Origin: Micromonospora narathiwatensis
GTDB lineage: Bacteria > Actinomycetota > Actinomycetes > Mycobacteriales > Micromonosporaceae
Assembly (NCBI RefSeq): GCF_900089605.1
Contig: NZ_LT594324.1
Coordinates: 2,356,001-2,420,000 of the forward strand
DNA: 64,000 nt
Direction: 5' to 3'
The first letter of the stretch is position 1; the number at the start of each line of letters is the position of its first letter. Under the pieces are notes generated by a model that made no database searches, was not told where the DNA came from, and saw only the letters and a program-made list of their open reading frames with translations. Of this stretch, positions 1-64,000 are shown in pieces. Position numbers and translations under genes: made by a program.

Positions 1-86
1 GGGTCGCGGGCGGGCTCGGTGAGCGCCTCGAAGACCACGGCCGGTGGTGGCGGCTGGGTGCGCGTACGGCTGCCGGCTTCGAGCAT
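1..86 (-). CDS. SRPBCC (START/AHSA1-like) protein, N-terminal fragment
   Basis: Only the first 28 or so codons lie in the window; the gene runs off the left edge. It starts with ATG at 86 and reads MLEAGSRTRTQPPPPAVVFE and onward. The stretch RTQPPPPAVVFEALTEPARD is typical of the N-terminus of actinobacterial SRPBCC-superfamily ligand-binding proteins, where the first helix follows the words VVFEAL. It lies 8 nt downstream of another SRPBCC gene on the same strand, so the two are probably co-transcribed. The ligand cannot be predicted. Identification rests on a short segment and is moderately secure. Confidence 0.6.
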   Translation of the reverse strand, partial: MLEAGSRTRTQPPPPAVVFEALTEPARD

Positions 87-94
87 GTCTCGGG

Positions 95-562
95 CTACTG
101 GCCCTCGCCGGCCTCGACGAGTCGGGCGAGGTTCGCCAGCGCCATGCGCGTACCGGTCTCGTTGTCGGCGGCGGGGACACTGTCGGGGATGCCGTCGTGT
201 ACGACGAGGACGTCGGTGCCGCCGTCCACGTCGGTCAGCGTGGTGGTCATCGTCATGACGCCGCCAAACGCCGGATCACCGGTCTCGAACTCGAACTCTT
301 CGACCACCTGCTCGTCGGGCACGAGCCGGAGGAAACGACCGTGGTAGGTGTCGGTGTGGGACGACGACTTGCCGGCACCCTCGGTCGTGTCGTAGGTGAG
401 CGAGACGCGGAAGGAACCACCTTCGCGGGCGTCGAAGTGATGGACCTGGCTGCTCATGCCGGCTGGTACCCGCCACCTGGCGATCGCGTCGGCATCCACC
501 AGCGCCCGGTAGACGGCGGCGCGTGGGGCCTTGACCTGCTGAGAGACGCGAGTCGAATACAT
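95..562 (-). CDS. SRPBCC domain protein (AHSA1-like)
   Basis: A 155-residue protein starting MYSTRVSQQVKAPRAAVYRA. It is a single START/Bet v1-like (SRPBCC) domain: the first strand and helix (V-x-A-P-R-A-A-V-Y-R-A-L-x-D-A-D-A-I-A-R-W) are followed by the GGSFRVSLTY strand and the FLRLVPDEQVVEEFEFE hairpin that lines the hydrophobic pocket in this family. Such proteins bind small hydrophobic ligands and many are uncharacterised; a specific substrate cannot be given. The ATG at 562 was chosen because it sits right at the start of the fold; the reading frame stays open upstream but that part has no domain character. It is followed after 8 nt by a second SRPBCC gene, so the pair is likely an operon. 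Confidence 0.85.
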   Translation of the reverse strand: MYSTRVSQQVKAPRAAVYRALVDADAIARWRVPAGMSSQVHHFDAREGGSFRVSLTYDTTEGAGKSSSHTDTYHGRFLRLVPDEQVVEEFEFETGDPAFGGVMTMTTTLTDVDGGTDVLVVHDGIPDSVPAADNETGTRMALANLARLVEAGEGQ

Positions 563-640
563 GGGCTCAACATAGTGCGTACGCCGGTCCGGCACCGGGT
601 GACCGGATCGACCCGGGCGCCGGCGAGGGATGATGGCCGG

Positions 641-1204
641 GTGGGCAGAGGGCGATGGGCGGGCGTGCCGCGCCCGGTTCGGGTGATCGTCACGGCCGCC
701 GTACTCGTGTTCGCCTACGGCGGGTTCGTACACCTCATCGACCTGTTCGGCGGCAGGGCCGGCCCGCTTCCGTCGACCCCTGCCTGGCTGTCCCTCTACT
801 TCGTGTCGCTGACCGTGCTGGACCCGCTCGCGGCGCTGCTGCTGGCGTTGCGCCGGGTCGAGGGGCTGGTGCTGGGCTGCGTCGTTCTCGCCACCGACGC
901 GATGGCGAACGGGTACGCCAACTACGTGCTGGACGGCACCGAGGGAGTCACTGCCGGGCGGATCGGGCAGGCAGTCGTCGCGGTGCTCGCCGTGGCGCTG
1001 GTCGTGGCCGCGCCGCGTATCGCGCCATGGCTTGAGCCGGTGTCGGGGCTCCGCGGAGATCCGCGCCCTCGTCGGCGAGGCGCTCCTTGGAAAGGTCGTC
1101 GATGCCGAAGCGCGTCCGGCCGGCCAACAGGTCGGTGCGCCCTCGGCGTCGACACTAACCCCAAACCGAACCCACTCGACCTGAAACACCCACACGGCCA
1201 GTGA
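641..1204 (+). CDS. small four-helix membrane protein, unknown function
   Basis: A 187-residue protein with a GTG start at 641, preceded by a GAGGGA ribosome site about 10 nt upstream. Four hydrophobic segments are visible: VIVTAAVLVFAYGGFVHLI, a second around WLSLYFVSLTVLDPLAALLL, a third VLGCVVLATDAMANGYANYV and a fourth AVVAVLAVALVVAAPRIAPW. The last 55 residues (Arg/Pro/Gly-rich, hydrophilic) do not look like the rest and may reflect a frameshift near 1040 or a long basic tail. No family was recognised. It is divergent from the SRPBCC pair and convergent with the DMT transporter. Confidence 0.55.
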   Translation: MGRGRWAGVPRPVRVIVTAAVLVFAYGGFVHLIDLFGGRAGPLPSTPAWLSLYFVSLTVLDPLAALLLALRRVEGLVLGCVVLATDAMANGYANYVLDGTEGVTAGRIGQAVVAVLAVALVVAAPRIAPWLEPVSGLRGDPRPRRRGAPWKGRRCRSASGRPTGRCALGVDTNPKPNPLDLKHPHGQ

Positions 1205-1237
1205 CGGCTTGCCTCACACCACCAGGGGCTCTTCTGC

Positions 1238-2071
1238 TCACTCGGCTCGTGGCGGATGCGGCTGGGCATGTCGGGCGAGGGCCGCCGCGGCGGTGACAGC
1301 GAGCACGAAGCCCAGCACCGCCACCGGCGCGAACCCGGACCGGACGCGGTCGCCGAGCAGTAACCAACCGACCAGCGCCGGCGCCACGGTCTGCCCGACG
1401 ATGGTCGACGCGGAGGCGACCGTCACCGACCCGCGTTGCAGCGCGGTCGCGTACAGGAGCAGCCCGTTCAGGCCTGCGATCACCATCGCGTAACTGATCG
1501 GGTTGGTAATCAGGGCCCATACCGTGTCGATCCGGCCGAGCAGCCGGGCTCCGAGGGCCGCTGACCCGAAGGACAGCCCGGCCAGCAGGCCCGGCAACGC
1601 GGGACTGCGCATCCGAGGGCTTCCCAGATATGCGCCGACGGTCAGCGTGATCACCGCCCCGAGCAGCCACCAACCGGCCATCCTCGGCACCTCGGACGGC
1701 GGCCCGGTGACGGCCGAGATCACCAGCAGCGCCAGTCCGACGATCACCCCGCCGATCGCGATCGCGTCCTGCATCACCAGCCGGACGCGCAGTACCAGCA
1801 TGGCGAGGACCGCGACGATGCTGAGGTTCGCCGCTCCCACCGCCTGGACCGCGAAGAGCGGTACGGTCCGTAGCGCGGTGAAGGTGAGTCCGGACGATGC
1901 TCCGTCCAGCGCCAGGCCCGCGGCGTACGGCCCGGTGCGCAGCAACCGCCACAACAGCCGAGGATCAAGGTGCGCGGTGGCCGCGATCCGCCGCGCCCCG
2001 ATCGACTGGAGCGTGGCGGCGGTGGCACTGCACAGCGCGGCGCCGAGCGCCAGCACGAAGCCAAAACTCAT
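1238..2071 (-). CDS. DMT-superfamily (EamA-like) membrane transporter
   Basis: A 277-residue, very hydrophobic protein with about nine to ten membrane segments in two EamA-like halves, ending in a short basic tail. The opening GFVLALGAALCSATAATLQS and the later segment VGQTVAPALVGWLLLGDRV match the drug/metabolite transporter pattern, in which the last but one helix carries a PxxxxxxxxxLLGE/D-type turn. It is probably an exporter of small metabolites; the substrate is unknown. It starts with ATG at 2071 and has the upstream intergenic region to itself. It is convergent with the preceding small membrane protein. Confidence 0.8.
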   Translation of the reverse strand: MSFGFVLALGAALCSATAATLQSIGARRIAATAHLDPRLLWRLLRTGPYAAGLALDGASSGLTFTALRTVPLFAVQAVGAANLSIVAVLAMLVLRVRLVMQDAIAIGGVIVGLALLVISAVTGPPSEVPRMAGWWLLGAVITLTVGAYLGSPRMRSPALPGLLAGLSFGSAALGARLLGRIDTVWALITNPISYAMVIAGLNGLLLYATALQRGSVTVASASTIVGQTVAPALVGWLLLGDRVRSGFAPVAVLGFVLAVTAAAALARHAQPHPPRAE

Positions 2072-2317
2072 GATCGGCCCCCGGGTCGTCGATGCCGGAA
2101 ACAGTCGGTGGAGACCTGGACATACCCGTCTGCGCGCCGGATTCGCGGGGAGGGGCCGAAAGGGTGCGTGGCCGATGGCGGGTCCGGGGGTCGGGAGCGT
2201 TCCCGCGCAGTTGCGTCACCCCGGCGGATGACCCGGGACGGGGTGTGCTCGATCGTGCTCCGTCGATCGTTCCCGGGCGTTGTCGACGCGGCTGCCGCCC
2301 ACCAGGCCCGACGTGCT

Positions 2318-2329
2318 GTTAGCGCTAAC
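2318..2329. promoter_or_regulatory. LacI-family operator, perfect palindrome
   Basis: GTTAGCGCTAAC is a perfect 12-bp palindrome with the central CG and TTAGCGCTAA core seen in operators of actinobacterial LacI/GalR sugar regulators. A one-mismatch copy lies 515 nt downstream at 2833, just before the sugar-binding protein gene. Paired distant sites would allow DNA looping. Confidence 0.65.
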
Positions 2330-2832
2330 GATCATGGTGGTCCCTCGCTTTGCCTGAGGGGCTCAAGTCCCTCCCACCTACGCGTCCGCGGCGGGTGGCC
2401 CCCGGAGCGGCGCGCGCCGTGGTGCCGACCGGCCTGGGCGCGCCGTTCGCGTCAGCGGCGGCGGTGGCGTTACGGGCAGCGCGCCGGCGGTTGCGACCAC
2501 GCTCGGCTCGGAGGTGGGCGCGTGCGGCAAGCGATCTCGACCCGGCTCCGACGTCGGCCAGTTCCCACGCGGGCGGGTGTGGATCAGCGCCCGGGTTTCA
2601 CCGTTGCCGTGCCCTTCGTCCGCGACGGGGTCCGGGCGTACCCGTGGTTTGGCGGGGGCGGCACCTCCAGGTCCGGTGGCCGTCGACCCCGAAGGGCCGG
2701 TTCCCGGGTTCGCCGGTAGCCGCTGGTTCGCCACCAGGGTCCGCCTCCGCCATCCCGGCAGGTGCTCGCCCCCACTGTCGACGTTGCGAGATCGTGACAT
2801 TGAGGTTTCGGCCAGGTGTTGACGATCTTGAT

Positions 2833-2844
2833 GTGAGCGCTAAC
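2833..2844. promoter_or_regulatory. LacI-family operator upstream of chvE-like gene
   Basis: GTGAGCGCTAAC differs by one base from the perfect palindrome at 2318. It lies 61 nt before the GTG start of the sugar-binding protein and probably overlaps or follows its promoter, so a LacI-type repressor bound here would block the ABC importer operon when its sugar is absent. Confidence 0.65.
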
Positions 2845-2904
2845 GCTATCCACAGTGCAACGTGTACGGCCGGCGATGGCACCCGTTTCGCGGAGGGGAA
2901 GAGC

Positions 2905-4047
2905 GTGAGTAGGAGACTGTGGACCGCTGTCGGAGGCGCCCTGCTGGCGCTGAGTTTGGCGGCATGTAGCGGTGAGGGTGCGGGCGGCGACGGTGCCCGT
3001 AGTACGGACAAGCCCGGTGACCTGACGATCGGCGTCTCGATGCCCACCCAGACCTCGGAGCGATGGATCGCCGACGGCAAGGCGGTGAAGGAGAAGCTGG
3101 AGCAGAAGGGCTACAAGGTCGACCTGCAGTACGCGGGGGACGACATTCCCACCCAGTCACAGCAGGTGGACCAGATGATCACGCGGGGTGCTGACGTGTT
3201 GATCATCGCGGCGATCGACGGCACGGCGCTGAGCAGCCAGTTGCAGGCCGCGGCGACCGCGAAGATCCCGGTCATCGCGTACGACCGGCTGATCCGGGAC
3301 AGCCCCAACGTCGACTTCTATGTCAGCTTCGACAACTACAAGGTCGGAGTCGCCCAGGCCAATGCGCTGCTGGTGGGTCTCGGTCTGCTGAACAAGGACG
3401 GATCAAAGGGCACCAAGACCGGGCCGTTCAACATCGAGCTCTTCGCCGGCTCGCTCGACGACAACAACGCGCACTTCTTCTTCAACGGGGCGATGGACAC
3501 GCTCAAGCCCTTCCTGGACAACGGCTCTCTCGTCGTCAAGTCCCGGCAGACCGGCATCGAGCAGGTGGCGATCCTGCGGTGGCAGCAGGAGACCGCGCAG
3601 AAGCGGATGGAAGACCTGTTGACCTCGAGCTACAACGACCGCTCGCGCGTCGACGGCGTCCTCTCGCCGTACGACGGGCTGTCCCGCGGCATCATCACGG
3701 CGCTGCAGAACGCCGGGTACGGAACGGGGACCAACACGATGCCGATCGTGACCGGTCAGGACGCGGAGATCGCCTCGGTGAAGCTCATCAACGACGGAGT
3801 CCAGAGCTCCACCATCTTCAAGGACACCCGCCTGTTGGCCGAGCAGGCCGTCATCGCGGCCGAGGCGTTCCTGCAGGGCAAGGACGCGGAGGCCAACGAC
3901 ACCAAGACGTACGACAACGGGGTCAAGGTTGTTCCGTCGTACCTCCTGCCGGTGCAGACGGTGTACAAGGACGACATCAAGCCGGTCCTGATCGACTCCG
4001 GCTATTGGACGGCCGAGGAGGTCGCCACCGGACGGGCCAAGAGCTGA
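2905..4047 (+). CDS. chvE: sugar ABC transporter substrate-binding lipoprotein, ChvE-like
   Basis: A 380-residue periplasmic-binding-protein type 1 lipoprotein. The GTG start at 2905 is set by GGAGGGGA a few bases upstream and by the signal peptide that follows: basic SRRLW, a hydrophobic core, then the lipobox LAAC with the modified Cys at residue 21. The mature part begins with LTIGVSMPTQTSERW and contains the ribose/xylose-binding pattern of the multiple-sugar binder ChvE (residues such as DVLIIAAIDGTALSSQL and IPVIAYDRLI). It delivers a monosaccharide to the permease encoded downstream. Two LacI-type operators lie upstream, and a long hairpin directly follows the stop, probably tuning expression of the distal genes. 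The exact sugar cannot be read from sequence. Confidence 0.9.
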   Translation: MSRRLWTAVGGALLALSLAACSGEGAGGDGARSTDKPGDLTIGVSMPTQTSERWIADGKAVKEKLEQKGYKVDLQYAGDDIPTQSQQVDQMITRGADVLIIAAIDGTALSSQLQAAATAKIPVIAYDRLIRDSPNVDFYVSFDNYKVGVAQANALLVGLGLLNKDGSKGTKTGPFNIELFAGSLDDNNAHFFFNGAMDTLKPFLDNGSLVVKSRQTGIEQVAILRWQQETAQKRMEDLLTSSYNDRSRVDGVLSPYDGLSRGIITALQNAGYGTGTNTMPIVTGQDAEIASVKLINDGVQSSTIFKDTRLLAEQAVIAAEAFLQGKDAEANDTKTYDNGVKVVPSYLLPVQTVYKDDIKPVLIDSGYWTAEEVATGRAKS

Positions 4048-4053
4048 GTCGAC

Positions 4054-4091
4054 GCTCGGGCTCGGTGGCGGCGACGTCACCGAGCCCGAGC
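4054..4091 (+). terminator. strong hairpin between chvE-like and ATPase genes (attenuator or partial terminator)
   Basis: GCTCGGGCTCGGTG (4054-4067) pairs perfectly with CACCGAGCCCGAGC (4078-4091) around a 10-nt loop, starting 7 nt after the stop codon. There is no T-run. In binding-protein-dependent operons such a hairpin commonly protects the upstream message and lowers downstream transcription, giving an excess of binding protein. Confidence 0.75.
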
Positions 4092-4182
4092 GGGCGAGGT
4101 CGCCACCGAACCCGCGCCCACTCCGTCCCGTCAGCTGGGACGGACCCGAGGACCCAGACGACGAGGAACCAGGACGATCGCC

Positions 4183-5721
4183 ATGGACGACACGATCCTC
4201 GAGATGCGTAACATCACGAAAACCTTTCCGGGGGTGAAGGCGCTCCACGATGTCACGCTCGCCGTCCGGCGAGGAGAGATCCACGCCATCTGCGGTGAGA
4301 ACGGCGCCGGCAAGTCCACCCTCATGAAGGTGCTGTCCGGCGTCTACCCGACCGGCTCGTATGACGGTGAGATCGTCCTCGACGGCAAGCCGGTGCATTT
4401 TCGCGGCATCCGGGACAGCGAGGCTGTCGGCATCGTCATCATCCACCAGGAACTCGCCCTGGTGCCGTACCTGTCGATCGCCGAGAACGTCTTCCTCGGC
4501 AACGAGCGTCGCGGGACCGGCGGCCTCATCGACTGGAACCGGGCCAACGCCGAGGCCGGTGCGCTCCTGGCGTCCGTCGGGCTGCACGAGAACCCGGTCA
4601 CCCCGGTCATCCAGCTCGGCGTCGGCAAGCAGCAGCTGGTGGAGATCGCCAAGGCGCTTTCCAAGGAGGTACGTCTGCTGATCCTGGACGAGCCGACCGC
4701 CGCGCTGAACGACGTCGACTCGGCGCACCTGCTCGACCTGCTGCGTCGGCTTCGCGAGCAGGGGATCACCTGCATCATGATCTCGCACAAGCTCAACGAG
4801 ATCACCGCGATCGCCGACTCGACGACCGTCATCCGCGACGGGCAGACGGTCGAAACGCTCGACATGAGTTCCGGCGAGGTGACCCAGGAACGAATCATCC
4901 GCGGCATGGTGGGTCGCGATCTGGAGAGCTACTACCCCGACCGGGTCTCGACACCGGGCGCGGAGGTGCTCCGGATCGAGGGGTGGACGGTGCGGCACCC
5001 CGTTCAGGACCGCAGGGTGGTCGACGGGGCCAGCCTGAACGTCCGGGCCGGTGAGGTCGTCGGCATCGCCGGGCTGATGGGGGCCGGCCGGACCGAGCTC
5101 GCCATGAGCGTGTTCGGCCGCTCGTACGGACGCGACATCACTGGCCGGTTGTTCGTGCACGGCACGGAGGTCAAGGCCGGGACCGTCGCGGAAGCGATCG
5201 AAAACGGCATCGCGTACGCCACGGAGGACCGCAAGCGTTACGGGCTCAACCTCATCGAGGACGTGTGCCGCAACATCTCGGCGGCGGCGCTCGGCAAGCT
5301 CGCCCGCGCGGGACTGGTGAACGGCAACGAGGAGATCAAGGTTGCCGAGCGGAGTCGGCGCGACATGAACATCAAGACGCCGAGCGTGATGACCGCGGCC
5401 GGGAAGCTCTCCGGCGGCAACCAGCAGAAGGTCGTCCTGTCGAAGTGGCTGTTCACCGACCCGGACGTGCTGATCCTCGATGAGCCGACACGCGGCATCG
5501 ACGTCGGCGCGAAGTTCGAAATATATACGATCATCAACCAGCTTGTGGCCGACGGAAAAGCGGTCATCCTCATCTCGTCCGAGCTGCCCGAGCTGCTCGG
5601 GATGTGTGACCGCATCTACACGCTCTCTGCTGGCCGCATCACCGGAGAGCTGCCGGTGGGCGAGGCAACCCAGGAGAACCTCATGGAGCTCATGACGAAG
5701 GAGAAGGAGCTCGCCGGATGA
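4183..5721 (+). CDS. gguA: sugar ABC transporter ATP-binding protein (GguA/MmsA-like)
   Basis: A 512-residue ATPase with two fused nucleotide-binding domains, the standard size for carbohydrate-uptake transporter family 2. Domain 1 has the Walker A motif GENGAGKST at residues 38-46 and the Walker B region [11 protein letters not shown]. Domain 2 has the degenerate A-loop [10 protein letters not shown] expected in this family, the signature [15 protein letters not shown] and Walker [13 protein letters not shown]. It sits between the ChvE-like binding protein and the GguB-like permease, and its last bases overlap the permease start (ATGA), so the two are translationally coupled. It energises monosaccharide import at the inner face of the membrane. 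The ATG at 4183 is the natural start of the ABC domain. Confidence 0.93.
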
Positions 5722-6968
5722 CAAGCACCAAGGAACCCGTCGCGCCGGACCGCCTGTCGTCCCAGAGTTCGTCGGCCGTCGCGTTGCACACCGGGACCAG
5801 CGACCCGCGTACGCTGATCATGCGCAACCTGCGACAGAGCGGCATCTACGTGGCCTTCGTGGTCATCGTCGCGCTCTTCGCGATCCTGACCGACGGTGTC
5901 TCGTTGAGCCCCGGGAACATCACGAACATCGTCCTGCAGTACTCATACATTCTGGTGCTGGCGATCGGCATGGTCATCGTGATCATCGGCGGCCACATCG
6001 ATCTGTCGGTGGGATCGGTGGTGGCGCTGACCGGTGCGGTCTCCGCCGTCGTGGTGATCCAGCAGGGCCACCCGTGGTGGCTCGGGATCCTGGCCGCGCT
6101 GGCCGTGGGCATCGCGGTCGGCGCCTGGCACGGCTTCTGGGTGGCGTACGCCGGTATCCCGGCCTTCATCGTCACCCTGGCCGGCATGCTCCTGTTCCGC
6201 GGTCTCACCCTGCGGGTGCTCGGCAACATCTCGCTGTCACCGTTCCCGGCCGAATACCAGCAGGTCGCCGCCGGCTTCTTGAACGGACTGATCGGCGGAG
6301 ACGGCTACGACGCCTTCACCCTCCTCATCGGCGCCGTCGCGGCGGCGGGCTACGCGGTGAGCGGCTTCCGTACCCGCGTCGCGCGCGTCCGCTACGACCA
6401 GCCCGTCGAGTCGTTCCCGCTGTTCGTGGCCCGGGTGCTGCTGGTGGGGGCAGTGATCATGTACTTCGCCTGGCAGCTCGCCCACGCGCGCGGCCTGCCG
6501 ATCGTTCTCATCGTTCTCGCGGTCCTTGTCCTCGTCTACGCCCTTCTCACCCGGCGCACGGTCTTCGGCCGTCAGGTCTACGCGATCGGCGGTAACCTCT
6601 CGGCGGCGATGCTGTCCGGGGTGAAGGTCCGTAAGGTGAACTTCTGGATGTTCGTCAACATGGGCTTCCTGGCGGCGGTGGCCGGCGTCATCTACTCCTC
6701 GCGGTCGAACGGTGCTCAGCCCGCCGCCGGCAACATGTTCGAGCTCGACGCCATCGCCGCGGCCTTCATCGGTGGCGCGGCGGTCACCGGCGGGGTCGGC
6801 ACCGTGGTGGGCGCCATGGTCGGCGGCCTCATCATGGCGGTGATGAGCAACGGGATGCAGCTCATGGGCGTCGACCAGTCGATACAGTCAGTCGTGAAAG
6901 GCCTCGTGCTGCTCCTCGCCGTGGCATTCGACGTGTACAACAAGCGGCGCGCTGGAGCCACCCGCTGA
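5718..6968 (+). CDS. gguB: sugar ABC transporter permease (GguB/MmsB-like)
   Basis: A 416-residue BPD_transp_2-type permease with around ten membrane helices after a hydrophilic N-terminal tail. Family hallmarks are visible: [20 protein letters not shown] near residue 90 (the G-x-I-D-L-S-V-G signature), [18 protein letters not shown], and [17 protein letters not shown], the coupling region. The gene overlaps the ATPase gene by 4 nt. Together with the binding protein and ATPase it forms a complete ChvE-Ggu-type monosaccharide importer. A long perfect hairpin 48 nt downstream closes the operon. Confidence 0.93.
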
Positions 6969-7016
6969 CGGCACGGAGCCGGAGACGACGTAGAACCGCG
7001 TCCGCGGCGGGACCCT

Positions 7017-7059
7017 CCGCCCGGTGACCCTTCGGTCAGACGGCCGGGTCACCGGGCGG
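7017..7059 (+). terminator. rho-independent-like terminator of the sugar importer operon
   Basis: CCGCCCGGTGACCC (7017-7030) pairs perfectly over 14 bp with GGGTCACCGGGCGG (7046-7059) around a 15-nt loop. It lacks a T-tract, as is common in high-GC actinobacteria. It lies between gguB and kup. Confidence 0.75.
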
Positions 7060-7153
7060 TGCCGCACCCGCCCGGGCCTCCCACCTGTCGTCGCCATGAT
7101 CATCGGCCGTCGCCGGCCACTCAGGCGGTCGGCGCGCTTTCGGGTTTGAGCGG

Positions 7154-9172
7154 ATGGAACGGCATGCCGGTTGGTATGCCTGTGGGGTGACGGAGCAAGC
7201 CAACAACGAGCAGCCCCCGGGGGGCGGCAACGGGCCGACGGAGGACGGTGGAACAGCCTCCCAGACACCGCTGACGGGTCACCCCACGGCAGGCAGGACC
7301 GCGGGGCTGACGCTGCTGCTCGGCGCGTTGGGCGTGGTGTACGGCGACATCGGCACCAGCCCGCTGTACGCGCTGAAGACGGTCTTCACCCTCGACCGCA
7401 ACCTGAACCCGAACACCCACGACGTGTTCGGCGTCATCTCGCTGATCTTCTGGACCATCACCCTGATCGTGTCGATCAAATATGTGATCTTCATTCTGCG
7501 GGCCGACAACGACGGCGAGGGCGGGGTGATGGCCCTGGCCGCTCTCGCCCAACGGGCGCTGCGCAACGCCGGTGGCCGACGCGCCACGGCGGTGTTGGGT
7601 CTCGGGGCGCTGGGCGCCGCCCTGTTCTACGGCGACAGCGTCATCACCCCGGCGATCTCGGTGCTGTCGGCGATCGAAGGTCTGGAGGTCAGCTCGCCGG
7701 AATTGGCGGTGGTGGTGCTGCCGATAGCCGGGGTCATCCTCACCCTGCTGTTTGCCTTCCAACGATGGGGCACCGGGCGGGTCGGAACGATATTCGGGCC
7801 GATCATGGTGCTCTGGTTCGCCTGCCTGGGCGTGGCCGGCGCGGCAGAGGTGCTCCGGCATCCGAGCATCCTGGCCGGGCTGTCACCGACATATGCGGTC
7901 CTGTTCATCGTGCACCATCCGCTCATCGCGTTCATCGCGATGGGCGCGGTGGTGCTGGCGATCACCGGCGCCGAGGCGCTCTACGCCGACATGGGTCACT
8001 TCGGCCGCGCCCCGATCCGCCGGGCCTGGTTCGCGATCGTGTTTCCCGCGTTGACCCTCAACTACCTCGGCCAGGGGGCGCTGATCCTCCGCGCACCGGA
8101 CAGCCGGGCCAACCCGTTCTTCCTCCTGGTGCCGCACTGGGCGCAGCTGCCGATGGTCATCCTGGCCACCGTGGCCACCGTGATCGCGTCCCAGGCGGTG
8201 ATCTCCGGGGCCTTCTCGGTATCCCGGGAGGCGATGCGGCTGGGTTTCCTGCCGCACCTGCGCATCCGGCAGACGTCCCACCGCGAGTACGGGCAGATCT
8301 ACTCGCCCGGGGTGAACTGGAGCCTCTTCGCCGCAGTCCTTCTCGTGGTGTTCGCGTTCGGGTCCTCCACGAAACTCGCCGCCGCCTACGGAGTGGCGGT
8401 CACCGGCACATTCCTGATCACCACGACCCTGGTCCTCGTCGTCGCGAGGGCGCGGTGGCGCTGGTCCACCCGGCGCGTGGTGCTGTTCGGGGTCGTCTTC
8501 GGCAGCATCGAGCTGATCTTCTTCACCGCGAACCTGGCCAAGGTCAGCCACGGCGGCTGGTTGACGCTGCTCATCGCGATCGTCCTGTTCACGATCCTGG
8601 TGACCTGGCGGCGCGGAGCCGCGCTGGTCACCCCGCGACGCACCGAACGGGAAGGCCCACTGGCCGACTTCATCGACGCCCTGCACGCCGCAGACATCCC
8701 GCGAGTGCCGGGCACCGCCGTGTTCCCGCACCCGAACAAGGACACCACCCCGCTGGCACTGCGCGCGAACGTCGCGCACAACCACGTCCGGCACGAGCGG
8801 ATCGTGCTCATCACCGGCCGCACCGCGAACGTCCCGCACATTCCCTGGGATCAGCGACTGACCATCGACGACCTCGGCGACCCGAACGACGGCATCATCC
8901 ACATCACCGCCGTCTTCGGCTTCCAGGACCCCACCGACTTCCCCGAGGTCCTACGCCACGCCGCCAGCCATCCCCTCGCCAGCGGAATCAACCTTGATCA
9001 GGTCTCCTACTTCGTCTCGAGGATCACCCTCCGGTGCACCCCACATCCCGGAATGGCCATCTGGCGTAAACGTCTGTTCATCGGCCTGGCCCACAACGCG
9101 GCCAGTCATGTCGAGTTCCTTCACCTGCCCGAGGAACGGACCATCGTCCTCAGCGCCGAAGTTCCCGTCTGA
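7154..9172 (+). CDS. kup: Kup-type potassium/proton symporter
   Basis: A 672-residue KUP/HAK/KT protein. The family signature is clear near the N-terminus (GALGVVYGDIGTSPLYALKT), followed by about twelve membrane segments and a C-terminal cytoplasmic domain of around 170 residues rich in charged residues. Further family words include VLGLGALGAALFYGDSVITP and GAEALYADMGHFGRAPIRRA. It imports K+ with protons. The start is uncertain: ATG 7154 gives the longest protein, while GTG 7187 (reading VTEQANNEQPPGGG) would also give a normal N-terminus; neither has a clear ribosome site. The stop codon lies inside a short hairpin shared with the convergent gene. Confidence 0.93.
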   Translation: MERHAGWYACGVTEQANNEQPPGGGNGPTEDGGTASQTPLTGHPTAGRTAGLTLLLGALGVVYGDIGTSPLYALKTVFTLDRNLNPNTHDVFGVISLIFWTITLIVSIKYVIFILRADNDGEGGVMALAALAQRALRNAGGRRATAVLGLGALGAALFYGDSVITPAISVLSAIEGLEVSSPELAVVVLPIAGVILTLLFAFQRWGTGRVGTIFGPIMVLWFACLGVAGAAEVLRHPSILAGLSPTYAVLFIVHHPLIAFIAMGAVVLAITGAEALYADMGHFGRAPIRRAWFAIVFPALTLNYLGQGALILRAPDSRANPFFLLVPHWAQLPMVILATVATVIASQAVISGAFSVSREAMRLGFLPHLRIRQTSHREYGQIYSPGVNWSLFAAVLLVVFAFGSSTKLAAAYGVAVTGTFLITTTLVLVVARARWRWSTRRVVLFGVVFGSIELIFFTANLAKVSHGGWLTLLIAIVLFTILVTWRRGAALVTPRRTEREGPLADFIDALHAADIPRVPGTAVFPHPNKDTTPLALRANVAHNHVRHERIVLITGRTANVPHIPWDQRLTIDDLGDPNDGIIHITAVFGFQDPTDFPEVLRHAASHPLASGINLDQVSYFVSRITLRCTPHPGMAIWRKRLFIGLAHNAASHVEFLHLPEERTIVLSAEVPV

Positions 9173-9185
9173 ATCCGATCAGACG
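9166..9185. terminator. short bidirectional hairpin between convergent genes
   Basis: CGTCTGA (9166-9172) pairs with TCAGACG (9179-9185) around a 6-nt loop. The stop codons of kup (+) and of the 166-aa gene (-) are both inside the stem, so one small hairpin serves both messages. Confidence 0.5.
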
Positions 9186-9679
9186 CGCCGCCAGTCGCGC
9201 CCTTCGTGACCGCCCCGCTGGCGGGCCACGTCGAGCAGTCCGTCGAGGGCTTCCCGCGACCGGCCGGTCGCGGTGGCCAGCGCCCCGAGCGGGTCGGCGT
9301 GCCCGCGCCCGGTCAGGTCCTCGAAGACGGCCAGTAGGTCCGCTTCGAAGCCGTCGGCGGTGGCACCGCGGGCCTGGGCCAGCTCGGCCAGCCGGCCCTC
9401 GATGTAGCGGCGCACCATCACCTGGTACGCCCCGACGCTTGGCAGTTCGTGGAACTCGGCCACCATGTCGTCGACCTGCCGGCCCAACCGGTGCAGGGTC
9501 GCCGAGGTGATACCGCGTTCCCGGATCTCGGGTGCCGCGTCGTCGGCCAGCCGGATGACGACCTCGTCCGGGCCGGTGATGCCGCCCGATCCCGAACCGG
9601 TGCGCCAGCGGGCCGTGACGGCGCAGCCCTGGTTCCTGCGGGACAGCTCAACGGGCCGGTCGCGATTCTCCTGGGACAT
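9179..9679 (-). CDS. 166-aa helical protein of unknown function, last gene of ATPase operon
   Basis: It starts MSQENRDRPVELSRRNQGCA. Two ATGs occur in frame, at 9685 and 9679; the second was chosen because AGGGGG lies about 7 nt upstream, whereas for the first it would abut the codon. The first 40 residues resemble a short beta-rich segment ending GPDEVVIRLADDA; the rest is predicted helical and charged (RLGRQVDDMVAEFHELPSVG, RRYIEGRLAELAQARG). No family was recognised. It follows the 101-aa gene by 11 nt on the same strand in an apparent three-gene operon headed by a Rad50-like ATPase, so it may be an accessory subunit of that ATPase. Confidence 0.65.
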   Translation of the reverse strand: MSQENRDRPVELSRRNQGCAVTARWRTGSGSGGITGPDEVVIRLADDAAPEIRERGITSATLHRLGRQVDDMVAEFHELPSVGAYQVMVRRYIEGRLAELAQARGATADGFEADLLAVFEDLTGRGHADPLGALATATGRSREALDGLLDVARQRGGHEGRDWRRV

Positions 9680-9690
9680 GCCCATTCCCC

Positions 9691-9996
9691 CTATCGAGGT
9701 ACACCCCGTGCACACCCTCGTTGCACGCCTGGTACGTGCCGACTGCCCGCCGCCTGTGCCGGCCGGCGGCCCAGATACCCGAGCGCGTCCCCACCCCGCT
9801 CGGCGTTGTCGAACACCGCCAACGCGACCATCGTGGCCAGCCGCCGGGACGCGGCCACGATGGCCCCCTCGATGTCCGTCGCACCCCGGGGCCATGCGAT
9901 CTGATGGCGGGCCGCCTCGATCGCCGAGCGACACAGCTCCGCCACCACAGGCCCGCGGACCTCGGCGACGATCTCCTCGTTACGCGCGAGGGGCAT
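9691..9996 (-). CDS. 101-aa protein of unknown function, coupled to Rad50-like ATPase
   Basis: A small protein starting MPLARNEEIVAEVRGPVVAE. Residues 1-70 look like a compact helical domain (VVAELCRSAIEAARHQIAWP, then IVAASRRLATMVALAVFDNA); the C-terminus is basic and probably disordered. Its start lies inside the end of the upstream ATPase gene (17-nt overlap), so translation is probably coupled, and the 166-aa gene follows after 11 nt. No family was recognised. Conserved coupling to an SMC/Rad50-like ATPase suggests a partner protein rather than an independent enzyme. Confidence 0.6.
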   Translation of the reverse strand: MPLARNEEIVAEVRGPVVAELCRSAIEAARHQIAWPRGATDIEGAIVAASRRLATMVALAVFDNAERGGDALGYLGRRPAQAAGSRHVPGVQRGCARGVPR

Positions 9997-12058
9997 ACGC
10001 GTCGTCCAGGTAGCGGGCCACCGGAACGGAGCCCGGCCGCAGGGTCACCACCGACCGCTTGGCCCGGGTCACCTCGATGATGCGGGCGGCACCGAGGGCG
10101 AGCCGGCCGAGCGCGTCGGGCAGCCGGGTGTCGTGAGTGAACACCACCACCTGCCGCTGTTCGGCCAGCTCGGCGAGCAGCCGCGCCAACCCGTCCACCT
10201 TCGCCGGATCCATGCTCTGCACCGGGTCGTCGACCACGATGAACCGGAACGGACTCTCCGGCGCGCAGCCGCGCGGCAGGAACGCCGCCAACCCCAGGGC
10301 GTGCATCTCGCCCTGGCTCATCACGCCCAGCGCGGTGCCGTTGTCGGCGCCGTCCACGCTGACCGGGATCGCCACCTGCCGCCGGGTGTTCGCACCCTGC
10401 AGGGTCATCGCACCCAGCTCGACGTTGCTCTCCTGTCGCAGCTGCGCCCACATCCGCTGCGAGTGCTCCGCGAACGGTGCCACCCGCTGGTTGCGCAGCT
10501 GCGCCCCGGTCGCCCGCAACCACGCCCGCGCGGCCTTCACCCGGGCCAGGGCGCGTTCCCGCTCCGGCAGGGCCTTGGCCGCCGCGATCCAGGCCCGCAG
10601 GTCGCCGGCCACCGCCTGCCAGCCGGTGTCACGCCGGCGCAGCAGATCCTTCGCGTACGCCTGCACGGCCGGCGCCGCCGCGAGCACCGCCGGGTAACGG
10701 GCGGTCAGGTGGTCGGCCAGGTCCTCCGGCCCGCCCGGTGCCAGCCGCAGCGCCGCCGTGGCGGCGTGCAACTCGTCGACTGGCACGCCGGCGGCGGTGC
10801 CGTCGGGCACGTCCAGGTCGTCGATCAGGTGGTGCGCCCGCTGCAGCAGCGCGGTCAACCGGGCGGCGGCGGCCTGCGCGGCGAGCGTACGGTCACGCAG
10901 CTCGCCCAGGGACGCGGCGGCGGTGGCCCACCAGTCGCCGTCGAGGCGACCCGTCGTGCAGACCGGACACTGCCCGTCACCGACGTCGTCGTGGTGCTCG
11001 ATGGCCAGCCGGAGCAGCTCGGCGCTGCGCAGCGACGCCCGCGACCGGCCGCCGTCGTGCCGGCGCGCGTCGACGGCAGCCTCCCGCAGATGCCCGGCGA
11101 GGCGGGTCACCTCGTCAGCGTCGGGTAGCTGCATTGTCACCAGCCGCCGGCACAGCAGCACCGCCTTGTGGGCGGTCGGCTCGTCCGGCTCGTCGACGAT
11201 CGCGGCCAGCGCCGCCAGGTCGGGGCGGGTCACGAGCAGTACCGCCGCGCGGCGCGCCCGGTCGTCCGGCACCTCGGCGAGGATGGCGGCGAGGCCGGCG
11301 CGCTGTGCGCGTACCTCGTTGATGGCGGCGTCGATCGGGCGTGCGGCGGCCAGCAGCCGGCCGTCGGCGTCGGTGATCGCCTCCAGGCCGAGGATCGCGG
11401 AGATCGCGTCGAACAGCTGGCTCTGCGTGCCGGCGGTGAGCCGGCCCAGCTCGGCGGCGCTCAGGAACGGTCGGTACAGCTCCAACGGCCGGGCCAACCC
11501 CAGCTCGGTGAGGTCCGTGTGGCTGCCGTGCGCGCTGGTGACACTCACCTCGGCCGCGCCCAGCTCCGCGCCAGCGGGCCACGAGCGGACCACCCGGGTC
11601 GGCGTAGCGTCCCCGTCGACGCGCAGTTCGACGGCGATCCGGCACTGGTCACCGGCGTGCAGGTTGCGCCACCCGGTACGCCACACGCTGTTGCGGTCGG
11701 CCCAGCGGGCGCTGTCCCCGGTCAGGGCCAGCTCCACCGCCTCAGCGAAGCTGGACTTGCCGGAGCCGTTACGGCCGACCACCACCGTCAGCCCCGGGCC
11801 AGGCTCGATGGCCAGAGTGCGCTCCGGGCCGACGCCGCGGAAACCGGCGACGGTGACCGACGAGAGCCAGATCCGCGCCCGCGGCTCATCCGCCGCGGTG
11901 CCGCGCAGCTCTAGGGCGGTGGGCTCGCCGGCCAGCGCCGCGTCCAGGTCAGCCTCGCCACTGAGCGCGGCGAGGACCACCTCGGCGGTGTCATCGGGTA
12001 CTCGGTCGGCGGCGAGCCGATCGAGGATGAGCTCGACCAGGGGTTCGGTGCGGTTCAT
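9980..12058 (-). CDS. Rad50/SMC-like AAA family ATPase with CPVC motif
   Basis: A 692-residue ATPase. Walker A is at residues 95-102 (GRNGSGKS) after a strand-rich start (IWLSSVTVAGFRGVGPERTL) typical of RecF/Rad50/SMC-type heads. The middle is long and helical and carries C364-P-V-C367, resembling the zinc-hook CxxC of Rad50. The C-terminal half-head has the signature-like region VMSQGEMHALGLAAFLP and a Walker B FIVVDDPVQSMD, followed by VVVFTHDTRLPDAL (the H-loop). It starts at ATG 12058 with GCGGAGG upstream and is followed by two overlapping or closely spaced small genes. This architecture is frequent in defence-island ATPases and DNA repair. Its position next to restriction genes favours a defence role, but the nuclease partner, if any, is not obvious. 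Confidence 0.8.
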   Translation of the reverse strand: MNRTEPLVELILDRLAADRVPDDTAEVVLAALSGEADLDAALAGEPTALELRGTAADEPRARIWLSSVTVAGFRGVGPERTLAIEPGPGLTVVVGRNGSGKSSFAEAVELALTGDSARWADRNSVWRTGWRNLHAGDQCRIAVELRVDGDATPTRVVRSWPAGAELGAAEVSVTSAHGSHTDLTELGLARPLELYRPFLSAAELGRLTAGTQSQLFDAISAILGLEAITDADGRLLAAARPIDAAINEVRAQRAGLAAILAEVPDDRARRAAVLLVTRPDLAALAAIVDEPDEPTAHKAVLLCRRLVTMQLPDADEVTRLAGHLREAAVDARRHDGGRSRASLRSAELLRLAIEHHDDVGDGQCPVCTTGRLDGDWWATAAASLGELRDRTLAAQAAAARLTALLQRAHHLIDDLDVPDGTAAGVPVDELHAATAALRLAPGGPEDLADHLTARYPAVLAAAPAVQAYAKDLLRRRDTGWQAVAGDLRAWIAAAKALPERERALARVKAARAWLRATGAQLRNQRVAPFAEHSQRMWAQLRQESNVELGAMTLQGANTRRQVAIPVSVDGADNGTALGVMSQGEMHALGLAAFLPRGCAPESPFRFIVVDDPVQSMDPAKVDGLARLLAELAEQRQVVVFTHDTRLPDALGRLALGAARIIEVTRAKRSVVTLRPGSVPVARYLDDAYAPRA

Positions 12059-12145
12059 GCGGTGACCTCCGCTTGATGCGGGTGGGGGAGGGCGTTCGAG
12101 TGCAGTGGTGGTGCTGGCCCGAGACGAACCGCAGGCGGTGGTGAT

Positions 12146-12165
12146 GTGACGACGCCCTGTAGTTG
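12146..12165. promoter_or_regulatory. 20-nt promoter motif shared with the XRE regulator at 42.6 kb
   Basis: GTGACGACGCCCTGTAGTTG matches 17 of 20 bases of the sequence at 42680-42699, which lies upstream of an XRE-DUF5753 regulator gene in the same orientation relative to its gene. Here it is about 90 nt upstream of the Rad50-like ATPase start. Each copy leads into an imperfect inverted repeat (here GTAG-N6-CTAC). It may be a binding site for an XRE-type regulator or a shared promoter element. Confidence 0.4.
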
Positions 12166-12254
12166 CCTCTACTTATGGATCGGCGATCAGTTCGCCAGCG
12201 CAACGCGCCCGTCGCGGCTTGGCGCTGGGCAGTGAGGCCGACCTGGGAAGGGCG

Positions 12255-13190
12255 TCAACGGGCGGGGCGCCACTCGCCGCAGTTCTCCGAATGGAAGGCG
12301 TAGTCGGAAGAGCGGATGGTGACCTGCACGCGGCGGGCGCCGTTGGTGAAGTAGTTGTCGATCGTGTTGCCCGCACGGTCCTGGCGCTCCCAGTAGCAGC
12401 CCTCGACGTCGCGGGTGACGTAGGTGCCGGCCTTGATCTCCTTGCCGACGCGGTAGGTGCCGGAGCCGAACAGCCGCCCCTGGGCCTCCAGGTCCGCGTC
12501 CGCCTGGCCGCGCTGCACCGCCTGCCGCCACTTCTTCGCATGCGGGTGGGTGGGGCAGAGGGTCAGCGCCGCGTTGATCTCCGGGATCTGCTCGCTGCTG
12601 GCCGCGAAGTTGGCCTCGGCGTAGACGTCGTCCGGGTCGACCTCGGCGCACATCTCGTACAGCGTGGAGATGTCCTGGTCGTTGTACTTGGAGATCTTGT
12701 AGGCCTGCTTCTCGACAGCGGTGACGATGTCGAGGCTGCCGACGACCTCACAGGAGCTCGGCTTGGCTGCCCAGACCTCCGCGAAGCCGGGCCGGCCGTC
12801 CTTCCCGCCGTGCACGGTGAATGGCGAATCGCCCCATTCGCTGTCGGTCTCGCACTGCAGTTTGACCGGCACCTGGTGGGGGATGTTCTTCGGGTCGTCG
12901 GGGTAGGTGTCGCTGCTGTCGGGGATGCCGTCGCCGTCCCGATCGGAGGGCTGTGTCGGGCTCAGTGTCGGACTTGGCGTCGGGGACGGGCTCGGTGAAG
13001 CAGACGAACTGGCGGAAGAGGTTGGCCCGCTGGCGCTCTTCCGGCCGTCTCCGCAACCGGCCAGCGCGAGGGCCGGCAGCAGAAGGGCAACCAGAACAGC
13101 GCCGGCCGATCGGCCAGGGTGAAGGGTGGACTTGACGGGGCTGGTGGCCCGTGCAGGTGTCGAAGGAATCGTGCGGTCGTGGCGGGCCAT
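12255..13190 (-). CDS. secreted lipoprotein with a calcium-binding thrombospondin-3-like repeat
   Basis: A 311-residue lipoprotein. The long N-terminal part (about 25 polar residues) precedes a hydrophobic core ending in the lipobox LALAGC. A Ser/Pro-rich linker follows, then DRDGDGIPDSSDTYPDD, a thrombospondin type 3-like Ca2+-binding repeat. The rest is an extracellular domain with several Cys residues (for example VKLQCETDSEWGDSPFTVHG) ending in a segment with GTYRVGKEIKAGTYVTRDVE, which resembles the repeated GTYxVGxDIxPGTY word of actinobacterial surface proteins. The ATG at 13190 has a CGGAGT site upstream. It is the last of three same-strand genes for exported proteins. Function unknown. 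Confidence 0.8.
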   Translation of the reverse strand: MARHDRTIPSTPARATSPVKSTLHPGRSAGAVLVALLLPALALAGCGDGRKSASGPTSSASSSASPSPSPTPSPTLSPTQPSDRDGDGIPDSSDTYPDDPKNIPHQVPVKLQCETDSEWGDSPFTVHGGKDGRPGFAEVWAAKPSSCEVVGSLDIVTAVEKQAYKISKYNDQDISTLYEMCAEVDPDDVYAEANFAASSEQIPEINAALTLCPTHPHAKKWRQAVQRGQADADLEAQGRLFGSGTYRVGKEIKAGTYVTRDVEGCYWERQDRAGNTIDNYFTNGARRVQVTIRSSDYAFHSENCGEWRPAR

Positions 13191-13363
13191 GGTTACTCCG
13201 GGTGAAGATCCGGCTGGGGCAGTTGCCGCGCTGGGAGAAGCCGGGGCGGTGAGGTAGCTGCGGAGACGTTGTGGCGTTGATGTCGCGAACGGATCGGTGG
13301 CCTGTTGACCCCTTACCGGACCAGGTGGCCAGGCGGAGGGTGGTACCTGGTCTGCTGCCGTCT

Positions 13364-13933
13364 TTAGTCGGTGACGGTGATGACCATCTGGAGGCCGCTA
13401 TCCGGGTGGTAGCTCCAGGAGGCACGGAGTTGGTCCCATTCACCGCTCTGCCGGCCGTCCAGAGCCCGGGTCGCCAGGACCTCCTGCCTGACCGAGTCGG
13501 GCATCTTCAGCTCGGACCAGTAGCACTCCAACTTGCTGAAGCTGAGCCCGCGGCTCTTCTCGCCAGCGCCGTGCAGGATGAGCGTCCGGCCCCCGTCGCC
13601 CAGTACGGCGTCGCCCGCGTGGGTGCTGCCGCACTCCTCATTGGCCGATTCGAGCGGCGACTTTCGCTGGACCAGCGTTGAGGCGGCCGTGCTCGTCCGA
13701 AACGCCGTGTAGACACCGGCACCGGCCAGCAGAAGCGCCGCGACAGCGCCTACCGCGATCAGCGTGATCGCGCGGCCGCTGAGGTTGGGAGTCGGCTTGC
13801 TCCCGGCACTTTCCGCCCCACCCGCGCCCGGCTGCTGTGCGGTGTTGGGCTCTTGCAGGGAATCGGCCGGCGCGGGTGGTCCGGACTGGCCCGTGGGTGG
13901 CGCGAACGGGGTAGCGCGGGCGGGGTCGGTCAT
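13364..13933 (-). CDS. single-pass membrane protein with extracytoplasmic domain, unknown function
   Basis: A 189-residue protein. Residues 1-50 are Pro/Gly/Ala-rich and cytoplasmic-like. One membrane helix (ITLIAVGAVAALLLAGAGVY) sits near residues 56-75, and an extracytoplasmic domain of about 110 residues follows with two Cys (NEECGSTHAG and KLECYWSEL) that could form a disulphide. The ATG at 13933 is preceded by AAAGGAAA. It lies between two lipoprotein genes on the same strand, separated from the upstream one by a strong hairpin. No family was recognised. Confidence 0.75.
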   Translation of the reverse strand: MTDPARATPFAPPTGQSGPPAPADSLQEPNTAQQPGAGGAESAGSKPTPNLSGRAITLIAVGAVAALLLAGAGVYTAFRTSTAASTLVQRKSPLESANEECGSTHAGDAVLGDGGRTLILHGAGEKSRGLSFSKLECYWSELKMPDSVRQEVLATRALDGRQSGEWDQLRASWSYHPDSGLQMVITVTD

Positions 13934-13976
13934 GACGATTTCCTTTGTGAACAGGGGCCAGGGACAGGGGAAGGGC

Positions 13977-14000
13977 GGGGCGGGCGGTGGTGCCCGCCCC
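13977..14000 (-). terminator. hairpin after the DUF4352 lipoprotein gene
   Basis: GGGGCGGGC (13977-13985) pairs with GCCCGCCCC (13992-14000) around GGTGGT. On the minus strand it begins 15 nt after the stop of the DUF4352-like gene and precedes the next gene, so it probably terminates or attenuates transcription there. Confidence 0.6.
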
Positions 14001-14015
14001 TGGGCGAGTGGTTGA

Positions 14016-14546
14016 TCAGGCGAGGGAGACCGTCACGCCGCCGGAGAACAGCGAGTCGTGGAGCTCGAGCTTGGCGAGCTTGACGTTCTTCGGGATGTCG
14101 AAGACGACGACGCCGGTGACCTGGTTGCCGGGGTTGATGTCGTTGAGGAACGTCTCGGCGTTCTTGTTGGCGTAGAGCGCGGCGCTGCTGTCCGACGAGT
14201 ACTCGGTGCCGTCGGCGGCGTACGCCTTTTGGCTGCTGCCGTCGAACATCTGCGACTCCTTGCCGATGTTCTTGACGTTGATGGTGACCAGGCAGAACTG
14301 GCCCTGCGCCTTCGCGCCCAGCATGTCGTTGCCGATCTTGGCGACGCCGCACTTCGACGACTTCACCGTGAACTCGAACTTCCCATCGCGGGCGGGCTGG
14401 CCGATCTTCGTGGTCTTCGGCTTGTCGTTGCCCTTGGCGCCGCCGGCGTCGGCCTTGCTGCCGGTGCCCTCGTCGGTGCTGCCGGCGCCGCAGCCCAGCG
14501 CGACGAGGGCGGTGGCGATCAGGGCGAGGGTTGTGGTCTTGCGCAT
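14016..14546 (-). CDS. DUF4352-like secreted lipoprotein
   Basis: A 176-residue lipoprotein starting MRKTTTLALIATALVALGCG, with the lipobox VALGC. After a Gly/Lys-rich linker it shows the DUF4352/telomeric-repeat-binding-like immunoglobulin fold seen in many Gram-positive surface proteins: KIGQPARDGKFEFTVKSSKC, then FCLVTINVKNIGKESQMFDG, and a final strand pattern TGVVVFDIPKNVKLAKLEL. The internal Cys pair could form a disulphide. The ATG at 14546 was preferred over an upstream in-frame start because AGGAGG lies just ahead of it and the signal peptide begins there. Its promoter region is shared divergently with the methylase-like gene. Confidence 0.85.
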   Translation of the reverse strand: MRKTTTLALIATALVALGCGAGSTDEGTGSKADAGGAKGNDKPKTTKIGQPARDGKFEFTVKSSKCGVAKIGNDMLGAKAQGQFCLVTINVKNIGKESQMFDGSSQKAYAADGTEYSSDSSAALYANKNAETFLNDINPGNQVTGVVVFDIPKNVKLAKLELHDSLFSGGVTVSLA

Positions 14547-14600
14547 CGATTCCTCCTGCTGTGAGCGTGGCGGCGTCAATGAGAGCATCATCTGTGAACT

Positions 14601-14626
14601 CTGTCAACGGACATGATGCTTGACAG
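14601..14626. promoter_or_regulatory. inverted repeat in a divergent promoter region
   Basis: CTGTCAA (14601-14607) and TTGACAG (14620-14626) form a perfect inverted repeat separated by 12 nt, between the DUF4352 lipoprotein gene (-) and the HTH-methylase-like gene (+). Each arm contains TTGACA reading outward, so it could be back-to-back -35 boxes or an operator. The + gene starts only 18 nt away, so a repressor acting there is more likely on that side. Confidence 0.45.
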
Positions 14627-14644
14627 GTGTGACACACTGCGGAG

Positions 14645-16564
14645 GTGCAGGAGACACCGACCATCACGGCGGCGGAGATCGCCCGGCTCGCCGGGGTCGG
14701 TCGCGCCGCAGTCAGCAACTGGCGCAAGCGACACGTCGACTTTCCCGCCCCGGTAGGCGGCACCGCGGCCAGCCCGGAGTTCGACCTGACCCAGGTCGAG
14801 CAGTGGCTCCGCGCCCAGGGCAAGCTCCCCGAGCTGGCCACCGCCGAGCGGCTGTGGCGACGCCTCGCCGCGGCCAGCGAATCCCCGGCCGCCGGCCTTG
14901 CCGCCGTCGGCGCCCTGCTGCTGGCCCGGCAACGCGGCCAACGCCCCCGCCGACCAGCCGACCCGCACCTCAAACCGCTGCTACCCGACATCGACGCGCT
15001 CGCCGACGAACTCGGCCCGCAGGGCGCCTTCGACGAGCTGTGGCAACGCTTCTCCGCACCCGGACCCGGCCGCCCGTTCGCCACCCCCGACGACCTTGCC
15101 GACCTCATGGTCGAGCTCGCGGGCGTCGGCGGCGGCTCCGTCCTGGACCCCGCCGCCGGCTCCGGCGCCACCCTGCGGGCCGCCGTCCGCTCCGGCTGCA
15201 CCTCGGCCTACGGGCAGGAACTCGACGAGGATCTCGCCCGGCTCGCCGGACTGTGGCTGGCCCTACGGGAGGTGCCGGGGGAGGTCTGCACCGGCGACTC
15301 GCTGCGCGCCGACGCGTTCGCCGGCCGCACCTTCGACGCGATCGTCTGCCACCCACCGTTCGGCGTCACCAACTGGGGCGATGAGGAACTCGTCCATGAC
15401 CCACGCTGGATCGTCGGCACCACACCACGTACCGAACCGGAACTCGCCTGGGCCCAGCACGCCCTGGCCCACCTGCGGGTCGGCGGGCACGCCGTACTGC
15501 TGATGCCGCCCACCGTTGCCAGTCGCCGCGCCGGCCGACGCATCCGCGCCGAACTGCTGCGCCGTGGTGCCCTGCGCGCCGTCATCGCGCTCCCGCCCGG
15601 GGCCGCCGCGCCGCACGGCGTACCGCTGCACCTGTGGGTGTTGCGGCGGCCCGCGCCCGACGCGCCGCCACCGGCGCGGGCGCTGCTGGTCGACGCCGCA
15701 GGCGCCGACCTGACCGAGACGGGTCCGCGGATCCTCGCCGCGTGGCGGGCCTTCACCGTCGCCCCCGAGGCCGAGGTCGAGGAGGCCGGCTTCGCCCGCG
15801 CGGTCCCGGTGATCGAACTGCTCGACGAGGAGGTCGACCTCACCCCCGCGCGCCGGCAACCCGCCGTCGAGGGCAAGGCCACCGGAGAGCATCTGGTACG
15901 CACCAGAGAGCGTCTGGCCGCCATCGTGGGCGACCTGCCGGCGCTGATGCCGCAGGTCACGCCCGCGCCCGAGGGGCCGGACGGGGAGTTCCTGTCGGTG
16001 GGGGAGTTGGCCCGGGCCGGTGCGCTGCAACTGATCGGCCCCATCCGGGCCGCGTCAGCCGAGGGCGGCGAACCGTCAGCGGGCGGGCCGCCGGTACTGA
16101 CCGTGCAGGATGTGCTGAGCGGTGAAGGCCCTTCCGGGCGGGACGACGGCCGGCTCGGGCAGGAAATCCCGCTCGCGGTTGGGGACGTGGTCGTGCCGAT
16201 GATCGCCCGGCAGCTCACCGCGCGGGTGGTCACGACCGAGGGGGCGCTACTCGGGCGCAACCTCTACCTGCTGCGGCCCAATCCGGCCGCGCTGGACCCG
16301 TGGTTCCTCGCCGGGCAGCTGCGGACGTCGGCGAACGAGAAGCAGGCGTCGAGCCTGTCGGGGACGCTGCGCTTCGACATCCGGCGGGCGCAGGTGCGGC
16401 GGCTGTCGCTGGACGAGCAGCGGGCGCACGGTGAGGCGTTCCAGCGGCTGGACGCGTTTGAGGCCGCGATGCGGCAGGCAGCATCGCTCGGCGCGGAACT
16501 GGTTCAGCTCACCGCCGACGGGCTGGCCCGCGGCGCAGTCCGCCCTGACGGGGAGTCGCGGTGA
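14645..16564 (+). CDS. N6-adenine methylase-like protein with N-terminal HTH and altered catalytic motif
   Basis: A 639-residue protein. Residues 7-45 form a small helix-turn-helix (ITAAEIARLAGVGRAAVSNW). A helical linker leads to a type I/N6-adenine methylase domain: motif I LDPAAGSGATL at about 167, acidic motif YGQELDEDLA, and motif IV at residues 236-239, where the expected NPPF is HPPF (H236). The loss of the Asn that holds the target amino group suggests weak or no methyltransferase activity. The C-terminal third (LSVGELARAGALQLIGPI to VVVPMIARQLTARVVTTEG) resembles specificity-subunit-like DNA reading. The GTG at 14645 is taken as start because the HTH follows at once; the ribosome site overlaps it. 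It lies upstream of hsdM but is separated from it by a toxin pair on the other strand. It may be a DNA reader or regulator rather than an enzyme. Confidence 0.8.
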   Translation: MQETPTITAAEIARLAGVGRAAVSNWRKRHVDFPAPVGGTAASPEFDLTQVEQWLRAQGKLPELATAERLWRRLAAASESPAAGLAAVGALLLARQRGQRPRRPADPHLKPLLPDIDALADELGPQGAFDELWQRFSAPGPGRPFATPDDLADLMVELAGVGGGSVLDPAAGSGATLRAAVRSGCTSAYGQELDEDLARLAGLWLALREVPGEVCTGDSLRADAFAGRTFDAIVCHPPFGVTNWGDEELVHDPRWIVGTTPRTEPELAWAQHALAHLRVGGHAVLLMPPTVASRRAGRRIRAELLRRGALRAVIALPPGAAAPHGVPLHLWVLRRPAPDAPPPARALLVDAAGADLTETGPRILAAWRAFTVAPEAEVEEAGFARAVPVIELLDEEVDLTPARRQPAVEGKATGEHLVRTRERLAAIVGDLPALMPQVTPAPEGPDGEFLSVGELARAGALQLIGPIRAASAEGGEPSAGGPPVLTVQDVLSGEGPSGRDDGRLGQEIPLAVGDVVVPMIARQLTARVVTTEGALLGRNLYLLRPNPAALDPWFLAGQLRTSANEKQASSLSGTLRFDIRRAQVRRLSLDEQRAHGEAFQRLDAFEAAMRQAASLGAELVQLTADGLARGAVRPDGESR

Positions 16565-16566
16565 GG

Positions 16567-16968
16567 TCAGACCTCCAGGATCTCCCAGCCCTCGCCGAGC
16601 ACGACCTGGATCTGGTCGGGTCGCGAGGTGATGACCCCAGCCTGGTTGGCCAGCGCCACCCAGGCGGCGTGACCGGCACCGAGCCGGCCGGTGTGCCGGG
16701 CCATGCTGCCGATGGTCGGAGCCTCGTCGTCGTTGTCGAGGTCCAGCGCCGGCAGCACAGTACGCACGGCGGGGTTGCGGCGCAGCATCCGCAGCAGCTC
16801 GTGCTCGTCAGGGTCCAGCAGGCTGTACGCCTCGAGCAGGCAGGCCAGTGGCACCGCCACCGTGCCCTCGGCGTCGGCCACCTCGACGACCGTTTCACCG
16901 ACGGCCGGTACCCCATGCACGTACGCGAGCAGGGCCCCGGTGTCGAGCACCCAGTACGGCCGACTCAC
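16567..16968 (-). CDS. PIN-domain ribonuclease toxin (VapC-like)
   Basis: A 133-residue protein starting with GTG: SRPYWVLDTGALLAYVHGVP. The LDTGALLAY word with its first Asp and the distal acidic residues (for example LLEAYSLLDPDE and the C-terminal TSRPDQ) fit the PIN fold, a Mg2+-dependent RNase used as toxin by VapBC-type modules. The start overlaps the stop of the upstream small gene by 4 nt (GTGA), the classic antitoxin-toxin coupling. It is divergent from hsdM and convergent with the methylase-like gene, so the pair sits inside the restriction locus. Confidence 0.8.
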   Translation of the reverse strand: MSRPYWVLDTGALLAYVHGVPAVGETVVEVADAEGTVAVPLACLLEAYSLLDPDEHELLRMLRRNPAVRTVLPALDLDNDDEAPTIGSMARHTGRLGAGHAAWVALANQAGVITSRPDQIQVVLGEGWEILEV

Positions 16969-17276
16969 GCGGCCGAGCGCCGGTCCAGCTCCGCCCGCAA
17001 CTCGTCGGCCGGGCGGCCCAGCAGCTCCGCCACCCGGGCGATGGCAGCCTCGCGCGCCTCCGGCGTGACCTGGCGTGCGGCCAGCCGCTGCGCGGCGCCG
17101 ATCGGGTCGTACGGGAACTCGCCGTGGCCCGCAGCCCGCAAGGCGGCCCGCATGTCGTCGGATATCCGACGGCGGCGCAGCGCCTCGGTGACGTACGCGG
17201 AAACCTGGCGGGCGGGCAGCGCGTCCAGCTGCTCGGCCACGTCATCCGGGACGGAGATCGTCACACGCCGACTCAT
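16965..17276 (-). CDS. ribbon-helix-helix-type antitoxin
   Basis: A 103-residue protein starting MSRRVTISVPDDVAEQLDAL. The first 35 residues (basic strand RRVTISVPD, then a helix with VSAYVTEALRRRR) are a typical RHH/MetJ-Arc DNA-binding segment that would bind the promoter; the C-terminal helical part (AAIARVAELLGRPADELRAE) would wrap the PIN toxin. The gene probably has a leaderless mRNA: TAGGCT as -10 lies 7 nt before the ATG. It overlaps the toxin start by 4 nt. An inverted repeat CGGAG-N8-CTCCG sits just upstream as a likely autoregulatory operator. Confidence 0.8.
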   Translation of the reverse strand: MSRRVTISVPDDVAEQLDALPARQVSAYVTEALRRRRISDDMRAALRAAGHGEFPYDPIGAAQRLAARQVTPEAREAAIARVAELLGRPADELRAELDRRSAA

Positions 17277-17283
17277 ACACCGG

Positions 17284-17308
17284 AGCCTAGCGGAGTATGA
17301 ATCCTCCG
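17284..17308 (-). promoter_or_regulatory. toxin-antitoxin promoter with inverted-repeat operator
   Basis: On the minus strand TAGGCT (17289-17284) is a good -10 box exactly 7 nt before the antitoxin ATG, giving a leaderless message. Just upstream, CGGAG (17291-17295) and CTCCG (17304-17308) form an inverted repeat, with a third CGGAG at 17281. These would suit repression by the RHH antitoxin. Confidence 0.5.
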
Positions 17309-17417
17309 TCAGCAACGCCCCGCTGACGTTCGGTTGATCAATCCCGCCGACCGGACGACCGCAACAAAGCGGGACATCGGTCATACTGCTTGACTTAAAG
17401 CAATCGAAAGGAATCTG

Positions 17418-19379
17418 GTGAGCACCAAGCACCAAGAGCTGGCGAACTTCATCTGGTCGGTGGCCGACCTGCTGCGCGGCGACTACAAGCAGTCCGAGTA
17501 CGGCCGGGTGATCCTCCCGCTGACCGTGCTGCGCCGCCTCGACTGCGTGCTCGAACCGACGAAGGACGCGGTGCTCGCCCGGCACCAGCAGCTCAAGGAC
17601 ATGGGCGTGCAGAACATGGACCCGGTGCTGCGCAAGACCGCCGGGCTGTCGTTCTACAACACCAGCGAGATGTCCTTCCGTAAGCTCCTCGGCGACCAGG
17701 ACCACGTCGCGCTCAATCTGCGCGCCTATATCGGCGGCTTCTCGCCCGGCGCGGTGGACGTGCTCGACAAGTACGGCTTCGACACCCAGATCAGCCGGCT
17801 CGCCGAGGCCGGGCTGCTCTATCAGGTGGTCGCCAAGTTCGCCGACATTGACCTGCACCCGGACGTCGTCTCCAACCACCAGATGGGCTACGTCTTCGAG
17901 GAGCTGATCCGCCGCTTCTCCGAAATCAGCAACGAGACCGCCGGTGAGCACTTCACCCCGCGTGAGGTCATCAAGCTGATGGTCAACCTGCTGCTCGCCC
18001 CCGACGAGGACGAACTGATCACGCCAGGCATCGTCCGCAAGGTCTACGACCCGGCCTGCGGCACCGGTGGCATGCTCACCGAGGCCCAGGAACACATCCA
18101 AGCCCACAACCCGCACGCCACCGTCGAGGTGTACGGGCAGGAACTCAACGGCGAGACGTACGCGATCTGCCGCTCGGACATGATGCTCAAGGGAGGCGAC
18201 CCGACCAAGATTGCCTTCGGTAACTCGTTCGGCCAGGACGGCCACGAGGGTGAGCGCTTCGACTACATGCTCGCCAACCCGCCGTTCGGCGTGGAGTGGA
18301 AGAAGGTCGAGAAGTTCATCAAGGACGAGCACGCCCGCGGTCACGCCGGCCGCTTCGGGGCCGGCCTGCCTCGGATCAACGACGGTTCGCTGCTCTTCCT
18401 CCAGCACATGATCTCGAAGATGAAGCGCCCTGAGGACGGCGGCAGTCGCCTGGCGATCGTCTTCAACGGCTCGCCGCTCTTCACCGGTGCTGCCGGGTCG
18501 GGCGAGTCGGAGATCCGCCGGTGGATCCTGGAGAACGACCTGCTCGAAGGCATCGTCGCCCTGCCTGACCAGCTCTTCTACAACACCGGCATTTCCACCT
18601 ACTTCTGGATCCTCACCAACCGGAAGGAGCCGGCCCGCCGACGCAAGGTCGTGCTGCTCGACGGCCGCGACTACTGGACCAAGATGCGCAAGAGCCTCGG
18701 CGACAAGCGCAAGATGCTCACCGACGAGCACATCGCCGAGCTGACTCGCGCCTACGTGGAGGCGCTGTCCATCGCGGACGACCCGGAGCACCCGCAGTAC
18801 GCCAAGGTGAAGGTCTTCAAGACCACCGACTTCGGCTACCAGCGCATCACCGTCGAGCGCCCGCTGCGCCTGCGCTTCGAGGTCACCGAGGAGACGGTCG
18901 CGCTGCTCGCGGAGGCGAAGGCGGTCCTCAAGTACGCCGAGCGGGAGTCGCTGCTGGCGGCGGTGAAGTCGCTGATCGGTACGCAGTCGAGGACGCGGGC
19001 TGAGTTTGCGATGAAGCTGAACGGGCTGGGGAAGCTGCCTGCGGCGGTGGAGAAGGCGGTGTGGGAGGCGTTCTCGGTCAGCGATCCGCAGGGGGAGGTG
19101 CAGACCGACCGCAAGGGCAACCCGCTGCCGGACCCTGATCTGCGCGACAACGAGAACGTGCCGCTGGACGAGGATGTCCACGACTACCTCAACCGCGAGG
19201 TGCTTCAGTACTTCCCCGACGCGTGGATTGACGAATCCAAGACCAAGATTGGTTGCGAGATCCCCTTCACGCGGAACTTCTACGTCTATCAGCCACCTCG
19301 ACGACTGTCCGAGATTGACGGCGAGATTAAGGCGCTTGAGGCAGAGATCCAGACACTGCTCGGCCAGGTGACCAAATGA
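17418..19379 (+). CDS. hsdM: type I restriction-modification methyltransferase subunit HsdM
   Basis: A 653-residue N6-adenine methyltransferase. The N-terminal HsdM helical domain (HQELANFIWSVADLLRGDYK to VILPLTVLRRLDC) is followed by the SAM-binding motif I YDPACGTGGML at about 210 and the intact catalytic motif NPPF at residues 287-290. The long C-terminal part ends in a coiled region (LSEIDGEIKALEAEIQTLLG) that joins the specificity subunit. It methylates adenine in the target site defined by HsdS and is also part of the restriction complex. The GTG start at 17418 follows an AAAGGAA site. The stop overlaps hsdS (ATGA). In contrast to the methylase-like protein upstream, all catalytic motifs are present. 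Confidence 0.95.
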   Translation: MSTKHQELANFIWSVADLLRGDYKQSEYGRVILPLTVLRRLDCVLEPTKDAVLARHQQLKDMGVQNMDPVLRKTAGLSFYNTSEMSFRKLLGDQDHVALNLRAYIGGFSPGAVDVLDKYGFDTQISRLAEAGLLYQVVAKFADIDLHPDVVSNHQMGYVFEELIRRFSEISNETAGEHFTPREVIKLMVNLLLAPDEDELITPGIVRKVYDPACGTGGMLTEAQEHIQAHNPHATVEVYGQELNGETYAICRSDMMLKGGDPTKIAFGNSFGQDGHEGERFDYMLANPPFGVEWKKVEKFIKDEHARGHAGRFGAGLPRINDGSLLFLQHMISKMKRPEDGGSRLAIVFNGSPLFTGAAGSGESEIRRWILENDLLEGIVALPDQLFYNTGISTYFWILTNRKEPARRRKVVLLDGRDYWTKMRKSLGDKRKMLTDEHIAELTRAYVEALSIADDPEHPQYAKVKVFKTTDFGYQRITVERPLRLRFEVTEETVALLAEAKAVLKYAERESLLAAVKSLIGTQSRTRAEFAMKLNGLGKLPAAVEKAVWEAFSVSDPQGEVQTDRKGNPLPDPDLRDNENVPLDEDVHDYLNREVLQYFPDAWIDESKTKIGCEIPFTRNFYVYQPPRRLSEIDGEIKALEAEIQTLLGQVTK

Positions 19380-20644
19380 GCGGTGGCTTGGGCGGCCCAG
19401 GTATGCGAAGAATCAAGACGGTTGTCACCAAGATTGGAAGTGGTAAGACTCCGAATGGTGGTGGCCGGTCTTACCAGGACGACGGAGTTATGTTTCTTCG
19501 AAGCCAAAACGTGCACTTCGCCGGCCTCCGGCTCGACGATGTTGCGTTTATTGGTGAGGATGTCCATCGAGAGATGAGAGCGTCCTGTGTGCTTTCAGGT
19601 GACGTGCTTCTCAATATTACGGGAGCGTCCCTCGGCCGGGTTGCGCGAGTGCCGGACAACTTCGGTGAAGCAAACGTTAACCAGCACGTATGTATTATTA
19701 GGCCAGGTGCTGGGGTCGATTGCCGCTTTCTCGCCTATGCGCTTTCGTCATCGAATGTTCAAGAGCAGATCGCCGCACTGCAAATGGGTGGCAATCGCGA
19801 CGGATTGAACTTCGAACAAGTGGGAAACCTGGCCATTCCGTTACCGTCGGAGACTAGCAAGCAGGAGCGCATCGCCGACTTCCTCGATGCCGAACTGGCT
19901 AGCGTTGATGCCTTGGTTGGGGCTAAGATGCGGCAGATTGCCCTGCTGCATGAGCGACGCGAAGCAATAGTGGCATCGCGTGTTTCGGAGCTATGCAACG
20001 ACCATGGCTCAGTTCCGTTGCGACGGATTTGGTTGGGAATCGAGCAGGGCTGGAGCCCGCAATGCGACGATGCTGAGGCTGACCGCGATAACTGGGCTGT
20101 TCTTCGGACCAGCGCTGTCAGCTCCGGCAGATTCGATCCACTGGCACACAAACGACTTCCAGTCGATGTTCAGCCAGACTTGCGCTATGTCATTAACGAT
20201 GGCGATCTCTTGTTAACAAGGGGAAGTGGCTCTGCGGCGATGGTCGGGGTTGCGGCAGTTGCAGATACAGATGGGAGGCGTCTGCTGCTGAGTGACCTTC
20301 TCTATCGGGTGAGACTGCAGCCGGGGTGGCCAAGCGGGCTAGTGGCCTCGGTGATTGGTAGTCGTCCAGCAAGGGAGCAGATTTCGTTGCTGCTTAGGGG
20401 GCAGTCAGGGCAGACGATTAAGCTGCGCGGCCAAGATGTGGGCGAGATCCTAATCCCTTGTGTACCGCCTGATCGCCGCGGGGCGATCGCAGCCGAGATC
20501 GCGGTCACTTCTACTTCACACGTTAGCGCTGCCAGAAAGATTGAAAATAGCCTTGCCCTCCTGCATGAGCGACGGCGTGCGTTGATTACCGCAGCCGTAA
20601 CCGGACGCCTTGATCTACCAGCGGCTTGGGAGGCGGTCGCATGA
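19376..20644 (+). CDS. hsdS: type I restriction-modification specificity subunit HsdS
   Basis: A 422-residue protein with two target-recognition domains separated and followed by conserved helices. The first TRD runs to about residue 165; the helix repeat QERIADFLDAELASVDALVG and LHERREAIVASRVSELC follow. The second TRD is about 205-365, and the repeat recurs as KIENSLALLHERRRALITAA ending in VTGRLDLP, the standard HsdS C-terminus. It dictates the bipartite DNA site. The gene is visibly richer in A/T at third codon positions than hsdM and hsdR on either side, as expected for specificity genes that are exchanged by recombination. It overlaps both neighbours by 4 nt. Confidence 0.93.
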   Translation: MSGGLGGPGMRRIKTVVTKIGSGKTPNGGGRSYQDDGVMFLRSQNVHFAGLRLDDVAFIGEDVHREMRASCVLSGDVLLNITGASLGRVARVPDNFGEANVNQHVCIIRPGAGVDCRFLAYALSSSNVQEQIAALQMGGNRDGLNFEQVGNLAIPLPSETSKQERIADFLDAELASVDALVGAKMRQIALLHERREAIVASRVSELCNDHGSVPLRRIWLGIEQGWSPQCDDAEADRDNWAVLRTSAVSSGRFDPLAHKRLPVDVQPDLRYVINDGDLLLTRGSGSAAMVGVAAVADTDGRRLLLSDLLYRVRLQPGWPSGLVASVIGSRPAREQISLLLRGQSGQTIKLRGQDVGEILIPCVPPDRRGAIAAEIAVTSTSHVSAARKIENSLALLHERRRALITAAVTGRLDLPAAWEAVA

Positions 20645-23600
20645 GCCCAGTACATGGGGAGCAAACCTTCGAGTCGGCAGTCGAAGGTTCGCTGCTTGGC
20701 TCGGGTTGGCTGCGTGGCGCGTCGAGTAACTGGGACCGGCAATTGGGACTCGACACTGCTGAGCTGTTCGCGTTCGTCGGCAGAACGCAGCCGGACGAGT
20801 GGACGAAGCTGCTGGCCTACCACGGGAACAACCCGGATGAGGCGCAGCGGCACTTCGCTCAGTACCTCGCCAAGCAGGTCGACGAGCGTGGCCCCCTCGA
20901 CGTCCTCCGTCGTGGTGTCAAGGACAAGGGTGTCCTGATCCGCCTTGCCTACTTCAAGCCAGCCCACGCCATCACCGACGATGCGCTCAAGCTCTACCGC
21001 GCCAACCGCCTCACCGTCACCCGGCAGCTCGCCTACTCGACGAGCAACAACAACACCCTCGACCTGGTCCTCTTCGTCAACGGCATCCCGCTCGCCACGG
21101 CCGAGCTGAAGAACCCGCTGACCGGCCAGACTGTCGAGGACGCGAAGGGGCAGTACCGCAAGGACCGAGACCCGAGGGAACTGCTCTTCGCGCGGCGTAC
21201 CCTTGTGCACTTCGCCGTGGATCCCGACCTGGTCTTCGTCACCACGAAGCTGGCCGGCGACAAGACCCGGTTCCTGCCCTTCAACACCGGCTCCGACGGT
21301 CCGGGCGTCTCTGGCGGCGCCGGCAACCCGCCGGCGGGCGCCTCCGGTTATCGCAGCTCGTACCTGTGGGAGCAGATCTGGCACCCGGACACCTGGATGG
21401 ACCTGGTCCGGCGGTTCCTGCACACCGACAAGGAATCGCGGAACCTGATCTTCCCGCGCTACCACCAGTGGCATGCGGTCACCCAGCTCACCGACCATGC
21501 CGCCCGCAACGGTTCCGGCCACAACTACCTGGTCATGCACTCCGCCGGGTCGGGCAAGTCGAACACCATTGCCTGGTTGGCGCACCGGCTCTCCAGCCTG
21601 CACACCGCACCAGCGCTCGACGAGGACGCGCGGGCGAAGGGGCTGCGCCCCAACGAGCCGGTCTTCGACAAGGTCATCATCATCACCGACCGGGTGGTGC
21701 TGGACCGGCAGTTGCAGGACACCGTCTTCCAGTTCGAGCACGTGCCCGGCGTGGTGCAGCGGATCGACAAGGACTCCGCCCAGCTCGCCGCCGCCCTCCA
21801 GGGCGAGACCGCGAAGATCATCATCACCACGATGCAGAAGTTCCCCTACATCCTCGACAAGGTGCAGGGGCTCAAGGGCAAGCGGTTCGCGGTCATTGTC
21901 GACGAGGCGCACTCGTCGCAGTCCGGCGACTCGGCCGCCGCGCTGAAAAAGGTGCTGCTCAAGCTCGGCAGCGACGACGTGGACGAATCGGGCGATCTGC
22001 TCACCGCGTCGGCCCTGGCGCGCGGCCGGCACGAGACGCTGTCGTACTTCGCGTTCACCGCCACCCCGAAGCCGAAGACCCTCGAACTCTTCGGCACGCC
22101 GCACCCGGTCACCGGCAACCCGCAGCCGTTCCACACGTACTCGATGCGCCAAGCCATCGAGGAGGGCTTCATCCTCGACGTGCTGCGCAACTACCTGACC
22201 TACAAGGCGTACTGGAAGCTGGCCAACGCCAACCCCGACGACCCGGAGGTCGACCCGAAGAAGGCCGGCGCCCAGCTTGCCCGCTTCGCCAGCCTGCACC
22301 CCACCATGCAGGCGCAGAAGGCCGAGATCATCGTCGAGCACTTCCGCAAGCACACCGCGCCGCAGCTCGGCGGGCGCGCCAAGGCCATGGTGGTCACCGG
22401 CTCCCGCGAGGCCGCCGTCCGCCTGCACACCGCCATCCGCAAGTACGTCGAGATGCATCAGTACGTCGGCTGCGACTCCCTGGTCGCCTTCTCGGGCGAG
22501 CTGGAAATCGACGGCGTCGAGCACACCGAGGCGCGGATCAACGGGTTCAGCGAGGGCGAACTGCCCGAGAAGTTCGCCTACACCGCCGCCGACGACAAGC
22601 ACGCCGGCACGCCCAGGGCGAAGCAGGACACCGAGTACAAGATCCTGGTCGTCGCCGAGAAGTATCAGACCGGCTTCGACCAGCCGCTGCTCACCACCAT
22701 GTACGTGGACAAGCTGCTCAAGAGCGTCGCCGCGGTGCAGACCCTGTCCCGGCTCAACCGCACCCACCCGCTCAAGGCCCAAGGCGACGTCTTCGTACTC
22801 GACTTCGTCAACGAGGCCGGCGACATCGCCGAGCAGTTCAAGCCCTACTTCGAAACCGCCGCCACCACCCCCACCGACCCCAACCTGCTCTACACCGCCC
22901 AGAACGCGGTGACCGGCTACCCGATCCTGGTCGACTCCGAGATGCAGGCGTACGCCGAGGCGCTGCTCGCCGCCGAGCAGAAGGCGACCAGCGACACCGC
23001 GCTCCAGCGGGCCCACGCCTCCCTCTACCGCTTCACCGAGCCGGCCGTTCAGCGCTTCAAGGCCTTGGCCGAGGACGACCAGGAGGCCGCGGACGACTTC
23101 CGGTCCGCGCTGCGCGACTACACCCGGATGTACGCATTCCTCAGCCAGATCGTGCCGTATCACGATGAGGATCTGGAGCGCCTCTACCTGTACGGGCGGG
23201 CGCTGCTCAACCGGCTGCCGCGTCGGCAGGACCCCTCCGTCGACATCGGTGAGGTGCAGCTGACCCACCTGCGGGTCAGCAAGACCGGCGAGCACGACGC
23301 GTCGCTGTCGCCGGAGGGGGAGCAGATGCTGCCCGGCTTCGTCGGCGGGGGAGCGGGCCGGCAGCACGACCCGGAGAAGGTCGCGCTGTCCGAGCTGATC
23401 GACGCGTTCAACGACAAGTTCGGCATCGGGCTGGGCGAGGCCGACAAGGTCTGGGTCGAGCAGCAGATTGTCGCCCTGGCCGAGGATGGCACGCTCGAAG
23501 CTGCCGCGCTGGTCAACGACGAAAGCAACTTCGGCGTCGTCTGCGACAAGCGGATCGAGGACGTGATCCTGTCCCGGCACGACGACAACGGCAAGCTCAT

Positions 23601-23700
23601 GCAGCGCTACCTCGACGACGACAACCTGCGCTCGCAGCTCAACCAGTTCGCGCGCCGCCAGGCATACCAGATGATCCGCCGCCGCAAGGGCATCGCCTGA
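20641..23700 (+). CDS. hsdR: type I restriction endonuclease subunit HsdR
   Basis: A 1019-residue restriction motor and nuclease. The N-terminal PD-(D/E)XK nuclease has D141 and E155-L-K157 (LDLVLFVNG then ATAELKNPLTG), then the QxxxY-type word AKGQYRKDRDPRELLF. The SF2 helicase core follows: Walker A HSAGSGKSNTIAWLAHRL near 300, DEAH at about 421-424, FAFTATPKPKTLELFGTP, and the later motif QTGFDQPLLTTMYVDKLL with QTLSRLNRT. The C-terminal helical region binds HsdM. It translocates unmodified DNA and cuts at a distance. The start at ATG 20641 was chosen because it overlaps the hsdS stop (ATGA) in the usual way; an upstream in-frame ATG at 20626 lies inside hsdS. Confidence 0.95.
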   Translation: MSPVHGEQTFESAVEGSLLGSGWLRGASSNWDRQLGLDTAELFAFVGRTQPDEWTKLLAYHGNNPDEAQRHFAQYLAKQVDERGPLDVLRRGVKDKGVLIRLAYFKPAHAITDDALKLYRANRLTVTRQLAYSTSNNNTLDLVLFVNGIPLATAELKNPLTGQTVEDAKGQYRKDRDPRELLFARRTLVHFAVDPDLVFVTTKLAGDKTRFLPFNTGSDGPGVSGGAGNPPAGASGYRSSYLWEQIWHPDTWMDLVRRFLHTDKESRNLIFPRYHQWHAVTQLTDHAARNGSGHNYLVMHSAGSGKSNTIAWLAHRLSSLHTAPALDEDARAKGLRPNEPVFDKVIIITDRVVLDRQLQDTVFQFEHVPGVVQRIDKDSAQLAAALQGETAKIIITTMQKFPYILDKVQGLKGKRFAVIVDEAHSSQSGDSAAALKKVLLKLGSDDVDESGDLLTASALARGRHETLSYFAFTATPKPKTLELFGTPHPVTGNPQPFHTYSMRQAIEEGFILDVLRNYLTYKAYWKLANANPDDPEVDPKKAGAQLARFASLHPTMQAQKAEIIVEHFRKHTAPQLGGRAKAMVVTGSREAAVRLHTAIRKYVEMHQYVGCDSLVAFSGELEIDGVEHTEARINGFSEGELPEKFAYTAADDKHAGTPRAKQDTEYKILVVAEKYQTGFDQPLLTTMYVDKLLKSVAAVQTLSRLNRTHPLKAQGDVFVLDFVNEAGDIAEQFKPYFETAATTPTDPNLLYTAQNAVTGYPILVDSEMQAYAEALLAAEQKATSDTALQRAHASLYRFTEPAVQRFKALAEDDQEAADDFRSALRDYTRMYAFLSQIVPYHDEDLERLYLYGRALLNRLPRRQDPSVDIGEVQLTHLRVSKTGEHDASLSPEGEQMLPGFVGGGAGRQHDPEKVALSELIDAFNDKFGIGLGEADKVWVEQQIVALAEDGTLEAAALVNDESNFGVVCDKRIEDVILSRHDDNGKLMQRYLDDDNLRSQLNQFARRQAYQMIRRRKGIA

Positions 23701-23728
23701 CTTTCGACCACAGCCGAGAGGAGGACGG

Positions 23729-24511
23729 GTGTCCCCGTCCGAGCCCCCCTTCCACCTTTGGATTGCCGCGGACGAAACGCGGACGGTGGTCGCTCTCGCC
23801 CCGCTCAAGGTGTCCGGGGCACCGGTCAAGCACGAGTGGGGAAGCATCACGGACCTGCGAGCCGTACCGGTGCCCGAGAAGGCTCCCAACGTCGCCGGCA
23901 TCATCGTGCTCGCCACGCTGGTGCTGATCGGTGCCTTCGGGCTGTGCCTCAGCGGCGCGCCATTCCTGGTGATCTTCTTCCTGGCTGCGCTCGTGTTGGG
24001 CATCGGCCTGGCGGCGGCGTTGTCGAAGGCGTCTCCTTCTCAGGTGGTGGCACCGGACCAGGTAGCGTTCCCGAACCTTCACCAGACGCTCGACGAGGAG
24101 GAGCGCGAGGACTTCCTCGACCTGGTGGAGTCGGCCGAGCGAGCCGGCCGCGCCCTGCCGGGCGTGGAAAGGGTGCTCGATCCGGCAGAAGGAGGAGAGC
24201 TGCTCGCCCAGGTCTTGTGGGAGGCAGCCGACGTGCTCAGCCGCCGGCAGCAGCTACGCCCCCAGGTGGTGCGCCAGCAGCAGCCGACACCGACCGCCTC
24301 GCCGACTAGTCCTGCCGCCCAGGCGCTGGCCGAACAGCGGGAAAAGGCGAGGGCGCTGTGGGAGGAGACCGAGGTGGAGCTGTCCCGGATCCGCACCGCG
24401 ATCGAGCTCGCCGCAGTGGCCGCAGAGAACGCCGCTCACGACCCGAGCGCCCACGATGCCGTTCGTGAGGCGTATCGGGAGTTGGCTGACGTGTACGGCG
24501 AGCGTTTCTAG
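23729..24511 (+). CDS. two-helix membrane protein in the extended RM operon, unknown function
   Basis: A 260-residue protein with GTG start at 23729, preceded by GAGAGGAGG. A soluble N-terminal part of about 50 residues (FHLWIAADETRTVVALAPLK) is followed by two adjacent membrane helices (IIVLATLVLIGAFGLCLSGA and FLVIFFLAALVLGIGLAAAL) and a long C-terminal helical, Gln/Glu/Arg-rich region with coiled-coil character (SRIRTAIELAAVAAENAAHD). It begins 28 nt after hsdR and ends 10 nt before the kinase, so it belongs to the same transcript. No family was recognised. It could anchor the following kinase or sense membrane damage. Confidence 0.7.
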   Translation: MSPSEPPFHLWIAADETRTVVALAPLKVSGAPVKHEWGSITDLRAVPVPEKAPNVAGIIVLATLVLIGAFGLCLSGAPFLVIFFLAALVLGIGLAAALSKASPSQVVAPDQVAFPNLHQTLDEEEREDFLDLVESAERAGRALPGVERVLDPAEGGELLAQVLWEAADVLSRRQQLRPQVVRQQQPTPTASPTSPAAQALAEQREKARALWEETEVELSRIRTAIELAAVAAENAAHDPSAHDAVREAYRELADVYGERF

Positions 24512-24521
24512 GGGGAACCGG

Positions 24522-26138
24522 ATGCAGGCGCAGGAGCGCGTCGCTGAGCGGTACGAGCTGACGTACCCCCTCGGCCACGGAGGTATGGGCGAGGTTTGGG
24601 CCGGCTTCGACGAGAAGCTGGACCGGCCCGTCGCCATCAAGTTCCTCCGCAAGCTCACCATCCCTGAGAGCGAGCGGGACGCCGCGGTCGAGCGGTTCAT
24701 GCGGGAGGCCCGGGTCACCGCACGACTCGACCACCCCGGCGTGCCCAGCGTCCACGACGTGGGCCACCACAGCGACGACCTCTACATCGTCATGCAGCTC
24801 GTGCCGGGCATGCTCCTCTCCGACCTGATCGCCGAACATGGCCGGCTCGCCGTACCCTGGTCTGCCGCCATCGGGGCGCAGATCTGCTCGGTGCTCGCGG
24901 TGGCGCACGCCGCCTCGCTGGTGCACCGCGACCTGAAACCGCAGAACGTGATGGTCACCCCGACCGGTTCGGTGAAGGTGCTCGACTTCGGCGTGGCGGC
25001 GTTGCTCGGTGCTGACGTGCCCAGGCTGACCGCCACCAGCCACACCCTCGGCACGCCCACCTACATGGCGCCCGAGCAGGCACTTAACAGCGCGGTCGGT
25101 CCGCGCGCCGACCTCTACGCGCTCGGCTGTGTCCTCTTCGAGTTGCTGACCGGCGACCCGCCCTACCGGGCCGACAATCCGCTCGGCATGCTGCACCGGC
25201 ACATGAGCGACCCGATCCCGTCGGTCGCTGAACACCGTGCCGGCGTACCCGACGGCCTAGTGCAGCTCGTCTTCCGGCTGCTCGCGAAGGACCCGCAGCA
25301 CCGCCCCGCCTCGGCCACGGAGGTCTACGAGATCCTGGCACCGCTCGGCAGGGTCGAGCAGGACTCGGCCGGAGACCTCGCGATGACCGTCGCCGACGGG
25401 CAGCCGGTCGACCCGACCATGCCCTACCGCTATCCCTTTGGCCCCCTGCCACCCCGCACGCCGCTGCCACCGACACGAGTCGACGTCGTCCAGCCACGGG
25501 TCGCAGCGGAGGTCATCGAGCCGCCGTCCCTCGACGAGCTGGCCGAGGTGGAAGACCGCGCCTGGGAGTTGGCCGAGGAAGAGCGATTCACCCAGGCCGC
25601 TGCCCTGATCGAGACGGCGCTGCGTCCGCTGCGGAAGGGGCATGCCGCCAAGCAGCCGAGGGTCCTGGAGTTGCGGCTAAACCTGGCCAACCTGTACGTC
25701 CTCGCCGGAGCGTTCCGGCAGGCGCTGCCCGAATTCCAGCGACTCATTCCCGACTTGGCCGAACGCCCGGTGCCGGATGAGGAACTGATCTGGCAGTGCC
25801 GGCAGCAGGCGGCGGTCTGCCAGGCGGAGCTGGGCGAGGCAAGCGGCGCCTTGATCGAGCTCCGCGCGCTCCTCGCCGAGGAACAGCAGGTGATGCCGCC
25901 GGACGCGCCGGAGTTGTTCCCGCTACGGCAGCAGATCGCCATGCTCGCCGCCGGCGTAGGCGAGGTGATTGATGCCCGACGTGAGCTGACTGAGCTGTGG
26001 CGTGACGTGAGCGCCCGGTACGGGCCGGAATCAGCGCAGGCGACCGAGATCAAGGCTCTGCTGACTCACCTGGAACGGCTGGGGGAGAGCGTGCCTGGGG
26101 TGGCCGACAGAACTGCTGGACGACACGGGACGGCGTGA
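24522..26138 (+). CDS. serine/threonine protein kinase with C-terminal helical-repeat region
   Basis: A 538-residue Hanks-type kinase. The glycine loop is G18-x-G20-x-x-G23 (PLGHGGMGEVW), catalytic Lys K40 (VAIK), the catalytic loop HRDLKPQN with D137, and DFG at 155-157. The activation segment ends GTPTYMAPEQ. After residue about 290 there is a Pro-rich linker and then a TPR-like helical region (VLELRLNLANLYVLAGAFRQ) to the end. There is no membrane helix in the kinase itself; the preceding gene encodes one. ATG 24522 follows GGGGGAA. It lies inside a restriction operon, between a membrane protein and a RAMA nuclease, which suggests regulation of restriction by phosphorylation. Defence kinases are known elsewhere, but this arrangement is not one I recognise. 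Confidence 0.9.
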   Translation: MQAQERVAERYELTYPLGHGGMGEVWAGFDEKLDRPVAIKFLRKLTIPESERDAAVERFMREARVTARLDHPGVPSVHDVGHHSDDLYIVMQLVPGMLLSDLIAEHGRLAVPWSAAIGAQICSVLAVAHAASLVHRDLKPQNVMVTPTGSVKVLDFGVAALLGADVPRLTATSHTLGTPTYMAPEQALNSAVGPRADLYALGCVLFELLTGDPPYRADNPLGMLHRHMSDPIPSVAEHRAGVPDGLVQLVFRLLAKDPQHRPASATEVYEILAPLGRVEQDSAGDLAMTVADGQPVDPTMPYRYPFGPLPPRTPLPPTRVDVVQPRVAAEVIEPPSLDELAEVEDRAWELAEEERFTQAAALIETALRPLRKGHAAKQPRVLELRLNLANLYVLAGAFRQALPEFQRLIPDLAERPVPDEELIWQCRQQAAVCQAELGEASGALIELRALLAEEQQVMPPDAPELFPLRQQIAMLAAGVGEVIDARRELTELWRDVSARYGPESAQATEIKALLTHLERLGESVPGVADRTAGRHGTA

Positions 26139-26150
26139 GAGGCGAGAAGC

Positions 26151-27293
26151 ATGTTCGAACTGGAAGATGCGGTCAAGCAGTGCGTCGAGCGAGTGGCGCG
26201 GTTCCGCCGGCAACACCAGCGCATTGGCGAGCAGAACACCAAGGCTGGGCTCATCGAGCCGATTATCGGGGCGCTGGGCTGGGATCTGTTTGACCCAGAC
26301 GAGGTGCACCGTGAGTACCGGCGGCGGGGCGTTGACAATCCTGTGGACTATGCCCTGCTGCTCTTGCGCACCCCCCGGCTGTTCATCGAGGCGAAGGGGC
26401 TGGGCGAAAATCTCGACGACCCGCGCTGGGCCAACCAGACGATCGGCTACGCGACCATGGCTGGGGTGGAGTGGGTCGCCTTGACCGACGGCGCGGAGTG
26501 GCGGGTCTACAACGCGCACGCTCCGGTGCCCATCGAGCACAAGCTCTTCCGGGCGGTCCGGCTCGAGGACGACGTCGATGCAGCCCTCGAGCTGTTGTGC
26601 CTGCTCAGTAAGCAGAACATGGGGGACAACCGGATTGAGGACCTCTGGAAGGGATTCTTCGTCGACCGGCAGGTCCACACCGAGCTGACTGATCTGTTCG
26701 CTGGATCGGACCCCGCATCCGAACTGGTTGACCTGCTTGATAGCCGGATGCCAAGGCTGAGCCGTGAGGAGATCCGGCAGAGCCTCATCCGCGCGCGGGC
26801 CACCTTCGACTTTCCGATGTCGGCGGCAGTCGCCGCTCCGCCGGCCCAGCGGCAATCCCTTCCGCCCCAGGCGTACGAGCCTCCTACACAGCGGGCGGCG
26901 CCCGAGCCGGTCCCGGTGGCATCGGCGTATCCGTCGCCTGTAACGAGAAGTTCGAAACGAGCACCACACGTGACGCCGGACGAGCGGAGGCTGAAGCTCG
27001 TGGATCTCCTCGCCGCCGGGCGCCTACGGCCGGGCACCACGCTCTTCGGCCGCTACCTCGGGCAGCAACACACTGCGGAACTGCTAGCGGATGGCCGGGT
27101 GCGGTACCGGGGGGAGGTTCACAACTCACCCTCCAGCGCAGGGGAGGCGGTGAAGATCGCGATCCATGGCCGGGACATCACCGACAGCCGCAAGGCGACC
27201 GACGGACTCGACTTCTGGCAGGCGCAGGATGCGGTGACGGGTGACGTGGTCACGCTTAAGGAGATCCGCCGTCGCGTCGCGTCGGGGAGGTAG
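26151..27293 (+). CDS. HsdR_N-type PD-(D/E)XK nuclease fused to a RAMA-like domain
   Basis: A 380-residue protein. Residues 25-160 match the type I restriction N-terminal nuclease family found as a stand-alone protein: NTKAGLIEPIIGALGWDLFD, then D66 (NPVDYALLLL) and E80-A-K82 (RLFIEAKGLG), a PD-(D/E)XK site, then VEWVALTDGAEWRVYNAHA. A Pro-rich linker (220-270) leads to a C-terminal domain (LVDLLAAGRLRPGTTLFGRY, AELLADGRVRYRGEVHNSPS, DGLDFWQAQD) resembling RAMA, a domain proposed to read modified adenine in DNA. It lies 12 nt after the kinase and 2 nt before the DUF6308 gene. It may cut DNA according to its methylation state, or help HsdR. The RAMA call is from pattern recognition and needs a profile search. 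Confidence 0.75.
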   Translation: MFELEDAVKQCVERVARFRRQHQRIGEQNTKAGLIEPIIGALGWDLFDPDEVHREYRRRGVDNPVDYALLLLRTPRLFIEAKGLGENLDDPRWANQTIGYATMAGVEWVALTDGAEWRVYNAHAPVPIEHKLFRAVRLEDDVDAALELLCLLSKQNMGDNRIEDLWKGFFVDRQVHTELTDLFAGSDPASELVDLLDSRMPRLSREEIRQSLIRARATFDFPMSAAVAAPPAQRQSLPPQAYEPPTQRAAPEPVPVASAYPSPVTRSSKRAPHVTPDERRLKLVDLLAAGRLRPGTTLFGRYLGQQHTAELLADGRVRYRGEVHNSPSSAGEAVKIAIHGRDITDSRKATDGLDFWQAQDAVTGDVVTLKEIRRRVASGR

Positions 27294-27295
27294 CG

Positions 27296-27973
27296 ATGTC
27301 GTCCGGTTGGCTTGGACTGCGCGACCTCATTGCCGTGCTCGATGACGAGCACTCAGGCACCGCCCTCCGGCGCTACTTCGCGCCCGGCGCTTTCACTGGC
27401 AGCCAGTTCGAGGCGTTGGGCGGCAGCCCAAAGGCCCTGCACCGGGACGCGGTGGTCGCCGAGGACCTGATCGCTGTTGAGCTGCTGAACGCGCGCGTCC
27501 CTCCCGGGGTTGCTCTCGACCTCCTGCAGGGCGATCTTGGTCAGCGGATCAGCGACGAACTGCGCAAGATCCCGATCGGCGTGGACCTGAGCGACGAGAG
27601 TGCGAGGACGTACATCGAGGACGGTGGTCCAGCAGAGCTCGCGTGGCGGCTGCTGACCAACCGTCATGGCGTGAACAAGGCCATCGCTGGGAAACTCCTG
27701 GCCCGCAAACGTCCGAGGCTCATCCCGGTTTACGACAGTGTCGTGGCGTGCGCGCTTCGTGGCCGCCCTGGGTTTTGGCTCTGGCTACACGAGCAACTCC
27801 GAGCTGAGGATCTTCTCATGACGCGGATGTTGCGGAAGCTACGGGTCGAGGGCGATGTCCCGACGCATGTATCCGACATACGCATTTTCGACATCGTTTT
27901 CTGGATGCGTCATAGAGGTGACCACAGAAGTCGTGGCTGTCCCGGGCTGCCGAATGTCGGCCCAAGCCTATGA
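27296..27973 (+). CDS. DUF6308 family protein
   Basis: A 225-residue protein starting MSSGWLGLRDLIAVLDDEHS. Characteristic words are RRYFAPGAFTGSQFEALGG, AEDLIAVELLNARVPPGVAL, GKLLARKRPRLIPVYDSVV and IFDIVFWMRHRGD. A paralogue with the same words in the same order is encoded at 35875-36549. The function is unknown. It is the last gene of the extended type I RM operon, starting 2 nt after the RAMA nuclease. The conserved KLLARKRPxLxPVYDxVV block, with basic residues and an Asp, may be a nucleic-acid-binding or active site. Its 3' end overlaps the convergent GntR gene by 6 nt. Confidence 0.8.
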   Translation: MSSGWLGLRDLIAVLDDEHSGTALRRYFAPGAFTGSQFEALGGSPKALHRDAVVAEDLIAVELLNARVPPGVALDLLQGDLGQRISDELRKIPIGVDLSDESARTYIEDGGPAELAWRLLTNRHGVNKAIAGKLLARKRPRLIPVYDSVVACALRGRPGFWLWLHEQLRAEDLLMTRMLRKLRVEGDVPTHVSDIRIFDIVFWMRHRGDHRSRGCPGLPNVGPSL

Positions 27974-28204
27974 GTCTTGCTCCGACGTGTCCGCGACGAA
28001 GACGCCGATGCCCATTCGACCGACAAGCTCACCCAGCTCAATCATCGAGTCCAGGGCGCGCCGCACCGTGACGTGGCTCGTGTCGTACTCCTCAGCAAGG
28101 AGGCGAGCGGACGGGAGCTTACTTCCCGGCGGATAGATCCCAGCCCGGACCTTCGCGCGGAGATCATCTCTGATCTGGCGCCAGAGCGGCTGGGCGTACG
28201 GCAT
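27968..28204 (-). CDS. GntR-family winged-helix regulator, short form
   Basis: A 78-residue protein made of little more than the GntR DNA-binding domain: PLWRQIRDDLRAKVRAGIYP, then GSKLPSARLLAEEYDTSHVT and VRRALDSMIELGELVGRMGI. It has no ligand-binding domain, as in the short KorSA/TraR-like or YtrA-like regulators of actinobacterial mobile elements and chromosomes. No ribosome site is seen before the ATG at 28204. Upstream, TGTAAAG and two tandem TTTACAGG words (28236-28274) look like its operators. It is convergent with the RM operon and divergent from the XRE/DUF397 genes, so it may control both its own gene and the rightward transcript. Confidence 0.8.
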   Translation of the reverse strand: MPYAQPLWRQIRDDLRAKVRAGIYPPGSKLPSARLLAEEYDTSHVTVRRALDSMIELGELVGRMGIGVFVADTSEQDS

Positions 28205-28235
28205 GCGGCCAGCAAAGCAGCCGTCGAGATGAGCA

Positions 28236-28285
28236 TGTAAAGCATCCCCATCCTATCTTTACAGGCTTTACAGGTTTGCTAACCT
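28236..28285 (+). promoter_or_regulatory. GntR-type operator cluster overlapping a rightward promoter
   Basis: TGTAAAG (28236-28242) is inverted relative to CTTTACA (28257-28263), and TTTACAGG is repeated in tandem at 28258-28265 and 28267-28274. A plausible promoter uses TTTACA (28258-28263) as -35 and TAACCT (28280-28285) as -10, 16 nt apart, driving the small gene and XRE regulator. Repressor binding here would cover the -35 box. Confidence 0.5.
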
Positions 28286-28319
28286 TCTCCCATCAGCGAC
28301 AGGGAAGAGCGGGAGGGAC

Positions 28320-28625
28320 ATGGGCAGGCGGTGGAAGTGGTTCTTGCGGCCGGGACGCGTCGCGATTGACCTGGTCGGACCGGTCGTACCGGATGGCAAC
28401 GTGCCGGGGAGCTGTCGGCGGCCGACGGGGGAGGACGGCGTACTCGATGGGCGGGTGACCTCGCGGTGCGACGGCGCGGTCGTCTACGAGCGGCCCGAGC
28501 GGTGGCGGGCGGCTCCGCCGCGGAACCAGCGCGCGGACCGCGACGACCCGCGGCCGCCCGGCGAGCAGCCCGACCGGCAGCGGCGGGGGAGTGGCCCGGT
28601 CGAGGGGCGGGGTTCGGATGGCTGA
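28320..28625 (+). CDS. 101-aa basic protein of unknown function upstream of XRE regulator
   Basis: It starts MGRRWKWFLRPGRVAIDLVG with a good GGGAGGGAC ribosome site and a plausible promoter upstream, and its stop overlaps the XRE regulator start by 8 nt. After about 60 residues the sequence becomes Arg/Pro/Gly-rich and low in information. No family was recognised. It may be a real leader gene or an open frame by chance in GC-rich DNA. Confidence 0.4.
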   Translation: MGRRWKWFLRPGRVAIDLVGPVVPDGNVPGSCRRPTGEDGVLDGRVTSRCDGAVVYERPERWRAAPPRNQRADRDDPRPPGEQPDRQRRGSGPVEGRGSDG

Positions 28626-29499
28626 GGACGTGGGGTCGACGGTGCCGCGCCGGCAGCTCGGGCGGGCGTTGCGGGAGTTGCGGACCGAGGCGCGGATGAC
28701 GTTGGACGGCGCGGCGCAGGCGTTGCAGTGCAGTCGGCAGAAGGTGTGGCGGATCGAGGCGGGGCTGTGTGCGGTGCGTGGGTTCGACGTGCGGGGGATG
28801 TGCGAGCTGTACGCGGCGACGCCCGAACTGACCGGCGCGCTGGTCGCGTTGGCGGGGGAGACGCGGGCGAAGGGCTGGTGGCACTCGTACGGCGACACCA
28901 TCCCGGACTGGTTCGAGCTGTACGTCGGGTTGGAGGCCGCCGCCGGCCGGCTGCGCGAGCACGCCGACGCGCTGATCCCCGGGTTGTTGCAGACCCGGGG
29001 GTACGCGACGGCCGTCTGCCAGCACCGGCCGGACCTGCCCGACGAGGAGCGGGAGCGCCTGGTCGAGGTGCGGCTGCAACGGCAGGGCCTGCTGCTGCGG
29101 CGGCTGCCTCCGCCGCCCCGGTTCGACGTGATGCTCTCCGAGGCGGTGTTGCTGCGGGTCGTCGGTGGCCCGGCGACGATGGCGGAGCAGCTTCGGCACC
29201 TGGTGGAGGTGAGCCGGCTGCCGCACGTGTCGATCCGGGTTGTGCCGTTGGCCGCCGGCCCGCACGTGGGTGCCGTCGCGGGCGCGTTCGTGCTGCTGGA
29301 CTTCCTGCCCACCAACCGGGTCGAGCCGGAACCGTCGGTCGTCTACAGCGAGTCGTTGACCGGCGCGCTCTACCTCGATCGGAAGGAGGAGATCGCCGCG
29401 TACGAGAGGGTCTGGGTCAGCCTCGACTCGCTGGCCCTGGACCGGGTCCAGTCCCGACACCTGATTCGCAAGATCCTGGAGGAGGTTCACCATGGTTGA
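28618..29499 (+). CDS. XRE-family transcriptional regulator with DUF5753 domain
   Basis: A 293-residue regulator. The N-terminal HTH (GRALRELRTEARMTLDGAAQ then QKVWRIEAGL) binds DNA; the C-terminal DUF5753 domain shows the usual words WFELYVGLEAAAGRLREHAD, LIPGLLQTRGYA, SIRVVPLAAGPHVGAVAGAF and VVYSESLTGALYLD. Such proteins are paired with DUF397 partners in streptomycetes and relatives, where members act in development or antibiotic control. ATG 28618 follows GAGGGG; the start of the paralogue at 42645 (MAEDIGSTVPRRQLGR) is nearly identical, which supports this choice. The end overlaps the DUF397 gene by 8 nt. Confidence 0.93.
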   Translation: MAEDVGSTVPRRQLGRALRELRTEARMTLDGAAQALQCSRQKVWRIEAGLCAVRGFDVRGMCELYAATPELTGALVALAGETRAKGWWHSYGDTIPDWFELYVGLEAAAGRLREHADALIPGLLQTRGYATAVCQHRPDLPDEERERLVEVRLQRQGLLLRRLPPPPRFDVMLSEAVLLRVVGGPATMAEQLRHLVEVSRLPHVSIRVVPLAAGPHVGAVAGAFVLLDFLPTNRVEPEPSVVYSESLTGALYLDRKEEIAAYERVWVSLDSLALDRVQSRHLIRKILEEVHHG

Positions 29500-29686
29500 C
29501 CTGACCGGCGCGCATTGGCGCACCAGCACCCGCAGCGGCGACAACGGCGGCAACTGTGTCGAGGTTGCCGACAACCTGCCCGGCGTCGTCGCCGTACGCG
29601 ACAGCAAGGACCGCAGCGGCCCGGTCCTCACCTTCACCCCGGACGCCTGGGCGGCCTTCGTCCGCGTAGTGCCGCCGTCGCGCTGA
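29492..29686 (+). CDS. DUF397 protein, partner of XRE-DUF5753 regulator
   Basis: A 64-residue protein: MVDLTGAHWRTSTRSGDNGG followed by NCVEVADNLPGVVAVRDSKD and a final FTPDAWAAFVRVV. This is a complete DUF397 domain (W-x-x-S-x-x-S, then NCVEVA and V-x-V-R-D-S-K). It overlaps the XRE gene by 8 nt, the normal arrangement for these pairs. DUF397 proteins are thought to antagonise or modulate the paired regulator. Two further copies exist in the window, one intact on the minus strand at 41565 and one broken at 30713. Confidence 0.9.
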   Translation: MVDLTGAHWRTSTRSGDNGGNCVEVADNLPGVVAVRDSKDRSGPVLTFTPDAWAAFVRVVPPSR

Positions 29687-30665
29687 TGAGCGAGCGGTCG
29701 CGGTGACGCGTCGGTCCCGGACAGTCGCGAGCCGGCCCCCGGACCGCCTCATCCGGTCCACGCGACCACTGCTGCGGTCCGGGACACCGCCGTCGCGGTC
29801 CTTGCCCCGGCGGGGCAGCGCTCGGCGGTCCCAGACGGTGTTCGCGGTCCCGGGCGGTACTCGGCGGGCACGCCGGTCCGGGACCGAGGCCCCGGTACCG
29901 TCGCTCCGGTCCCGGCCGCCCGGGCCGCCGCCCAAGCTTGAGCTCACGGGACACTGCGGTCCCGCAAGGTGCTCAACCGATAGCCACGCGCTGGCGGGCA
30001 CCAGCTGTCCAAGCGCCATCGCTGCCGGGTTCGTCACGTCCTGCGCGTCGAAGCCACCACACCCGACCATCTCGCGCCCGGCCTGTTAGGCCGGGCGCCG
30101 CGTGACAGGCCACCACTCGCGATTCCTGTCGGATCAAGCCGTCCCGGTGGCGCTTCTGTCAGCAAGCCCGCCGGCCCACCGTCTGACAAAATCTGACCCG
30201 ATCTAACAGGACCTGACCCGGCGGGTGGGCCAACGGCTGGTATCGATAGGACCCGGGGCGGTTAGGATCGGCGACGCTGTCAGTCCTGACAGAGGCTGAC
30301 TATGGATGCAGCTGCGGTGCGGCATTCCGCGGCTGTCGCCGTGGCCTGCGGGCGATGCGGCGACCCGTGCGAGCGGTCGAGAGGGACTGTCTTGGGCGCT
30401 CGTCGCGGCCGAGATGGCCGTGTGGTTGTCAGCCCGCGTGTGGGGGCTCGGCTGGGTGCGGCATTGGGGGCTCGGTTGGGGGCGTCGGCGATTCGAGGCC
30501 CCAAACGAGCCTTGCCGGCCGGCCCTGTCAGGTGACTGAGCTGCGGAAACCTGAGCCGATAGGAACCCGTCGGCAAGATCAACCCGCCCAGACTCCCTAA
30601 CTTCTTAGGGACTCTCAGGGGGTTCTTACGCGGGTAGGACATGTTTCGCACGGACAGTCGCCGGC
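29687..30665. other. non-coding stretch of about 980 nt with CGGTCC repeats
   Basis: No convincing gene was found on either strand; the open frames give Arg/Pro/Ser-rich translations without domain character. The left part holds nine CGGTCC words within about 250 nt (29712, 29754, 29775, 29796, 29826, 29845, 29874, 29907, 29957), three of them spaced 21 nt apart. The right part contains a possible promoter with a palindrome near 30263-30292 and several TCTGAC/CCTGAC words at 30180-30230. It lies between an XRE/DUF397 pair and a broken DUF397 duplicate, so it may be a recombination scar. Confidence 0.5.
30263..30292 (+). promoter_or_regulatory. -10 box followed by a perfect palindrome, no gene recognised downstream
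   Basis: TAGGAT (30263-30268) is a strong actinobacterial -10 sequence. Immediately downstream CTGTCAG-TC-CTGACAG (30277-30292) is a perfect palindrome placed at or just after the expected transcription start, where a repressor would block transcription. The same CTGTCA word occurs in the divergent region at 14601. The transcript could be a small RNA or an unrecognised short ORF. Confidence 0.35.
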
Positions 30666-30905
30666 CACAGTCCGACATCTGATGCGGAAAGAACCTGGAG
30701 CGCAGGTTCGCCATGGTTGACCTGACCGGCGCGCACTGGCGCACCAGCACGCGCAGCGGCGACAACGGCGGCAACTGCGTCGAGGTCGCCGACAACAACC
30801 TGCCCGGCGTCGTCGCCGTGCACGACAGCAAGGTCGGCACTGGGCCGGTCCTCACATCCCCGACTCCTGGGTGGCCTTCTTGGGCGCAGCTCCATCGTCG
30901 AGCTG
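30666..30905 (+). pseudogene. frameshifted DUF397 gene, partial duplicate of the 29.4-29.7 kb locus
   Basis: From 30713 the sequence repeats the DUF397 gene at 29492 almost base for base (MVDLTGAHWRTSTRSGDNGG, NCVEVADNNLPGVVAVHDSK) with one inserted codon. A 4-nt deletion near 30868 then shifts the frame, so the conserved end (I-P-D-S-W-V-A-F) continues in another frame and a wrong tail of about 50 residues would be made. The 47 nt before the start also match the last codons of the XRE gene (degenerate CACCTGATTCGC to CATCTGATGCGG), although no XRE gene remains. It is therefore a decayed duplicate of the pair's junction rather than an independent gene. Confidence 0.75.
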
Positions 30906-31127
30906 CGGGGGGTGAAGCGGTGCGGGCCCGTCCGCGTTGGCCCGGGTCCGTGCCAACGCACCTGCCGACTCGTGAATGCGCTTCGGTCGCCGGTCTGTCA
31001 GGAAGCCGACAAAGTCGCCAGGGGCTCAGCTAGCCTTTCCCGCCTATGGTGGACTGCTCCGCCCGCCGATGGACCGGTTGTCGTGCCGGCTCAGGGCCTA
31101 AATCCGTGGTAGACGAGGAGTCGGTGC

Positions 31128-33671
31128 ATGGTCGCGGCACGCGAGACGACGCTGCAGGAGTTGCTGGAGGGCTCGAAGCAGTATCAGGTGCCGCTCTACC
31201 AGCGCACCTACTCGTGGACCAAGTCGCAGCTCGCTCGCCTCTGGGACGACATCCTGAAGTTGGCCGAGGACCGGGTCGACGAGGCAAACGCCACCCACTT
31301 CATCGGCTCCCTCGTGCTCGCGCCCAGCCCGACCATCAGCCCGGCCGGCGTGGCCGAATACCTGGTCGTGGACGGACAGCAGCGGCTCACCACCCTGACC
31401 ATCCTGCTGTGCGCCATCCGCGACCACCGCGCCCAGCACGAGGACCCAATGCATCGCGACCGGCTCAACCAGCAGTACCTGGTCAACCCGTGGAAGCCGG
31501 AGCCGCAGCGGCTGAAGCTCGTCCCCACCCAGGCCGACCGGGCCGCCTACCTGGCCTGCCTCGACTCGACCCCGGAGGCCGGGGGCGCCGACCCGGTGGG
31601 CGCGGCGTATCGGTTCTTCGTCGCGCAGCTGGCCGCCGCCGACGACCCGGACGACCCGCTCGACATCGAGCGCATCGAGAACGCCGTCATCTCCGGCCTT
31701 GCGCTGGTGTCCGTCACCGCCCAGGCCGGCGACAACGTCCATCGCATCTTCGAGTCGCTCAACAACACCGGCCTCAAACTCACCCAGGCCGACCTGCTGC
31801 GCAACTACCTGTTCATGCGGCTGCCCACCCGGGGCGAGACCGTCTACCAGTCACTCTGGCTGCCGCTGCAGAAGCGGCTCACCTCGGAGCAGCTGGAGCT
31901 GCTGTTCTGGCTCGACCTGGTCCACCGCGACCAGCGGGTCAAGCAGACCGACGTCTACTCGGCCCAGCAGACCCGGCTCAACCGACTGCACTCCGAGGAG
32001 GAAATCGAGGCGGAGGTCAAGCGGTTCAGCCGCCTCGGCGCGCTGCTCCGGGTCATCCTGCACCCCGCCGAGGAGAAGGATCCGGGCGTACGGCGGCGGC
32101 TGGCGCGGCTCAGCGCCTGGGGCACGACCACGGTGTACCCGCTCCTGCTGCACCTGCTCGACCGGCGTGACCAGGGCAGCGCAACCTCCGAGCAGGTCGC
32201 CTCGGCGATGCTGTACGTGGAAAGCTTCTTCGTGCGGCGCCTCCTGACCGGCCGTCCCACCAACAACCTCAACCGGATCCTGCTCGCCGTCGTCACCGAG
32301 ATGGACCAGGACCCGCCGGTGGACCAGGCCGTGCGGAGCTACCTGTCGATCGGGCGCAAGTACTACTCCAACGACGCCAGCGTGCGGGCCGCGGTACGGT
32401 CGATTCCGTACTACCTCAACGGCCGCGCGCACCAGCGCAAGCTGATCCTCCAGTGGCTGGAGGAGTCGTACGGCAGCAAGGAGCCGGTGACGCCGGACTC
32501 CCTGACCATCGAGCACGTCCTGCCGCAGAGCCCCACCACCGAGTGGCGGCAGATGCTGGCCGCCGATCTCGGGCCCGACGAGAACTTCCGCGAGGCGCAC
32601 GAGGCCCTGGTCCACACGCTGGGCAACCTCACCCTCACCGGCTACAACTCCGAGCTGAGCAACAGCTCCTTTCCGGTCAAGCGGCTCCAGCTCGACAAGA
32701 GCGGAGTCCGACTCAACCAGGAGATCGCCGCGCGGGAGCGGTGGGGCCGCCCCGAGATCCATGCCCGCGCCGACGACCTCGCCGAGCGCATCGTCGCCAT
32801 CTGGCCGGGCCCCAACGAGCAGGCGGCCGACTCGCCGGAGGTGCCCTGGGACGTCATGGCCAAGGCCCTCGCCGAGCTGCCCGCCGGCTCCTGGACCACG
32901 TACGGCGACCTGGCAGCACTGATCGGCAGCCACCCCGTGCCGGTCGGGGCCCGGCTCGCCAACCACCCCGTGCCCAACGCGCACCGGGTGTTGCAGGTCG
33001 AGGGGACCGTCTCGCCCAGCTTCCGGTGGTCCGACCCCGACCGTACCGACGACCCGCGCGACCTGCTGCGTGCCGAGGGCGTGAAGTTCGACGAGTACGG
33101 CCGGGCCGATCAGGCGCAGCGCATGGGCACCGAGGATCTGGCGCAGCTCGCCGGGGTGACGCCCGAGGACGTGCCGGAGCGACTGCCTCGACCCCGTTCG
33201 GGCGAGGACGTCGACTACGCCGAGCGGTTCATCGAGCAGCTCACCGCTCTGCAGGGCCCGGCGGTCGCGACCGCCACGCACGTCGTGCTCGACGCGTGGA
33301 CGACGATGGGTGGCACCCTCCTGTACGGCATCGGCGGGGAGACCTCCTGCTTCCTGATGGCGCGCCCCAGGCGACACGAACTTGGCGACATCTGGCCGGC
33401 GGCGATCTACCCGAGCGGGAAGTTCGAGGTGGTGTTCCAACACCTGAGCACCCGTACGCCATTCGACGACGTCACCCTGCGGGAGGAGCTTCGGCAGCGG
33501 TTGAACCAGCTGCCGGGCGTGGACATCGCCCCCGCGAAGATCGCCCTGCGGCCGGGCTTCCCCCTGACGGTCCTCGCCGACGCCGATGCGCGGGAGGCAC
33601 TGCTGGATCACCTGCGCTGGTTCTACGACCAGGCGCGGACGCCCGCCGAGGACAGCCTCGCCATGGACTAG
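31128..33671 (+). CDS. GmrSD-type (DUF262-DUF1524) restriction protein fused to ATL and DUF5655-like domains
   Basis: An 847-residue multidomain protein. DUF262 (GmrS-like) occupies about 1-240, with VPLYQRTYSWTKSQL (Q25, R26, W30), FIGSLVLAP and VVDGQQRLTTLTILL. DUF1524 (GmrD-like His-Me nuclease) lies about 445-560, with TIEHVLPQS (His near 462) and LGNLTLTGYNSELSN. Residues about 571-665 resemble an alkyltransferase-like domain (LPAGSWTTYGDLAALIGSHP), where the reactive PCHR motif is replaced by PNAHR, as in non-enzymatic ATL proteins that recognise modified bases. About 700-845 fits DUF5655 (TSCFLMARPRRHELGDIWPA). GmrSD enzymes cut DNA with modified cytosines; the ATL may add lesion or modification recognition. 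It begins an operon with a UvrD-like helicase. Confidence 0.85.
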   Translation: MVAARETTLQELLEGSKQYQVPLYQRTYSWTKSQLARLWDDILKLAEDRVDEANATHFIGSLVLAPSPTISPAGVAEYLVVDGQQRLTTLTILLCAIRDHRAQHEDPMHRDRLNQQYLVNPWKPEPQRLKLVPTQADRAAYLACLDSTPEAGGADPVGAAYRFFVAQLAAADDPDDPLDIERIENAVISGLALVSVTAQAGDNVHRIFESLNNTGLKLTQADLLRNYLFMRLPTRGETVYQSLWLPLQKRLTSEQLELLFWLDLVHRDQRVKQTDVYSAQQTRLNRLHSEEEIEAEVKRFSRLGALLRVILHPAEEKDPGVRRRLARLSAWGTTTVYPLLLHLLDRRDQGSATSEQVASAMLYVESFFVRRLLTGRPTNNLNRILLAVVTEMDQDPPVDQAVRSYLSIGRKYYSNDASVRAAVRSIPYYLNGRAHQRKLILQWLEESYGSKEPVTPDSLTIEHVLPQSPTTEWRQMLAADLGPDENFREAHEALVHTLGNLTLTGYNSELSNSSFPVKRLQLDKSGVRLNQEIAARERWGRPEIHARADDLAERIVAIWPGPNEQAADSPEVPWDVMAKALAELPAGSWTTYGDLAALIGSHPVPVGARLANHPVPNAHRVLQVEGTVSPSFRWSDPDRTDDPRDLLRAEGVKFDEYGRADQAQRMGTEDLAQLAGVTPEDVPERLPRPRSGEDVDYAERFIEQLTALQGPAVATATHVVLDAWTTMGGTLLYGIGGETSCFLMARPRRHELGDIWPAAIYPSGKFEVVFQHLSTRTPFDDVTLREELRQRLNQLPGVDIAPAKIALRPGFPLTVLADADAREALLDHLRWFYDQARTPAEDSLAMD

Positions 33672-33702
33672 TCTCCCACCACCCACCCCGGAGGGTCCGA
33701 CC

Positions 33703-35859
33703 GTGCCCCAGCTCGCCTTCGCCAACACGTTCTGGCAGAGCTACGACGTCCTGGAAAAGCCGGTCAAGGCCGGTGTTCGTAAGGCGATGGAGAAGTTTCA
33801 GCAGTTCAGCATCGCCGATCTGCACGCCGACAAGGGCCTGCACCTGGAGTCGGTGCACAACGCCCGGGACTCGCGGATGCGGACCATCCGGATCAACGAC
33901 TTCTGGCGCGGTGTGGTCCTCGCTCCTGACGACGGTAGCGACACGTTCCTGCTGCTGAGCGTCGTGCGGCACGACGACGCGTACACCTGGGCGGCGAAGC
34001 GCCTCTACACCGTCAACACGGCGACCCGGGCCCTGGAGGTCCGCAACGTCGTCGCGATCGAGCAGCTCACGCCTGCGTTCGAGAAGGCGGCAGCCAAGGC
34101 ACCGACGCTGCTCTTCGCCGGGCATTCGGACACCGTGCTGCGCGACCTCGGCATCGACGACCAGGTGCTGCGGGCGGTCCGCACGATCATCGACCAGTCG
34201 CAACTGGAGGCGTTCGGCACGCTGCTGCCCGAGGACCAGTTCGAGGTGCTGCAGTACCTCGCCGAGGGATTCTCGCCCGACGAGGTCTACCGTGACCTCG
34301 TCGCCGAGCGTCGGCCGTCCGACGCCACGCCGGAGCCGAGCGAGAGCCTGGCGATGGCGATCGCGAACACCACCAGCCGAATCACCCTCGTCACCCGGCC
34401 CGACGAACTCGCCGAGATCCTCGACAAGCCGTTCGAGGCCTGGCGGGTGTTTCTCCACCCATCGCAGCGGCGCGTCGCGTACCGGGTCTCCTACCACGGG
34501 CCGGCCCAGGTGACTGGCGGGCCGGGCACCGGGAAGACGGTGGCGGCGCTGCACCGGGTCAAGCACCTGCTCTCCCGTACGCCCGATGCTCGGGTGCTGC
34601 TCACCACGTACACCAATGCCCTTGCCGCGACCCTGCGGGAGCACCTGGCGCTGCTCCTCGGCGACGAGAAGCAGCTGGCGCGGGTGGAGGTGACCACGGT
34701 GAACGCCTTCGCCAACCGCACCGTGCGCACCCTCGCCGGCCGGGTGCCGACCCCGATCGGGGACGCCGATGAGCGGCAGGTCTGGCGACGGGTGTGCCGG
34801 AAGTTGACCCTGCCCTGGAGCGAGCAGTTCCTGGCTCAGGAGTTCCGGCACGTCATCCTCGCCCAGGACGTGCACAGCCGGGACGGCTATCGCGCGGCCA
34901 GCCGGCGCGGCAGGGGGTCGGCACTTGGCACCCGGCAGCGCGACCGAGTCTGGGACGCCGTCGAGATGTTCCAGGCCGAGCTGTCCGCGGCCACCTCCGC
35001 TACGCATTTGCAGATCTGCGCCCGGGCGGCGCAGTTGCTCGCCGACGCCGACCTTACCGTCCATGGGTTCGGGCACATCGTGGTCGACGAGGCGCAGGAC
35101 CTGCACCCGGCACAGTGGCGGGTGCTGCGGTCCGCGGTGTCGCCCGGCCCGGATGACCTGTTCATCACCGGCGACCCGCACCAGCGGATCTATGACTCAC
35201 GGGTGTCGCTCAGCGCCCTCGGCATCTCCGTCGCCGGTCGCAGCAGCCGGCTCCGCATCAACTACCGCAGCACCGAGGAGATCCTCTCCTGGTCGACCCG
35301 AGTCCTTGTCGGGTCGCGAGTCGATGACCTCGGTGGCGAGGGTGAGGACAGCCTCATCGGCTACCGGTCCCTGCTGCACGGCAAGCGACCGCAGGCGCAG
35401 GGGCATCCGACGCCGCAGGCGGAAGCCGCAGCCCTCGTCAAGCGGGTGGGGGAGTGGGTGGAACACGGCGTCGCGCCGAGTGAGATCGCGGTCTGCGCGC
35501 GGTTCAACACGACGCTGAGCAACGTGTACGACGAGTTGGCCGGTGCCGGCATCCCGGCGGTGCGGGTGCGGGACCAGCCGGGTGCGGACGTCGAAGGAAT
35601 ACGGCTCGCCACGATGCACGCGATGAAGGGCCTGGAGTTCCGCTGCGTCGCGGTGGTGGGGGCCACGGCGAAGGCCGTTCCCTTCGCCAAGGAGGTCACG
35701 CCGAGCGAGGTCGATCAGGTCCAGCACGACAGCGACCTGCTCCGGGAGCGCTGCCTGCTCTTCGTCGCCAGCACCCGCGCCCGGGAGGCGCTGTACGTGT
35801 CGTGGAGCGGCGAGCCAAGTCCGTTCCTGTCGTTTGTCTCTGGCAGCCAGCCCAGCTGA
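33703..35859 (+). CDS. UvrD/Rep-like superfamily 1 DNA helicase with extra N-terminal domain
   Basis: A 718-residue helicase. Residues 1-105 form a separate domain (FANTFWQSYDVLEKPVKAGV, then MRTIRINDFWRGVVLAPDDG and VVRHDDAYTWAAKR) that resembles the RelE/ParE-like fold often fused to such helicases. The SF1 core has Walker A GGPGTGKT at 272-279, Walker B DEAQD at 462-466, GDPHQRIYDSRVSLSALGI (motif III) and the later motifs RLATMHAMKGLEFRCVAVVG and LLFVASTRARE. The GTG at 33703 is preceded by CGGAGGG. It lies 31 nt after the GmrSD fusion and 15 nt before DUF6308, so it is probably the motor of that defence system. Confidence 0.88.
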   Translation: MPQLAFANTFWQSYDVLEKPVKAGVRKAMEKFQQFSIADLHADKGLHLESVHNARDSRMRTIRINDFWRGVVLAPDDGSDTFLLLSVVRHDDAYTWAAKRLYTVNTATRALEVRNVVAIEQLTPAFEKAAAKAPTLLFAGHSDTVLRDLGIDDQVLRAVRTIIDQSQLEAFGTLLPEDQFEVLQYLAEGFSPDEVYRDLVAERRPSDATPEPSESLAMAIANTTSRITLVTRPDELAEILDKPFEAWRVFLHPSQRRVAYRVSYHGPAQVTGGPGTGKTVAALHRVKHLLSRTPDARVLLTTYTNALAATLREHLALLLGDEKQLARVEVTTVNAFANRTVRTLAGRVPTPIGDADERQVWRRVCRKLTLPWSEQFLAQEFRHVILAQDVHSRDGYRAASRRGRGSALGTRQRDRVWDAVEMFQAELSAATSATHLQICARAAQLLADADLTVHGFGHIVVDEAQDLHPAQWRVLRSAVSPGPDDLFITGDPHQRIYDSRVSLSALGISVAGRSSRLRINYRSTEEILSWSTRVLVGSRVDDLGGEGEDSLIGYRSLLHGKRPQAQGHPTPQAEAAALVKRVGEWVEHGVAPSEIAVCARFNTTLSNVYDELAGAGIPAVRVRDQPGADVEGIRLATMHAMKGLEFRCVAVVGATAKAVPFAKEVTPSEVDQVQHDSDLLRERCLLFVASTRAREALYVSWSGEPSPFLSFVSGSQPS

Positions 35860-35874
35860 TCCCGAAGGAGAAGC

Positions 35875-36549
35875 ATGAAGGAGCCCCTGGCCTTCGCCGA
35901 GATCCTGGCCGTGCTGGATGATTCTCGCTCGGTCCCCGACCTTCAGCGCTACTTCCTGGCGGATGGCGATGCGGCATTCACCGGTGGGCAGTTCGACCGA
36001 CTTGGCGGCGGCGGGTGCCGTCCCGAAATCGCGAACATCCTTACCGCCGAGGACCTGATCGCGGTGGAACTGCTCAGTGTGGAGGTGCGGCCGCGCCCGG
36101 CGCTCGACCTGTTGCAGGGGCAGCTCGGCCGAAGGCTGGCGGCGGACTTGGCGAACATCCCCGTCAACGTCGAGCTGGGCGCTGACGACGCGTTCCCGCT
36201 GATCGTGAAGGGTGGTTACGCGGACAAGGCGTGGTGGACGCTGCGCGATGCGGACGACATCGGCTGGGTCATCGCCGGCAAGCTGCTCGCCCGCAAACGC
36301 CCGAAGCTCGTGCCGGTGTACGACGAGGTGGTGTCCTGCGCACTCGGCACCGGAAGCGGCTTCTGGGAGTGGCTGCACGGCAAGCTCCGCGAGGAAGGCA
36401 ATGTCCTGGCACAGCGCCTCGACGCCCTGCACGGGAAGGCCGGCCTGCCGGCGGCGGTCAACCGCCTTCGGGTTCTTGACGTCGTGTTCTGGATGCGACA
36501 CCGAGACGGCCATGGCGGTAGGGCGTGCCCCGGGCTGCGGCTGCCCTGA
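35875..36549 (+). CDS. DUF6308 family protein, second copy
   Basis: A 224-residue paralogue of the protein at 27296-27973. It shares the same ordered words: LQRYFLADGDAAFTGGQFDR, AEDLIAVELLSVEVRPRPAL, GKLLARKRPKLVPVYDEVVS, WLHGKLREEGN and VLDVVFWMRHRDG. Start ATG 35875 follows AAGGAGAAG. It is the third gene of the GmrSD-UvrD operon, as the first copy is the last gene of the kinase/RAMA extension of the type I RM operon. Recurrent association with two unrelated DNA-targeting systems suggests a shared accessory role. Function unknown. Confidence 0.8.
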   Translation: MKEPLAFAEILAVLDDSRSVPDLQRYFLADGDAAFTGGQFDRLGGGGCRPEIANILTAEDLIAVELLSVEVRPRPALDLLQGQLGRRLAADLANIPVNVELGADDAFPLIVKGGYADKAWWTLRDADDIGWVIAGKLLARKRPKLVPVYDEVVSCALGTGSGFWEWLHGKLREEGNVLAQRLDALHGKAGLPAAVNRLRVLDVVFWMRHRDGHGGRACPGLRLP

Positions 36550-36579
36550 CATCAGACGACCACGGTGGGGAGCGACAAG

Positions 36580-36846
36580 ATGCGCGAAATCACGGTTCGC
36601 CTCGACGGTGTGGACCCCGACAAGTACGCAGACATTGCGAACGCCATCTGGATGCAGATGAAGGCGACCGGCTGTGACTTCACCGTCACACCGGACGAGG
36701 AGTCTGTGCCAGACCAACTCGACAAGCGCTGGGACGAATACAGTCAGGTGTCGTGGGAGGAAGGTGGACGACGCGGCACCCCGCAGGCAGCCGCGGCCAG
36801 CGCGGACCGGGCTGACATCCGGGATCGTGCCGATTCAGACGAGTGA
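36580..36846 (+). CDS. 88-aa acidic protein, unknown function
   Basis: A small protein: MREITVRLDGVDPDKYADIA, then NAIWMQMKATGCDFTVTPDE, with a Ser/Ala/Asp-rich tail. The first half looks like a compact alpha/beta domain; the C-terminal part is probably disordered. The ATG at 36580 was chosen because GGGGAG lies 9 nt upstream; an in-frame GTG at 36565 overlaps that site. Its stop overlaps the next start (GTGA). No family was recognised. It lies between DUF6308 and a Cys-rich GIY-YIG-like protein and begins a chain of overlapping genes. Confidence 0.65.
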   Translation: MREITVRLDGVDPDKYADIANAIWMQMKATGCDFTVTPDEESVPDQLDKRWDEYSQVSWEEGGRRGTPQAAAASADRADIRDRADSDE

Positions 36847-37871
36847 CAATGCGAGCGAGAGGCGCAATGCACTCCGCTGAACGCGCCTGCGTCAACTGCG
36901 GCGAAGCCGTACACGGCCGGGCGAACTCGCGCCATCGTGGCCCGGACATCGCGTGGTTCATCCATTGTCACCCGTGCGCCGCCCTGGTCGCGGACCAGAT
37001 GGAGCCGCTCGACCTTTTGCCCGACGGCAGCGGCGCCGACATCTATCGGTGCCGAAACTGCGGCATCCACCGCGTCTGCCGCACGGGGTGGCGGACCCGG
37101 TGCCACGTCTGCCTGGACGAGCGCTCCTCCGGGCTCGCCCTGGCAGCCGGCGAGCGGCTGCTGTTCCGACTGCCGGCTGAGCCCGCCCTCGCGCAACAGG
37201 TAGGTCGGTTCGCCGGACTCTCTGGCGGCGAAGCCGTTCCCGTGCGTGCCGCCGCCGAATTCCAAGCCGCGATCGCACTCGGCGAGGAACTCGACCGGCG
37301 TCGCCGCGACGGTTGGACTGATCTGGCCGGTGACGTACACGGGCTGCCATGGTATGGCGAACGGCAGGCGACCTCGTCCCACGGGACCTGGGGTGTCCAC
37401 GCCCGCTGCGGGTCGTGGCAGCGGGTCCGCGACCGGTCATGCCCAGAGTGCCCGCCGGAGCCAGAGGACCGGTCGTTTACAGCGCTGCGGGACACGCCCT
37501 ACCTGCTGTACCTGGTGCGGCATCGCGGGCTGCTGAAGTTCGGTGTTGGCGGCGCGCGCCGAGTGCGGCAGCACCTGCTCGCGGGCGCGGAACTGGTGGA
37601 GGTCGTCGAGGGCCGTCACGCCGACGTCATCGCCGCTGAGGCGACCCTCAAGCGGCAGAAGCGGCATACGGCGGTGCCGCTGCGAATCTGGCGAACCTGG
37701 CGGATGCCGGCCTCGTTCGGAGCAGGCACCGAGGTGGTTCGAGCCGATGTTCGAATCCGGCTCGCGGACGTCCTGACCGAAGGCCAAGACGTCACCGGTC
37801 GTTTTGCGAGGTATGGATCCGCTGCCAAATATTGCGCGGACCCAGGTCTCAGAAGCAGCCCACGGCGCTGA
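36843..37871 (+). CDS. Cys-rich zinc-binding protein with C-terminal GIY-YIG-like domain
   Basis: A 342-residue protein. The N-terminal third has zinc-ligand-like pairs: CVNCGEAVHG, a HCHPC segment, YRCRNCGIHRVCRTGW and RCHVCLDE; a further CPEC occurs near 200. The C-terminal part (YLLYLVRHRGLLKFGVGGAR, RVRQHLLAGAELVEVV, IAAEATLKR) resembles the GIY-YIG fold, where L-Y-L-V and K-F-G-V-G take the place of the two strands, with R and E as active-site candidates. Such a protein could bind and nick DNA or RNA. GTG 36843 overlaps the preceding stop; ATG 36867 with GAGAGG upstream is an alternative start. The GIY-YIG assignment needs profile confirmation. Confidence 0.65.
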   Translation: MTMRARGAMHSAERACVNCGEAVHGRANSRHRGPDIAWFIHCHPCAALVADQMEPLDLLPDGSGADIYRCRNCGIHRVCRTGWRTRCHVCLDERSSGLALAAGERLLFRLPAEPALAQQVGRFAGLSGGEAVPVRAAAEFQAAIALGEELDRRRRDGWTDLAGDVHGLPWYGERQATSSHGTWGVHARCGSWQRVRDRSCPECPPEPEDRSFTALRDTPYLLYLVRHRGLLKFGVGGARRVRQHLLAGAELVEVVEGRHADVIAAEATLKRQKRHTAVPLRIWRTWRMPASFGAGTEVVRADVRIRLADVLTEGQDVTGRFARYGSAAKYCADPGLRSSPRR

Positions 37872-37874
37872 TGC

Positions 37875-38684
37875 GTGACGGTCACCCGAACGGCTATGGT
37901 CGATGGATCGTGGAACGCCTCCCCTCGACCATTGCCAGGCGGATCATGCGACTGTTGGCGGCAGGGGTGTGCAGCCGAGATCGATGCCGACCGTGTGCCC
38001 TCCGCACTCGCTCGCGATGGGCTGGTATTCATCCGGCAAGGCAGCATCGGCGGGGTCAGAGAATTGCTCGATCACTGGACCGAACCGGTCAGCCACCCAC
38101 ATCAGTCAACCGACGGACTGACGGTCATCGTGCCACGACACCGGTCCGTCGATGGGGAGAACGAAGCCGGATTCTCCGCTGCTGGCCTGTCTCCGCACAC
38201 AGACCGGAGCCTGGTCGCCCGGCCTCCCAGTGTGCTGGCCACGGTGATGGTTGTGCCGGCACTCACCGGCGGAGAGTCCGTACTGGTCGATGGGGCTCGC
38301 GTGCTGGCCCTCCTTCGCCGTGACTTCGACGACGGGGTGATCGCCGGGCTGAGACTGAGGCCACGAAGCGGCGGCAACGGACCACCCCTCATCGAACTGC
38401 GTGGCCGCCTCGCCCGTCTTCGCTATCGCGACGACCAAATCGGCAGCCCGCACAGCCTCAGCGGGCGGGAGGACGTCCTGGCGGCGCTCCGTCGCCTGAT
38501 CGCCGCGACGAGGAACAGGTTTCGTCTGGCCGACGGCGACGGCTATCTCGTCCACAACCACCGGGTCCTGCACGGGCGGACGGCATTCAGTGGTAGTCGT
38601 CGCCTGGTACGGCTGCTCGCCGAGGTTGAGGGCGGTCACCCGTACGCCTGGCTGAACCGGGGGTTCCGACTTGCGGATTCCTAG
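37875..38684 (+). CDS. TauD/clavaminate synthase-like Fe(II)/2-oxoglutarate dioxygenase
   Basis: A 269-residue protein (GTG start at 37875; the true start may be some 30 codons later, since residues 1-33 have little domain character). The iron facial triad is visible as H108-x-D110 (LSPHTDRSLV) and H233 (HNHRVLHGRTAF), and R243 (SGSRRLVRL) is placed to bind the 2-oxoglutarate carboxylate. Other words (LVDGARVLALLRRDF, ESVLVDG, NRGFRLADS) fit the family. It hydroxylates an unknown substrate. It overlaps the following gene by 14 nt and lies 4 nt after a GIY-YIG-like gene. Neighbourhood suggests a nucleic acid or small-molecule signal as substrate, but that is speculative. Confidence 0.8.
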   Translation: MTVTRTAMVDGSWNASPRPLPGGSCDCWRQGCAAEIDADRVPSALARDGLVFIRQGSIGGVRELLDHWTEPVSHPHQSTDGLTVIVPRHRSVDGENEAGFSAAGLSPHTDRSLVARPPSVLATVMVVPALTGGESVLVDGARVLALLRRDFDDGVIAGLRLRPRSGGNGPPLIELRGRLARLRYRDDQIGSPHSLSGREDVLAALRRLIAATRNRFRLADGDGYLVHNHRVLHGRTAFSGSRRLVRLLAEVEGGHPYAWLNRGFRLADS

Positions 38685-39699
38685 ACCCAGACCGACTTCG
38701 GCGCTCAGCTCGGAACGCGTCCGGCTTGCGGCGGCCTTGGCCAAGGCACCGGTGCCCGCCGACAGCGCCTTCCCGCTGGTGATCCGAGACGTCCTCGAGG
38801 CACACCCCGATCCCGAGCCGACGCTGCGTCAAATTCTCGATGACCGGACCGCCCGGGCGCGGCTGCGGTTCGCGGCGCTGTACGCGCTTCTGCTGCGCCT
38901 GCGGCGCGAGGAACGCCATGCCGAATACAGCGCAGTCGTCCGCCACTACGAGGGCGAATTCGGGGCGGAGCCGTACTTCGACACCTTCCGGGCGATCGTG
39001 GCCCGCACCCGGGGCGACCTCGCCTCGCTGCGCAGCGCCGTGGAGTACTCCCGGCAGGCGGTTGCCTCGATGCCGGACGTTGCCGCAGTGGTGCACCAAT
39101 TGGCTGCCTTCTGGGTGGAGTTCCTGGAACGCCTGGAGCAGCCGGGAAGTGCACGCGACCTCGACGAGGTGGAGCGGCATATCGACCGAGCGATCACCCT
39201 GTCGCAGGGCAGGATTGCCCACTATTTCGAGACGAAGGGCCGTCTGCTCGCGCTGCGTGGGGAGTTCGAGGCGGCCAGATCAGCCGTCGCACAGGCGATC
39301 GAGTTGGAACCGCGCACGTCCCGCGACTACCTGCGCCGACTGACCCAGTACCAAACCACCCGAATCCGAATCGACCTGATGCAGGAGCGGGCCCGGTGGG
39401 CTCAGGCTCATGATCGGTTCCGGACCGAGTTGACCGAGTTCAAGGCCCAGCAGCTCCAACTGCTCGGCCTGCTGGCGGCGGTCGTTGCATTCATCGCCAC
39501 CGCGGGTAACATCGCGAGTCAGAGCGAAGGAATAGACGGTGTTCGGCTGATGCTTGTGGCATCCGGCGCGGTTGGCGTCGTATTCGGTACCTTCTCCCTG
39601 GTCAACAACAGCGGCATTCGCCGAGTGATTGCCGCGGTCGTACTCGGCTGCGCGCTGATCGGAGCGGGGATTCTGGTGCCGGCCGCGTGGATGTCATGA
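38671..39699 (+). CDS. helical-repeat protein with C-terminal membrane helices, unknown function
   Basis: A 342-residue protein starting at TTG 38671 inside the end of the preceding gene. Residues 20-250 are helical and TPR-like (GDLASLRSAVEYSRQAVASM, DLDEVERHIDRAITLSQGRI, KGRLLALRGEFEAARSAVAQ). Three membrane helices follow at the C-terminus (LLGLLAAVVAFIATAGNIAS, LMLVASGAVGVVFGTFSLVN, VIAAVVLGCALIGAGILVPA). This tail-anchored layout resembles membrane-bound effectors of several defence systems. The stop overlaps the PP2C gene by 4 nt (ATGA). No named family was recognised. Confidence 0.7.
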   Translation: MRIPRPRPTSALSSERVRLAAALAKAPVPADSAFPLVIRDVLEAHPDPEPTLRQILDDRTARARLRFAALYALLLRLRREERHAEYSAVVRHYEGEFGAEPYFDTFRAIVARTRGDLASLRSAVEYSRQAVASMPDVAAVVHQLAAFWVEFLERLEQPGSARDLDEVERHIDRAITLSQGRIAHYFETKGRLLALRGEFEAARSAVAQAIELEPRTSRDYLRRLTQYQTTRIRIDLMQERARWAQAHDRFRTELTEFKAQQLQLLGLLAAVVAFIATAGNIASQSEGIDGVRLMLVASGAVGVVFGTFSLVNNSGIRRVIAAVVLGCALIGAGILVPAAWMS

Positions 39700-40514
39700 A
39701 AGACGAGCCAGCGGTGAAGGTACGAGCACTGATCACCACAGCGGGCGGCGCGAGGGCGAATGAGGACCGCGCCGGCCACCGGGGCACCCTGGCCTGGGTG
39801 ATCGACGGTGCCACCGACCTCTACCAGGATGGCGCGCTTCCCGCAGACAGCGATGTGCAGTGGCTTGTGGACACTGTCGACCAGCATCTGACGTCCGCCG
39901 GCGCGGACGGATACCGCGGGGCAGCCGCGACGCTGCTCGACATCGTCGCCGACGATGTCGCCAGGCAACAGCGGGCCTTGGGGTTCCCCACCGGTCGGGT
40001 CCCGCCCGCCTGCTCGATTGCACTCTGCGTCGACCAGGGCCTTCGGTATGACATCAGCCGGGTTGGTGACGCTACAGCCGTCGTCGCAGGTCGCGAACCT
40101 GCCGTCCTGGCCACCGGATACTTCGATCGCCGAGAGGCGGCGGCAGTCGAGATGGGCGAGGCCGACCCGCAGCGGGTGATCGCCGCGATGCACGAGCGGC
40201 GGCTTCACACCATGACCTCTGGCGACACCGAATCCGTCTTTTCCGGCCATCCTCGGCGTCAGTTGCGTCCACACAGTGTCGCCGGCACCTGGGTGGCCAC
40301 CGACACCATCCTGCTCTGCACCGACGGCTTCGCCCGGCTGGTCACCGACTATGGGCTTTACCAAGAGTGGGCAGACGTGATCACCGATGCCATCGAGCGC
40401 GGGCTGCCGTACCTGGAAGCGCTGATCCGGCAAGCCGAGGACGGGGCGGCAGGTGGCGGTCGCCGGTTCAAGCGGGCCGACGATGTCGCCGCCGTGCTGC
40501 TCACCCGCAACTGA
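39696..40514 (+). CDS. PP2C-family Ser/Thr protein phosphatase
   Basis: A 272-residue phosphatase. The metal site is formed by NEDRAG (E23, D24), the strand AWVIDGATD with D36-G37, later CTDGFARLV and the C-terminal RADDVAAVLL, which together give the PPM/PP2C pattern. The ATG at 39696 overlaps the stop of the preceding gene (ATGA), so it was preferred to the GTG at 39687. It would remove phosphates from Ser/Thr residues. The only kinase in the window, at 24522, lies in the other defence operon about 15 kb upstream. It is followed after 26 nt by a Nudix hydrolase. Confidence 0.85.
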   Translation: MKDEPAVKVRALITTAGGARANEDRAGHRGTLAWVIDGATDLYQDGALPADSDVQWLVDTVDQHLTSAGADGYRGAAATLLDIVADDVARQQRALGFPTGRVPPACSIALCVDQGLRYDISRVGDATAVVAGREPAVLATGYFDRREAAAVEMGEADPQRVIAAMHERRLHTMTSGDTESVFSGHPRRQLRPHSVAGTWVATDTILLCTDGFARLVTDYGLYQEWADVITDAIERGLPYLEALIRQAEDGAAGGGRRFKRADDVAAVLLTRN

Positions 40515-40540
40515 CTCCGCGCCCTGATGGAAGGACCCAG

Positions 40541-41002
40541 ATGACCGACCGACCCCCGTACCTGGTCGAGCGCAACCCAGGGTATTTCGAGTATCAACTG
40601 CCGATCTCCGTCAAGTTGGTTGTCGACTATCACGGTCGGGTTCCGTTGCTCAGGAACGAACGCGACGAGTGGGAGCTGCCGGGCGGCAAGCTCGAGGTGG
40701 GCGAAACACCCGAGGAGGGGGTGTGCCGGGAAGTCGCAGAGGAACTCGGACTGAGCGTCACCGGGGTCGACATCATTGACAGCTGGGTCTATGAGATCAC
40801 CCCGGTCCGGCACGTCTTCATCGTCAGCTACGGAGCCGTGTACCTGGGGGATGAGGAGCTCGCGTACTCCGCCGAGCACAAGGAGCTCGGGGTGTTCGCG
40901 TACGACGACGTGCCGGGGCTGCACATGCCGGAGCCGTACAAGCGGACCGTCGCCCGCTGGCGTGAGCGCAACCGGTCCTCGACCCACGCCACCTCCATGT
41001 GA
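40541..41002 (+). CDS. Nudix hydrolase
   Basis: A 153-residue protein with a perfect Nudix box at residues 49-71: G49-x5-E55-x7-R63-E64-V-x-E67-E68-x-G70-L. The N-terminal strand ISVKLVVDYHGRVPLLRN and the final helices are typical. It hydrolyses a nucleoside diphosphate linked to another group, such as a modified nucleotide or ADP-ribose derivative; the substrate cannot be told. ATG 40541 follows GGAAGGA. It lies 26 nt behind the PP2C gene and may be part of the same transcript. Confidence 0.9.
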   Translation: MTDRPPYLVERNPGYFEYQLPISVKLVVDYHGRVPLLRNERDEWELPGGKLEVGETPEEGVCREVAEELGLSVTGVDIIDSWVYEITPVRHVFIVSYGAVYLGDEELAYSAEHKELGVFAYDDVPGLHMPEPYKRTVARWRERNRSSTHATSM

Positions 41003-41084
41003 GCTGATCGTCGGAAGGGCCGCGGATCGTTACGGCGTATCCTCGGTGGCTCGGGAGCGTCCACGACTGGCGAGGGCGGGACGG

Positions 41085-41555
41085 ATGCGCGATCCAGACG
41101 ACTTCGATCTTGAGGAGATAGCGGCCGCGCTGGAGGACCAGAGCGCGTACGACCACCGGTGGTTGATCGACCCGGCAACCGGCGAGGTGCTGCTCTGGAC
41201 GGCCGATGGCGGCATCGACGGCAAGACGCCGGTGGACCTCGACGAACTCGACCTCGTGCTCATCGATCCGGCACCGCCCCGGGTCTGGTACCGGGACATG
41301 GCCGACTTCGCGGATCTGCTCAGCGACGAGGGCGCCGGCCGCAGGCTGCGGCGAGCGATCGAGGGCAAGGGCGCGTTCCGGCGCTTCCGCGGCGAGTTGT
41401 ACGAGGAGTATCCGCGCCTGGTATCGGCCTGGCAGGGCTTTCACGACGCCCGGGCGCTGCGGCGTGCGATCGACTTCCTGGTGGACAACGACCTCATCGC
41501 GCAGGAGGCGGCGGAACGCGCCCGAGCCGAGCATCTGGACCCGGCGGTGCCCTGA
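41085..41555 (+). CDS. UPF0158 family protein
   Basis: A 156-residue protein starting MRDPDDFDLEEIAAALEDQS. The words WLIDPATGEVLLWTADG, WYRDMADFADLLSDEGAGRR and LRRAIEGKGAFRRFRGELYE match the UPF0158 family, found in many bacteria and of unknown function. The start is set by GAGGG shortly upstream. It lies 82 nt after the Nudix gene and is convergent with a DUF397 gene; a small hairpin covers the junction. Confidence 0.85.
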   Translation: MRDPDDFDLEEIAAALEDQSAYDHRWLIDPATGEVLLWTADGGIDGKTPVDLDELDLVLIDPAPPRVWYRDMADFADLLSDEGAGRRLRRAIEGKGAFRRFRGELYEEYPRLVSAWQGFHDARALRRAIDFLVDNDLIAQEAAERARAEHLDPAVP

Positions 41556-41572
41556 CCGCTTGCCTCAGCGGT
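41555..41572. terminator. short hairpin between convergent genes
   Basis: ACCGCT (41555-41560) pairs with AGCGGT (41567-41572) around TGCCTC. It sits on the stops of the UPF0158 gene (+) and the DUF397 gene (-). The stem is only 6 bp, so its strength is uncertain. Confidence 0.35.
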
Positions 41573-41765
41573 GGGGCTGGGCCTTGACGGTGGAGAGGAA
41601 GGCGGCCCATCCGGGCTGGGTGAACCGCAGGCTCGGTCCGGATGGGTCCTTGGAGTCCCGTACGGCGACGACGTCGGGGAGGTTGGTGGCGACCTCGACG
41701 CAGTCGCCGCCGTTGTCGCCGCTGCGTGTGCTCTTGCGCCAGGCGGCGCCGGTCAGGTCAGTCAT
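41565..41765 (-). CDS. DUF397 protein, partner of the XRE regulator
   Basis: A 66-residue protein: MTDLTGAAWRKSTRSGDNGG, then DCVEVATNLPDVVAVRDSKD and FTQPGWAAFLSTVKAQPHR. It is a full DUF397 domain, closely similar to the one at 29492. The start overlaps the end of the XRE gene by 8 nt. The pair is on the minus strand, opposite to the left-hand pair, so both pairs point towards the DNA lying between them. Confidence 0.9.
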   Translation of the reverse strand: MTDLTGAAWRKSTRSGDNGGDCVEVATNLPDVVAVRDSKDPSGPSLRFTQPGWAAFLSTVKAQPHR

Positions 41766-42645
41766 GCCGCATCTCCCCGATGATCCGCTTGATCATGTCC
41801 TTCGATTCTGCCTCACCTAACGTGAGGGCCTCTACACCATTCCAGGTGTTCTGGTAGGCCGCGAGTTCGTCGGGCTTGTCGAGGTAGAGCGCCCCGGTCA
41901 GCGATTCGCTGTAGACGACGGATGGTTCGGGTGCTGTTCGTCCCCCCTTCGTGGCGGGAAAGTCGAGGATGACGAAGGATCCGGCTACCGCCCCGGGGTG
42001 CGGCCCCGCGGCAAGCGGCACCACGCGCACCGACACGTTCGCCAGCTCGGAGGCTTCGAGCAGGTGGCTGAGCTGACCGGTCATGACGGAGGAACCGCCA
42101 ACCGGCCGACGGAGCACAGCTTCGGATAGGGCGACCTCCAGCCGTGGCGGCTTCGGTAGGCGCCGCGTCAACAGACTCTGTCGCTGCATGCGCACCTCAA
42201 CGGCGCGCTCCCGTTCCTCGCTGCTGAGCCGGCTGCCTGGGTGGTACAACCCCAGCGCGTACTGCCGGGTCTGAAGCAGGCCGGGGATCAGGGACTCGTC
42301 GTAGCGGCGGAGGCGGGCGGCGGCGGATTCGAGGCCGACGTACAGCTCGAACCAGCTCGGCACCGCGTCCCCGTACGCGTGCCACCAGCCCTTCGACTTC
42401 GTCTCGGCGGCCAGGCCCCTCATCGCGTCGGTCATCTCGGCCGAGACGCCGTACAGCTCGCACATCGCCTTGACGTCGAGCACTCGGACCGCACCCAGGC
42501 CGCACTCGATCCGCCAGATCTTCTGCCGGCTGTATTCGAGTGCCTCGGCGGCGGCGTCGAGCGTCACGCCGGCCTCGGTGCGGTACTGGCGCAGCAGCCG
42601 GCCGAGCTGCCGGCGCGGCACGGTCGATCCGATGTCCTCAGCCAT
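41758..42645 (-). CDS. XRE-family transcriptional regulator with DUF5753 domain
   Basis: A 295-residue regulator very similar to the one at 28618 (MAEDIGSTVPRRQLGRLLRQ; SRQKIWRIECGLGAVRVLDV; WFELYVGLESAAARLRRYDE; SVRVVPLAAGPHPGAVAGSF). The HTH is at the N-terminus, DUF5753 at the C-terminus. Its promoter region contains a 20-nt sequence shared with the upstream region of the Rad50-like ATPase operon. Regulators of this type usually respond to developmental or metabolic signals through DUF5753; the ligand is unknown. Confidence 0.93.
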   Translation of the reverse strand: MAEDIGSTVPRRQLGRLLRQYRTEAGVTLDAAAEALEYSRQKIWRIECGLGAVRVLDVKAMCELYGVSAEMTDAMRGLAAETKSKGWWHAYGDAVPSWFELYVGLESAAARLRRYDESLIPGLLQTRQYALGLYHPGSRLSSEERERAVEVRMQRQSLLTRRLPKPPRLEVALSEAVLRRPVGGSSVMTGQLSHLLEASELANVSVRVVPLAAGPHPGAVAGSFVILDFPATKGGRTAPEPSVVYSESLTGALYLDKPDELAAYQNTWNGVEALTLGEAESKDMIKRIIGEMRHD

Positions 42646-42679
42646 TCGAACACTCCCCGGTTCCGTCCTGCAACGCTGC

Positions 42680-42699
42680 GTGACGTCGCCCTGTAACTG
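42680..42699. promoter_or_regulatory. 20-nt promoter motif shared with the Rad50-like ATPase operon
   Basis: GTGACGTCGCCCTGTAACTG agrees at 17 of 20 positions with 12146-12165. It lies 35 nt upstream of the XRE regulator start and runs into TGTA-N5-TACA (42692-42704), an inverted repeat that may be the regulator's own operator. The same site upstream of the ATPase operon would put that operon under this or the paralogous regulator. Confidence 0.45.
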
Positions 42700-42913
42700 C
42701 TACACGTTTCAGTAAAGAAAGTCAATGCATCTGGCGAGAAATCCGCTGTGGAACGTTGCGTTGCTGCGTCCCAGTGTCACAAGCTGACCACAGAGAGCCG
42801 TGTCGTCGTACCGCTGAACGGAGCTGCGGCGGCAGGGCCGGGGTGGGTCGGCCGTGCGGGGAGGGCGGGCGACCCACCCCATCCAACCCCCACCGCGAGA
42901 GGCAGGCGACCGC

Positions 42914-43216
42914 ATGAACGTCCGCAACCAGCGACCGACGCCCGGGAGCGGTGGCACGACTTACCGCTCCACCGCGTACACCGGTCTGCTGCCGTGGCAG
43001 GTGCGTGAGCGCCGGTTCAAGCCCGTCGGACTCGGACGCCGTGGCCTGGACCCCGACGACGTGTACGCCTTCCTCGACCGGGTCGCCCGCGACCTGGCCG
43101 CCGTCCACGCCGCCCTGGCCGGCAGCCGCCGGGAGACCGCCGCGATCAAGGACGCGTTGCGCCGCTGGCAGTCCGAGCACGCCCGCGCCCGCGACGCCCG
43201 GGAAGACGCGCGGTGA
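42914..43216 (+). CDS. DivIVA-like domain protein, 100 aa
   Basis: A small protein with RRFKPVGLGRRGLDPDDVYA followed by FLDRVARDLAAVHAALAGSR, the F-x-x-x-x-x-GYD/LxxxDVxxFLDxVxxDL pattern of the DivIVA N-terminal domain, and then a charged helix. It may bind membranes or act as a small scaffold. The ATG at 42914 follows GGCAGGCG. Its stop overlaps the next start (GTGA), so the two are co-translated. It is divergent from the XRE regulator. Confidence 0.75.
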   Translation: MNVRNQRPTPGSGGTTYRSTAYTGLLPWQVRERRFKPVGLGRRGLDPDDVYAFLDRVARDLAAVHAALAGSRRETAAIKDALRRWQSEHARARDAREDAR

Positions 43217-43464
43217 GCCAGCGGTACGTCGTCCACCTGCCGGTTGTCGCCGCCGACCTGCCGGCCGCGCAGCGCCTGGCCCGGGTCATCGGCCGCTGGC
43301 TACTCGTGCTGCCGCAGGCCGACCCGGGGGAGGCCACGGTCTCCGCGGAGGACGACCAGAACGTGCGCTACCGGGTTTTCTGCGACCTGCGGATGCCCGG
43401 CGGCCGGCGTTGCCTGCTCCGCGCCGACCACGACGGCCCCTGTACCCGCCGTCTGCGCCGCTGA
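43213..43464 (+). CDS. 83-aa protein of unknown function, paralogue A
   Basis: It starts at GTG and reads SQRYVVHLPVVAADLPAAQR, with a C-terminal part containing two Cys (VFCDLRMPGGRRCLLRADHD and GPC). A nearly identical protein is encoded at 44813-45064. It overlaps the DivIVA-like gene by 4 nt. The word CDL-N6-RRCLLRADHDGPC with a conserved His could be a zinc site. No family was recognised; the pair with a DivIVA-like gene looks like a conserved unit. Confidence 0.75.
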   Translation: MSQRYVVHLPVVAADLPAAQRLARVIGRWLLVLPQADPGEATVSAEDDQNVRYRVFCDLRMPGGRRCLLRADHDGPCTRRLRR

Positions 43465-43497
43465 CCTACCCGGCGATGCCTGTCCGGCAACTCGCAG

Positions 43498-43664
43498 CGG
43501 GTCCGCCGCTGGCTCAGGCGGCTGGCGAGATCCTCTGCGTCGAACATCTTGCCGATTTCGTCGTCGCGGGTCACCTCGTAGCCGCGCTGGCGGAGCTTCG
43601 CCAACAGCGCGACCGTCCCGGTCCGCCGGAATATCGACGATGTCGCGGTAGCGAGCGTTGTAAT
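43498..43664 (-). pseudogene. decayed gene remnant, unknown family
   Basis: On the minus strand two adjacent frames give good coding-like sequence that joins if one base is adjusted near 43610: NARYRDIVDIPADRDG in one frame and VALLAKLRQRGYEVTRDDEI then GKMFDAEDLASRLSQ in the next. Neither has a complete gene around it. This is best read as a frameshifted fragment of a gene lost from here. The family was not recognised. Confidence 0.45.
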
Positions 43665-43948
43665 TCGCCCGATGAGGATGAGGCAGCGTCACCCCCAGTG
43701 CTGTCGAGGTGCCGTTCGCTCGGCGGCCGGTTGAGGCGAGGTTTGCATGACCGCTCTTCTGGCCGGGTAGGCCCGTTCGAGCACGTCGTGACGCTGCCGG
43801 GCGACGTCGAGCAAACAGCGGACGCGAGCCTCCGGCCGGGAGTTGCCGTACGTGCAGACATGGCGCAACTGAACCCAACCGCGGCGCCCTAAGGTCAGGG
43901 GCTCGTAACGGCCTGTTCGACGGCGATCCGGCCGGAGAGGAGCATCAG

Positions 43949-44359
43949 GTGGAATACCAGGACTTCATCAACGCGGTGGCCACGCGGGCGAAGGTGTCGA
44001 CCGATCAGGCGGCGACACTCACCGGCGCGACGCTGGAGATATTGGCAGATCGGATCACCGCCGGCCAGGCTGAGGACCTTGCCTACCAGCTTCCGGACGA
44101 ACTGGCCGGTCACCTGCGCAGACCGCTTGGACGGGAACGTGCCACGTCGTTTGGGCTTGACGAGTTCGTGCGGCGGGTGGGGGACCGCCCGAACGTCGAC
44201 CGTGCGCTCGCCGGTGCCGCTGTCCCCGCGGTGCTCACCACGCTACGGGAGGCGGTTACCCGTGACGAATTCGAGAACGCGGCGGCCCAGCTTTCGAAGG
44301 AGTTCTGGCAGGTGATCGAACCGGTGGGTGTCGGTGGCGGGCGGCGCCCCGGCTCGTAG
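43949..44359 (+). CDS. DUF2267 family protein
   Basis: A 136-residue protein with GTG start (VEYQDFINAVATRAKVSTDQ) and GGAGAGG upstream. The words ATLTGATLEILADRITAGQA, LAYQLPDELAGHLRRP and FGLDEFVRRVGDRPNVDRAL match DUF2267, a helical protein family common in actinobacteria and proteobacteria, of unknown function though often linked to stress. It stands alone, with decayed genes on both sides. Confidence 0.85.
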   Translation: MEYQDFINAVATRAKVSTDQAATLTGATLEILADRITAGQAEDLAYQLPDELAGHLRRPLGRERATSFGLDEFVRRVGDRPNVDRALAGAAVPAVLTTLREAVTRDEFENAAAQLSKEFWQVIEPVGVGGGRRPGS

Positions 44360-44505
44360 CCAGCACAGTTGAGGCAGGAGCAGTGCGCCACTGGCGAAAG
44401 GTTGCGCCTGACCAGGCGCGCGCCCGCGACGCACACCCGCGCGTCGGGCAGGCTAGCTCCTCGGCGTTGCCCGCCAACACCACGGTGATTCCCGACGCGG
44501 CAGGA

Positions 44506-44547
44506 AGCTGTCCCCGCCCCGCCCCGCCGGGCGGAGCGGGAACAGCT
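44506..44547 (-). terminator. long hairpin terminator retained behind a broken gene
   Basis: AGCTGT (44506-44511) and ACAGCT (44542-44547) close an almost perfect GC-rich hairpin of about 19 bp with two mismatches. On the minus strand it begins 9 nt after the stop of the broken gene at 44556, so it was that gene's terminator. Confidence 0.6.
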
Positions 44548-44555
44548 AAGAGCGG

Positions 44556-44809
44556 TCAGTTCAGCCGTACGGATGCCGTATCGAGGCCGCCGCGAACGCT
44601 GACTGCCTTCACCGTGGCGGTGTTGCCGCCGGTCTGGACCACTCGGAGGCGAAACTTGTCGCCGCCGTTCCAGATCTCGTCGCCGTATCAGACCGCGCCG
44701 TACCGAAAGTAGCCGACGTCGGGGCCGTGGCCGAACAGCGGCGTCGGCTGGCCACCATTGCGTGTGGCGTAGTCGATGTAGACGCTGACTGACTCCTTAC
44801 CCTGGGCGA
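44556..44809 (-). pseudogene. C-terminal remnant of a gene, broken by an internal stop and a duplication
   Basis: The minus strand reads AQGKESVSVYIDYATRNGGQ, continues PTPLFGHGPDVGYFRYGAV, then an in-frame TGA, then YGDEIWNGGDKFRLRVVQTG and ends LDTASVRLN before a stop followed by a strong hairpin. The continuity on both sides of the TGA shows a once intact gene. The 5' part is missing: it ends exactly where the duplicated 83-aa gene begins (44809). The sequence looks like the beta-rich end of an exported protein, but no family was recognised. Confidence 0.65.
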
Positions 44810-44812
44810 GCG

Positions 44813-45064
44813 GTGAGCCGGCGGTACGTCGTCCACCTGCCGGTCGTCGCCGCCGACCTGCCCGCCGCGCAGCGTCTGACCCGGGTGGTCGGCCGTTGGC
44901 TGCTGGTGCTGCCGCACGCCGACGCGGGGGAGACCACCGTCTCCGCCGAGGACGACCAGAACGTACGCCATCGGGTCTTCTGCGACCTGCTGATGCCCGG
45001 CGGCCGGCGGTGCCTGCTCCGCGCCGACCACGACGGCCCCTGCGCCCGCCGCCTCCGCCGTTGA
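44813..45064 (+). CDS. 83-aa protein of unknown function, paralogue B
   Basis: The protein is nearly identical to the one at 43213 (SRRYVVHLPVVAADLPAAQR; VFCDLLMPGGRRCLLRADHD). DNA similarity begins at GCGGTGAGCC, at 44809, immediately before the start codon, so this copy lacks the DivIVA-like partner and the ribosome site of the first copy. It cuts the pseudogene on the other strand. It may be silent or use a leaderless message. The duplication looks recent. Confidence 0.65.
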   Translation: MSRRYVVHLPVVAADLPAAQRLTRVVGRWLLVLPHADAGETTVSAEDDQNVRHRVFCDLLMPGGRRCLLRADHDGPCARRLRR

Positions 45065-45154
45065 CCGATCGTCGGATCGGCGTGGTATCCGTTGCAGGCG
45101 GGTCATGTGAACGCCGAGTTCGATAGCGGCGTGGTAATTCAAGAACGAAATCGG

Positions 45155-45169
45155 TACCGTGTCCCGGTG
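45155..45169 (+). promoter_or_regulatory. leaderless promoter of the PPOX-family gene
   Basis: TACCGT (45155-45160) fits the actinobacterial -10 consensus TAnnnT and lies 6 nt before a GTG (45167). This spacing places the transcription start at the start codon, giving a leaderless mRNA, and decides the start of the following gene. Confidence 0.5.
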
Positions 45170-45808
45170 ACCTTCAGGGAGACGGAACGCACCCGGCACC
45201 GTCGACTGCGGGAGCAGGGCAGCCTGAACCGGGCTGACCTCGACGCGATCCTCACCGCCGGCTTCGTCTGTCATCTCGGGGTCGTGATCGACGGCTGCCC
45301 GATGGTGGTGCCCACCGTCTACGGCGTGGCGCCCGGCGGCGATGTGGTGTTCTTCCACGGTTCGGTGGCCAGCCGAAGCCTCGTCCAGTCACCCACGGCC
45401 ACCGTGTGTCTGACCGTCACCCACGTCGACGGACTGGTGCTGGCCCGGTCCGTGTTCGAGCACGGCGTCAACTACCGCAGCGCGATGATCTACGGGACGC
45501 CAAGGCTGATCACCGACCCCGAGGAGAAGCTGGCCGGCCTGCGCCAGCTCACCGAGCACATCGCGGCCGGGCAGTGGGACTACGCCCGCCAGCCCAACCG
45601 CAGGGAACTGGCGGCCACGGCGTTGCTCGCCCTCGACGTGGCCGAGGCGTCGGTGAAGATCCGCACCGGTCCGCCCGACGACGGCGACGGACCCGACGCG
45701 GGGCTGCCGGTCTGGGCCGGTGTCCGCCCACTGCGGACGGTCTGGGGCGAGCTGGAGCCTGACCCGTCGCTGGCCCCCGGCATCGACGTACCCGACCACC
45801 TGCGCTGA
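45167..45808 (+). CDS. pyridoxamine 5'-phosphate oxidase (PPOX) family flavoprotein
   Basis: A 213-residue protein: VTFRETERTRHRRLREQGSL, then AGFVCHLGVVIDGCPMVVPT and VVFFHGSVASRSLVQ, the split-barrel FMN-binding pattern of this family; ITDPEEKLAGLRQLTEHIAA is the usual helix. It binds FMN or F420 and may reduce or oxidise a small molecule. Start GTG 45167 was preferred to the longer frame beginning at 45092 because a -10 box lies 6 nt upstream and the domain begins there. It is convergent with the tryptophan-modifying operon, so a shared pathway is possible but unproven. Confidence 0.85.
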   Translation: MTFRETERTRHRRLREQGSLNRADLDAILTAGFVCHLGVVIDGCPMVVPTVYGVAPGGDVVFFHGSVASRSLVQSPTATVCLTVTHVDGLVLARSVFEHGVNYRSAMIYGTPRLITDPEEKLAGLRQLTEHIAAGQWDYARQPNRRELAATALLALDVAEASVKIRTGPPDDGDGPDAGLPVWAGVRPLRTVWGELEPDPSLAPGIDVPDHLR

Positions 45809-45815
45809 CGTTCGG

Positions 45816-45847
45816 CCGCCGGCGGCGGTGGACCCCGCCGCCGGCGG
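45816..45847. terminator. bidirectional hairpin terminator between convergent operons
   Basis: CCGCCGGCGGCGG (45816-45828) pairs perfectly over 13 bp with CCGCCGCCGGCGG (45835-45847) around TGGACC. It lies 8 nt after the PPOX gene stop and 6 nt after the methyltransferase stop on the other strand. Confidence 0.7.
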
Positions 45848-45852
45848 GCAGG

Positions 45853-46884
45853 TCAACGCGCTGTCTCCGGCTTGTACGCGGTGACCAGCTCCCAGGCGCC
45901 GGACAGCACCGCCACCCGCTCGAAGCCGACCTCCTTGAGCAGCCCGGTGTAGAACTCGACCTCCCGCAGCCGGCTCACGCAGCTGTCGACGCCGATCAGG
46001 AAGTAGCTCCAGAAGAACTGCATCGCCAGGCGGTCCGGGGTGCGGAACTCCTCGCCGATCACCAGCAGCCCACCCGGTTCCAACGCCGCGTACGCCTTCT
46101 CGACCAGGCGGCGGGCCACCTCGTTGGGCCAGTCGTGCAGCACCCGGACGAACGACATGGCGTCGTACCCCGCCGGGAGCGGCTCGGCGAGGAAGTCGCC
46201 GCCGACGAAGCCCAACCGGTCCGGGTGTCCCCGGTCGACCCGGGTGGCCCGCACCAGCGGTTCCACCGCCGGCAGGTTGTAGACGTCGGCCCGCAGCCCG
46301 GGGGCGCTGTCGAGCAGGTGCGCGGCGAGCGTGCCGTCGCCGCCGCCCACGTCCAGCAGGCGCCGCCGGTCCGACCACAGCCGGTCGGCGTGCCGCCGGG
46401 TCGTCTCGATCACCGGGCCGAGCCCGACGGCCATGCTGCGTTCGAAGTCGGCGGTCTGCTCGTCGGTCTGCGGCGGCCACGCGAAGTCGTCGTCGCTCAT
46501 GCTGACCTCGCCGCGCAGGCTCTCGGCCAGCCGGCCGTGCAGCCGCCGCCACGGGTAGCGGTCCCGGTCCCGTTCCTGCGCGTTCGGGCCGACCACCGCC
46601 ACGACCGCTTCGCGCAGCCCGGGCACCGCCCGGTAGCTGACGGTGGCGATGTCGTCGCCGGATTCGCTGCGGGTGAGGAAGCCGAGGCTCTCCAGGCAGT
46701 CGAGGAACTTGTACAGCCGCAGCGGCCGTACCCCGAACCGGGCGGCCAGCGCGTCGAGGCGGGCCGGCCCGGGCTCCAACGCGTCGAGCAACCCCATGGT
46801 GAGCGCGGTCTCCAGCACGTCCATGGCCTTGGGGCCGTTGGCGAGCAGGCTCATCAGTGCCCGCGGCGACAGGGTGACGGTCAT
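45853..46884 (-). CDS. O-methyltransferase, family 2 (SAM-dependent)
   Basis: A 343-residue protein with the two-part layout of plant/actinobacterial O-methyltransferases: an N-terminal dimerisation and winged-helix region (MDVLETALTMGLLDALEPGP, DALAARFGVRPLRLYKFLDC) and a C-terminal Rossmann domain with motif I LLDVGGGDGTLAAHLL, then FVGGDFLAEPLPAGYD and FVRVLHDWPNEVARRL (the HDW region). It transfers methyl from SAM to a hydroxyl or carbon of an aromatic product. It is the last gene of a four-gene operon and overlaps the PLP enzyme by 4 nt (ATGA). With a TDO and a kynureninase-like enzyme upstream, an anthranilate or kynurenine derivative is a plausible substrate. Confidence 0.85.
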   Translation of the reverse strand: MTVTLSPRALMSLLANGPKAMDVLETALTMGLLDALEPGPARLDALAARFGVRPLRLYKFLDCLESLGFLTRSESGDDIATVSYRAVPGLREAVVAVVGPNAQERDRDRYPWRRLHGRLAESLRGEVSMSDDDFAWPPQTDEQTADFERSMAVGLGPVIETTRRHADRLWSDRRRLLDVGGGDGTLAAHLLDSAPGLRADVYNLPAVEPLVRATRVDRGHPDRLGFVGGDFLAEPLPAGYDAMSFVRVLHDWPNEVARRLVEKAYAALEPGGLLVIGEEFRTPDRLAMQFFWSYFLIGVDSCVSRLREVEFYTGLLKEVGFERVAVLSGAWELVTAYKPETAR

Positions 46885-48059
46885 CGGCCCAGCTCCTTCT
46901 CCAGCGCGTCCATGAACGCGTCGACCTCGTCGAGGGTGTTGTAGACGTGCGGACCGACCCGCAGGTAGCCCCGCCAACTGCAGATCATGTTCCGCTCGGC
47001 CAGCCGCCGCTTGACCGCCTCGCCGTCGGCGACGTCGAGGCACACCACGCCGCCGCGCCGGTGCGGTTCGGTGGGGCTGACCACGTCGATGTCGGCCGCC
47101 GCGGCGCGGTCCAGGACGCGCTGGGTCAGGGCCAGCGAGTGCCGTCGGATGGCGTCGACGCCCACCCCCGCCAGCAGGTCCAGGCCGACCTGGGAGACCA
47201 GCGAGGTGAGCGGGTACGGCGTCCCGCCGGCGAACCGTTGCGCGCCGGGCGCCCAGCCGGTGGACGGCAGGAAGGTCAGCGCCCGGTCTCCGGCCTGCCA
47301 GCCGGTCGCCGCCGGCTCCAGCTCCGCCACCAGGTCCGGCCGTACGTACAGGAAGGCGGTGCCGACGCCGCAGAGCCACTTGTGCGCGCCGCCGAGGACG
47401 ACGTCGACGCCGAGCGCGGTCACGTCCAGCGGAACCACCCCGACGGTCTGGAAGGCGTCCACGACCACCAGGGCGCCGACCTCGTGGGCGCGGTCGACCA
47501 GCCGAGGCAGGTCGATGGTGGCGCCGGAGGTGAAGCTGGCGTGTGACACGCACACCAGCAGCGTCCGCTCGTCGATGCGTGCCGCCAGGGCGTCCTCGTC
47601 GAACCGCGGCCCGCCGGTGCCGACGACGTCGAGGCGGGCGCCGTAGCGGCGGAACGCGTTCCAGATGAACGGCACGGTCGGATATTCGAGGTCGGTGGTG
47701 ACGATCCGGTCGCGCGGCGGACGGTAGTCGAAGCAGGACGCGATCCGGGCGAGCAGCGTGCTGAGGTTCGCGTCGGTGATCACGCTGCCCGGGGGCGCGC
47801 CGAGGAGGGCGGCCACCGAGTCGGCGTACCGGTCGAGGCCGACGTGCCAGCCCTGCCAGACGTCGTCGCGCCAGGTGCGCAGCGTCTCCCAGTAGCCGCC
47901 GAGCACCTGTTCGACGCCCCTGGGTACCGTGCCGGTGGAGTTGTTGTTCAGATAGACGCAGTCGGCCAGCAGCGGAAACTCGGCGCGTAGGGCCGCGTGC
48001 GCGGTGGCGTCCAGGCATTCGGGCCGGTGGCGGTCGGGGGCCAGGTCGGGTCCGCTCAC
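46881..48059 (-). CDS. kynureninase-like class V aminotransferase-fold PLP enzyme
   Basis: A 392-residue PLP-dependent enzyme. The PLP lysine is K227 in GGAHKWLCG; other hallmarks are YLNNNSTGTVPRGV near the N-terminus, ITDANLSTLLARIASCFDYR, CVSHASFTSGATIDL and VVVDAFQTVGVVPLDV. The fold is that of cysteine desulphurases and kynureninases. Given a TDO gene in the same operon, cleavage of kynurenine or a derivative is the best guess, but a desulphurase or epimerase-like role cannot be excluded. GTG 48059 overlaps the preceding stop (GTGA); its own end overlaps the methyltransferase. Confidence 0.8.
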   Translation of the reverse strand: MSGPDLAPDRHRPECLDATAHAALRAEFPLLADCVYLNNNSTGTVPRGVEQVLGGYWETLRTWRDDVWQGWHVGLDRYADSVAALLGAPPGSVITDANLSTLLARIASCFDYRPPRDRIVTTDLEYPTVPFIWNAFRRYGARLDVVGTGGPRFDEDALAARIDERTLLVCVSHASFTSGATIDLPRLVDRAHEVGALVVVDAFQTVGVVPLDVTALGVDVVLGGAHKWLCGVGTAFLYVRPDLVAELEPAATGWQAGDRALTFLPSTGWAPGAQRFAGGTPYPLTSLVSQVGLDLLAGVGVDAIRRHSLALTQRVLDRAAAADIDVVSPTEPHRRGGVVCLDVADGEAVKRRLAERNMICSWRGYLRVGPHVYNTLDEVDAFMDALEKELGR

Positions 48060-49531
48060 TCGGGGGAGCCTCCAGTCGGGTCGGTCGGGGACGGGCGGGG
48101 ACCGTCGGGTACGGCGGTGAAGACCGGGATGGCGCGGGTCGCGGCGAGGTAGGGGGTGCCCTCGGTGTAGCCGGTGCCGGGGCGGGGGCCGAGCATCCGG
48201 GTCGCCAGCCGGTGGTGCGTACGCCGCCACTGGAGCACGGCCTCGGCGAACGCCCGCATCCGCCGCTGCACCAGGTCGCGGTCCGGGCCGTCGAGCCGGC
48301 CGTCGCGTACCGCCGCCCGGAAGGCGTCGTCCACGGACGGCTGCCCGGCCCGTACCCGGTCGCGGACCTCCGGCACCGACCGGTACGCGGCCGAGTCCAG
48401 TCGCACCCCCTCCGGGGTACGGCACAGCGACTCCATGAGCTTGTAGGAACGGGACTGGATGGCACTGGCCCCTTCGGTGTACTGCCGGAAGGTCCGGAAC
48501 GACTCCGGTTGCATGGTGGCCAGCAGCGAGAAGAGCGGGCTCGCGGTGGTGAGCTGGCCGCTGGCGTACGCCAGTCGGTCGGCCGCCGGTCGCGCGTGGC
48601 CGGCGGACAGCGCGGCGATCGTGGCGCGCAGCTCGTCGACGAGGCCCGCGAAGAGACACTCGTACGCCTGGAGCACCCGGATGAACAGGTACTCGTCGTG
48701 CGACACGTAGACCGGCAGCATGCTCAGCCGCAGAACGAGCTCCCGTACGCTGTCCTGGTCGGCGGTGATGCCGGCGTGCAGCGCGGCTGCCGCGGCCGGC
48801 GGCTCCCGGTCGGCGGGCGGCTCGGCCAGCCCGAGGCGGGCCACTGTGGAGGAGACGGCCCGTACCCCGAGCCGGCAGCGTTTGACCACCAGTTCCGGCG
48901 TCGGACGCTGCTCGGGCAGCAGGTCGGTGGCCCCGGACGCCGCGGCCAACTCGAAGGCCAGCGCGTCGGCGACCAGGCCGACGAGGAGCCGGTCGCGTCC
49001 CTGCCGCACGCCGGCCGGGTCGACGTCCCAGCCGGCTCCGTCGCCCTCCCCGGGTGGTTGGAAGTCCTCCCCAGGCGGTCGCCGGTCCTCCCCGCGCGGC
49101 CCGGAGCCCTGGCCCGGCAGCCCGGCGTCCGGCCCGTCGGGCCGCCCGAGCAGGCGGAGTCCCAGGTAGGTCCGGTAGTCGTAGCGACCGTCCCACTTGT
49201 CGAGCGCGACGTCGAGGAAGTCGGCCAGGAGGCGGGTGCCGGCACCGAGGCCGGTCGCCGTGGTGTCGGCCCCGGTTGGGGTCACCCGCGCCCGGACCTC
49301 GTCGAGCAGGGCGAGCAGTTCCTTTTCGACAAAGTGTTTACCGACCCGGTGGAACCTTTCCAGCACGGCGGCGTACGGGAAACGATCGGGGTCTGACGTG
49401 CCGGACAGCCAACTCGTCAGCTCGCGCACGAACGCACCTCGACATTTCCTTCCGGTAAATTGCGGGGGAGGGGGCTTGGCAATTCCGGGGCGGGTCCGAG
49501 TGTCAGGGGCGGGAGGGGTGATAATTGTCAC
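48056..49531 (-). CDS. tryptophan 2,3-dioxygenase-superfamily heme protein, enlarged
   Basis: A 491-residue protein whose C-terminal half has the TDO pattern: FRTFRQYTEGASAIQSRSYK, LMESLCRTPEGVRL and QWRRTHHRLATRMLGPRPGT, where the WRxxHxxxAxRMxG-x-x-x-GTG word carries the heme-ligand His. The N-terminal half is longer than in TDO and has a Gly/Pro-rich insert near 130-165. Related heme proteins of this superfamily hydroxylate or oxygenate amino-acid-derived aromatics in natural product pathways. It overlaps the TDO gene by 29 nt and the PLP enzyme by 4 nt. The start (GTG 49531) is uncertain because the first 25 residues are Pro-rich. Confidence 0.75.
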   Translation of the reverse strand: MTIITPPAPDTRTRPGIAKPPPPQFTGRKCRGAFVRELTSWLSGTSDPDRFPYAAVLERFHRVGKHFVEKELLALLDEVRARVTPTGADTTATGLGAGTRLLADFLDVALDKWDGRYDYRTYLGLRLLGRPDGPDAGLPGQGSGPRGEDRRPPGEDFQPPGEGDGAGWDVDPAGVRQGRDRLLVGLVADALAFELAAASGATDLLPEQRPTPELVVKRCRLGVRAVSSTVARLGLAEPPADREPPAAAAALHAGITADQDSVRELVLRLSMLPVYVSHDEYLFIRVLQAYECLFAGLVDELRATIAALSAGHARPAADRLAYASGQLTTASPLFSLLATMQPESFRTFRQYTEGASAIQSRSYKLMESLCRTPEGVRLDSAAYRSVPEVRDRVRAGQPSVDDAFRAAVRDGRLDGPDRDLVQRRMRAFAEAVLQWRRTHHRLATRMLGPRPGTGYTEGTPYLAATRAIPVFTAVPDGPRPSPTDPTGGSPE

Positions 49532-50219
49532 TGCCCGACTCTCCGGTGGGGTTCACCCGGGCCTGCCACAGTTCGGGGAAGAACCGGTGCGCGGTGAGCT
49601 TGGCGAGCATGGTGGCCGGGCTGCCCGGGGTGCCGGCGGGGGCGTGGCCCCCGATCCGCAGGGCAACCTGCAAGTGCCGGACCCGCCACAGCGACACCTG
49701 CTCGTCCCAGTCGAGCATCGCCTCGGCCAGCCGGTGGACCGGGTCGCTCGGGGGCGTTCGCCGTAATCCCTCCGGGCTGATCCCCCGGGCGGCGAGGTGT
49801 TCGCCGAAGGCCCGGCCGAGCTGGCGGCTCGCGGCCTGGACCTGCCGCCAGCCGGGCGATTCGGCCCCGGAGCCGTTGCCCAGCGCCGGCTGCATCTCCT
49901 GGAACGCGGCCGGCGACAGGTGCCGGAACATGTCGAGTTCGTCGGTGATCAGCCGCACCGCGAGGGTCGCCCGGGTCAGCAGCGGCTCGGCCGCGTCCGG
50001 GTCGCCGGCGTCGACCCGGGCCACCGCCTCGACCAGCTCGGCGTGCGCCAGCTTCAGCCACAGTTCGGCGGACTGGTGCACCACCTGAAAGAGGAGTTCG
50101 TCGCGGTGGATCCGTTCCTCCGGACGTCGTTGCAGGTCGAGCAGCGTTTCCGTGCGCATGTAGCGCGCGTAGTCCGTGGTGCCGTTTCCCGGCAGCACGG
50201 CTGAGTGGTCCCGCTTCAC
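49503..50219 (-). CDS. tryptophan 2,3-dioxygenase family protein
   Basis: A 238-residue protein. The TDO words are DYARYMRTETLLDLQRRPEE, ELLFQVVHQSAELWLKLAHA (H48) and SLWRVRHLQVALRIGG (H182, axial heme ligand), plus NGSGAESPGWRQVQ. The usual GTGGSSG near the active site is GTPGSPA here, which could alter substrate choice. It opens the indole ring of tryptophan or an analogue to N-formylkynurenine. The GTG at 50219 was chosen because GGAG lies 8 nt upstream and because the longer frame upstream has no TDO similarity. It is the first gene of the operon. Confidence 0.85.
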   Translation of the reverse strand: MKRDHSAVLPGNGTTDYARYMRTETLLDLQRRPEERIHRDELLFQVVHQSAELWLKLAHAELVEAVARVDAGDPDAAEPLLTRATLAVRLITDELDMFRHLSPAAFQEMQPALGNGSGAESPGWRQVQAASRQLGRAFGEHLAARGISPEGLRRTPPSDPVHRLAEAMLDWDEQVSLWRVRHLQVALRIGGHAPAGTPGSPATMLAKLTAHRFFPELWQARVNPTGESGSDNYHPSRP

Positions 50220-50506
50220 GGAATCGACTCCTTCGATAAGCGTCGGGACAGCGACGAAAGCGACGGTGCCACGGCGCATGACTGCGGAATTATCCAACGA
50301 CGAATGGCAATGTGTCACCCCCCGCTGGAGATTCAGTCGAAGCTGAATGCGGGGAGATTTACTGACTTTCCACAGTGAATTGATCTTCCTGCTAACATAT
50401 GGGCCAAATCAGGCAGAGAGATGCCCCGCCGGGTGCCGGCAGGGCCGGGCGGCCGCGGGCCGACGGTCGCCGTCGGGCGCGACCACGGCCTCAGACGTGC
50501 CGACCG

Positions 50507-51292
50507 TCAGGCAGCCCGGTGGTTGTTGGACCGTCCCACCCGTTGGATGAGGTGCTCCACCCACCGCTGGAACTTGCTGCTGGCCCCGCCGAGCAGGCCG
50601 GTGAGTTCGTCCTCCGTCACGCCGCCCCGGGCGGCCAGCGACTCCACCAGTGTCCGCAGCTTCCGGTGGTCGTCGTCGTCCGAGCCGGCGTCGGGGGCGC
50701 CGGTCCCCAGGTGGCGCTGCACGTCCTGGAGGATCTCCATCATCTGCGGCAGCGTCTCGATGATCTGTGACAGGCCGGCCTCGTGCGGGCTGGACGATCC
50801 GCGCAGCTCCTGCAGGGTGAGGGCGACCGACATCGGGGTGACGATGTCGGCGTCTCGGCCGATCGCGTCGATGGCCCGACCGAGCTGCTCCTTGGCGGTG
50901 TGCACGCTGTCGAGGTCGGTGTGGTCGACCAGGATCGTCCGCATCCCCTGCACGTCGAAGGGGAGCTGCTGGTCCTTCGCCATCAACTGCACGAAGGGTT
51001 TGCGCAGCGCGTGCCGGACCGCCAACTCGTAGAAGACGTTGGCGTTCTGGTCGGTCAGGTCGGCGATGACCAGGTCGTTCTGGATGATGCGGTCCAGCAC
51101 CTGCGAGGTGATCAGGCCCGCGCGCTCGATCTCGTCGCCGCGCACGGCGACGAAACCCCGCTCCTCCACCACCGGCCGGATGACGTGCTTGAGGATCTGG
51201 TCACTGCGTTTGCGGATCTCCGAACCCTCGGGACCGATCGGTGCGATGACGAAACACTCACGACGGGTGGTCCGGTCGTTACCCTCCCCCAT
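50507..51292 (-). CDS. nucleoside deoxyribosyltransferase/TIR-like fold protein
   Basis: A 261-residue protein. CFVIAPIGPEGSEIRKRSDQ is followed by VIRPVVEERGFVAVRGDEIE and NDLVIADLTDQNANVFYELA with E89, the pattern of proteins related to nucleoside 2-deoxyribosyltransferases and TIR-like NAD-processing enzymes. The C-terminal 100 residues are helical and polar. It probably cleaves or senses a nucleotide. The ATG at 51292 lies 6 nt after TACGCT, a -10 box, so the message is likely leaderless; a longer frame upstream is not supported. It stands alone between the TDO operon and the FxSxx locus and is not the usual FxsC. Confidence 0.75.
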   Translation of the reverse strand: MGEGNDRTTRRECFVIAPIGPEGSEIRKRSDQILKHVIRPVVEERGFVAVRGDEIERAGLITSQVLDRIIQNDLVIADLTDQNANVFYELAVRHALRKPFVQLMAKDQQLPFDVQGMRTILVDHTDLDSVHTAKEQLGRAIDAIGRDADIVTPMSVALTLQELRGSSSPHEAGLSQIIETLPQMMEILQDVQRHLGTGAPDAGSDDDDHRKLRTLVESLAARGGVTEDELTGLLGGASSKFQRWVEHLIQRVGRSNNHRAA

Positions 51293-51304
51293 GGACCCAG
51301 CGTA
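51293..51304 (-). promoter_or_regulatory. leaderless promoter of the deoxyribosyltransferase-like gene
   Basis: On the minus strand TACGCT (51304-51299) is a TAnnnT -10 box, followed by 6 nt and then the ATG at 51292. There is no ribosome site, so transcription probably starts at the A of the start codon. Confidence 0.5.
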
Positions 51305-51327
51305 AGGGAGATCGGCCAGAAGCGGTG

Positions 51328-52641
51328 TCACCCGGTGCGTGCCGGTGTCCGCGCCCATCGCCTCCGGTGCGCGTCTAGCAGCCGGCCGGCCTCTGCCGCC
51401 GCCTCCGGCGGGACCGGCTCCCGGGCCCAGCCGCCGAGCACGTCGGCCATGCCGTCGACCAGCCGCCGGCCCACCGGCGTCAGCCGCCGCTGCCCGCCCA
51501 GCACCCGTACGGTGTCACCCGTCGCCCTGGTCCATCGCGCGAATTCGACCTCGGCGCGGTGCCGCTCCGCGCGGTCACCCGCCGCCCGGCGCTCCCGGCG
51601 CCAGAACCCCGCCACGCCCAGATGCGCGTACGCGCCGTGCAGCAGGCCGTCGAGGGGGCGGGGATCGGGGCGCCACGGCGCGTAGAAGAACTCCGGCGGT
51701 CCGGGCTCCACCAGCGCGAACATGTCCGCCAACGCGGCCAGCTTGAGGTGCTGGATCTCGTGGGCGAGCGTGACGGCCGCCGACCGGGAGTCCGGCGGCA
51801 GCGACATGGCCACCGACCCGAAGGCGTGGTGGAAGGTGCCGCTGCGGGTGCCGGCCGGGGGAGGGGCGACCGGCAGCAACGCCCGCAGCGCCGGCGAGAT
51901 CTCCTCGGCGACCGGCCGGTGCCCGTCGACCAGGACTCGCCACGCCCCGTCGAGGCGGTCCCGCCAGCGCCGCGGGTCGGTGACGCCGCCGGCCCGGTGG
52001 CCCGCCCCGCTGGGGACGTGCCGCCACGCCCGGGTGTCCAGCAGCAGGGACAGCGGCAGTCCGTGGTGCGTGAGCCGCAGCCGGGGCACGGGCAGCCACC
52101 GGTGGTCGGCCGACGGACCGGCGCCGATCTCGATCCGCTCGCCGGCACAGCGCACCTCCGCCCGCCCGGCGGCGCACCGGATCCGGGCGCGGGCCGCGTG
52201 CGCCGGGACCGCCACCGTGCCCAGGCCGGGCAGGTCCAGCCGGCCGGGCGTGCCGGCGGCGAGCGGGACGTCGAGGTCCGCGTCGACGCCGGACCGGACG
52301 GCCGCGGCCACCGCCACGGCCGCCAGCAGCCCGGGGTACGCCGACCGGTCGCCCCGGCGCAGCAGCGACGCGGTGCCGAACGCCCACGCGGCGACCGGCG
52401 GATGCCCGAGCGCCGCCGCCCGCTCGTCGGGGCGCAGGCTCGCCAGGACCTGGTACGCCGCCTCGACCGCCGCCCGGTCCGGATGGCCCGTCTCCCGCGC
52501 CAGCAGCACCAGCGTCCGTACCAGCAGCAGGGTCTTGCTGCGCTGCGCCGACGCCAACCGTGCGACGGCGTCGGGCCCGCCCCGGCCGGCGGCGAGCTCG
52601 TCGAGGACCGACCCCGGCAGCAGGTGTACGGGCGGGTTCAC
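51328..52641 (-). CDS. HExxH-motif protein of the FxSxx RiPP locus
   Basis: A 437-residue protein beginning VNPPVHLLPGSVLDELAAGR. It has H294-E-I-Q-H298 (VTLAHEIQHLK), the signature of the HExxH proteins that accompany radical SAM enzymes in FxSxx-type loci. The N-terminal two thirds (LLPGSVLDELAAGRGGPDAV and onwards) are mainly helical and lack a protease-like profile that I can recognise. It could be a metallopeptidase trimming the modified peptide, or an iron-dependent oxygenase using the HExxH residues as metal ligands. GTG 52641 overlaps the stop of the radical SAM gene (GTGA), so the two are made together. Confidence 0.8.
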   Translation of the reverse strand: MNPPVHLLPGSVLDELAAGRGGPDAVARLASAQRSKTLLLVRTLVLLARETGHPDRAAVEAAYQVLASLRPDERAAALGHPPVAAWAFGTASLLRRGDRSAYPGLLAAVAVAAAVRSGVDADLDVPLAAGTPGRLDLPGLGTVAVPAHAARARIRCAAGRAEVRCAGERIEIGAGPSADHRWLPVPRLRLTHHGLPLSLLLDTRAWRHVPSGAGHRAGGVTDPRRWRDRLDGAWRVLVDGHRPVAEEISPALRALLPVAPPPAGTRSGTFHHAFGSVAMSLPPDSRSAAVTLAHEIQHLKLAALADMFALVEPGPPEFFYAPWRPDPRPLDGLLHGAYAHLGVAGFWRRERRAAGDRAERHRAEVEFARWTRATGDTVRVLGGQRRLTPVGRRLVDGMADVLGGWAREPVPPEAAAEAGRLLDAHRRRWARTPARTG

Positions 52642-53837
52642 CGCGACGCCGCCCGCAGCGCCGCCACGTCCCGGCGTACGGTGTGCCGGACGTGGTCGAT
52701 CAGGGCGTACAGGTCGGCGCAGTAGACCGACGGATTGTCGAAGCCGTTGCCGGCGCGGTACCGGTGGGTGCGCAGCCCGCCGCCGCACACCCGGCCCAGC
52801 TCGCAGGCGCGACAGGTCGCGCAGAGCGCGTCCCGGCCGGCCTGCTGCGCCCGTACGGCCGGCAGGTCGAGCGCGGCGTCGAACGGGTCGCGGGCAACGT
52901 GCAGCCCGGTGCGCGCCGCGTCGGCGTGGGCCGCGCCGAGCGTGTCGTCCAGCTCGATGGCGCCGTCGGTCTGCACCACGGCCACCGCGACCGGGCTGGT
53001 GCCCACCCCGGCCAGCCGGGACGTGCCGCCGAGCAACACCTGGATGATCTCGTCGAAGAGGCGGACCCGGACGGGCGGCCCGGGCGTGTGGTACCACTCG
53101 TCGAAGACCGCGATCAGCCACGCCGCGTACGGAGTCTGCCGGGGGTCGGGCGGTCGGCCGGGCGGGGGAGTGCTCCAGGTGCCGTGCGGCAGCAGGAAGT
53201 CGACTGTGGGCGGTCGGTGCGCCAGCAGGGCCCGGTAGGTGGTGACCGGATCGTTGCGCAGGTCGACCGTGCACAACAGACCGTTGAACAGTCGCGGATA
53301 TCCGGTGGTCAGCCGGCGTAGCCCGGCCGTGACCCGGTCGTGGCTGCCCCGTCCGTCGGGGCCGCGTCGGTGCCGGTCGTGGGCGGCCCGGTCACCGTCC
53401 AGGCTGACGCTGACCCCGATCTCGAGGCGGTCGAACAGCCGCAGGAACGGCTCGTCCAGCCGGGTGCCGTTGGTCTGCGCCGTCACCCGTACCGGCACCG
53501 GCGCGGCGGCCTGTCGGATTTCCGTCACGGCCCGTTCGATCCGCGCGGTCCCGGCCAGCAGCGGCTCCCCGCCGTGCAGGATGACGTCCACCCGGTCGAG
53601 CCGGTGCGCCCGGGCGTGCTCGCCGATCCGGTGCGCCGTCTGATCGAGCACCCGTTCGGGCATGGACCGGGGCCGCGAGCGCCAGCGCTGGTCGGCCATG
53701 GTGTAGACGTAGCAGTGGTCGCAGGCCAGGTCGCACCGGCTGTGCAGCTTGACCACGAACTGTCGGAACGCGACGGCGGGCGCGGGGCGGGCCGCCGTGC
53801 CACCGGCCGGCCGGTGGCCGTCCTCGGATCCGGGCAT
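52638..53837 (-). CDS. fxsB: radical SAM/SPASM cyclophane-forming maturase FxsB
   Basis: A 399-residue radical SAM enzyme. The CxxxCxxC cluster motif is C35, C39, C42 (KLHSRCDLACDHCYVYTMAD), followed by ILHGGEPLL and the SPASM-like Cys cluster CATCRACELGRVCGGGLRTH ending VYCADL. In the FxSxx family FxsB links the aromatic ring of Phe to a later residue, giving a three-residue cyclophane. The start at ATG 53837 is favoured by GGAG 6 nt upstream (MPGSEDGHRPAGG); ATGs at 53855 and 53909 are also in frame. It is divergent from the precursor peptide gene and overlaps the HExxH gene by 4 nt. Confidence 0.9.
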   Translation of the reverse strand: MPGSEDGHRPAGGTAARPAPAVAFRQFVVKLHSRCDLACDHCYVYTMADQRWRSRPRSMPERVLDQTAHRIGEHARAHRLDRVDVILHGGEPLLAGTARIERAVTEIRQAAAPVPVRVTAQTNGTRLDEPFLRLFDRLEIGVSVSLDGDRAAHDRHRRGPDGRGSHDRVTAGLRRLTTGYPRLFNGLLCTVDLRNDPVTTYRALLAHRPPTVDFLLPHGTWSTPPPGRPPDPRQTPYAAWLIAVFDEWYHTPGPPVRVRLFDEIIQVLLGGTSRLAGVGTSPVAVAVVQTDGAIELDDTLGAAHADAARTGLHVARDPFDAALDLPAVRAQQAGRDALCATCRACELGRVCGGGLRTHRYRAGNGFDNPSVYCADLYALIDHVRHTVRRDVAALRAASR

Positions 53838-54023
53838 CAGCCGCTCCGCCATCATGTCGGTGGCCGGTCCGGCCGCCGTTCGAAACGTCCAGCATACATT
53901 GACGTGCACCGCTCAGCTGGGCGTCCTCAGGAGATGCGCCAGCCACGCGCGGTCCTGTCCGGACCGACGGGACGGCCGACGGCACGCCCGTCACCGCAGG
54001 CCACCAGGGAGGCGGCCCACCGT

Positions 54024-54029
54024 TATCAT
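54024..54029 (+). promoter_or_regulatory. possible -10 box for the precursor peptide operon
   Basis: TATCAT at 54024-54029 fits the TAnnnT -10 pattern and would start transcription near 54036, about 86 nt before the peptide ATG. It lies in the 284-nt region between the divergent maturase and peptide genes. No -35 box is clear. Confidence 0.3.
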
Positions 54030-54121
54030 GAGCACACGCAGCGGATCTGGCCACCGGTCGATGTCCGGCTTCGTGGCAGGGGCGACCGTGGTGTGGGACG
54101 CAGACAGGCGGTGATCGGGGG

Positions 54122-54304
54122 ATGGACACCGGGGAGGATGTGTTGCGCTCCGATCTGATCGACCTCACCGACCTGGATCCCGCCGCGCTCGACGCGTTGC
54201 CGAGCACGGTTCTCGTGGCGGCGCTGCGCCGGCTGGAACGCCGCAGCGCCGCCCCCGGCGACCAGTACGCGGGCTTCGAGAGCGCCCTCGATGGCGAGGA
54301 CTGA
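54122..54304 (+). CDS. fxsA: FxSxx-type cyclophane RiPP precursor peptide with C-terminal extension
   Basis: A 60-residue peptide: MDTGEDVLRSDLIDLTDLDP then AALDALPSTVLVAALRRLER, a leader of the FxsA type (D-L-x-A-L-x-x-L-P-x-T-V-L-x-x-x-L-R-R), and core AGFESAL at residues 50-56. Known members end exactly in F-x-S-x-x. Here F52-E-S54-A-L56 is followed by DGED before the stop, so the motif is internal by four residues. The gene overlaps the following FxsT frame region closely; the stop codon is 4 nt before the FxsT ATG used here. It is divergent from fxsB, as usual. The start has GATCGGGGG upstream. Confidence 0.8.
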   Translation: MDTGEDVLRSDLIDLTDLDPAALDALPSTVLVAALRRLERRSAAPGDQYAGFESALDGED

Positions 54305-54308
54305 CCCG

Positions 54309-57300
54309 ATGGGCGGCCCGTCCACCCTGGCCGGCGTGCCGCACCACCGTCCCGCGCCCGGCCGGGCCGCCCGGCCCGGCGCCGACGAGACGCCCGGCAC
54401 CTGCACGATCGTGTCCTTCGTGTCACCGACCAACGGCACCGGGCGCAGCAGTGCCGTCGCCAACGTCGCCTGGATCCTCGCCGGGAACGGCAAGCGGGTC
54501 CTCACCGTCGACTGGTGCGCCCGTACGCCCCGGGTCTACGACTACCTCCGCTCCTTCCAGGTGGACGCCGTCCCGGCGGCCGGCGTGCTCGGCGGGGAGC
54601 TCGCCACCCTGATCTGCCCGCATCCGGACGGTCCGTCGCACCGGGCCGCCGCGGTGATCGCCCCGCCCGCGCCCGAGCAGGGCACCCTCTACCGGTACGC
54701 GGTGCCGGGTTCGAGCTTCGGGTTCGACATGGTCGGGGTCGGCGCCGACGCCGAGGAGCGGCCCGAGGGCGACCCGGCGCGGATCCGGCAGCTGCTGCAA
54801 CACGCGCCGTACGACTACGTCCTGATCGACACGCCGGTGGACCTCACCCTGACGGGCATCACCCACACCGCGGTGCTCAGCGACGTCGCGGTGGTCTGCA
54901 TGCCGCCCCGCCGGCAGGCGATGCAGCAGGCCGCCGAGCTGACCGGTCAGCTCCAGCGGCAGGCCACCGGCGGCATCCGGGTGCTCGCCGCGCCGACGCT
55001 GCGCGACGTCAGCCAGCCCTGGTACGGCGAGGACCGCGACTCGGCCCGCCGGGCCTTCGCCCGGCTGCTCGACGGATCCGCCCGCGACGCGGCCCCAGTC
55101 GTGGAGATCGTCGAGGTGCCCCAGCAGTCCTACGACACGTACGACGACGTGCTGGCCGCGCTGGCCGACCAGCCCGGCGACGCGACCAGCCTGCTGGCGG
55201 CGTACGAGCGGATGACGTCCTGGATCAGCGGGGGCGCGGTGGTCGGCGCGGCGGTGGTGCCGGAGCGGATCCGCCGCCGCTACCGGCGGGGCGTGCTGCT
55301 GGAGCGGGCGGAGAGCATCGACGACATCGTCGTGCTCTACGACCCTGTGGACCGGCCGTGGGCCGACTGGATCGGCGGACATCTGCGGCGGGCCGACGTG
55401 CGCGTGCGGCGCCGCGCCGTGCGGCCCGGCGCCCCGGTGGTGGTCGAGGCGGACACCACCGTCCTGGCCGTGCTGTCCCCGAGCGTGCTCCGCGCGGTCG
55501 GCGCCCGGCTCTCCGCCCCGCCCACGGGCGCCGACGGCGACGACGCCGAGGTGCTCGGCGTGCTGACCGGCGGCCGGGACCCGGCGGCGCGGGTCGACCC
55601 GAGCCGGCTCGTCGACCTGCGGACCGCGGACCCGGCCCGGGCGCAGTCGCTGCTGCTGAGCCGGCTCGGTCTGATCGCCCCGGCCCAGCCCGGCGGGGAC
55701 CTGCGGGCGGTCTCGCGCTACCCGGGCGAGACGGATCGCCGGCTGCGGACCAACCTGCCGCCGCGCAATGAATCCTTCGTCGGCCGGGGCGAATACCTGG
55801 AACGGCTGCGCGACCGGCTGACCGACAGCAGCGGCCCGGTGACCCTCACCGGCGGCGCCGGCGTCGGCAAGAGCGAACTCGCCCGCGAGTTCGCCCACCG
55901 GTTCGCCTACGACTACGACCTGGTCTGGTGGATTCCGGCGCAGGACCGGGAGACCGTGCAGACGAGCCTCGGCGAGCTGGCCGACGAGATCAACGCGGTG
56001 GACGGCGCCGGGGCCGCCGAGTCGGCGCTCGCGGCGCTGTCGACGCCCCGCGGCGCCGTCGCCCGGTGGCTGCTGGTCTACGACAACGCCGACGACGGGA
56101 CCGTGCTCTCCACCGACCTGATGCCCCGCGCCGGCGCCGGGCACGTGCTGATCACCTCCCGGGACGACGGGTCCTCCAACCTGCCCGCGCCGCTGGAGGT
56201 CGCGGCGTTCACCGGGGACGAGAGCGTCGCCATGCTGCGGCGGGTGCTCGGGATCAGCACCCACGACGCCCGGTCCATCGCCGTCGCCCTGGAACACCTG
56301 CCGCTGGCCCTACGGCTGGCCACCGCGTGGATCCGCCAGAGCGCGCGAGCGCTGGAACGCGACGGCGTACCCAGCCTCGAGGCGGTGAGCCGCTGTGTCG
56401 CCGAACTGCTGGCCCGGCTGCGCCTGCGCCCCGACGTGGACCCGGCCGAGCGGATCCCCGGATCGCACACCTCCACCGTCGCCCGCGTCCTGGACATCAC
56501 GCTGGCCACCCTCCAGCACACCGACTTCGGGCCCCTGGCGATCCACCTGGCCGAACTCAGCGCGTTCCTCTCACCCGAGGGCATCGGGCTGCCGCTGCTG
56601 CGGTCGGCGTCGATGCTGACCCAGCTCGCCGCCGCGGCCGGCGTCGACCCGCAGGAGTTGCTGCTCACCGCCGGCGAGATCGATCTCGTGCTGACCGTCG
56701 GGGCGCGCTTCGGGTTGTACGACGTCGACTGGGGGCGCGGCGCGGCGCTGCGGATGCACCGGGCCATCCAGGTCCTGCTGCGCGAGGGGATCAGCGAGCC
56801 GCACCGGCGCGAGCGGCACCGCCAGGTCCTGCACGGCCTGGCCGGGTACGCGCCGACGGACCCGGAGGCCGACGACCCCCGCTACGCCGACGTCTTCGAC
56901 GAGCTGCAACGACACCTCGTGCCCTCCGGCGCGCTGGAGGCGGACGACCCGCAGGTGCGGCACTGGGTCGTCAAGCAGCTGCGCTACCTCTACCTGCTCA
57001 ACGACAGCGACGCGTGGCAGTCCGCGTTGCAGCTGGCCGAGCCGGCGTGTGAGCGGTGGCGGACCGCCGGTGGCGTCGACCAGCTCACCATGCGGCTGTT
57101 CGTCCAGGCCGCCAACCTGCACCGGGCGCTGGGCCACTACCAGGACGCCCTGCGCCTCGACGAGGAGGTGCTCAGCGAGCAGCGCCGCCAGCACGGGCTG
57201 CGGCACTTCCGTACCCTGATCGCCGGTCGCGGCCGGGGCGGTGACCTGCGCGGGCTCGGCCGCTTCGAGGACGCCCTGGTCGAGGACCAGGCCACCTTCG

Positions 57301-58205
57301 CCGGCTTCCAGGCGGTGGTCGGCGACGACCACCCCAACACCCGGATGGCGGTCAACAACCTCGCGATCTCCTTCCTGCTCACCGGGGACGCCCGGGAGGC
57401 GCTGCGGCTCGCCCGCCAGGAACGGGACCGGCGGATGACGTTGTTCGGCCCGGAGGATCCGCGGACCTGGCGGGCGTCGTGCCAGGTGGGCACCTTCGAA
57501 CGGGAGGTCGGCGAGTACGACCAGTCGCTGGCCACCCTGCGTGCGGCGCTGGAGCGCGTCCACGAACTCCAGGCCGCCGGCCACCTCGACGAGCTGCGCG
57601 TCAACCGCAGCCTCGCGGTCACCGAGCGCCGCCTCGGCCTCACCATCGCCGCCAAGAAGCGCAGCACCGAGACCTTCCGTGGCTACCGCGACCACCTCGG
57701 CGAGGACCACCCGCTCACCCGCTCCAGCCTGCTCAGCCTGGCGGTGGACTACTACCGCACCGGCGACGCCGCCATCGCCGTCCAGCACGCCATCCGCTGC
57801 CTGCGCGGCTACGAGCGGCAGCTGGAGCCCGGCCACCCGTTCAGCGCGGCCTGCTCGGTCAACCTGGGTCTGTTCCAACGCGGCGCCGGCGAGTACGACC
57901 AGGCCGTCCTCGACGGTGAACGGGGTCTGCGCGCGCTGCGTACCAGGCTCGGCGACGCCCACCCGTGGGCACTGACGGCGGCCACCGCCCAGGCCGGCCA
58001 CCTGGCCGCCCGCGGCGACCTCGACGACGCCGCCCGGATCCAGGAGGAGACGCACCAGACCTGCGTGCACTATCTCGGCCGGCGCCACCCGTGCACCGTC
58101 GACGCCGCGGCGAACCTCGCCGCGATCCGTGCACTGCGCGACGGCAACACCGCCGACGGCCCCTCCGCCTTGACCGACACCGACATCGACGTGCCGCAGA
58201 GCTGA
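54309..58205 (+). CDS. fxsT: FxsT-type multidomain signalling protein (ParA-like, NB-ARC, TPR)
   Basis: A 1298-residue protein of the FxSxx system. The N-terminal 250 residues are MinD/ParA-like (VSFVSPTNGTGRSSAVANVA with a degenerate P-loop, VLTVDWC, YVLIDTPVDLTLTGI). A middle region (320-460) is TIR/SEFIR-like in shape (DDIVVLYDPVDRPWADWIGG). An NB-ARC-like ATPase follows, with Walker A TGGAGVGKSELA near 512-523 and LVYDNADD. From about 880 to 1275 it is built of TPRs (HYQDALRLDEEVLSEQRRQH, RFEDALVEDQATFAGFQAVV). It probably senses or acts with the peptide. ATG 54309 has GAGG 9 nt upstream; ATG 54291, inside the peptide gene, is an alternative. Confidence 0.85.
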   Translation: MGGPSTLAGVPHHRPAPGRAARPGADETPGTCTIVSFVSPTNGTGRSSAVANVAWILAGNGKRVLTVDWCARTPRVYDYLRSFQVDAVPAAGVLGGELATLICPHPDGPSHRAAAVIAPPAPEQGTLYRYAVPGSSFGFDMVGVGADAEERPEGDPARIRQLLQHAPYDYVLIDTPVDLTLTGITHTAVLSDVAVVCMPPRRQAMQQAAELTGQLQRQATGGIRVLAAPTLRDVSQPWYGEDRDSARRAFARLLDGSARDAAPVVEIVEVPQQSYDTYDDVLAALADQPGDATSLLAAYERMTSWISGGAVVGAAVVPERIRRRYRRGVLLERAESIDDIVVLYDPVDRPWADWIGGHLRRADVRVRRRAVRPGAPVVVEADTTVLAVLSPSVLRAVGARLSAPPTGADGDDAEVLGVLTGGRDPAARVDPSRLVDLRTADPARAQSLLLSRLGLIAPAQPGGDLRAVSRYPGETDRRLRTNLPPRNESFVGRGEYLERLRDRLTDSSGPVTLTGGAGVGKSELAREFAHRFAYDYDLVWWIPAQDRETVQTSLGELADEINAVDGAGAAESALAALSTPRGAVARWLLVYDNADDGTVLSTDLMPRAGAGHVLITSRDDGSSNLPAPLEVAAFTGDESVAMLRRVLGISTHDARSIAVALEHLPLALRLATAWIRQSARALERDGVPSLEAVSRCVAELLARLRLRPDVDPAERIPGSHTSTVARVLDITLATLQHTDFGPLAIHLAELSAFLSPEGIGLPLLRSASMLTQLAAAAGVDPQELLLTAGEIDLVLTVGARFGLYDVDWGRGAALRMHRAIQVLLREGISEPHRRERHRQVLHGLAGYAPTDPEADDPRYADVFDELQRHLVPSGALEADDPQVRHWVVKQLRYLYLLNDSDAWQSALQLAEPACERWRTAGGVDQLTMRLFVQAANLHRALGHYQDALRLDEEVLSEQRRQHGLRHFRTLIAGRGRGGDLRGLGRFEDALVEDQATFAGFQAVVGDDHPNTRMAVNNLAISFLLTGDAREALRLARQERDRRMTLFGPEDPRTWRASCQVGTFEREVGEYDQSLATLRAALERVHELQAAGHLDELRVNRSLAVTERRLGLTIAAKKRSTETFRGYRDHLGEDHPLTRSSLLSLAVDYYRTGDAAIAVQHAIRCLRGYERQLEPGHPFSAACSVNLGLFQRGAGEYDQAVLDGERGLRALRTRLGDAHPWALTAATAQAGHLAARGDLDDAARIQEETHQTCVHYLGRRHPCTVDAAANLAAIRALRDGNTADGPSALTDTDIDVPQS

Positions 58206-58216
58206 GGAGTGACGAG

Positions 58217-59224
58217 GTGACGGATCCGCAGCTGCTCGACGCCCTGGCGGAGGAGTCGGCCGAGCAGGACGTCCCGGGGTTCCTCAAGAAGCGGGACCTG
58301 TGCCGAGGGCTGCTGCTGCGCGGCTGCGGCGTCTACCACATCGCGCACTACACCACCGGCGTGCTCGACTTCGCGCTGGACCTGCTGGCGCACGAGTCCG
58401 CCCCGCCCGCGGTCGACGACGCCGACCTGGCGCAGCGCCGCGACGTCCACCGCCGGGTGGGCGCCCAACTGGTCTACCGGGCGAACGAACTCAACCGGCG
58501 GCTGGGGGAACTGCAGAGCGGAGCGCTGATCCGGACGGTCGCCCAGACCCGCGCCGGTGTCGTCTTCTGCAACTCGGTGGTCGGCAGCGAGCACGTGGTG
58601 GGCTTCGGTGCGACCCCGACCGCCGTCGGCGCGGTAGCCGATCCGACCGGGGCCAGCGAGATCGACCGGGCCGCCGCCGCGCTCGCCAGCGACCTGCGCC
58701 ATCTGGTGCGGCAACGGTCGCAGAATCCGGGCGGCTGGCTGACCGCCGGGGACGCCCAGCCGTCGCAGGAGCCACCGGCGACCTCCGGCGACACCGTCCC
58801 GCCCCACGTCGACGGCTCGACCGACCCTGGCGGGATTCTCGCCGCGGCACTGCGGCCCGCCGGGCTGCACTACCTCAGCCATCACCGGGCGGGGGAGCAG
58901 GTGTCGGCGGTCGACATCCTGGAGCACCCGGACCTGGAGCCGTTCTTCAACCGGGGCATCACCGTGCCCGACCGCCGCAGCCGCTACCAGCGCCTCGCCG
59001 CCGACCTGTCGCTGCTGGCGTTGCAGGTCAGCCGGGACCTGCGCCGGGCGGTCGTCGGCGACGTCGCGCGGCTGGTGCTCGACGTGGAGATGGGGGCCGT
59101 CTACTACTACCGGCTCGCCCCGGACGACTACCTGTTCGGGGTCACCCTCGACCAGGACGCGGTCAGTCAGGCCGACAACGCCGTGTGGACGGTGGCGCGG
59201 CAGCTCACGGGGCTCGCGGCCTGA
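58217..59224 (+). CDS. 335-aa protein of unknown function in the FxSxx operon
   Basis: It starts at GTG 58217 (VTDPQLLDALAEESAEQDVP) with GAGGAG upstream, 11 nt after fxsT. The N-terminal 110 residues are helical (CRGLLLRGCGVYHIAHYTTG); a Pro/Gly-rich linker occurs near 185-205, and the C-terminal 130 residues include YYYRLAPDDYLFGVTLDQDA, a strand-helix pattern like roadblock-type domains. No named family was recognised. It belongs to the transcript that begins with the precursor peptide and is followed 7 nt later by an antiporter. Confidence 0.7.
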   Translation: MTDPQLLDALAEESAEQDVPGFLKKRDLCRGLLLRGCGVYHIAHYTTGVLDFALDLLAHESAPPAVDDADLAQRRDVHRRVGAQLVYRANELNRRLGELQSGALIRTVAQTRAGVVFCNSVVGSEHVVGFGATPTAVGAVADPTGASEIDRAAAALASDLRHLVRQRSQNPGGWLTAGDAQPSQEPPATSGDTVPPHVDGSTDPGGILAAALRPAGLHYLSHHRAGEQVSAVDILEHPDLEPFFNRGITVPDRRSRYQRLAADLSLLALQVSRDLRRAVVGDVARLVLDVEMGAVYYYRLAPDDYLFGVTLDQDAVSQADNAVWTVARQLTGLAA

Positions 59225-59231
59225 GGCGTAC

Positions 59232-60455
59232 GTGAAACCACTGGCACGATCGGCGGCAGTGCTCGGCTCCGGGCTGGCCGGCCTGCTGGTGGCCTGGGCC
59301 GGTGACCTGCACGGGCTGGAGAACTCCCCGTCGTATCTCCTGCTCGCCTCGACCCTGCTGGCGGTGGGCCTGGTGGGCAGCACCCGGGACATCAGCCTCG
59401 CCGAGGTCCGCGCCCACCTGTCCACGGTGCTGCTCGCCGTCACGGTCGGGGTGATCGCCAAGGCGGCGCTCATCGCCGGGGTCATGTTCCTGGCCTTCCA
59501 CGATCCGGCGGCGCTGGTCCTCGGCGTGGCCGTCGCGCAGATCGACCCGCTGGCGGTGGCCGCGATGAGCCGCCCGGACCGGACGTCGCCCCGGGCCCGG
59601 TCGATCCTGTCGATCTGGGCGTCGTTCGACGACCCGGTGACCGTCCTGGTGACCGTCTACTTCTCCGCGGTCGCGCTGGACCTGCGCGGCGGCGGCAGCG
59701 GCACCGCGCCCGGCCTGCTCGGCGACCGCCCCGTCGACCTCCTGCTCGCCTTCGCCGCCAACCTCGCCCTCGCCGCGGCCGCCTGGCTGCTGTGGAAGGG
59801 GATGCGGGCCGCCGGGCTCCGCGAGGGCAGCCCCGCCGGGCCCCGCACCCGGGCGGCTCTGCGCTGGACGGCCGTCGCTCTACTGGTCGTGCTCGTCCTC
59901 GTCGCGGCCTGGCAGTTCCTGATGCTCGGCCTGGCGATCGCCGGGCTTTTCTTCCGGCCGCGCCTCGGCCCCGTCGTCGGCCGGTCCACCCAGGCCGCCT
60001 ACCTCGTCGCCACCTTCCTGCTCGGCCTGCTGCTCGTGCAGGGCGTCCACGTGGTCGAGGGACTGGTACTCGGTCTGGCCGCGGTGGCCGCCCACCTGCT
60101 GGTGTCCCTGCCCATCTCGCGGGGCCTGCCGGCGGCCGATCGGCGCTACCTCGCCTGGGGGCAGCAGAACGGGCTGACCGCGATGATCCTCGCCCTCGTG
60201 CTGGAGCGCGACTTCCCCGGCACCGTCGGGGTCGTCGCCACCGCGATCATCGTGATCAACTCCATCCACGCGCTGGCCACCGTGCTGCTCGACCGGCGTC
60301 GGCCACCGACGGCTCCGGGTGGTGGCGCGGCGTCGGACCCACCGAGCCGCAGCGGTCGGAACGGGCACCCCGACCCGGCGCCACGGGATGCCGACGGCGG
60401 GCTGCCCCGGATGCGCGAGGTCCCCCCGACCGGGGCGCTCGAACCGGATCGGTGA
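59232..60455 (+). CDS. CPA-type cation/proton antiporter
   Basis: A 407-residue membrane protein with about 12 hydrophobic segments. It begins KPLARSAAVLGSGLAGLLVA; typical monovalent cation:proton antiporter words are LVLGVAVAQIDPLAVAAMSR (the paired D-P site) and SIWASFDDPVTVLVTVYFSA, and WGQQNGLTAMILALVLERDF in the second half. The C-terminal 50 residues are polar. It exchanges Na+ or K+ for H+. GTG 59232 lies 7 nt after the 335-aa gene, so it is in the same operon as the RiPP genes, which hints at a link between the peptide system and ion balance. Confidence 0.85.
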   Translation: MKPLARSAAVLGSGLAGLLVAWAGDLHGLENSPSYLLLASTLLAVGLVGSTRDISLAEVRAHLSTVLLAVTVGVIAKAALIAGVMFLAFHDPAALVLGVAVAQIDPLAVAAMSRPDRTSPRARSILSIWASFDDPVTVLVTVYFSAVALDLRGGGSGTAPGLLGDRPVDLLLAFAANLALAAAAWLLWKGMRAAGLREGSPAGPRTRAALRWTAVALLVVLVLVAAWQFLMLGLAIAGLFFRPRLGPVVGRSTQAAYLVATFLLGLLLVQGVHVVEGLVLGLAAVAAHLLVSLPISRGLPAADRRYLAWGQQNGLTAMILALVLERDFPGTVGVVATAIIVINSIHALATVLLDRRRPPTAPGGGAASDPPSRSGRNGHPDPAPRDADGGLPRMREVPPTGALEPDR

Positions 60456-60490
60456 CCGCGGACGCCCGCCGCCGGGCCACCGCCCGCGGA

Positions 60491-62677
60491 TCAGGCGGGC
60501 ACCATCAGCTGCCGTACGTGGCCGCTCAGCCCGTCGAAGACCGACCTCGCCCCCGACCAGTTGCGTGACCGGTCCGGCGGATCGATCGCGTCGTCGTCGC
60601 CCGTACCGGGGGTGGCCAGGTCACCCAACGCGTCGAGCTGGAACAACGGCAGGTACTCGGCGATCCCGTCGTAGGTCTCGCAGAGCCGGTCGAGCTGTTC
60701 CAGGTCCGCCGGTTGCGGGTCGCGGCTGTGGCGCTCGTACCACTGTTCGACGCCGTACCGGAACGCCTCGATCAGCCGTCGCAGCACCATCGACGTCCCC
60801 AGGGCCCGCTGCACGTCCCGGGAGCGCAGCCGCGACCGCAGCGGCGCCCCACCCTCCTCGGTCGACCGCCCCGCCCCGGGCCGGGGTGGAGTGAACGCGT
60901 CCTGGAGGTGCCGCTCGAAGCCGCTGAGCTGATCCAGCGCCTGGATCGCCTCGACGAAGACGCGGGCCACCCGGCCCGGTAGCGGCGACGCGACGCCGGT
61001 CGCCGGGCCGCGCCGGATCGTGGAGCCGGCGTCGAGCCGCGGACCTCTGAGGTCCTCGTGCAGCTCACCGCGCATCTCGTCGAGCTGGTACGACAACCGT
61101 TCGATGGACCGCTGGGTGTTGCTCTGCTGGCGTTGGATGCGCTCGACCCGCTGCCGTACCGAGGTCAGCGCGTCCGCGCCGACCACCTGCTCCAGCCGGC
61201 GCATCAACGCCTTGACGCTGCCCGACAGGTCCTCGGCGAACGTCTGCGGGTCGTAGACGATCGGCTCCACACTGAACGTGGCCGCGAGGTCCGCGGCGTG
61301 GTCCGTCGGCAGGTGCCCGACGACGACCAGGATCACCTCGCTGTCCGGCACCGCCGCCCGGATCGCCACCACCCTACGGTTGAGTTCGTCGACCTCCTCG
61401 GACTTGAGCACCGACTCGGAGAGCAGCACGCAGCAGCCGGCGTCCTGCTCGTCCAGCGGCACCCAGAAGTCGACCGGCAGGTCCCGCATCGACCCGACCA
61501 GGTGATCCCGCTGGTACGACCAGCCGTCCTGGGTGAGCACCCGCCGTACGTCCGCGCCGACATCCTGCCGGCTGGCCAGGTCGAACTGCACCCGGACCGC
61601 CTCGCGGACCATGACGTGGGTGACCGGGGTGCGCGCCTGGGCCGCCCGCTGGTAGAGGTGGTAGCAGAGCCGGATGATCCGCCTCGGCACCCCGTCGGCC
61701 AGGTTGGTGAGGTAGTCGGTGGTCTCCTCCGTGAACGGCGCCAGCCGGGCGTGGCCGAACGCCCGTGCCTGACTCTGCCGGATGAACTCCCGCACGTCCG
61801 CCGGGCTCAGCGCCGACATCCGTACGATCGGCCCGATCCGCTGCCGCACGTCCGGGCTGAGTAGATGAAGCATGTCGGGCAGCCCGGCGATCACCAGGAA
61901 CGCCCCGGCCGACCCGAGAACCCCGATCATCCGCGCGAAGCGGGCCATGATCTCGTCCCCGGGCCGCCCGGCCGCCGAGAGGATCTTGTCAAGCTCGTCG
62001 AGCACCAGGACGAAGCGCTCGTGCCGACGCCCGTGCAGCAGGGCGAGCACACCCATCGTCTCCACCGCGCCGGCCTCCACGTCGGCCCGTGCGGTCACCC
62101 CGGCGGCCACCAGCGCCGGCCCCGGCGGATAGCCCATCAACCAGTCCCAGGCCATCGCCTCCGTGGCCGGATCGAGCAGCATCGCCAGGACCGTGCCGAA
62201 GGACGGGTCGGCGGTGACCTCGGCCAGTTCCTCGCGTAGCCGTCGGGGGAGCGGATCGGTCGCCGGCTCCGGGTCACCGTCGCACGTCGCCGGCGGGGCG
62301 GGTGACTCCGCCCGCCACTCCGCGACGAGGGCGCGAACCGCGTCGCGGGACAGCCGGCCCAGGAACCGGCGGCTCAGCGACAGGAACGTGTCGGCCGGCG
62401 CGTCGAGGTAGATCGCCGTCCCGGCCGGCCCGACGGTCCGGCGGGCGTGGGCCAGCAACTCGACCGCGAGGTGGGTCTTGCCGGTGCCGTAGTCGCCCAC
62501 CACCGCGACCGTCCCACCGCCGCCGGTGCGCAGGTAGTTGTCCAGGTGAGCGAGCGCGTCGCGGATGGCGACCGTGACCACCGTGATGGTGTCCGTGCCG
62601 TCCGCACTCACGCGGGCGACGGCCGTCGCGGAGAACGGATTGACCGGACCGACCGCCGGTGGTCCGAGTGCGTCCAT
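60491..62677 (-). CDS. AAA/STAND-type P-loop ATPase with coiled-coil region
   Basis: A 728-residue protein. An N-terminal ORC/AAA-type ATPase has Walker A GDYGTGKTH at residues 61-69 and Walker B-like FVLVLDELDKIL, with GVPRRIIRLCYHLYQRAAQA as the lid. The middle (WVPLDEQDAGCCVLLSESVL, EVILVVVGHLPTDHAADLAA) may be a second alpha/beta domain. Near residues 510-545 there is a coiled-coil stretch (ERIQRQQSNTQRSIERLSYQ). The C-terminus is helical. It is convergent with the antiporter and divergent from a membrane protein with TrkA-N domain. It may be a signalling or effector NTPase; its partner is unclear. Confidence 0.75.
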   Translation of the reverse strand: MDALGPPAVGPVNPFSATAVARVSADGTDTITVVTVAIRDALAHLDNYLRTGGGGTVAVVGDYGTGKTHLAVELLAHARRTVGPAGTAIYLDAPADTFLSLSRRFLGRLSRDAVRALVAEWRAESPAPPATCDGDPEPATDPLPRRLREELAEVTADPSFGTVLAMLLDPATEAMAWDWLMGYPPGPALVAAGVTARADVEAGAVETMGVLALLHGRRHERFVLVLDELDKILSAAGRPGDEIMARFARMIGVLGSAGAFLVIAGLPDMLHLLSPDVRQRIGPIVRMSALSPADVREFIRQSQARAFGHARLAPFTEETTDYLTNLADGVPRRIIRLCYHLYQRAAQARTPVTHVMVREAVRVQFDLASRQDVGADVRRVLTQDGWSYQRDHLVGSMRDLPVDFWVPLDEQDAGCCVLLSESVLKSEEVDELNRRVVAIRAAVPDSEVILVVVGHLPTDHAADLAATFSVEPIVYDPQTFAEDLSGSVKALMRRLEQVVGADALTSVRQRVERIQRQQSNTQRSIERLSYQLDEMRGELHEDLRGPRLDAGSTIRRGPATGVASPLPGRVARVFVEAIQALDQLSGFERHLQDAFTPPRPGAGRSTEEGGAPLRSRLRSRDVQRALGTSMVLRRLIEAFRYGVEQWYERHSRDPQPADLEQLDRLCETYDGIAEYLPLFQLDALGDLATPGTGDDDAIDPPDRSRNWSGARSVFDGLSGHVRQLMVPA

Positions 62678-62887
62678 CTTCCTGATCCTCCGGTAGCTCC
62701 GGTCTGGGCACCAGGCATTCCCGTACCGCGGCCCGCTCCGCTCGTACGCCGACTTCGGGCCGTCTTCAAATCGTAGCCGTCCGTAGCCAGCGTGGCGGAC
62801 CCGTCACCGGCCATCAGCTCGGGCTCACCTGCGAAAAGAGCCAATCGGCCAGGTGCGCCGAGCACCGTCGCGATCGACTACGTCCAA

Positions 62888-62893
62888 TACCAT
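62888..62893 (+). promoter_or_regulatory. leaderless -10 box before the 31-aa ORF
   Basis: TACCAT (62888-62893) is a TAnnnT -10 box exactly 7 nt before the ATG at 62901, the spacing of leaderless actinobacterial messages. No -35 box is clear. Confidence 0.45.
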
Positions 62894-62900
62894 AAGGGTC

Positions 62901-62996
62901 ATGGTCGCAACCTGGTGGCGGCGACGCCGATCCCGGCGCCCCGGCGTGTTCGGCGCGTGGCACCACGGCCCCGCCGACCCGGGAGCCACCCGATGA
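62901..62996 (+). CDS. 31-aa leaderless ORF overlapping the TrkA-N gene
   Basis: MVATWWRRRRSRRPGVFGAW, then HHGPADPGATR, ending in a TGA that overlaps the ATG of the next gene (ATGA). A -10 box lies 7 nt upstream and there is no ribosome site. The peptide is strongly basic with two Trp at the start. It is too short for a database family. It may act as a leader that couples translation to the downstream channel-like gene, or encode a small peptide. Confidence 0.45.
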   Translation: MVATWWRRRRSRRPGVFGAWHHGPADPGATR

Positions 62997-64000
62997 CGCA
63001 CCCCCTCGCCGGCTTCTCCCGCCCGACCACGCGATGGCTGCGGGTCGTGTTCGGAGTCATCGGCCTGCTCTCCCTGGTGCTCGGCTACCTCGGCTTCGAG
63101 CGCCTGATGCAGGCCCGACCGGAGAACCTCCACGACCGGTACGACGTGCTCTACTACGACATCCAGCTCTTCGTCCTCGGCGCCGAACCGTTCCAGGAGC
63201 CCGGCCCCTACCCGTGGCAGTTGCAGGTCGCCCGCTTCACCGCCCCGTTGTTCACCCTGCTCGCCGTGGTCGAGGCCAGCCGGCTGCTGCTGGCCGCCGA
63301 GATCCGCCGGCTGCGCGCCCGGCGGGCCCGTGGCCACGCCCTGGTCTGTGGTGACTCCCAGTTCGCCCAGATGCTCGCCGACCGGCTCTTCGCCGACGGC
63401 GAACGCGTCGTCGTGGTGCGCTCCGAACCGTTCGGGCCGCTGGAGTACCGCCAGCGCCGCTACCTCGGCGTCGTCGGCGATCCGACCAGCGCCGAGGTGC
63501 TGCGCGGCGCGGGTCTGCCCATGGCCCGCACCGTCTACGCCTGCACCGGGAACGACGACCGCAACCACGCCATCGCCAACACCGCCAGCCGGCTCATCCA
63601 CGACCGGGGGCAGCCACCACGGGTCTACATCCAGGTCCACGACCCCGAGATGTGCCTGTCCCTGCAGGCGCGGCGGCTCGGCGCCGCCGGATCCAGCCGG
63701 CTGCGGCTGGACTACTTCCACGTCGACGACATCGCCGCCCGCGCGTTGCACGAGCACCACCCGCTGCGCGGCCCCGTCCCCGGCCGGCCGACGAAGGTCC
63801 TCATCGCCGGCACCGGCGCCTTCCGCCGCGCCCTGCTCGTCGAGACCGCCCGGCACTGGCGCAAGCGCCGGGCCGACCTGGGCTCCGGCGAGCCCGTGCC
63901 ACCCCTGTACGTGGACCTCGTGGCACCCGACGCCAGCGCCGAACTCGCCCTCACCGCCGCCCGCTACCCGTTCCTGACCACCGTCTGCCGGCTCGCCGCG
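62993..64000 (+). CDS. membrane protein with TrkA-N-like Rossmann domain, truncated at window end
   Basis: The first 336 codons are present and no stop occurs before the edge. The N-terminus has one clear membrane helix (VVFGVIGLLSLVLGYLGFER) and a second hydrophobic stretch (FTAPLFTLLAVVEASRLLLA). Then comes a RCK/TrkA-N-like fold: HALVCGDSQFAQMLADRLFA, VVVVRSEPFGPLEY, YLGVVGDPTSAEVLRGAGLP, TVYACTGNDDRNHAIANTAS. A second Rossmann-like unit seems to begin with KVLIAGTGAFRRALLVETAR. It resembles potassium-channel-like proteins with NAD-binding domains. The ATG at 62993 overlaps the small upstream ORF. It is divergent from the P-loop ATPase. Confidence 0.75.
   Translation, partial: MTHPLAGFSRPTTRWLRVVFGVIGLLSLVLGYLGFERLMQARPENLHDRYDVLYYDIQLFVLGAEPFQEPGPYPWQLQVARFTAPLFTLLAVVEASRLLLAAEIRRLRARRARGHALVCGDSQFAQMLADRLFADGERVVVVRSEPFGPLEYRQRRYLGVVGDPTSAEVLRGAGLPMARTVYACTGNDDRNHAIANTASRLIHDRGQPPRVYIQVHDPEMCLSLQARRLGAAGSSRLRLDYFHVDDIAARALHEHHPLRGPVPGRPTKVLIAGTGAFRRALLVETARHWRKRRADLGSGEPVPPLYVDLVAPDASAELALTAARYPFLTTVCRLAA

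Follow-up and report, generated by a model that had tools for sequence, protein, structure and literature searches.

In a 64,000-nt stretch of the genome of the soil bacterium Micromonospora narathiwatensis (NZ_LT594324.1, 2,356,001-2,420,000; hereafter the window, in whose positions all coordinates are given), a type I restriction-modification locus has, judging from gene content across its relatives, a conserved core of five genes: an upstream gene that we call the front gene (14645-16564), hsdM-hsdS-hsdR and a Ser/Thr kinase gene. We propose, with confidence that stands about midway between belief and doubt, that this core is a type I restriction-modification system under the control of a dedicated module consisting of a pseudo-methylase, the front protein, and the kinase.

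Reading the open reading frames of the window placed all seven genes of the operon that had been described earlier on the + strand, namely hsdM (17418-19379), hsdS (19376-20644), hsdR (20641-23700, 1019 amino acids), a membrane protein gene (23729-24511, 260 amino acids), the kinase gene (24522-26138, 538 amino acids), a gene for an HsdR_N-like protein with a RAMA domain (26151-27293) and a DUF6308 gene (27296-27973). The coupling of the hsd genes by overlaps, claimed in an earlier note, is confirmed, with 4 nt shared by hsdM and hsdS and 4 nt by hsdS and hsdR when the latter starts at ATG 20641, and the following gaps are likewise as it had given them: 28 nt (hsdR to membrane gene), 10 nt (membrane gene to kinase, ATG 24522), 12 nt (kinase to RAMA gene) and 2 nt (RAMA to DUF6308 gene). 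Earlier alternative starts are listed for hsdR (TTG at 20626) and for the kinase (ATG at 24456). The front gene, also on the + strand, encodes 639 amino acids, and a candidate operator, the inverted repeat TGTCAA-N12-TTGACA (14602-14625, + strand), begins 43 bases before it. A tRNA-Ser prediction at 15665-15751 lies inside the front coding frame and was taken as a false positive. Between the front gene and hsdM lies an inserted toxin-antitoxin-like pair on the opposite strand (16567-17276), outside the core, which comprises a toxin-like gene (16567-16968) that is PIN-like by reading and had no Pfam match, and an antitoxin-like ribbon-helix-helix gene (16965-17276) with RHH_5 and RHH_1 matches below cut-off. 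Because this pair intervenes, front gene and hsdM may not share a transcript in the window. The toxin-like gene is also found in locus L004/L014 (92%), as is the antitoxin-like gene (98%), fragments of which occur in L015.

The operon proteins match N6_Mtase, HsdM_N, Methylase_S, HSDR_N, SWI2_SNF2, Pkinase, RAMA and DUF6308 above the Pfam cut-offs, and all three type I subunits appear intact. HsdM combines N6_Mtase and HsdM_N with the SAM and NPPF/Y motifs of type I enzymes (NPPF, GEHFTP), HsdS has a target recognition domain (Methylase_S, 35.0 against a cut-off of 22), and HsdR carries HSDR_N and SWI2_SNF2 with nuclease and SF2 motor motifs, GSGK and DEAH being present in 63/63 aligned HsdR proteins. 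Scores against TIGR00497 (HsdM, 93.6; cut-off 242.75) and TIGR00348 (HsdR, 190.8; cut-off 284.55) were below threshold. Compared with L014, HsdS shows about 30% identity, against 78-93% for front protein, HsdM, HsdR and kinase.

The front protein is built from an HTH (residues 1-60), an N6-methylase fold with HPPF at 236-239 and an S-type target recognition domain (TRD) with conserved helix (about 481-639); it matches Pfam N6_Mtase at 106.7 bits and its AlphaFold model has a pLDDT of 85.2. Its gene is, on codon comparison, under purifying selection (dN/dS 0.11-0.25 in seven comparisons). The SAM motif is retained in the window protein, and the Asp of motif I is found in 96 of 97 front relatives. 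At motif IV, the HPPF of the window protein departs from the strict methylase pattern [NDS]PP[FYW], which is kept by 27 of the 97 relatives (N, D or S at the first position in 51), while a canonical motif IV is seen in 52/53 HsdM proteins. The acidic residue of motif X was looked for and not found in the window protein; it is missing from 95 relatives and present in two, both poorly aligned, versus 53/53 HsdM. The family thus appears to have a degenerate catalytic pocket but is not uniformly dead, since besides the 27 strict motifs a further 19 relatives have NxPF; NPPF is present in one 81% relative (locus L122), and NLPY is found in active KsgA-type enzymes. Pairwise identity of the HTH is 60% in one of 13 pairs and 82-95% in the other 12. 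The TGTCAA-N12-TTGACA repeat has a single match in the window where 0.01 is expected, TGTCAA-N12..18-TTGAC occurs in 21/206 loci, counting L171, which is the window itself, and this repeat lies 28-61 bases before the called start of 19/97 front-gene relatives. We consider that the front protein probably reads DNA and no longer methylates it.

It is rather unlikely, though deserving of a full hearing, that the front protein is instead a working second methylase, either in an M1M2S-like dual-methylase type I system or as a separate marker enzyme, the kinase then being accessory. Its closest solved relative by sequence is M1 of the non-canonical type I system PacII (7vru), an intact methylase (7eew) ranked first in the fold search, and the retained SAM motif and the relatives with strict or NxPF motifs would fit an active enzyme. 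Against this, the PacII study (PMC9613975) has both M1 and M2 retaining NPPF/NPPY and AGEF/AAEF, so that the second-M pocket as defined there is lacking from the front protein with its HPPF and no acidic residue. The front protein also has an S-type half of its own, and it is found in loci of DISARM and Druantia-like type that lack an hsd match, where 17 of the 18 distinct loci listed hold other NPP methylases and L124 is cut by a contig end.

The association of the core genes was assessed in 26 close hsdM loci, the window included, 24 of which lie on contigs that allow a decision on the kinase; G002 (L113), where a contig end leaves an hsdM fragment of 372 residues, was excluded, and identical sequences (L004/L014, L002/L048, window/L171) were counted once. 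The kinase follows the hsd genes in 22 of the 26 loci, two others being cut by contig ends and two, G102 and G057, having neither kinase nor front gene. The front gene, which the earlier note had left outside its unit, is likewise present in 22. Of 29 distinct loci listed, 22 have a spacing of -4 to 94 nt between front gene and hsdM (a 4-nt overlap in L017, L022, L023 and L024), and of 27 listed for hsdR and kinase, 16 have these two genes 5-114 nt apart. Among 33 wider hsdR loci sampled across the phylum, the kinase was found in one.

When loci were instead chosen by the front gene, those chosen by kinase match being excluded, the kinase lay in the same or next contig stretch in 31 of 37, against a background of 17 kinases in 6.6 Mb of the window's genome, and was not seen in the other six. 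RM2-type loci L002 and L003 have a front-like gene without the kinase. The co-occurrence in both samples, set against the genome-wide number of kinases, rules out the kinase as a chance neighbour. Front gene and kinase also flank DISARM, Druantia-like and DpdE-like payloads in related bacteria, and six kinase-chosen loci, five with drmABC, place them 32-50 nt from each other. In 29 class-wide front loci with 1.5-kb flanks, the kinase was present in 13 and hsdM in five; in five loci of other families with front gene and hsdM, the kinase was seen in two, not reached in two and absent within 4 kb in one. Matches in four plasmid records and one phage record are uninformative. The recurrence of front gene and kinase around different defence systems suggests a reusable control unit. 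The fuller version, in which an actinobacterial unit of a dead, DNA-reading, self-repressing methylase and a kinase serves type I, DISARM and Druantia/Dpd-like payloads, the kinase gating HsdR at its Thr insert, is a possibility that we advance tentatively and would lean against. An improbable alternative is that the front gene merely anchors a chromosomal defence hot spot, with the kinase as one of many genes there and no coupling between them. A DUF4352 gene does adjoin the front gene in many loci, with a varying payload behind it, and GmrSD, UvrD and DUF6308 genes also occur in the window, but the overlapping or short front-hsdM, hsdR-kinase and front-kinase spacings, as well as the persistence of the link in other families, argue against simple co-location.

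Returning to the proposed control module, the kinase has the motifs of an active Ser/Thr kinase (Pkinase, 162 bits), with catalytic Lys, HRD and DFG all present; in the alignment, a dozen rows of which are unlinked kinases of the same genome, Lys and DFG/DLG are each found in 90/91. Its C-terminal part is TPR-like, with TPR matches below cut-off. The suggestion of a membrane-associated kinase finds no support, as inspection of its sequence by eye gave no membrane segment and the membrane gene is missing from most relatives. A tree with the 66 pair-linked kinases as a single clade is compatible with the data (AU p 0.79), and the window kinase falls in an 11-row group of seven restriction-type and four Druantia-type kinases (support 100). 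The support values overstate how surely these kinases separate from housekeeping ones, because several own-genome rows were translated in the wrong frame or strand, 7/16 housekeeping rows have no HRD-type motif and several branches are very long. Front and kinase distances are correlated over 40 loci (r 0.76, 0/2000 permutations), a value that includes species relatedness and kinase-chosen loci.

A candidate substrate is HsdR, which in this clade carries an insert at about residues 646-656. Thr648 (codon 22582-22584, + strand), the putative phospho-acceptor, is invariant in the 31/31 insert-bearing proteins of the 63 aligned, and the insert is absent from the other 32, all without a detected kinase. 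Two insert-bearing HsdR genes have no kinase seen downstream (L018, 8 kb read; L205, 4 kb read), and the stretch of a third, L203, ends inside hsdR. Because Thr648 sits in a clade-specific insert, its association with the kinase could be due to common ancestry and nothing more. A second threonine, T685, is also nearly clade-specific, and an HsdM insert at residue 449 has no conserved Ser/Thr.

The remaining three genes, by contrast with the core, are on gene content optional add-ons and not part of the conserved unit, since among the 26 close hsdM loci the membrane gene occurs in three, the RAMA gene in two and the DUF6308 gene in one. The membrane protein, in which two hydrophobic stretches were seen by eye, has no Pfam family above cut-off, and no hsd match lies in the stretches that hold its 14 distant relatives sampled (25-33% identity), leaving a role as kinase tether unsupported. 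The RAMA protein (RAMA, 64.7 bits; HSDR_N below cut-off, 20.0 vs 25.1 bits) keeps a D...EAK motif in 11/11 aligned proteins, window included, and had no match to PDB sequences; over 12 loci and the window, five RAMA genes are with the window's hsd family, three beside another and five without an hsd match in the stretch. A plausible role for the protein is that of a reserve nuclease sensing adenine methylation. DUF6308 (200.8 bits) is also found behind GmrSD or UvrD genes, even in the same window, and its weak fold model (pLDDT 74.2) gives, as a lead only, a likeness to DNA glycosylases (best PDB matches, E 0.74 and worse). A single seven-gene unit, with the membrane protein as tether of the kinase and the RAMA nuclease as a supplement to restriction, is thus very improbable despite the 2-28 nt spacing in the window and the membrane-kinase-RAMA order kept in L004, L005 and L006, as the counts rule it out as the core and the 102 nt between hsdR and kinase in L015 leave no room for a membrane gene. 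Of the earlier idea of one functional unit, the hsdMSR-kinase part stands (22/24 decidable loci) and the three accessories fall away; for them the outcome is the one named there as refuting it, which is not so of the kinase within the clade.

In the mechanism that we favour, HsdM and HsdS would mark host DNA and HsdR would cut unmarked DNA. The front protein would bind its own operator through the HTH, DNA through the TRD and SAM in its retained pocket, and would report the state of the DNA or of infection. In response to this signal the kinase would phosphorylate the payload, most likely at HsdR Thr648 in the motor insert, and the phosphorylated insert would gate restriction. We infer that the front protein reads DNA without methylating it and regulates its own gene, and that HsdR is the substrate, as well as the direction of the switch and an anti-phage role. 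For EcoKI, PMC12707154 cites HsdR phosphorylation as a possible means of control. How restriction is kept off a cell's own DNA and switched on upon infection is an old question, and a kinase in the same operon as an HsdR with a clade-specific invariant Thr would make control by phosphorylation testable by single mutations. Should the front protein read DNA marks and not write them, many defence-adjacent genes annotated as N-6 DNA methylases may be misannotated sensors, and the use of one control pair by several systems would be an unusual form of plug-in immune signalling.

Among known systems, the locus resembles Pgl and MADS and, by sequence scores, belongs to neither. MADS, the methylation-associated defence system, brings together a methylase, an S-type subunit and a kinase, and with PADLOC the front protein matches mad1 (24.4 bits, N-terminus) and mad2 (92.5 bits, methylase part), the kinase mad6 and HsdS mad5. 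The NCBIfam scores are well below cut-off (Mad2 54.8/720, Mad5 45.4/400, Mad6 140.2/460), mad3, mad4, mad7 and mad8 are not among the matches listed for ten window proteins (for four of them the best 25 families), and the window locus differs in having a full HsdR. With Pgl/BREX type 2 it has in common that one defence system combines a Hanks-type kinase with a methylase; Pgl needs the kinase activity of PglW (PMC4365076). The window kinase scores 83.3 against PglW (cut-off 990), the ten proteins have no further Pgl family among their listed matches, and the window locus restricts by HsdR. As for DISARM class 1, in relatives the front protein opens a drmD-drmMI-drmA-drmB-drmC locus that a front-type gene and kinase close. 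No Drm match (drmA, drmB, drmC) is among those listed for the ten window proteins (again with four lists cut short), and a kinase is not known to be a DISARM component; DrmA matches occur elsewhere in the same genome. Membership in MADS, Pgl/BREX and DISARM was therefore rejected on scores below cut-offs and missing genes. PD-T4-6 and other defence kinases share the kinase domain (PD-T4-6 profiles up to 322 bits), but the best matches cover that domain, residues 1-283, and the partner genes differ. M1M2S (PacII) likewise has two different methylase-like subunits, whereas the front protein has its own HTH, an S-type half and degenerate catalytic motifs. With type I restriction-modification itself the locus shares all three subunits, intact motifs, overlapping genes and a fast-diverging HsdS, to which the window clade adds the flanking front gene and kinase and the Thr648 insert of HsdR.

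The seven genes that the earlier note had read as one unit (17418-27973, all on the plus strand: hsdM, hsdS, hsdR, membrane protein, kinase, HsdR_N/RAMA and DUF6308) lie where it placed them, with the overlaps and gaps it gave. Pfam backs HsdM, HsdS, HsdR, the protein kinase, the RAMA domain and DUF6308; the membrane protein matched no Pfam family above the cut-off, and the nearest named relatives of the RAMA protein are from Micromonospora. Close hsdM genes (E 1e-150 or better) occur in 35 of 200 genomes of the family, and we examined fetched stretches for every listed place, 26 counting the window, that reached 60% identity or more across 500 or more residues. The kinase gene follows hsdR in 22 of these loci (its match is split in two pieces in L017 and L031, and for G020 and G105 hsdR and kinase were found in the adjoining stretch, L100 and L101); two contigs end before a kinase could appear (G163, G177), and in two genomes no kinase follows hsdR (G102, G057). 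The membrane gene was found in 3 of the 26, the RAMA gene in 2 and DUF6308 beside them in 1, while a front gene upstream of hsdM was matched in 22 (no match in L018, L028, L032 and L072). The gene run is real and the link between kinase and hsd genes stands, but the unit is not the proposed one: it extends upstream to the front gene.

Across the phylum, hsdR relatives were found in 44 of 396 genomes (49 places). Among the 33 loci fetched, outside the clade and several of them short contigs, L074 alone has both kinase and front gene, and L068-L071 have neither in the fetched stretches. An AIPR abortive-infection gene (Pfam PF10592) lies within or beside the same hsd operon in 8 of the 26 close loci (L018-L022, L031, L032, L073), in at least four loci between hsdS and hsdR. 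The host genome also has a second hsdM-hsdS-hsdR set (L063, G000:C1:5957000-5975500; hsdM about 51% identical), a stretch with no kinase or front match.

The front gene (14645-16564, plus strand) is a second methylase-like gene that the seven-gene inventory left out. It encodes an HTH (residues 1-60) followed by an N6-methylase fold and, after that, a recognition region of specificity type with its helix. Sequence profiles give PacII M1 (7vru, E 6.7e-49) as the closest solved relative and, for residues 525-635, type I S subunits (5ybb, 3okg). A fold search with the AlphaFold model (mean pLDDT 85.2, pTM 0.62) placed 7eew, the structure of an intact methylase with Ocr, at the top: its E-value was 1.9e-22 across 622 columns, but its overall TM-score was low (0.35/0.37); 7vs4 and 7vru fit the methylase part better. 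Front gene and hsdM are 853 nt apart in the window because a toxin-antitoxin-like pair (16567-17276, minus strand) lies between them, a pair also present in L004/L014 and, as fragments, in L015. Of the 29 distinct loci listed, 22 have the two genes spaced by -4 to 94 nt, and in L017, L022, L023 and L024 they overlap by 4 nt. Relatives of the divergent DUF4352 gene (14016-14591, minus strand) adjoin the front gene in many genomes and are a possible marker of the left boundary of a defence hot spot. An ARAGORN tRNA-Ser call (15665-15751) is probably a false positive, as it falls within the front reading frame.

Searched from its own side, the front gene has matches in 81 of the 200 family genomes at E 1e-50 and in 61 of the 394 class genomes at E 1e-70; these searches scored few candidates per genome and may miss paralogues. 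Of about 100 family places, 37 (17 + 20) were fetched for a kinase count. In 31 of them a kinase lies either within the stretch itself or in the one following it on that contig; the remaining six comprise L124, where the contig ends, and L135, L148, L151, L152 and L153, where none was found in that range. The host genome, a single contig, has 17 kinases in 6.6 Mb, so a 20-kb stretch is expected to hold one about 5% of the time. Loci of RM2 type (L002, L003) have a front-like gene and no kinase. Among 29 class-wide front loci with 1.5-kb flanks (L172-L200), 13 contain a kinase and 5 hsdM; followed downstream, these five yielded a kinase in two (L201, L202) and none within 4 kb in L205, the kinase position not being reached in L203 and L204. 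L134-L147 hold a front-type methylase of about 700 aa (motif IV, NFPF), preceded at roughly 1 kb by a kinase of about 420 aa in all but one of the 14 loci and with a UvrD match beyond it in 7, possibly a separate system.

Four kinds of locus open with front genes related to that of the window. Behind them lie hsdM-hsdS-hsdR-kinase; a small kinase, SNF2 helicase, Eco57I-type methylase, Druantia-E-like helicase, UvrD and terminal kinase (L122 with L111; L117 with L118, other genes between; L115 as far as it extends); a kinase-helicase fusion, DpdE-like helicase and DrmMI-like methylase (L114, L116, L120); or DISARM drmD-drmMI-drmA-drmB-drmC with a second front-type gene and kinase at the end (L123 with L105; L126 with L104). 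In a tree of 94 kinase domains, in which part of the housekeeping rows was misread, a single clade of the 66 pair-linked kinases, small type excepted, is consistent with the data (AU p 0.79), and the window kinase is part of an 11-row set (support 100) made up of 7 kinases of restriction type and 4 of Druantia type. Across 40 loci, distances between front proteins correlate with those between kinases (r 0.76, 0 of 2000 permutations), a figure that includes species relatedness and kinase-chosen loci. A second defence-like cluster in the window (31128-36549) holds an 847-aa GmrSD protein with an alkyltransferase-type DNA-binding domain, a 718-aa UvrD-like helicase and a second DUF6308 (35875-36549; 48% to the first); close relatives of the three are grouped in L050, where they follow a payload of another kind behind that genome's front gene (L116).

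An inverted repeat, TGTCAA-N12-TTGACA, lies 43 bases before the front gene, once in the window against 0.01 expected. With the pattern relaxed a little, 21 of 206 loci have it, and 19 of 97 front genes carry it at -28 to -61; L026 and L074 also have it shortly before the front match, but not within those distances of the called start. When the front protein was compared in 13 pairs by five segments, the HTH was the best conserved in 12, which with the conserved repeat makes autoregulation through this candidate operator the natural inference.

Across 97 aligned front-type proteins, the motif I Asp is retained in 96. The first residue of motif IV is N, D or S in 51 and H in 29 (HPPF in the window); strict [NDS]PP[FYW] is present in 27 and NxPF in 19 more. 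Two of the 97, RM2 proteins that align poorly, have the acidic residue of motif X. In HsdM from these loci, motif IV is canonical in 52 of 53 and the motif X acidic residue, within GEHFTP, is there in 53 of 53; PacII M1 and M2 carry AGEF/NPPF and AAEF/NPPY (PMC9613975). Purifying selection acts on the front gene, with dN/dS of 0.11-0.25 in seven comparisons, some of them between payload types. Some relatives may still be enzymes, given the 46 of 97 with [NDS]-x-P-[FYW]. With motif I kept, motifs IV and X degenerate and selection purifying, the front protein probably binds SAM and DNA as a reader rather than a writer.

HsdR of the clade carries an insert, [AG]-[YA]-T-x-x-D-D, directly before a conserved strand (mostly LVVA or LIVA), with Thr648 invariant in all 31 proteins that have it. 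It is absent from 32 other aligned HsdR, all from loci without a detected kinase; a kinase lies in what was fetched for 28 of the 31 loci, L018 and L205 have none in the stretch read, and L203 stops inside hsdR. The insert is a mark of the clade on this alignment, and shared descent alone could suffice to explain its link to the kinase. Thr648 is nevertheless the best candidate for a kinase target; the HsdM insert has no conserved Ser/Thr in the alignment. We propose that the front protein would act as a DNA-bound, SAM-binding reader and autorepressor, the kinase as a relay between it and the payload, and HsdMSR as the payload, in which phosphorylation would gate HsdR. RAMA domains have been predicted to sense 6mA, and the RAMA nuclease might serve as a methylation-aware back-up. 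One study describes a RAMA domain without 6mA preference (PMC9963953), and another cites EcoKI HsdR phosphorylation as a possible control (PMC12707154). The DUF6308 model (27296-27973) is all-helical, its top PDB matches being DNA glycosylases at E 0.74 and worse.

BREX-related systems are the subject of PMC12839542, whose available portion does not mention DISARM, HsdM or DrmA. Titles and abstract openings on MADS, type I or DISARM systems with a kinase, Pgl, inactive methylases, RAMA/DUF6308 and non-canonical type I systems give no account of the arrangement in the window. The MADS paper reportedly mentions 'MADS-like' systems, among which the arrangement may already have been described. To our knowledge, the nearest proven case of a kinase required in methylase-based defence is PglW in Pgl (PMC4365076).
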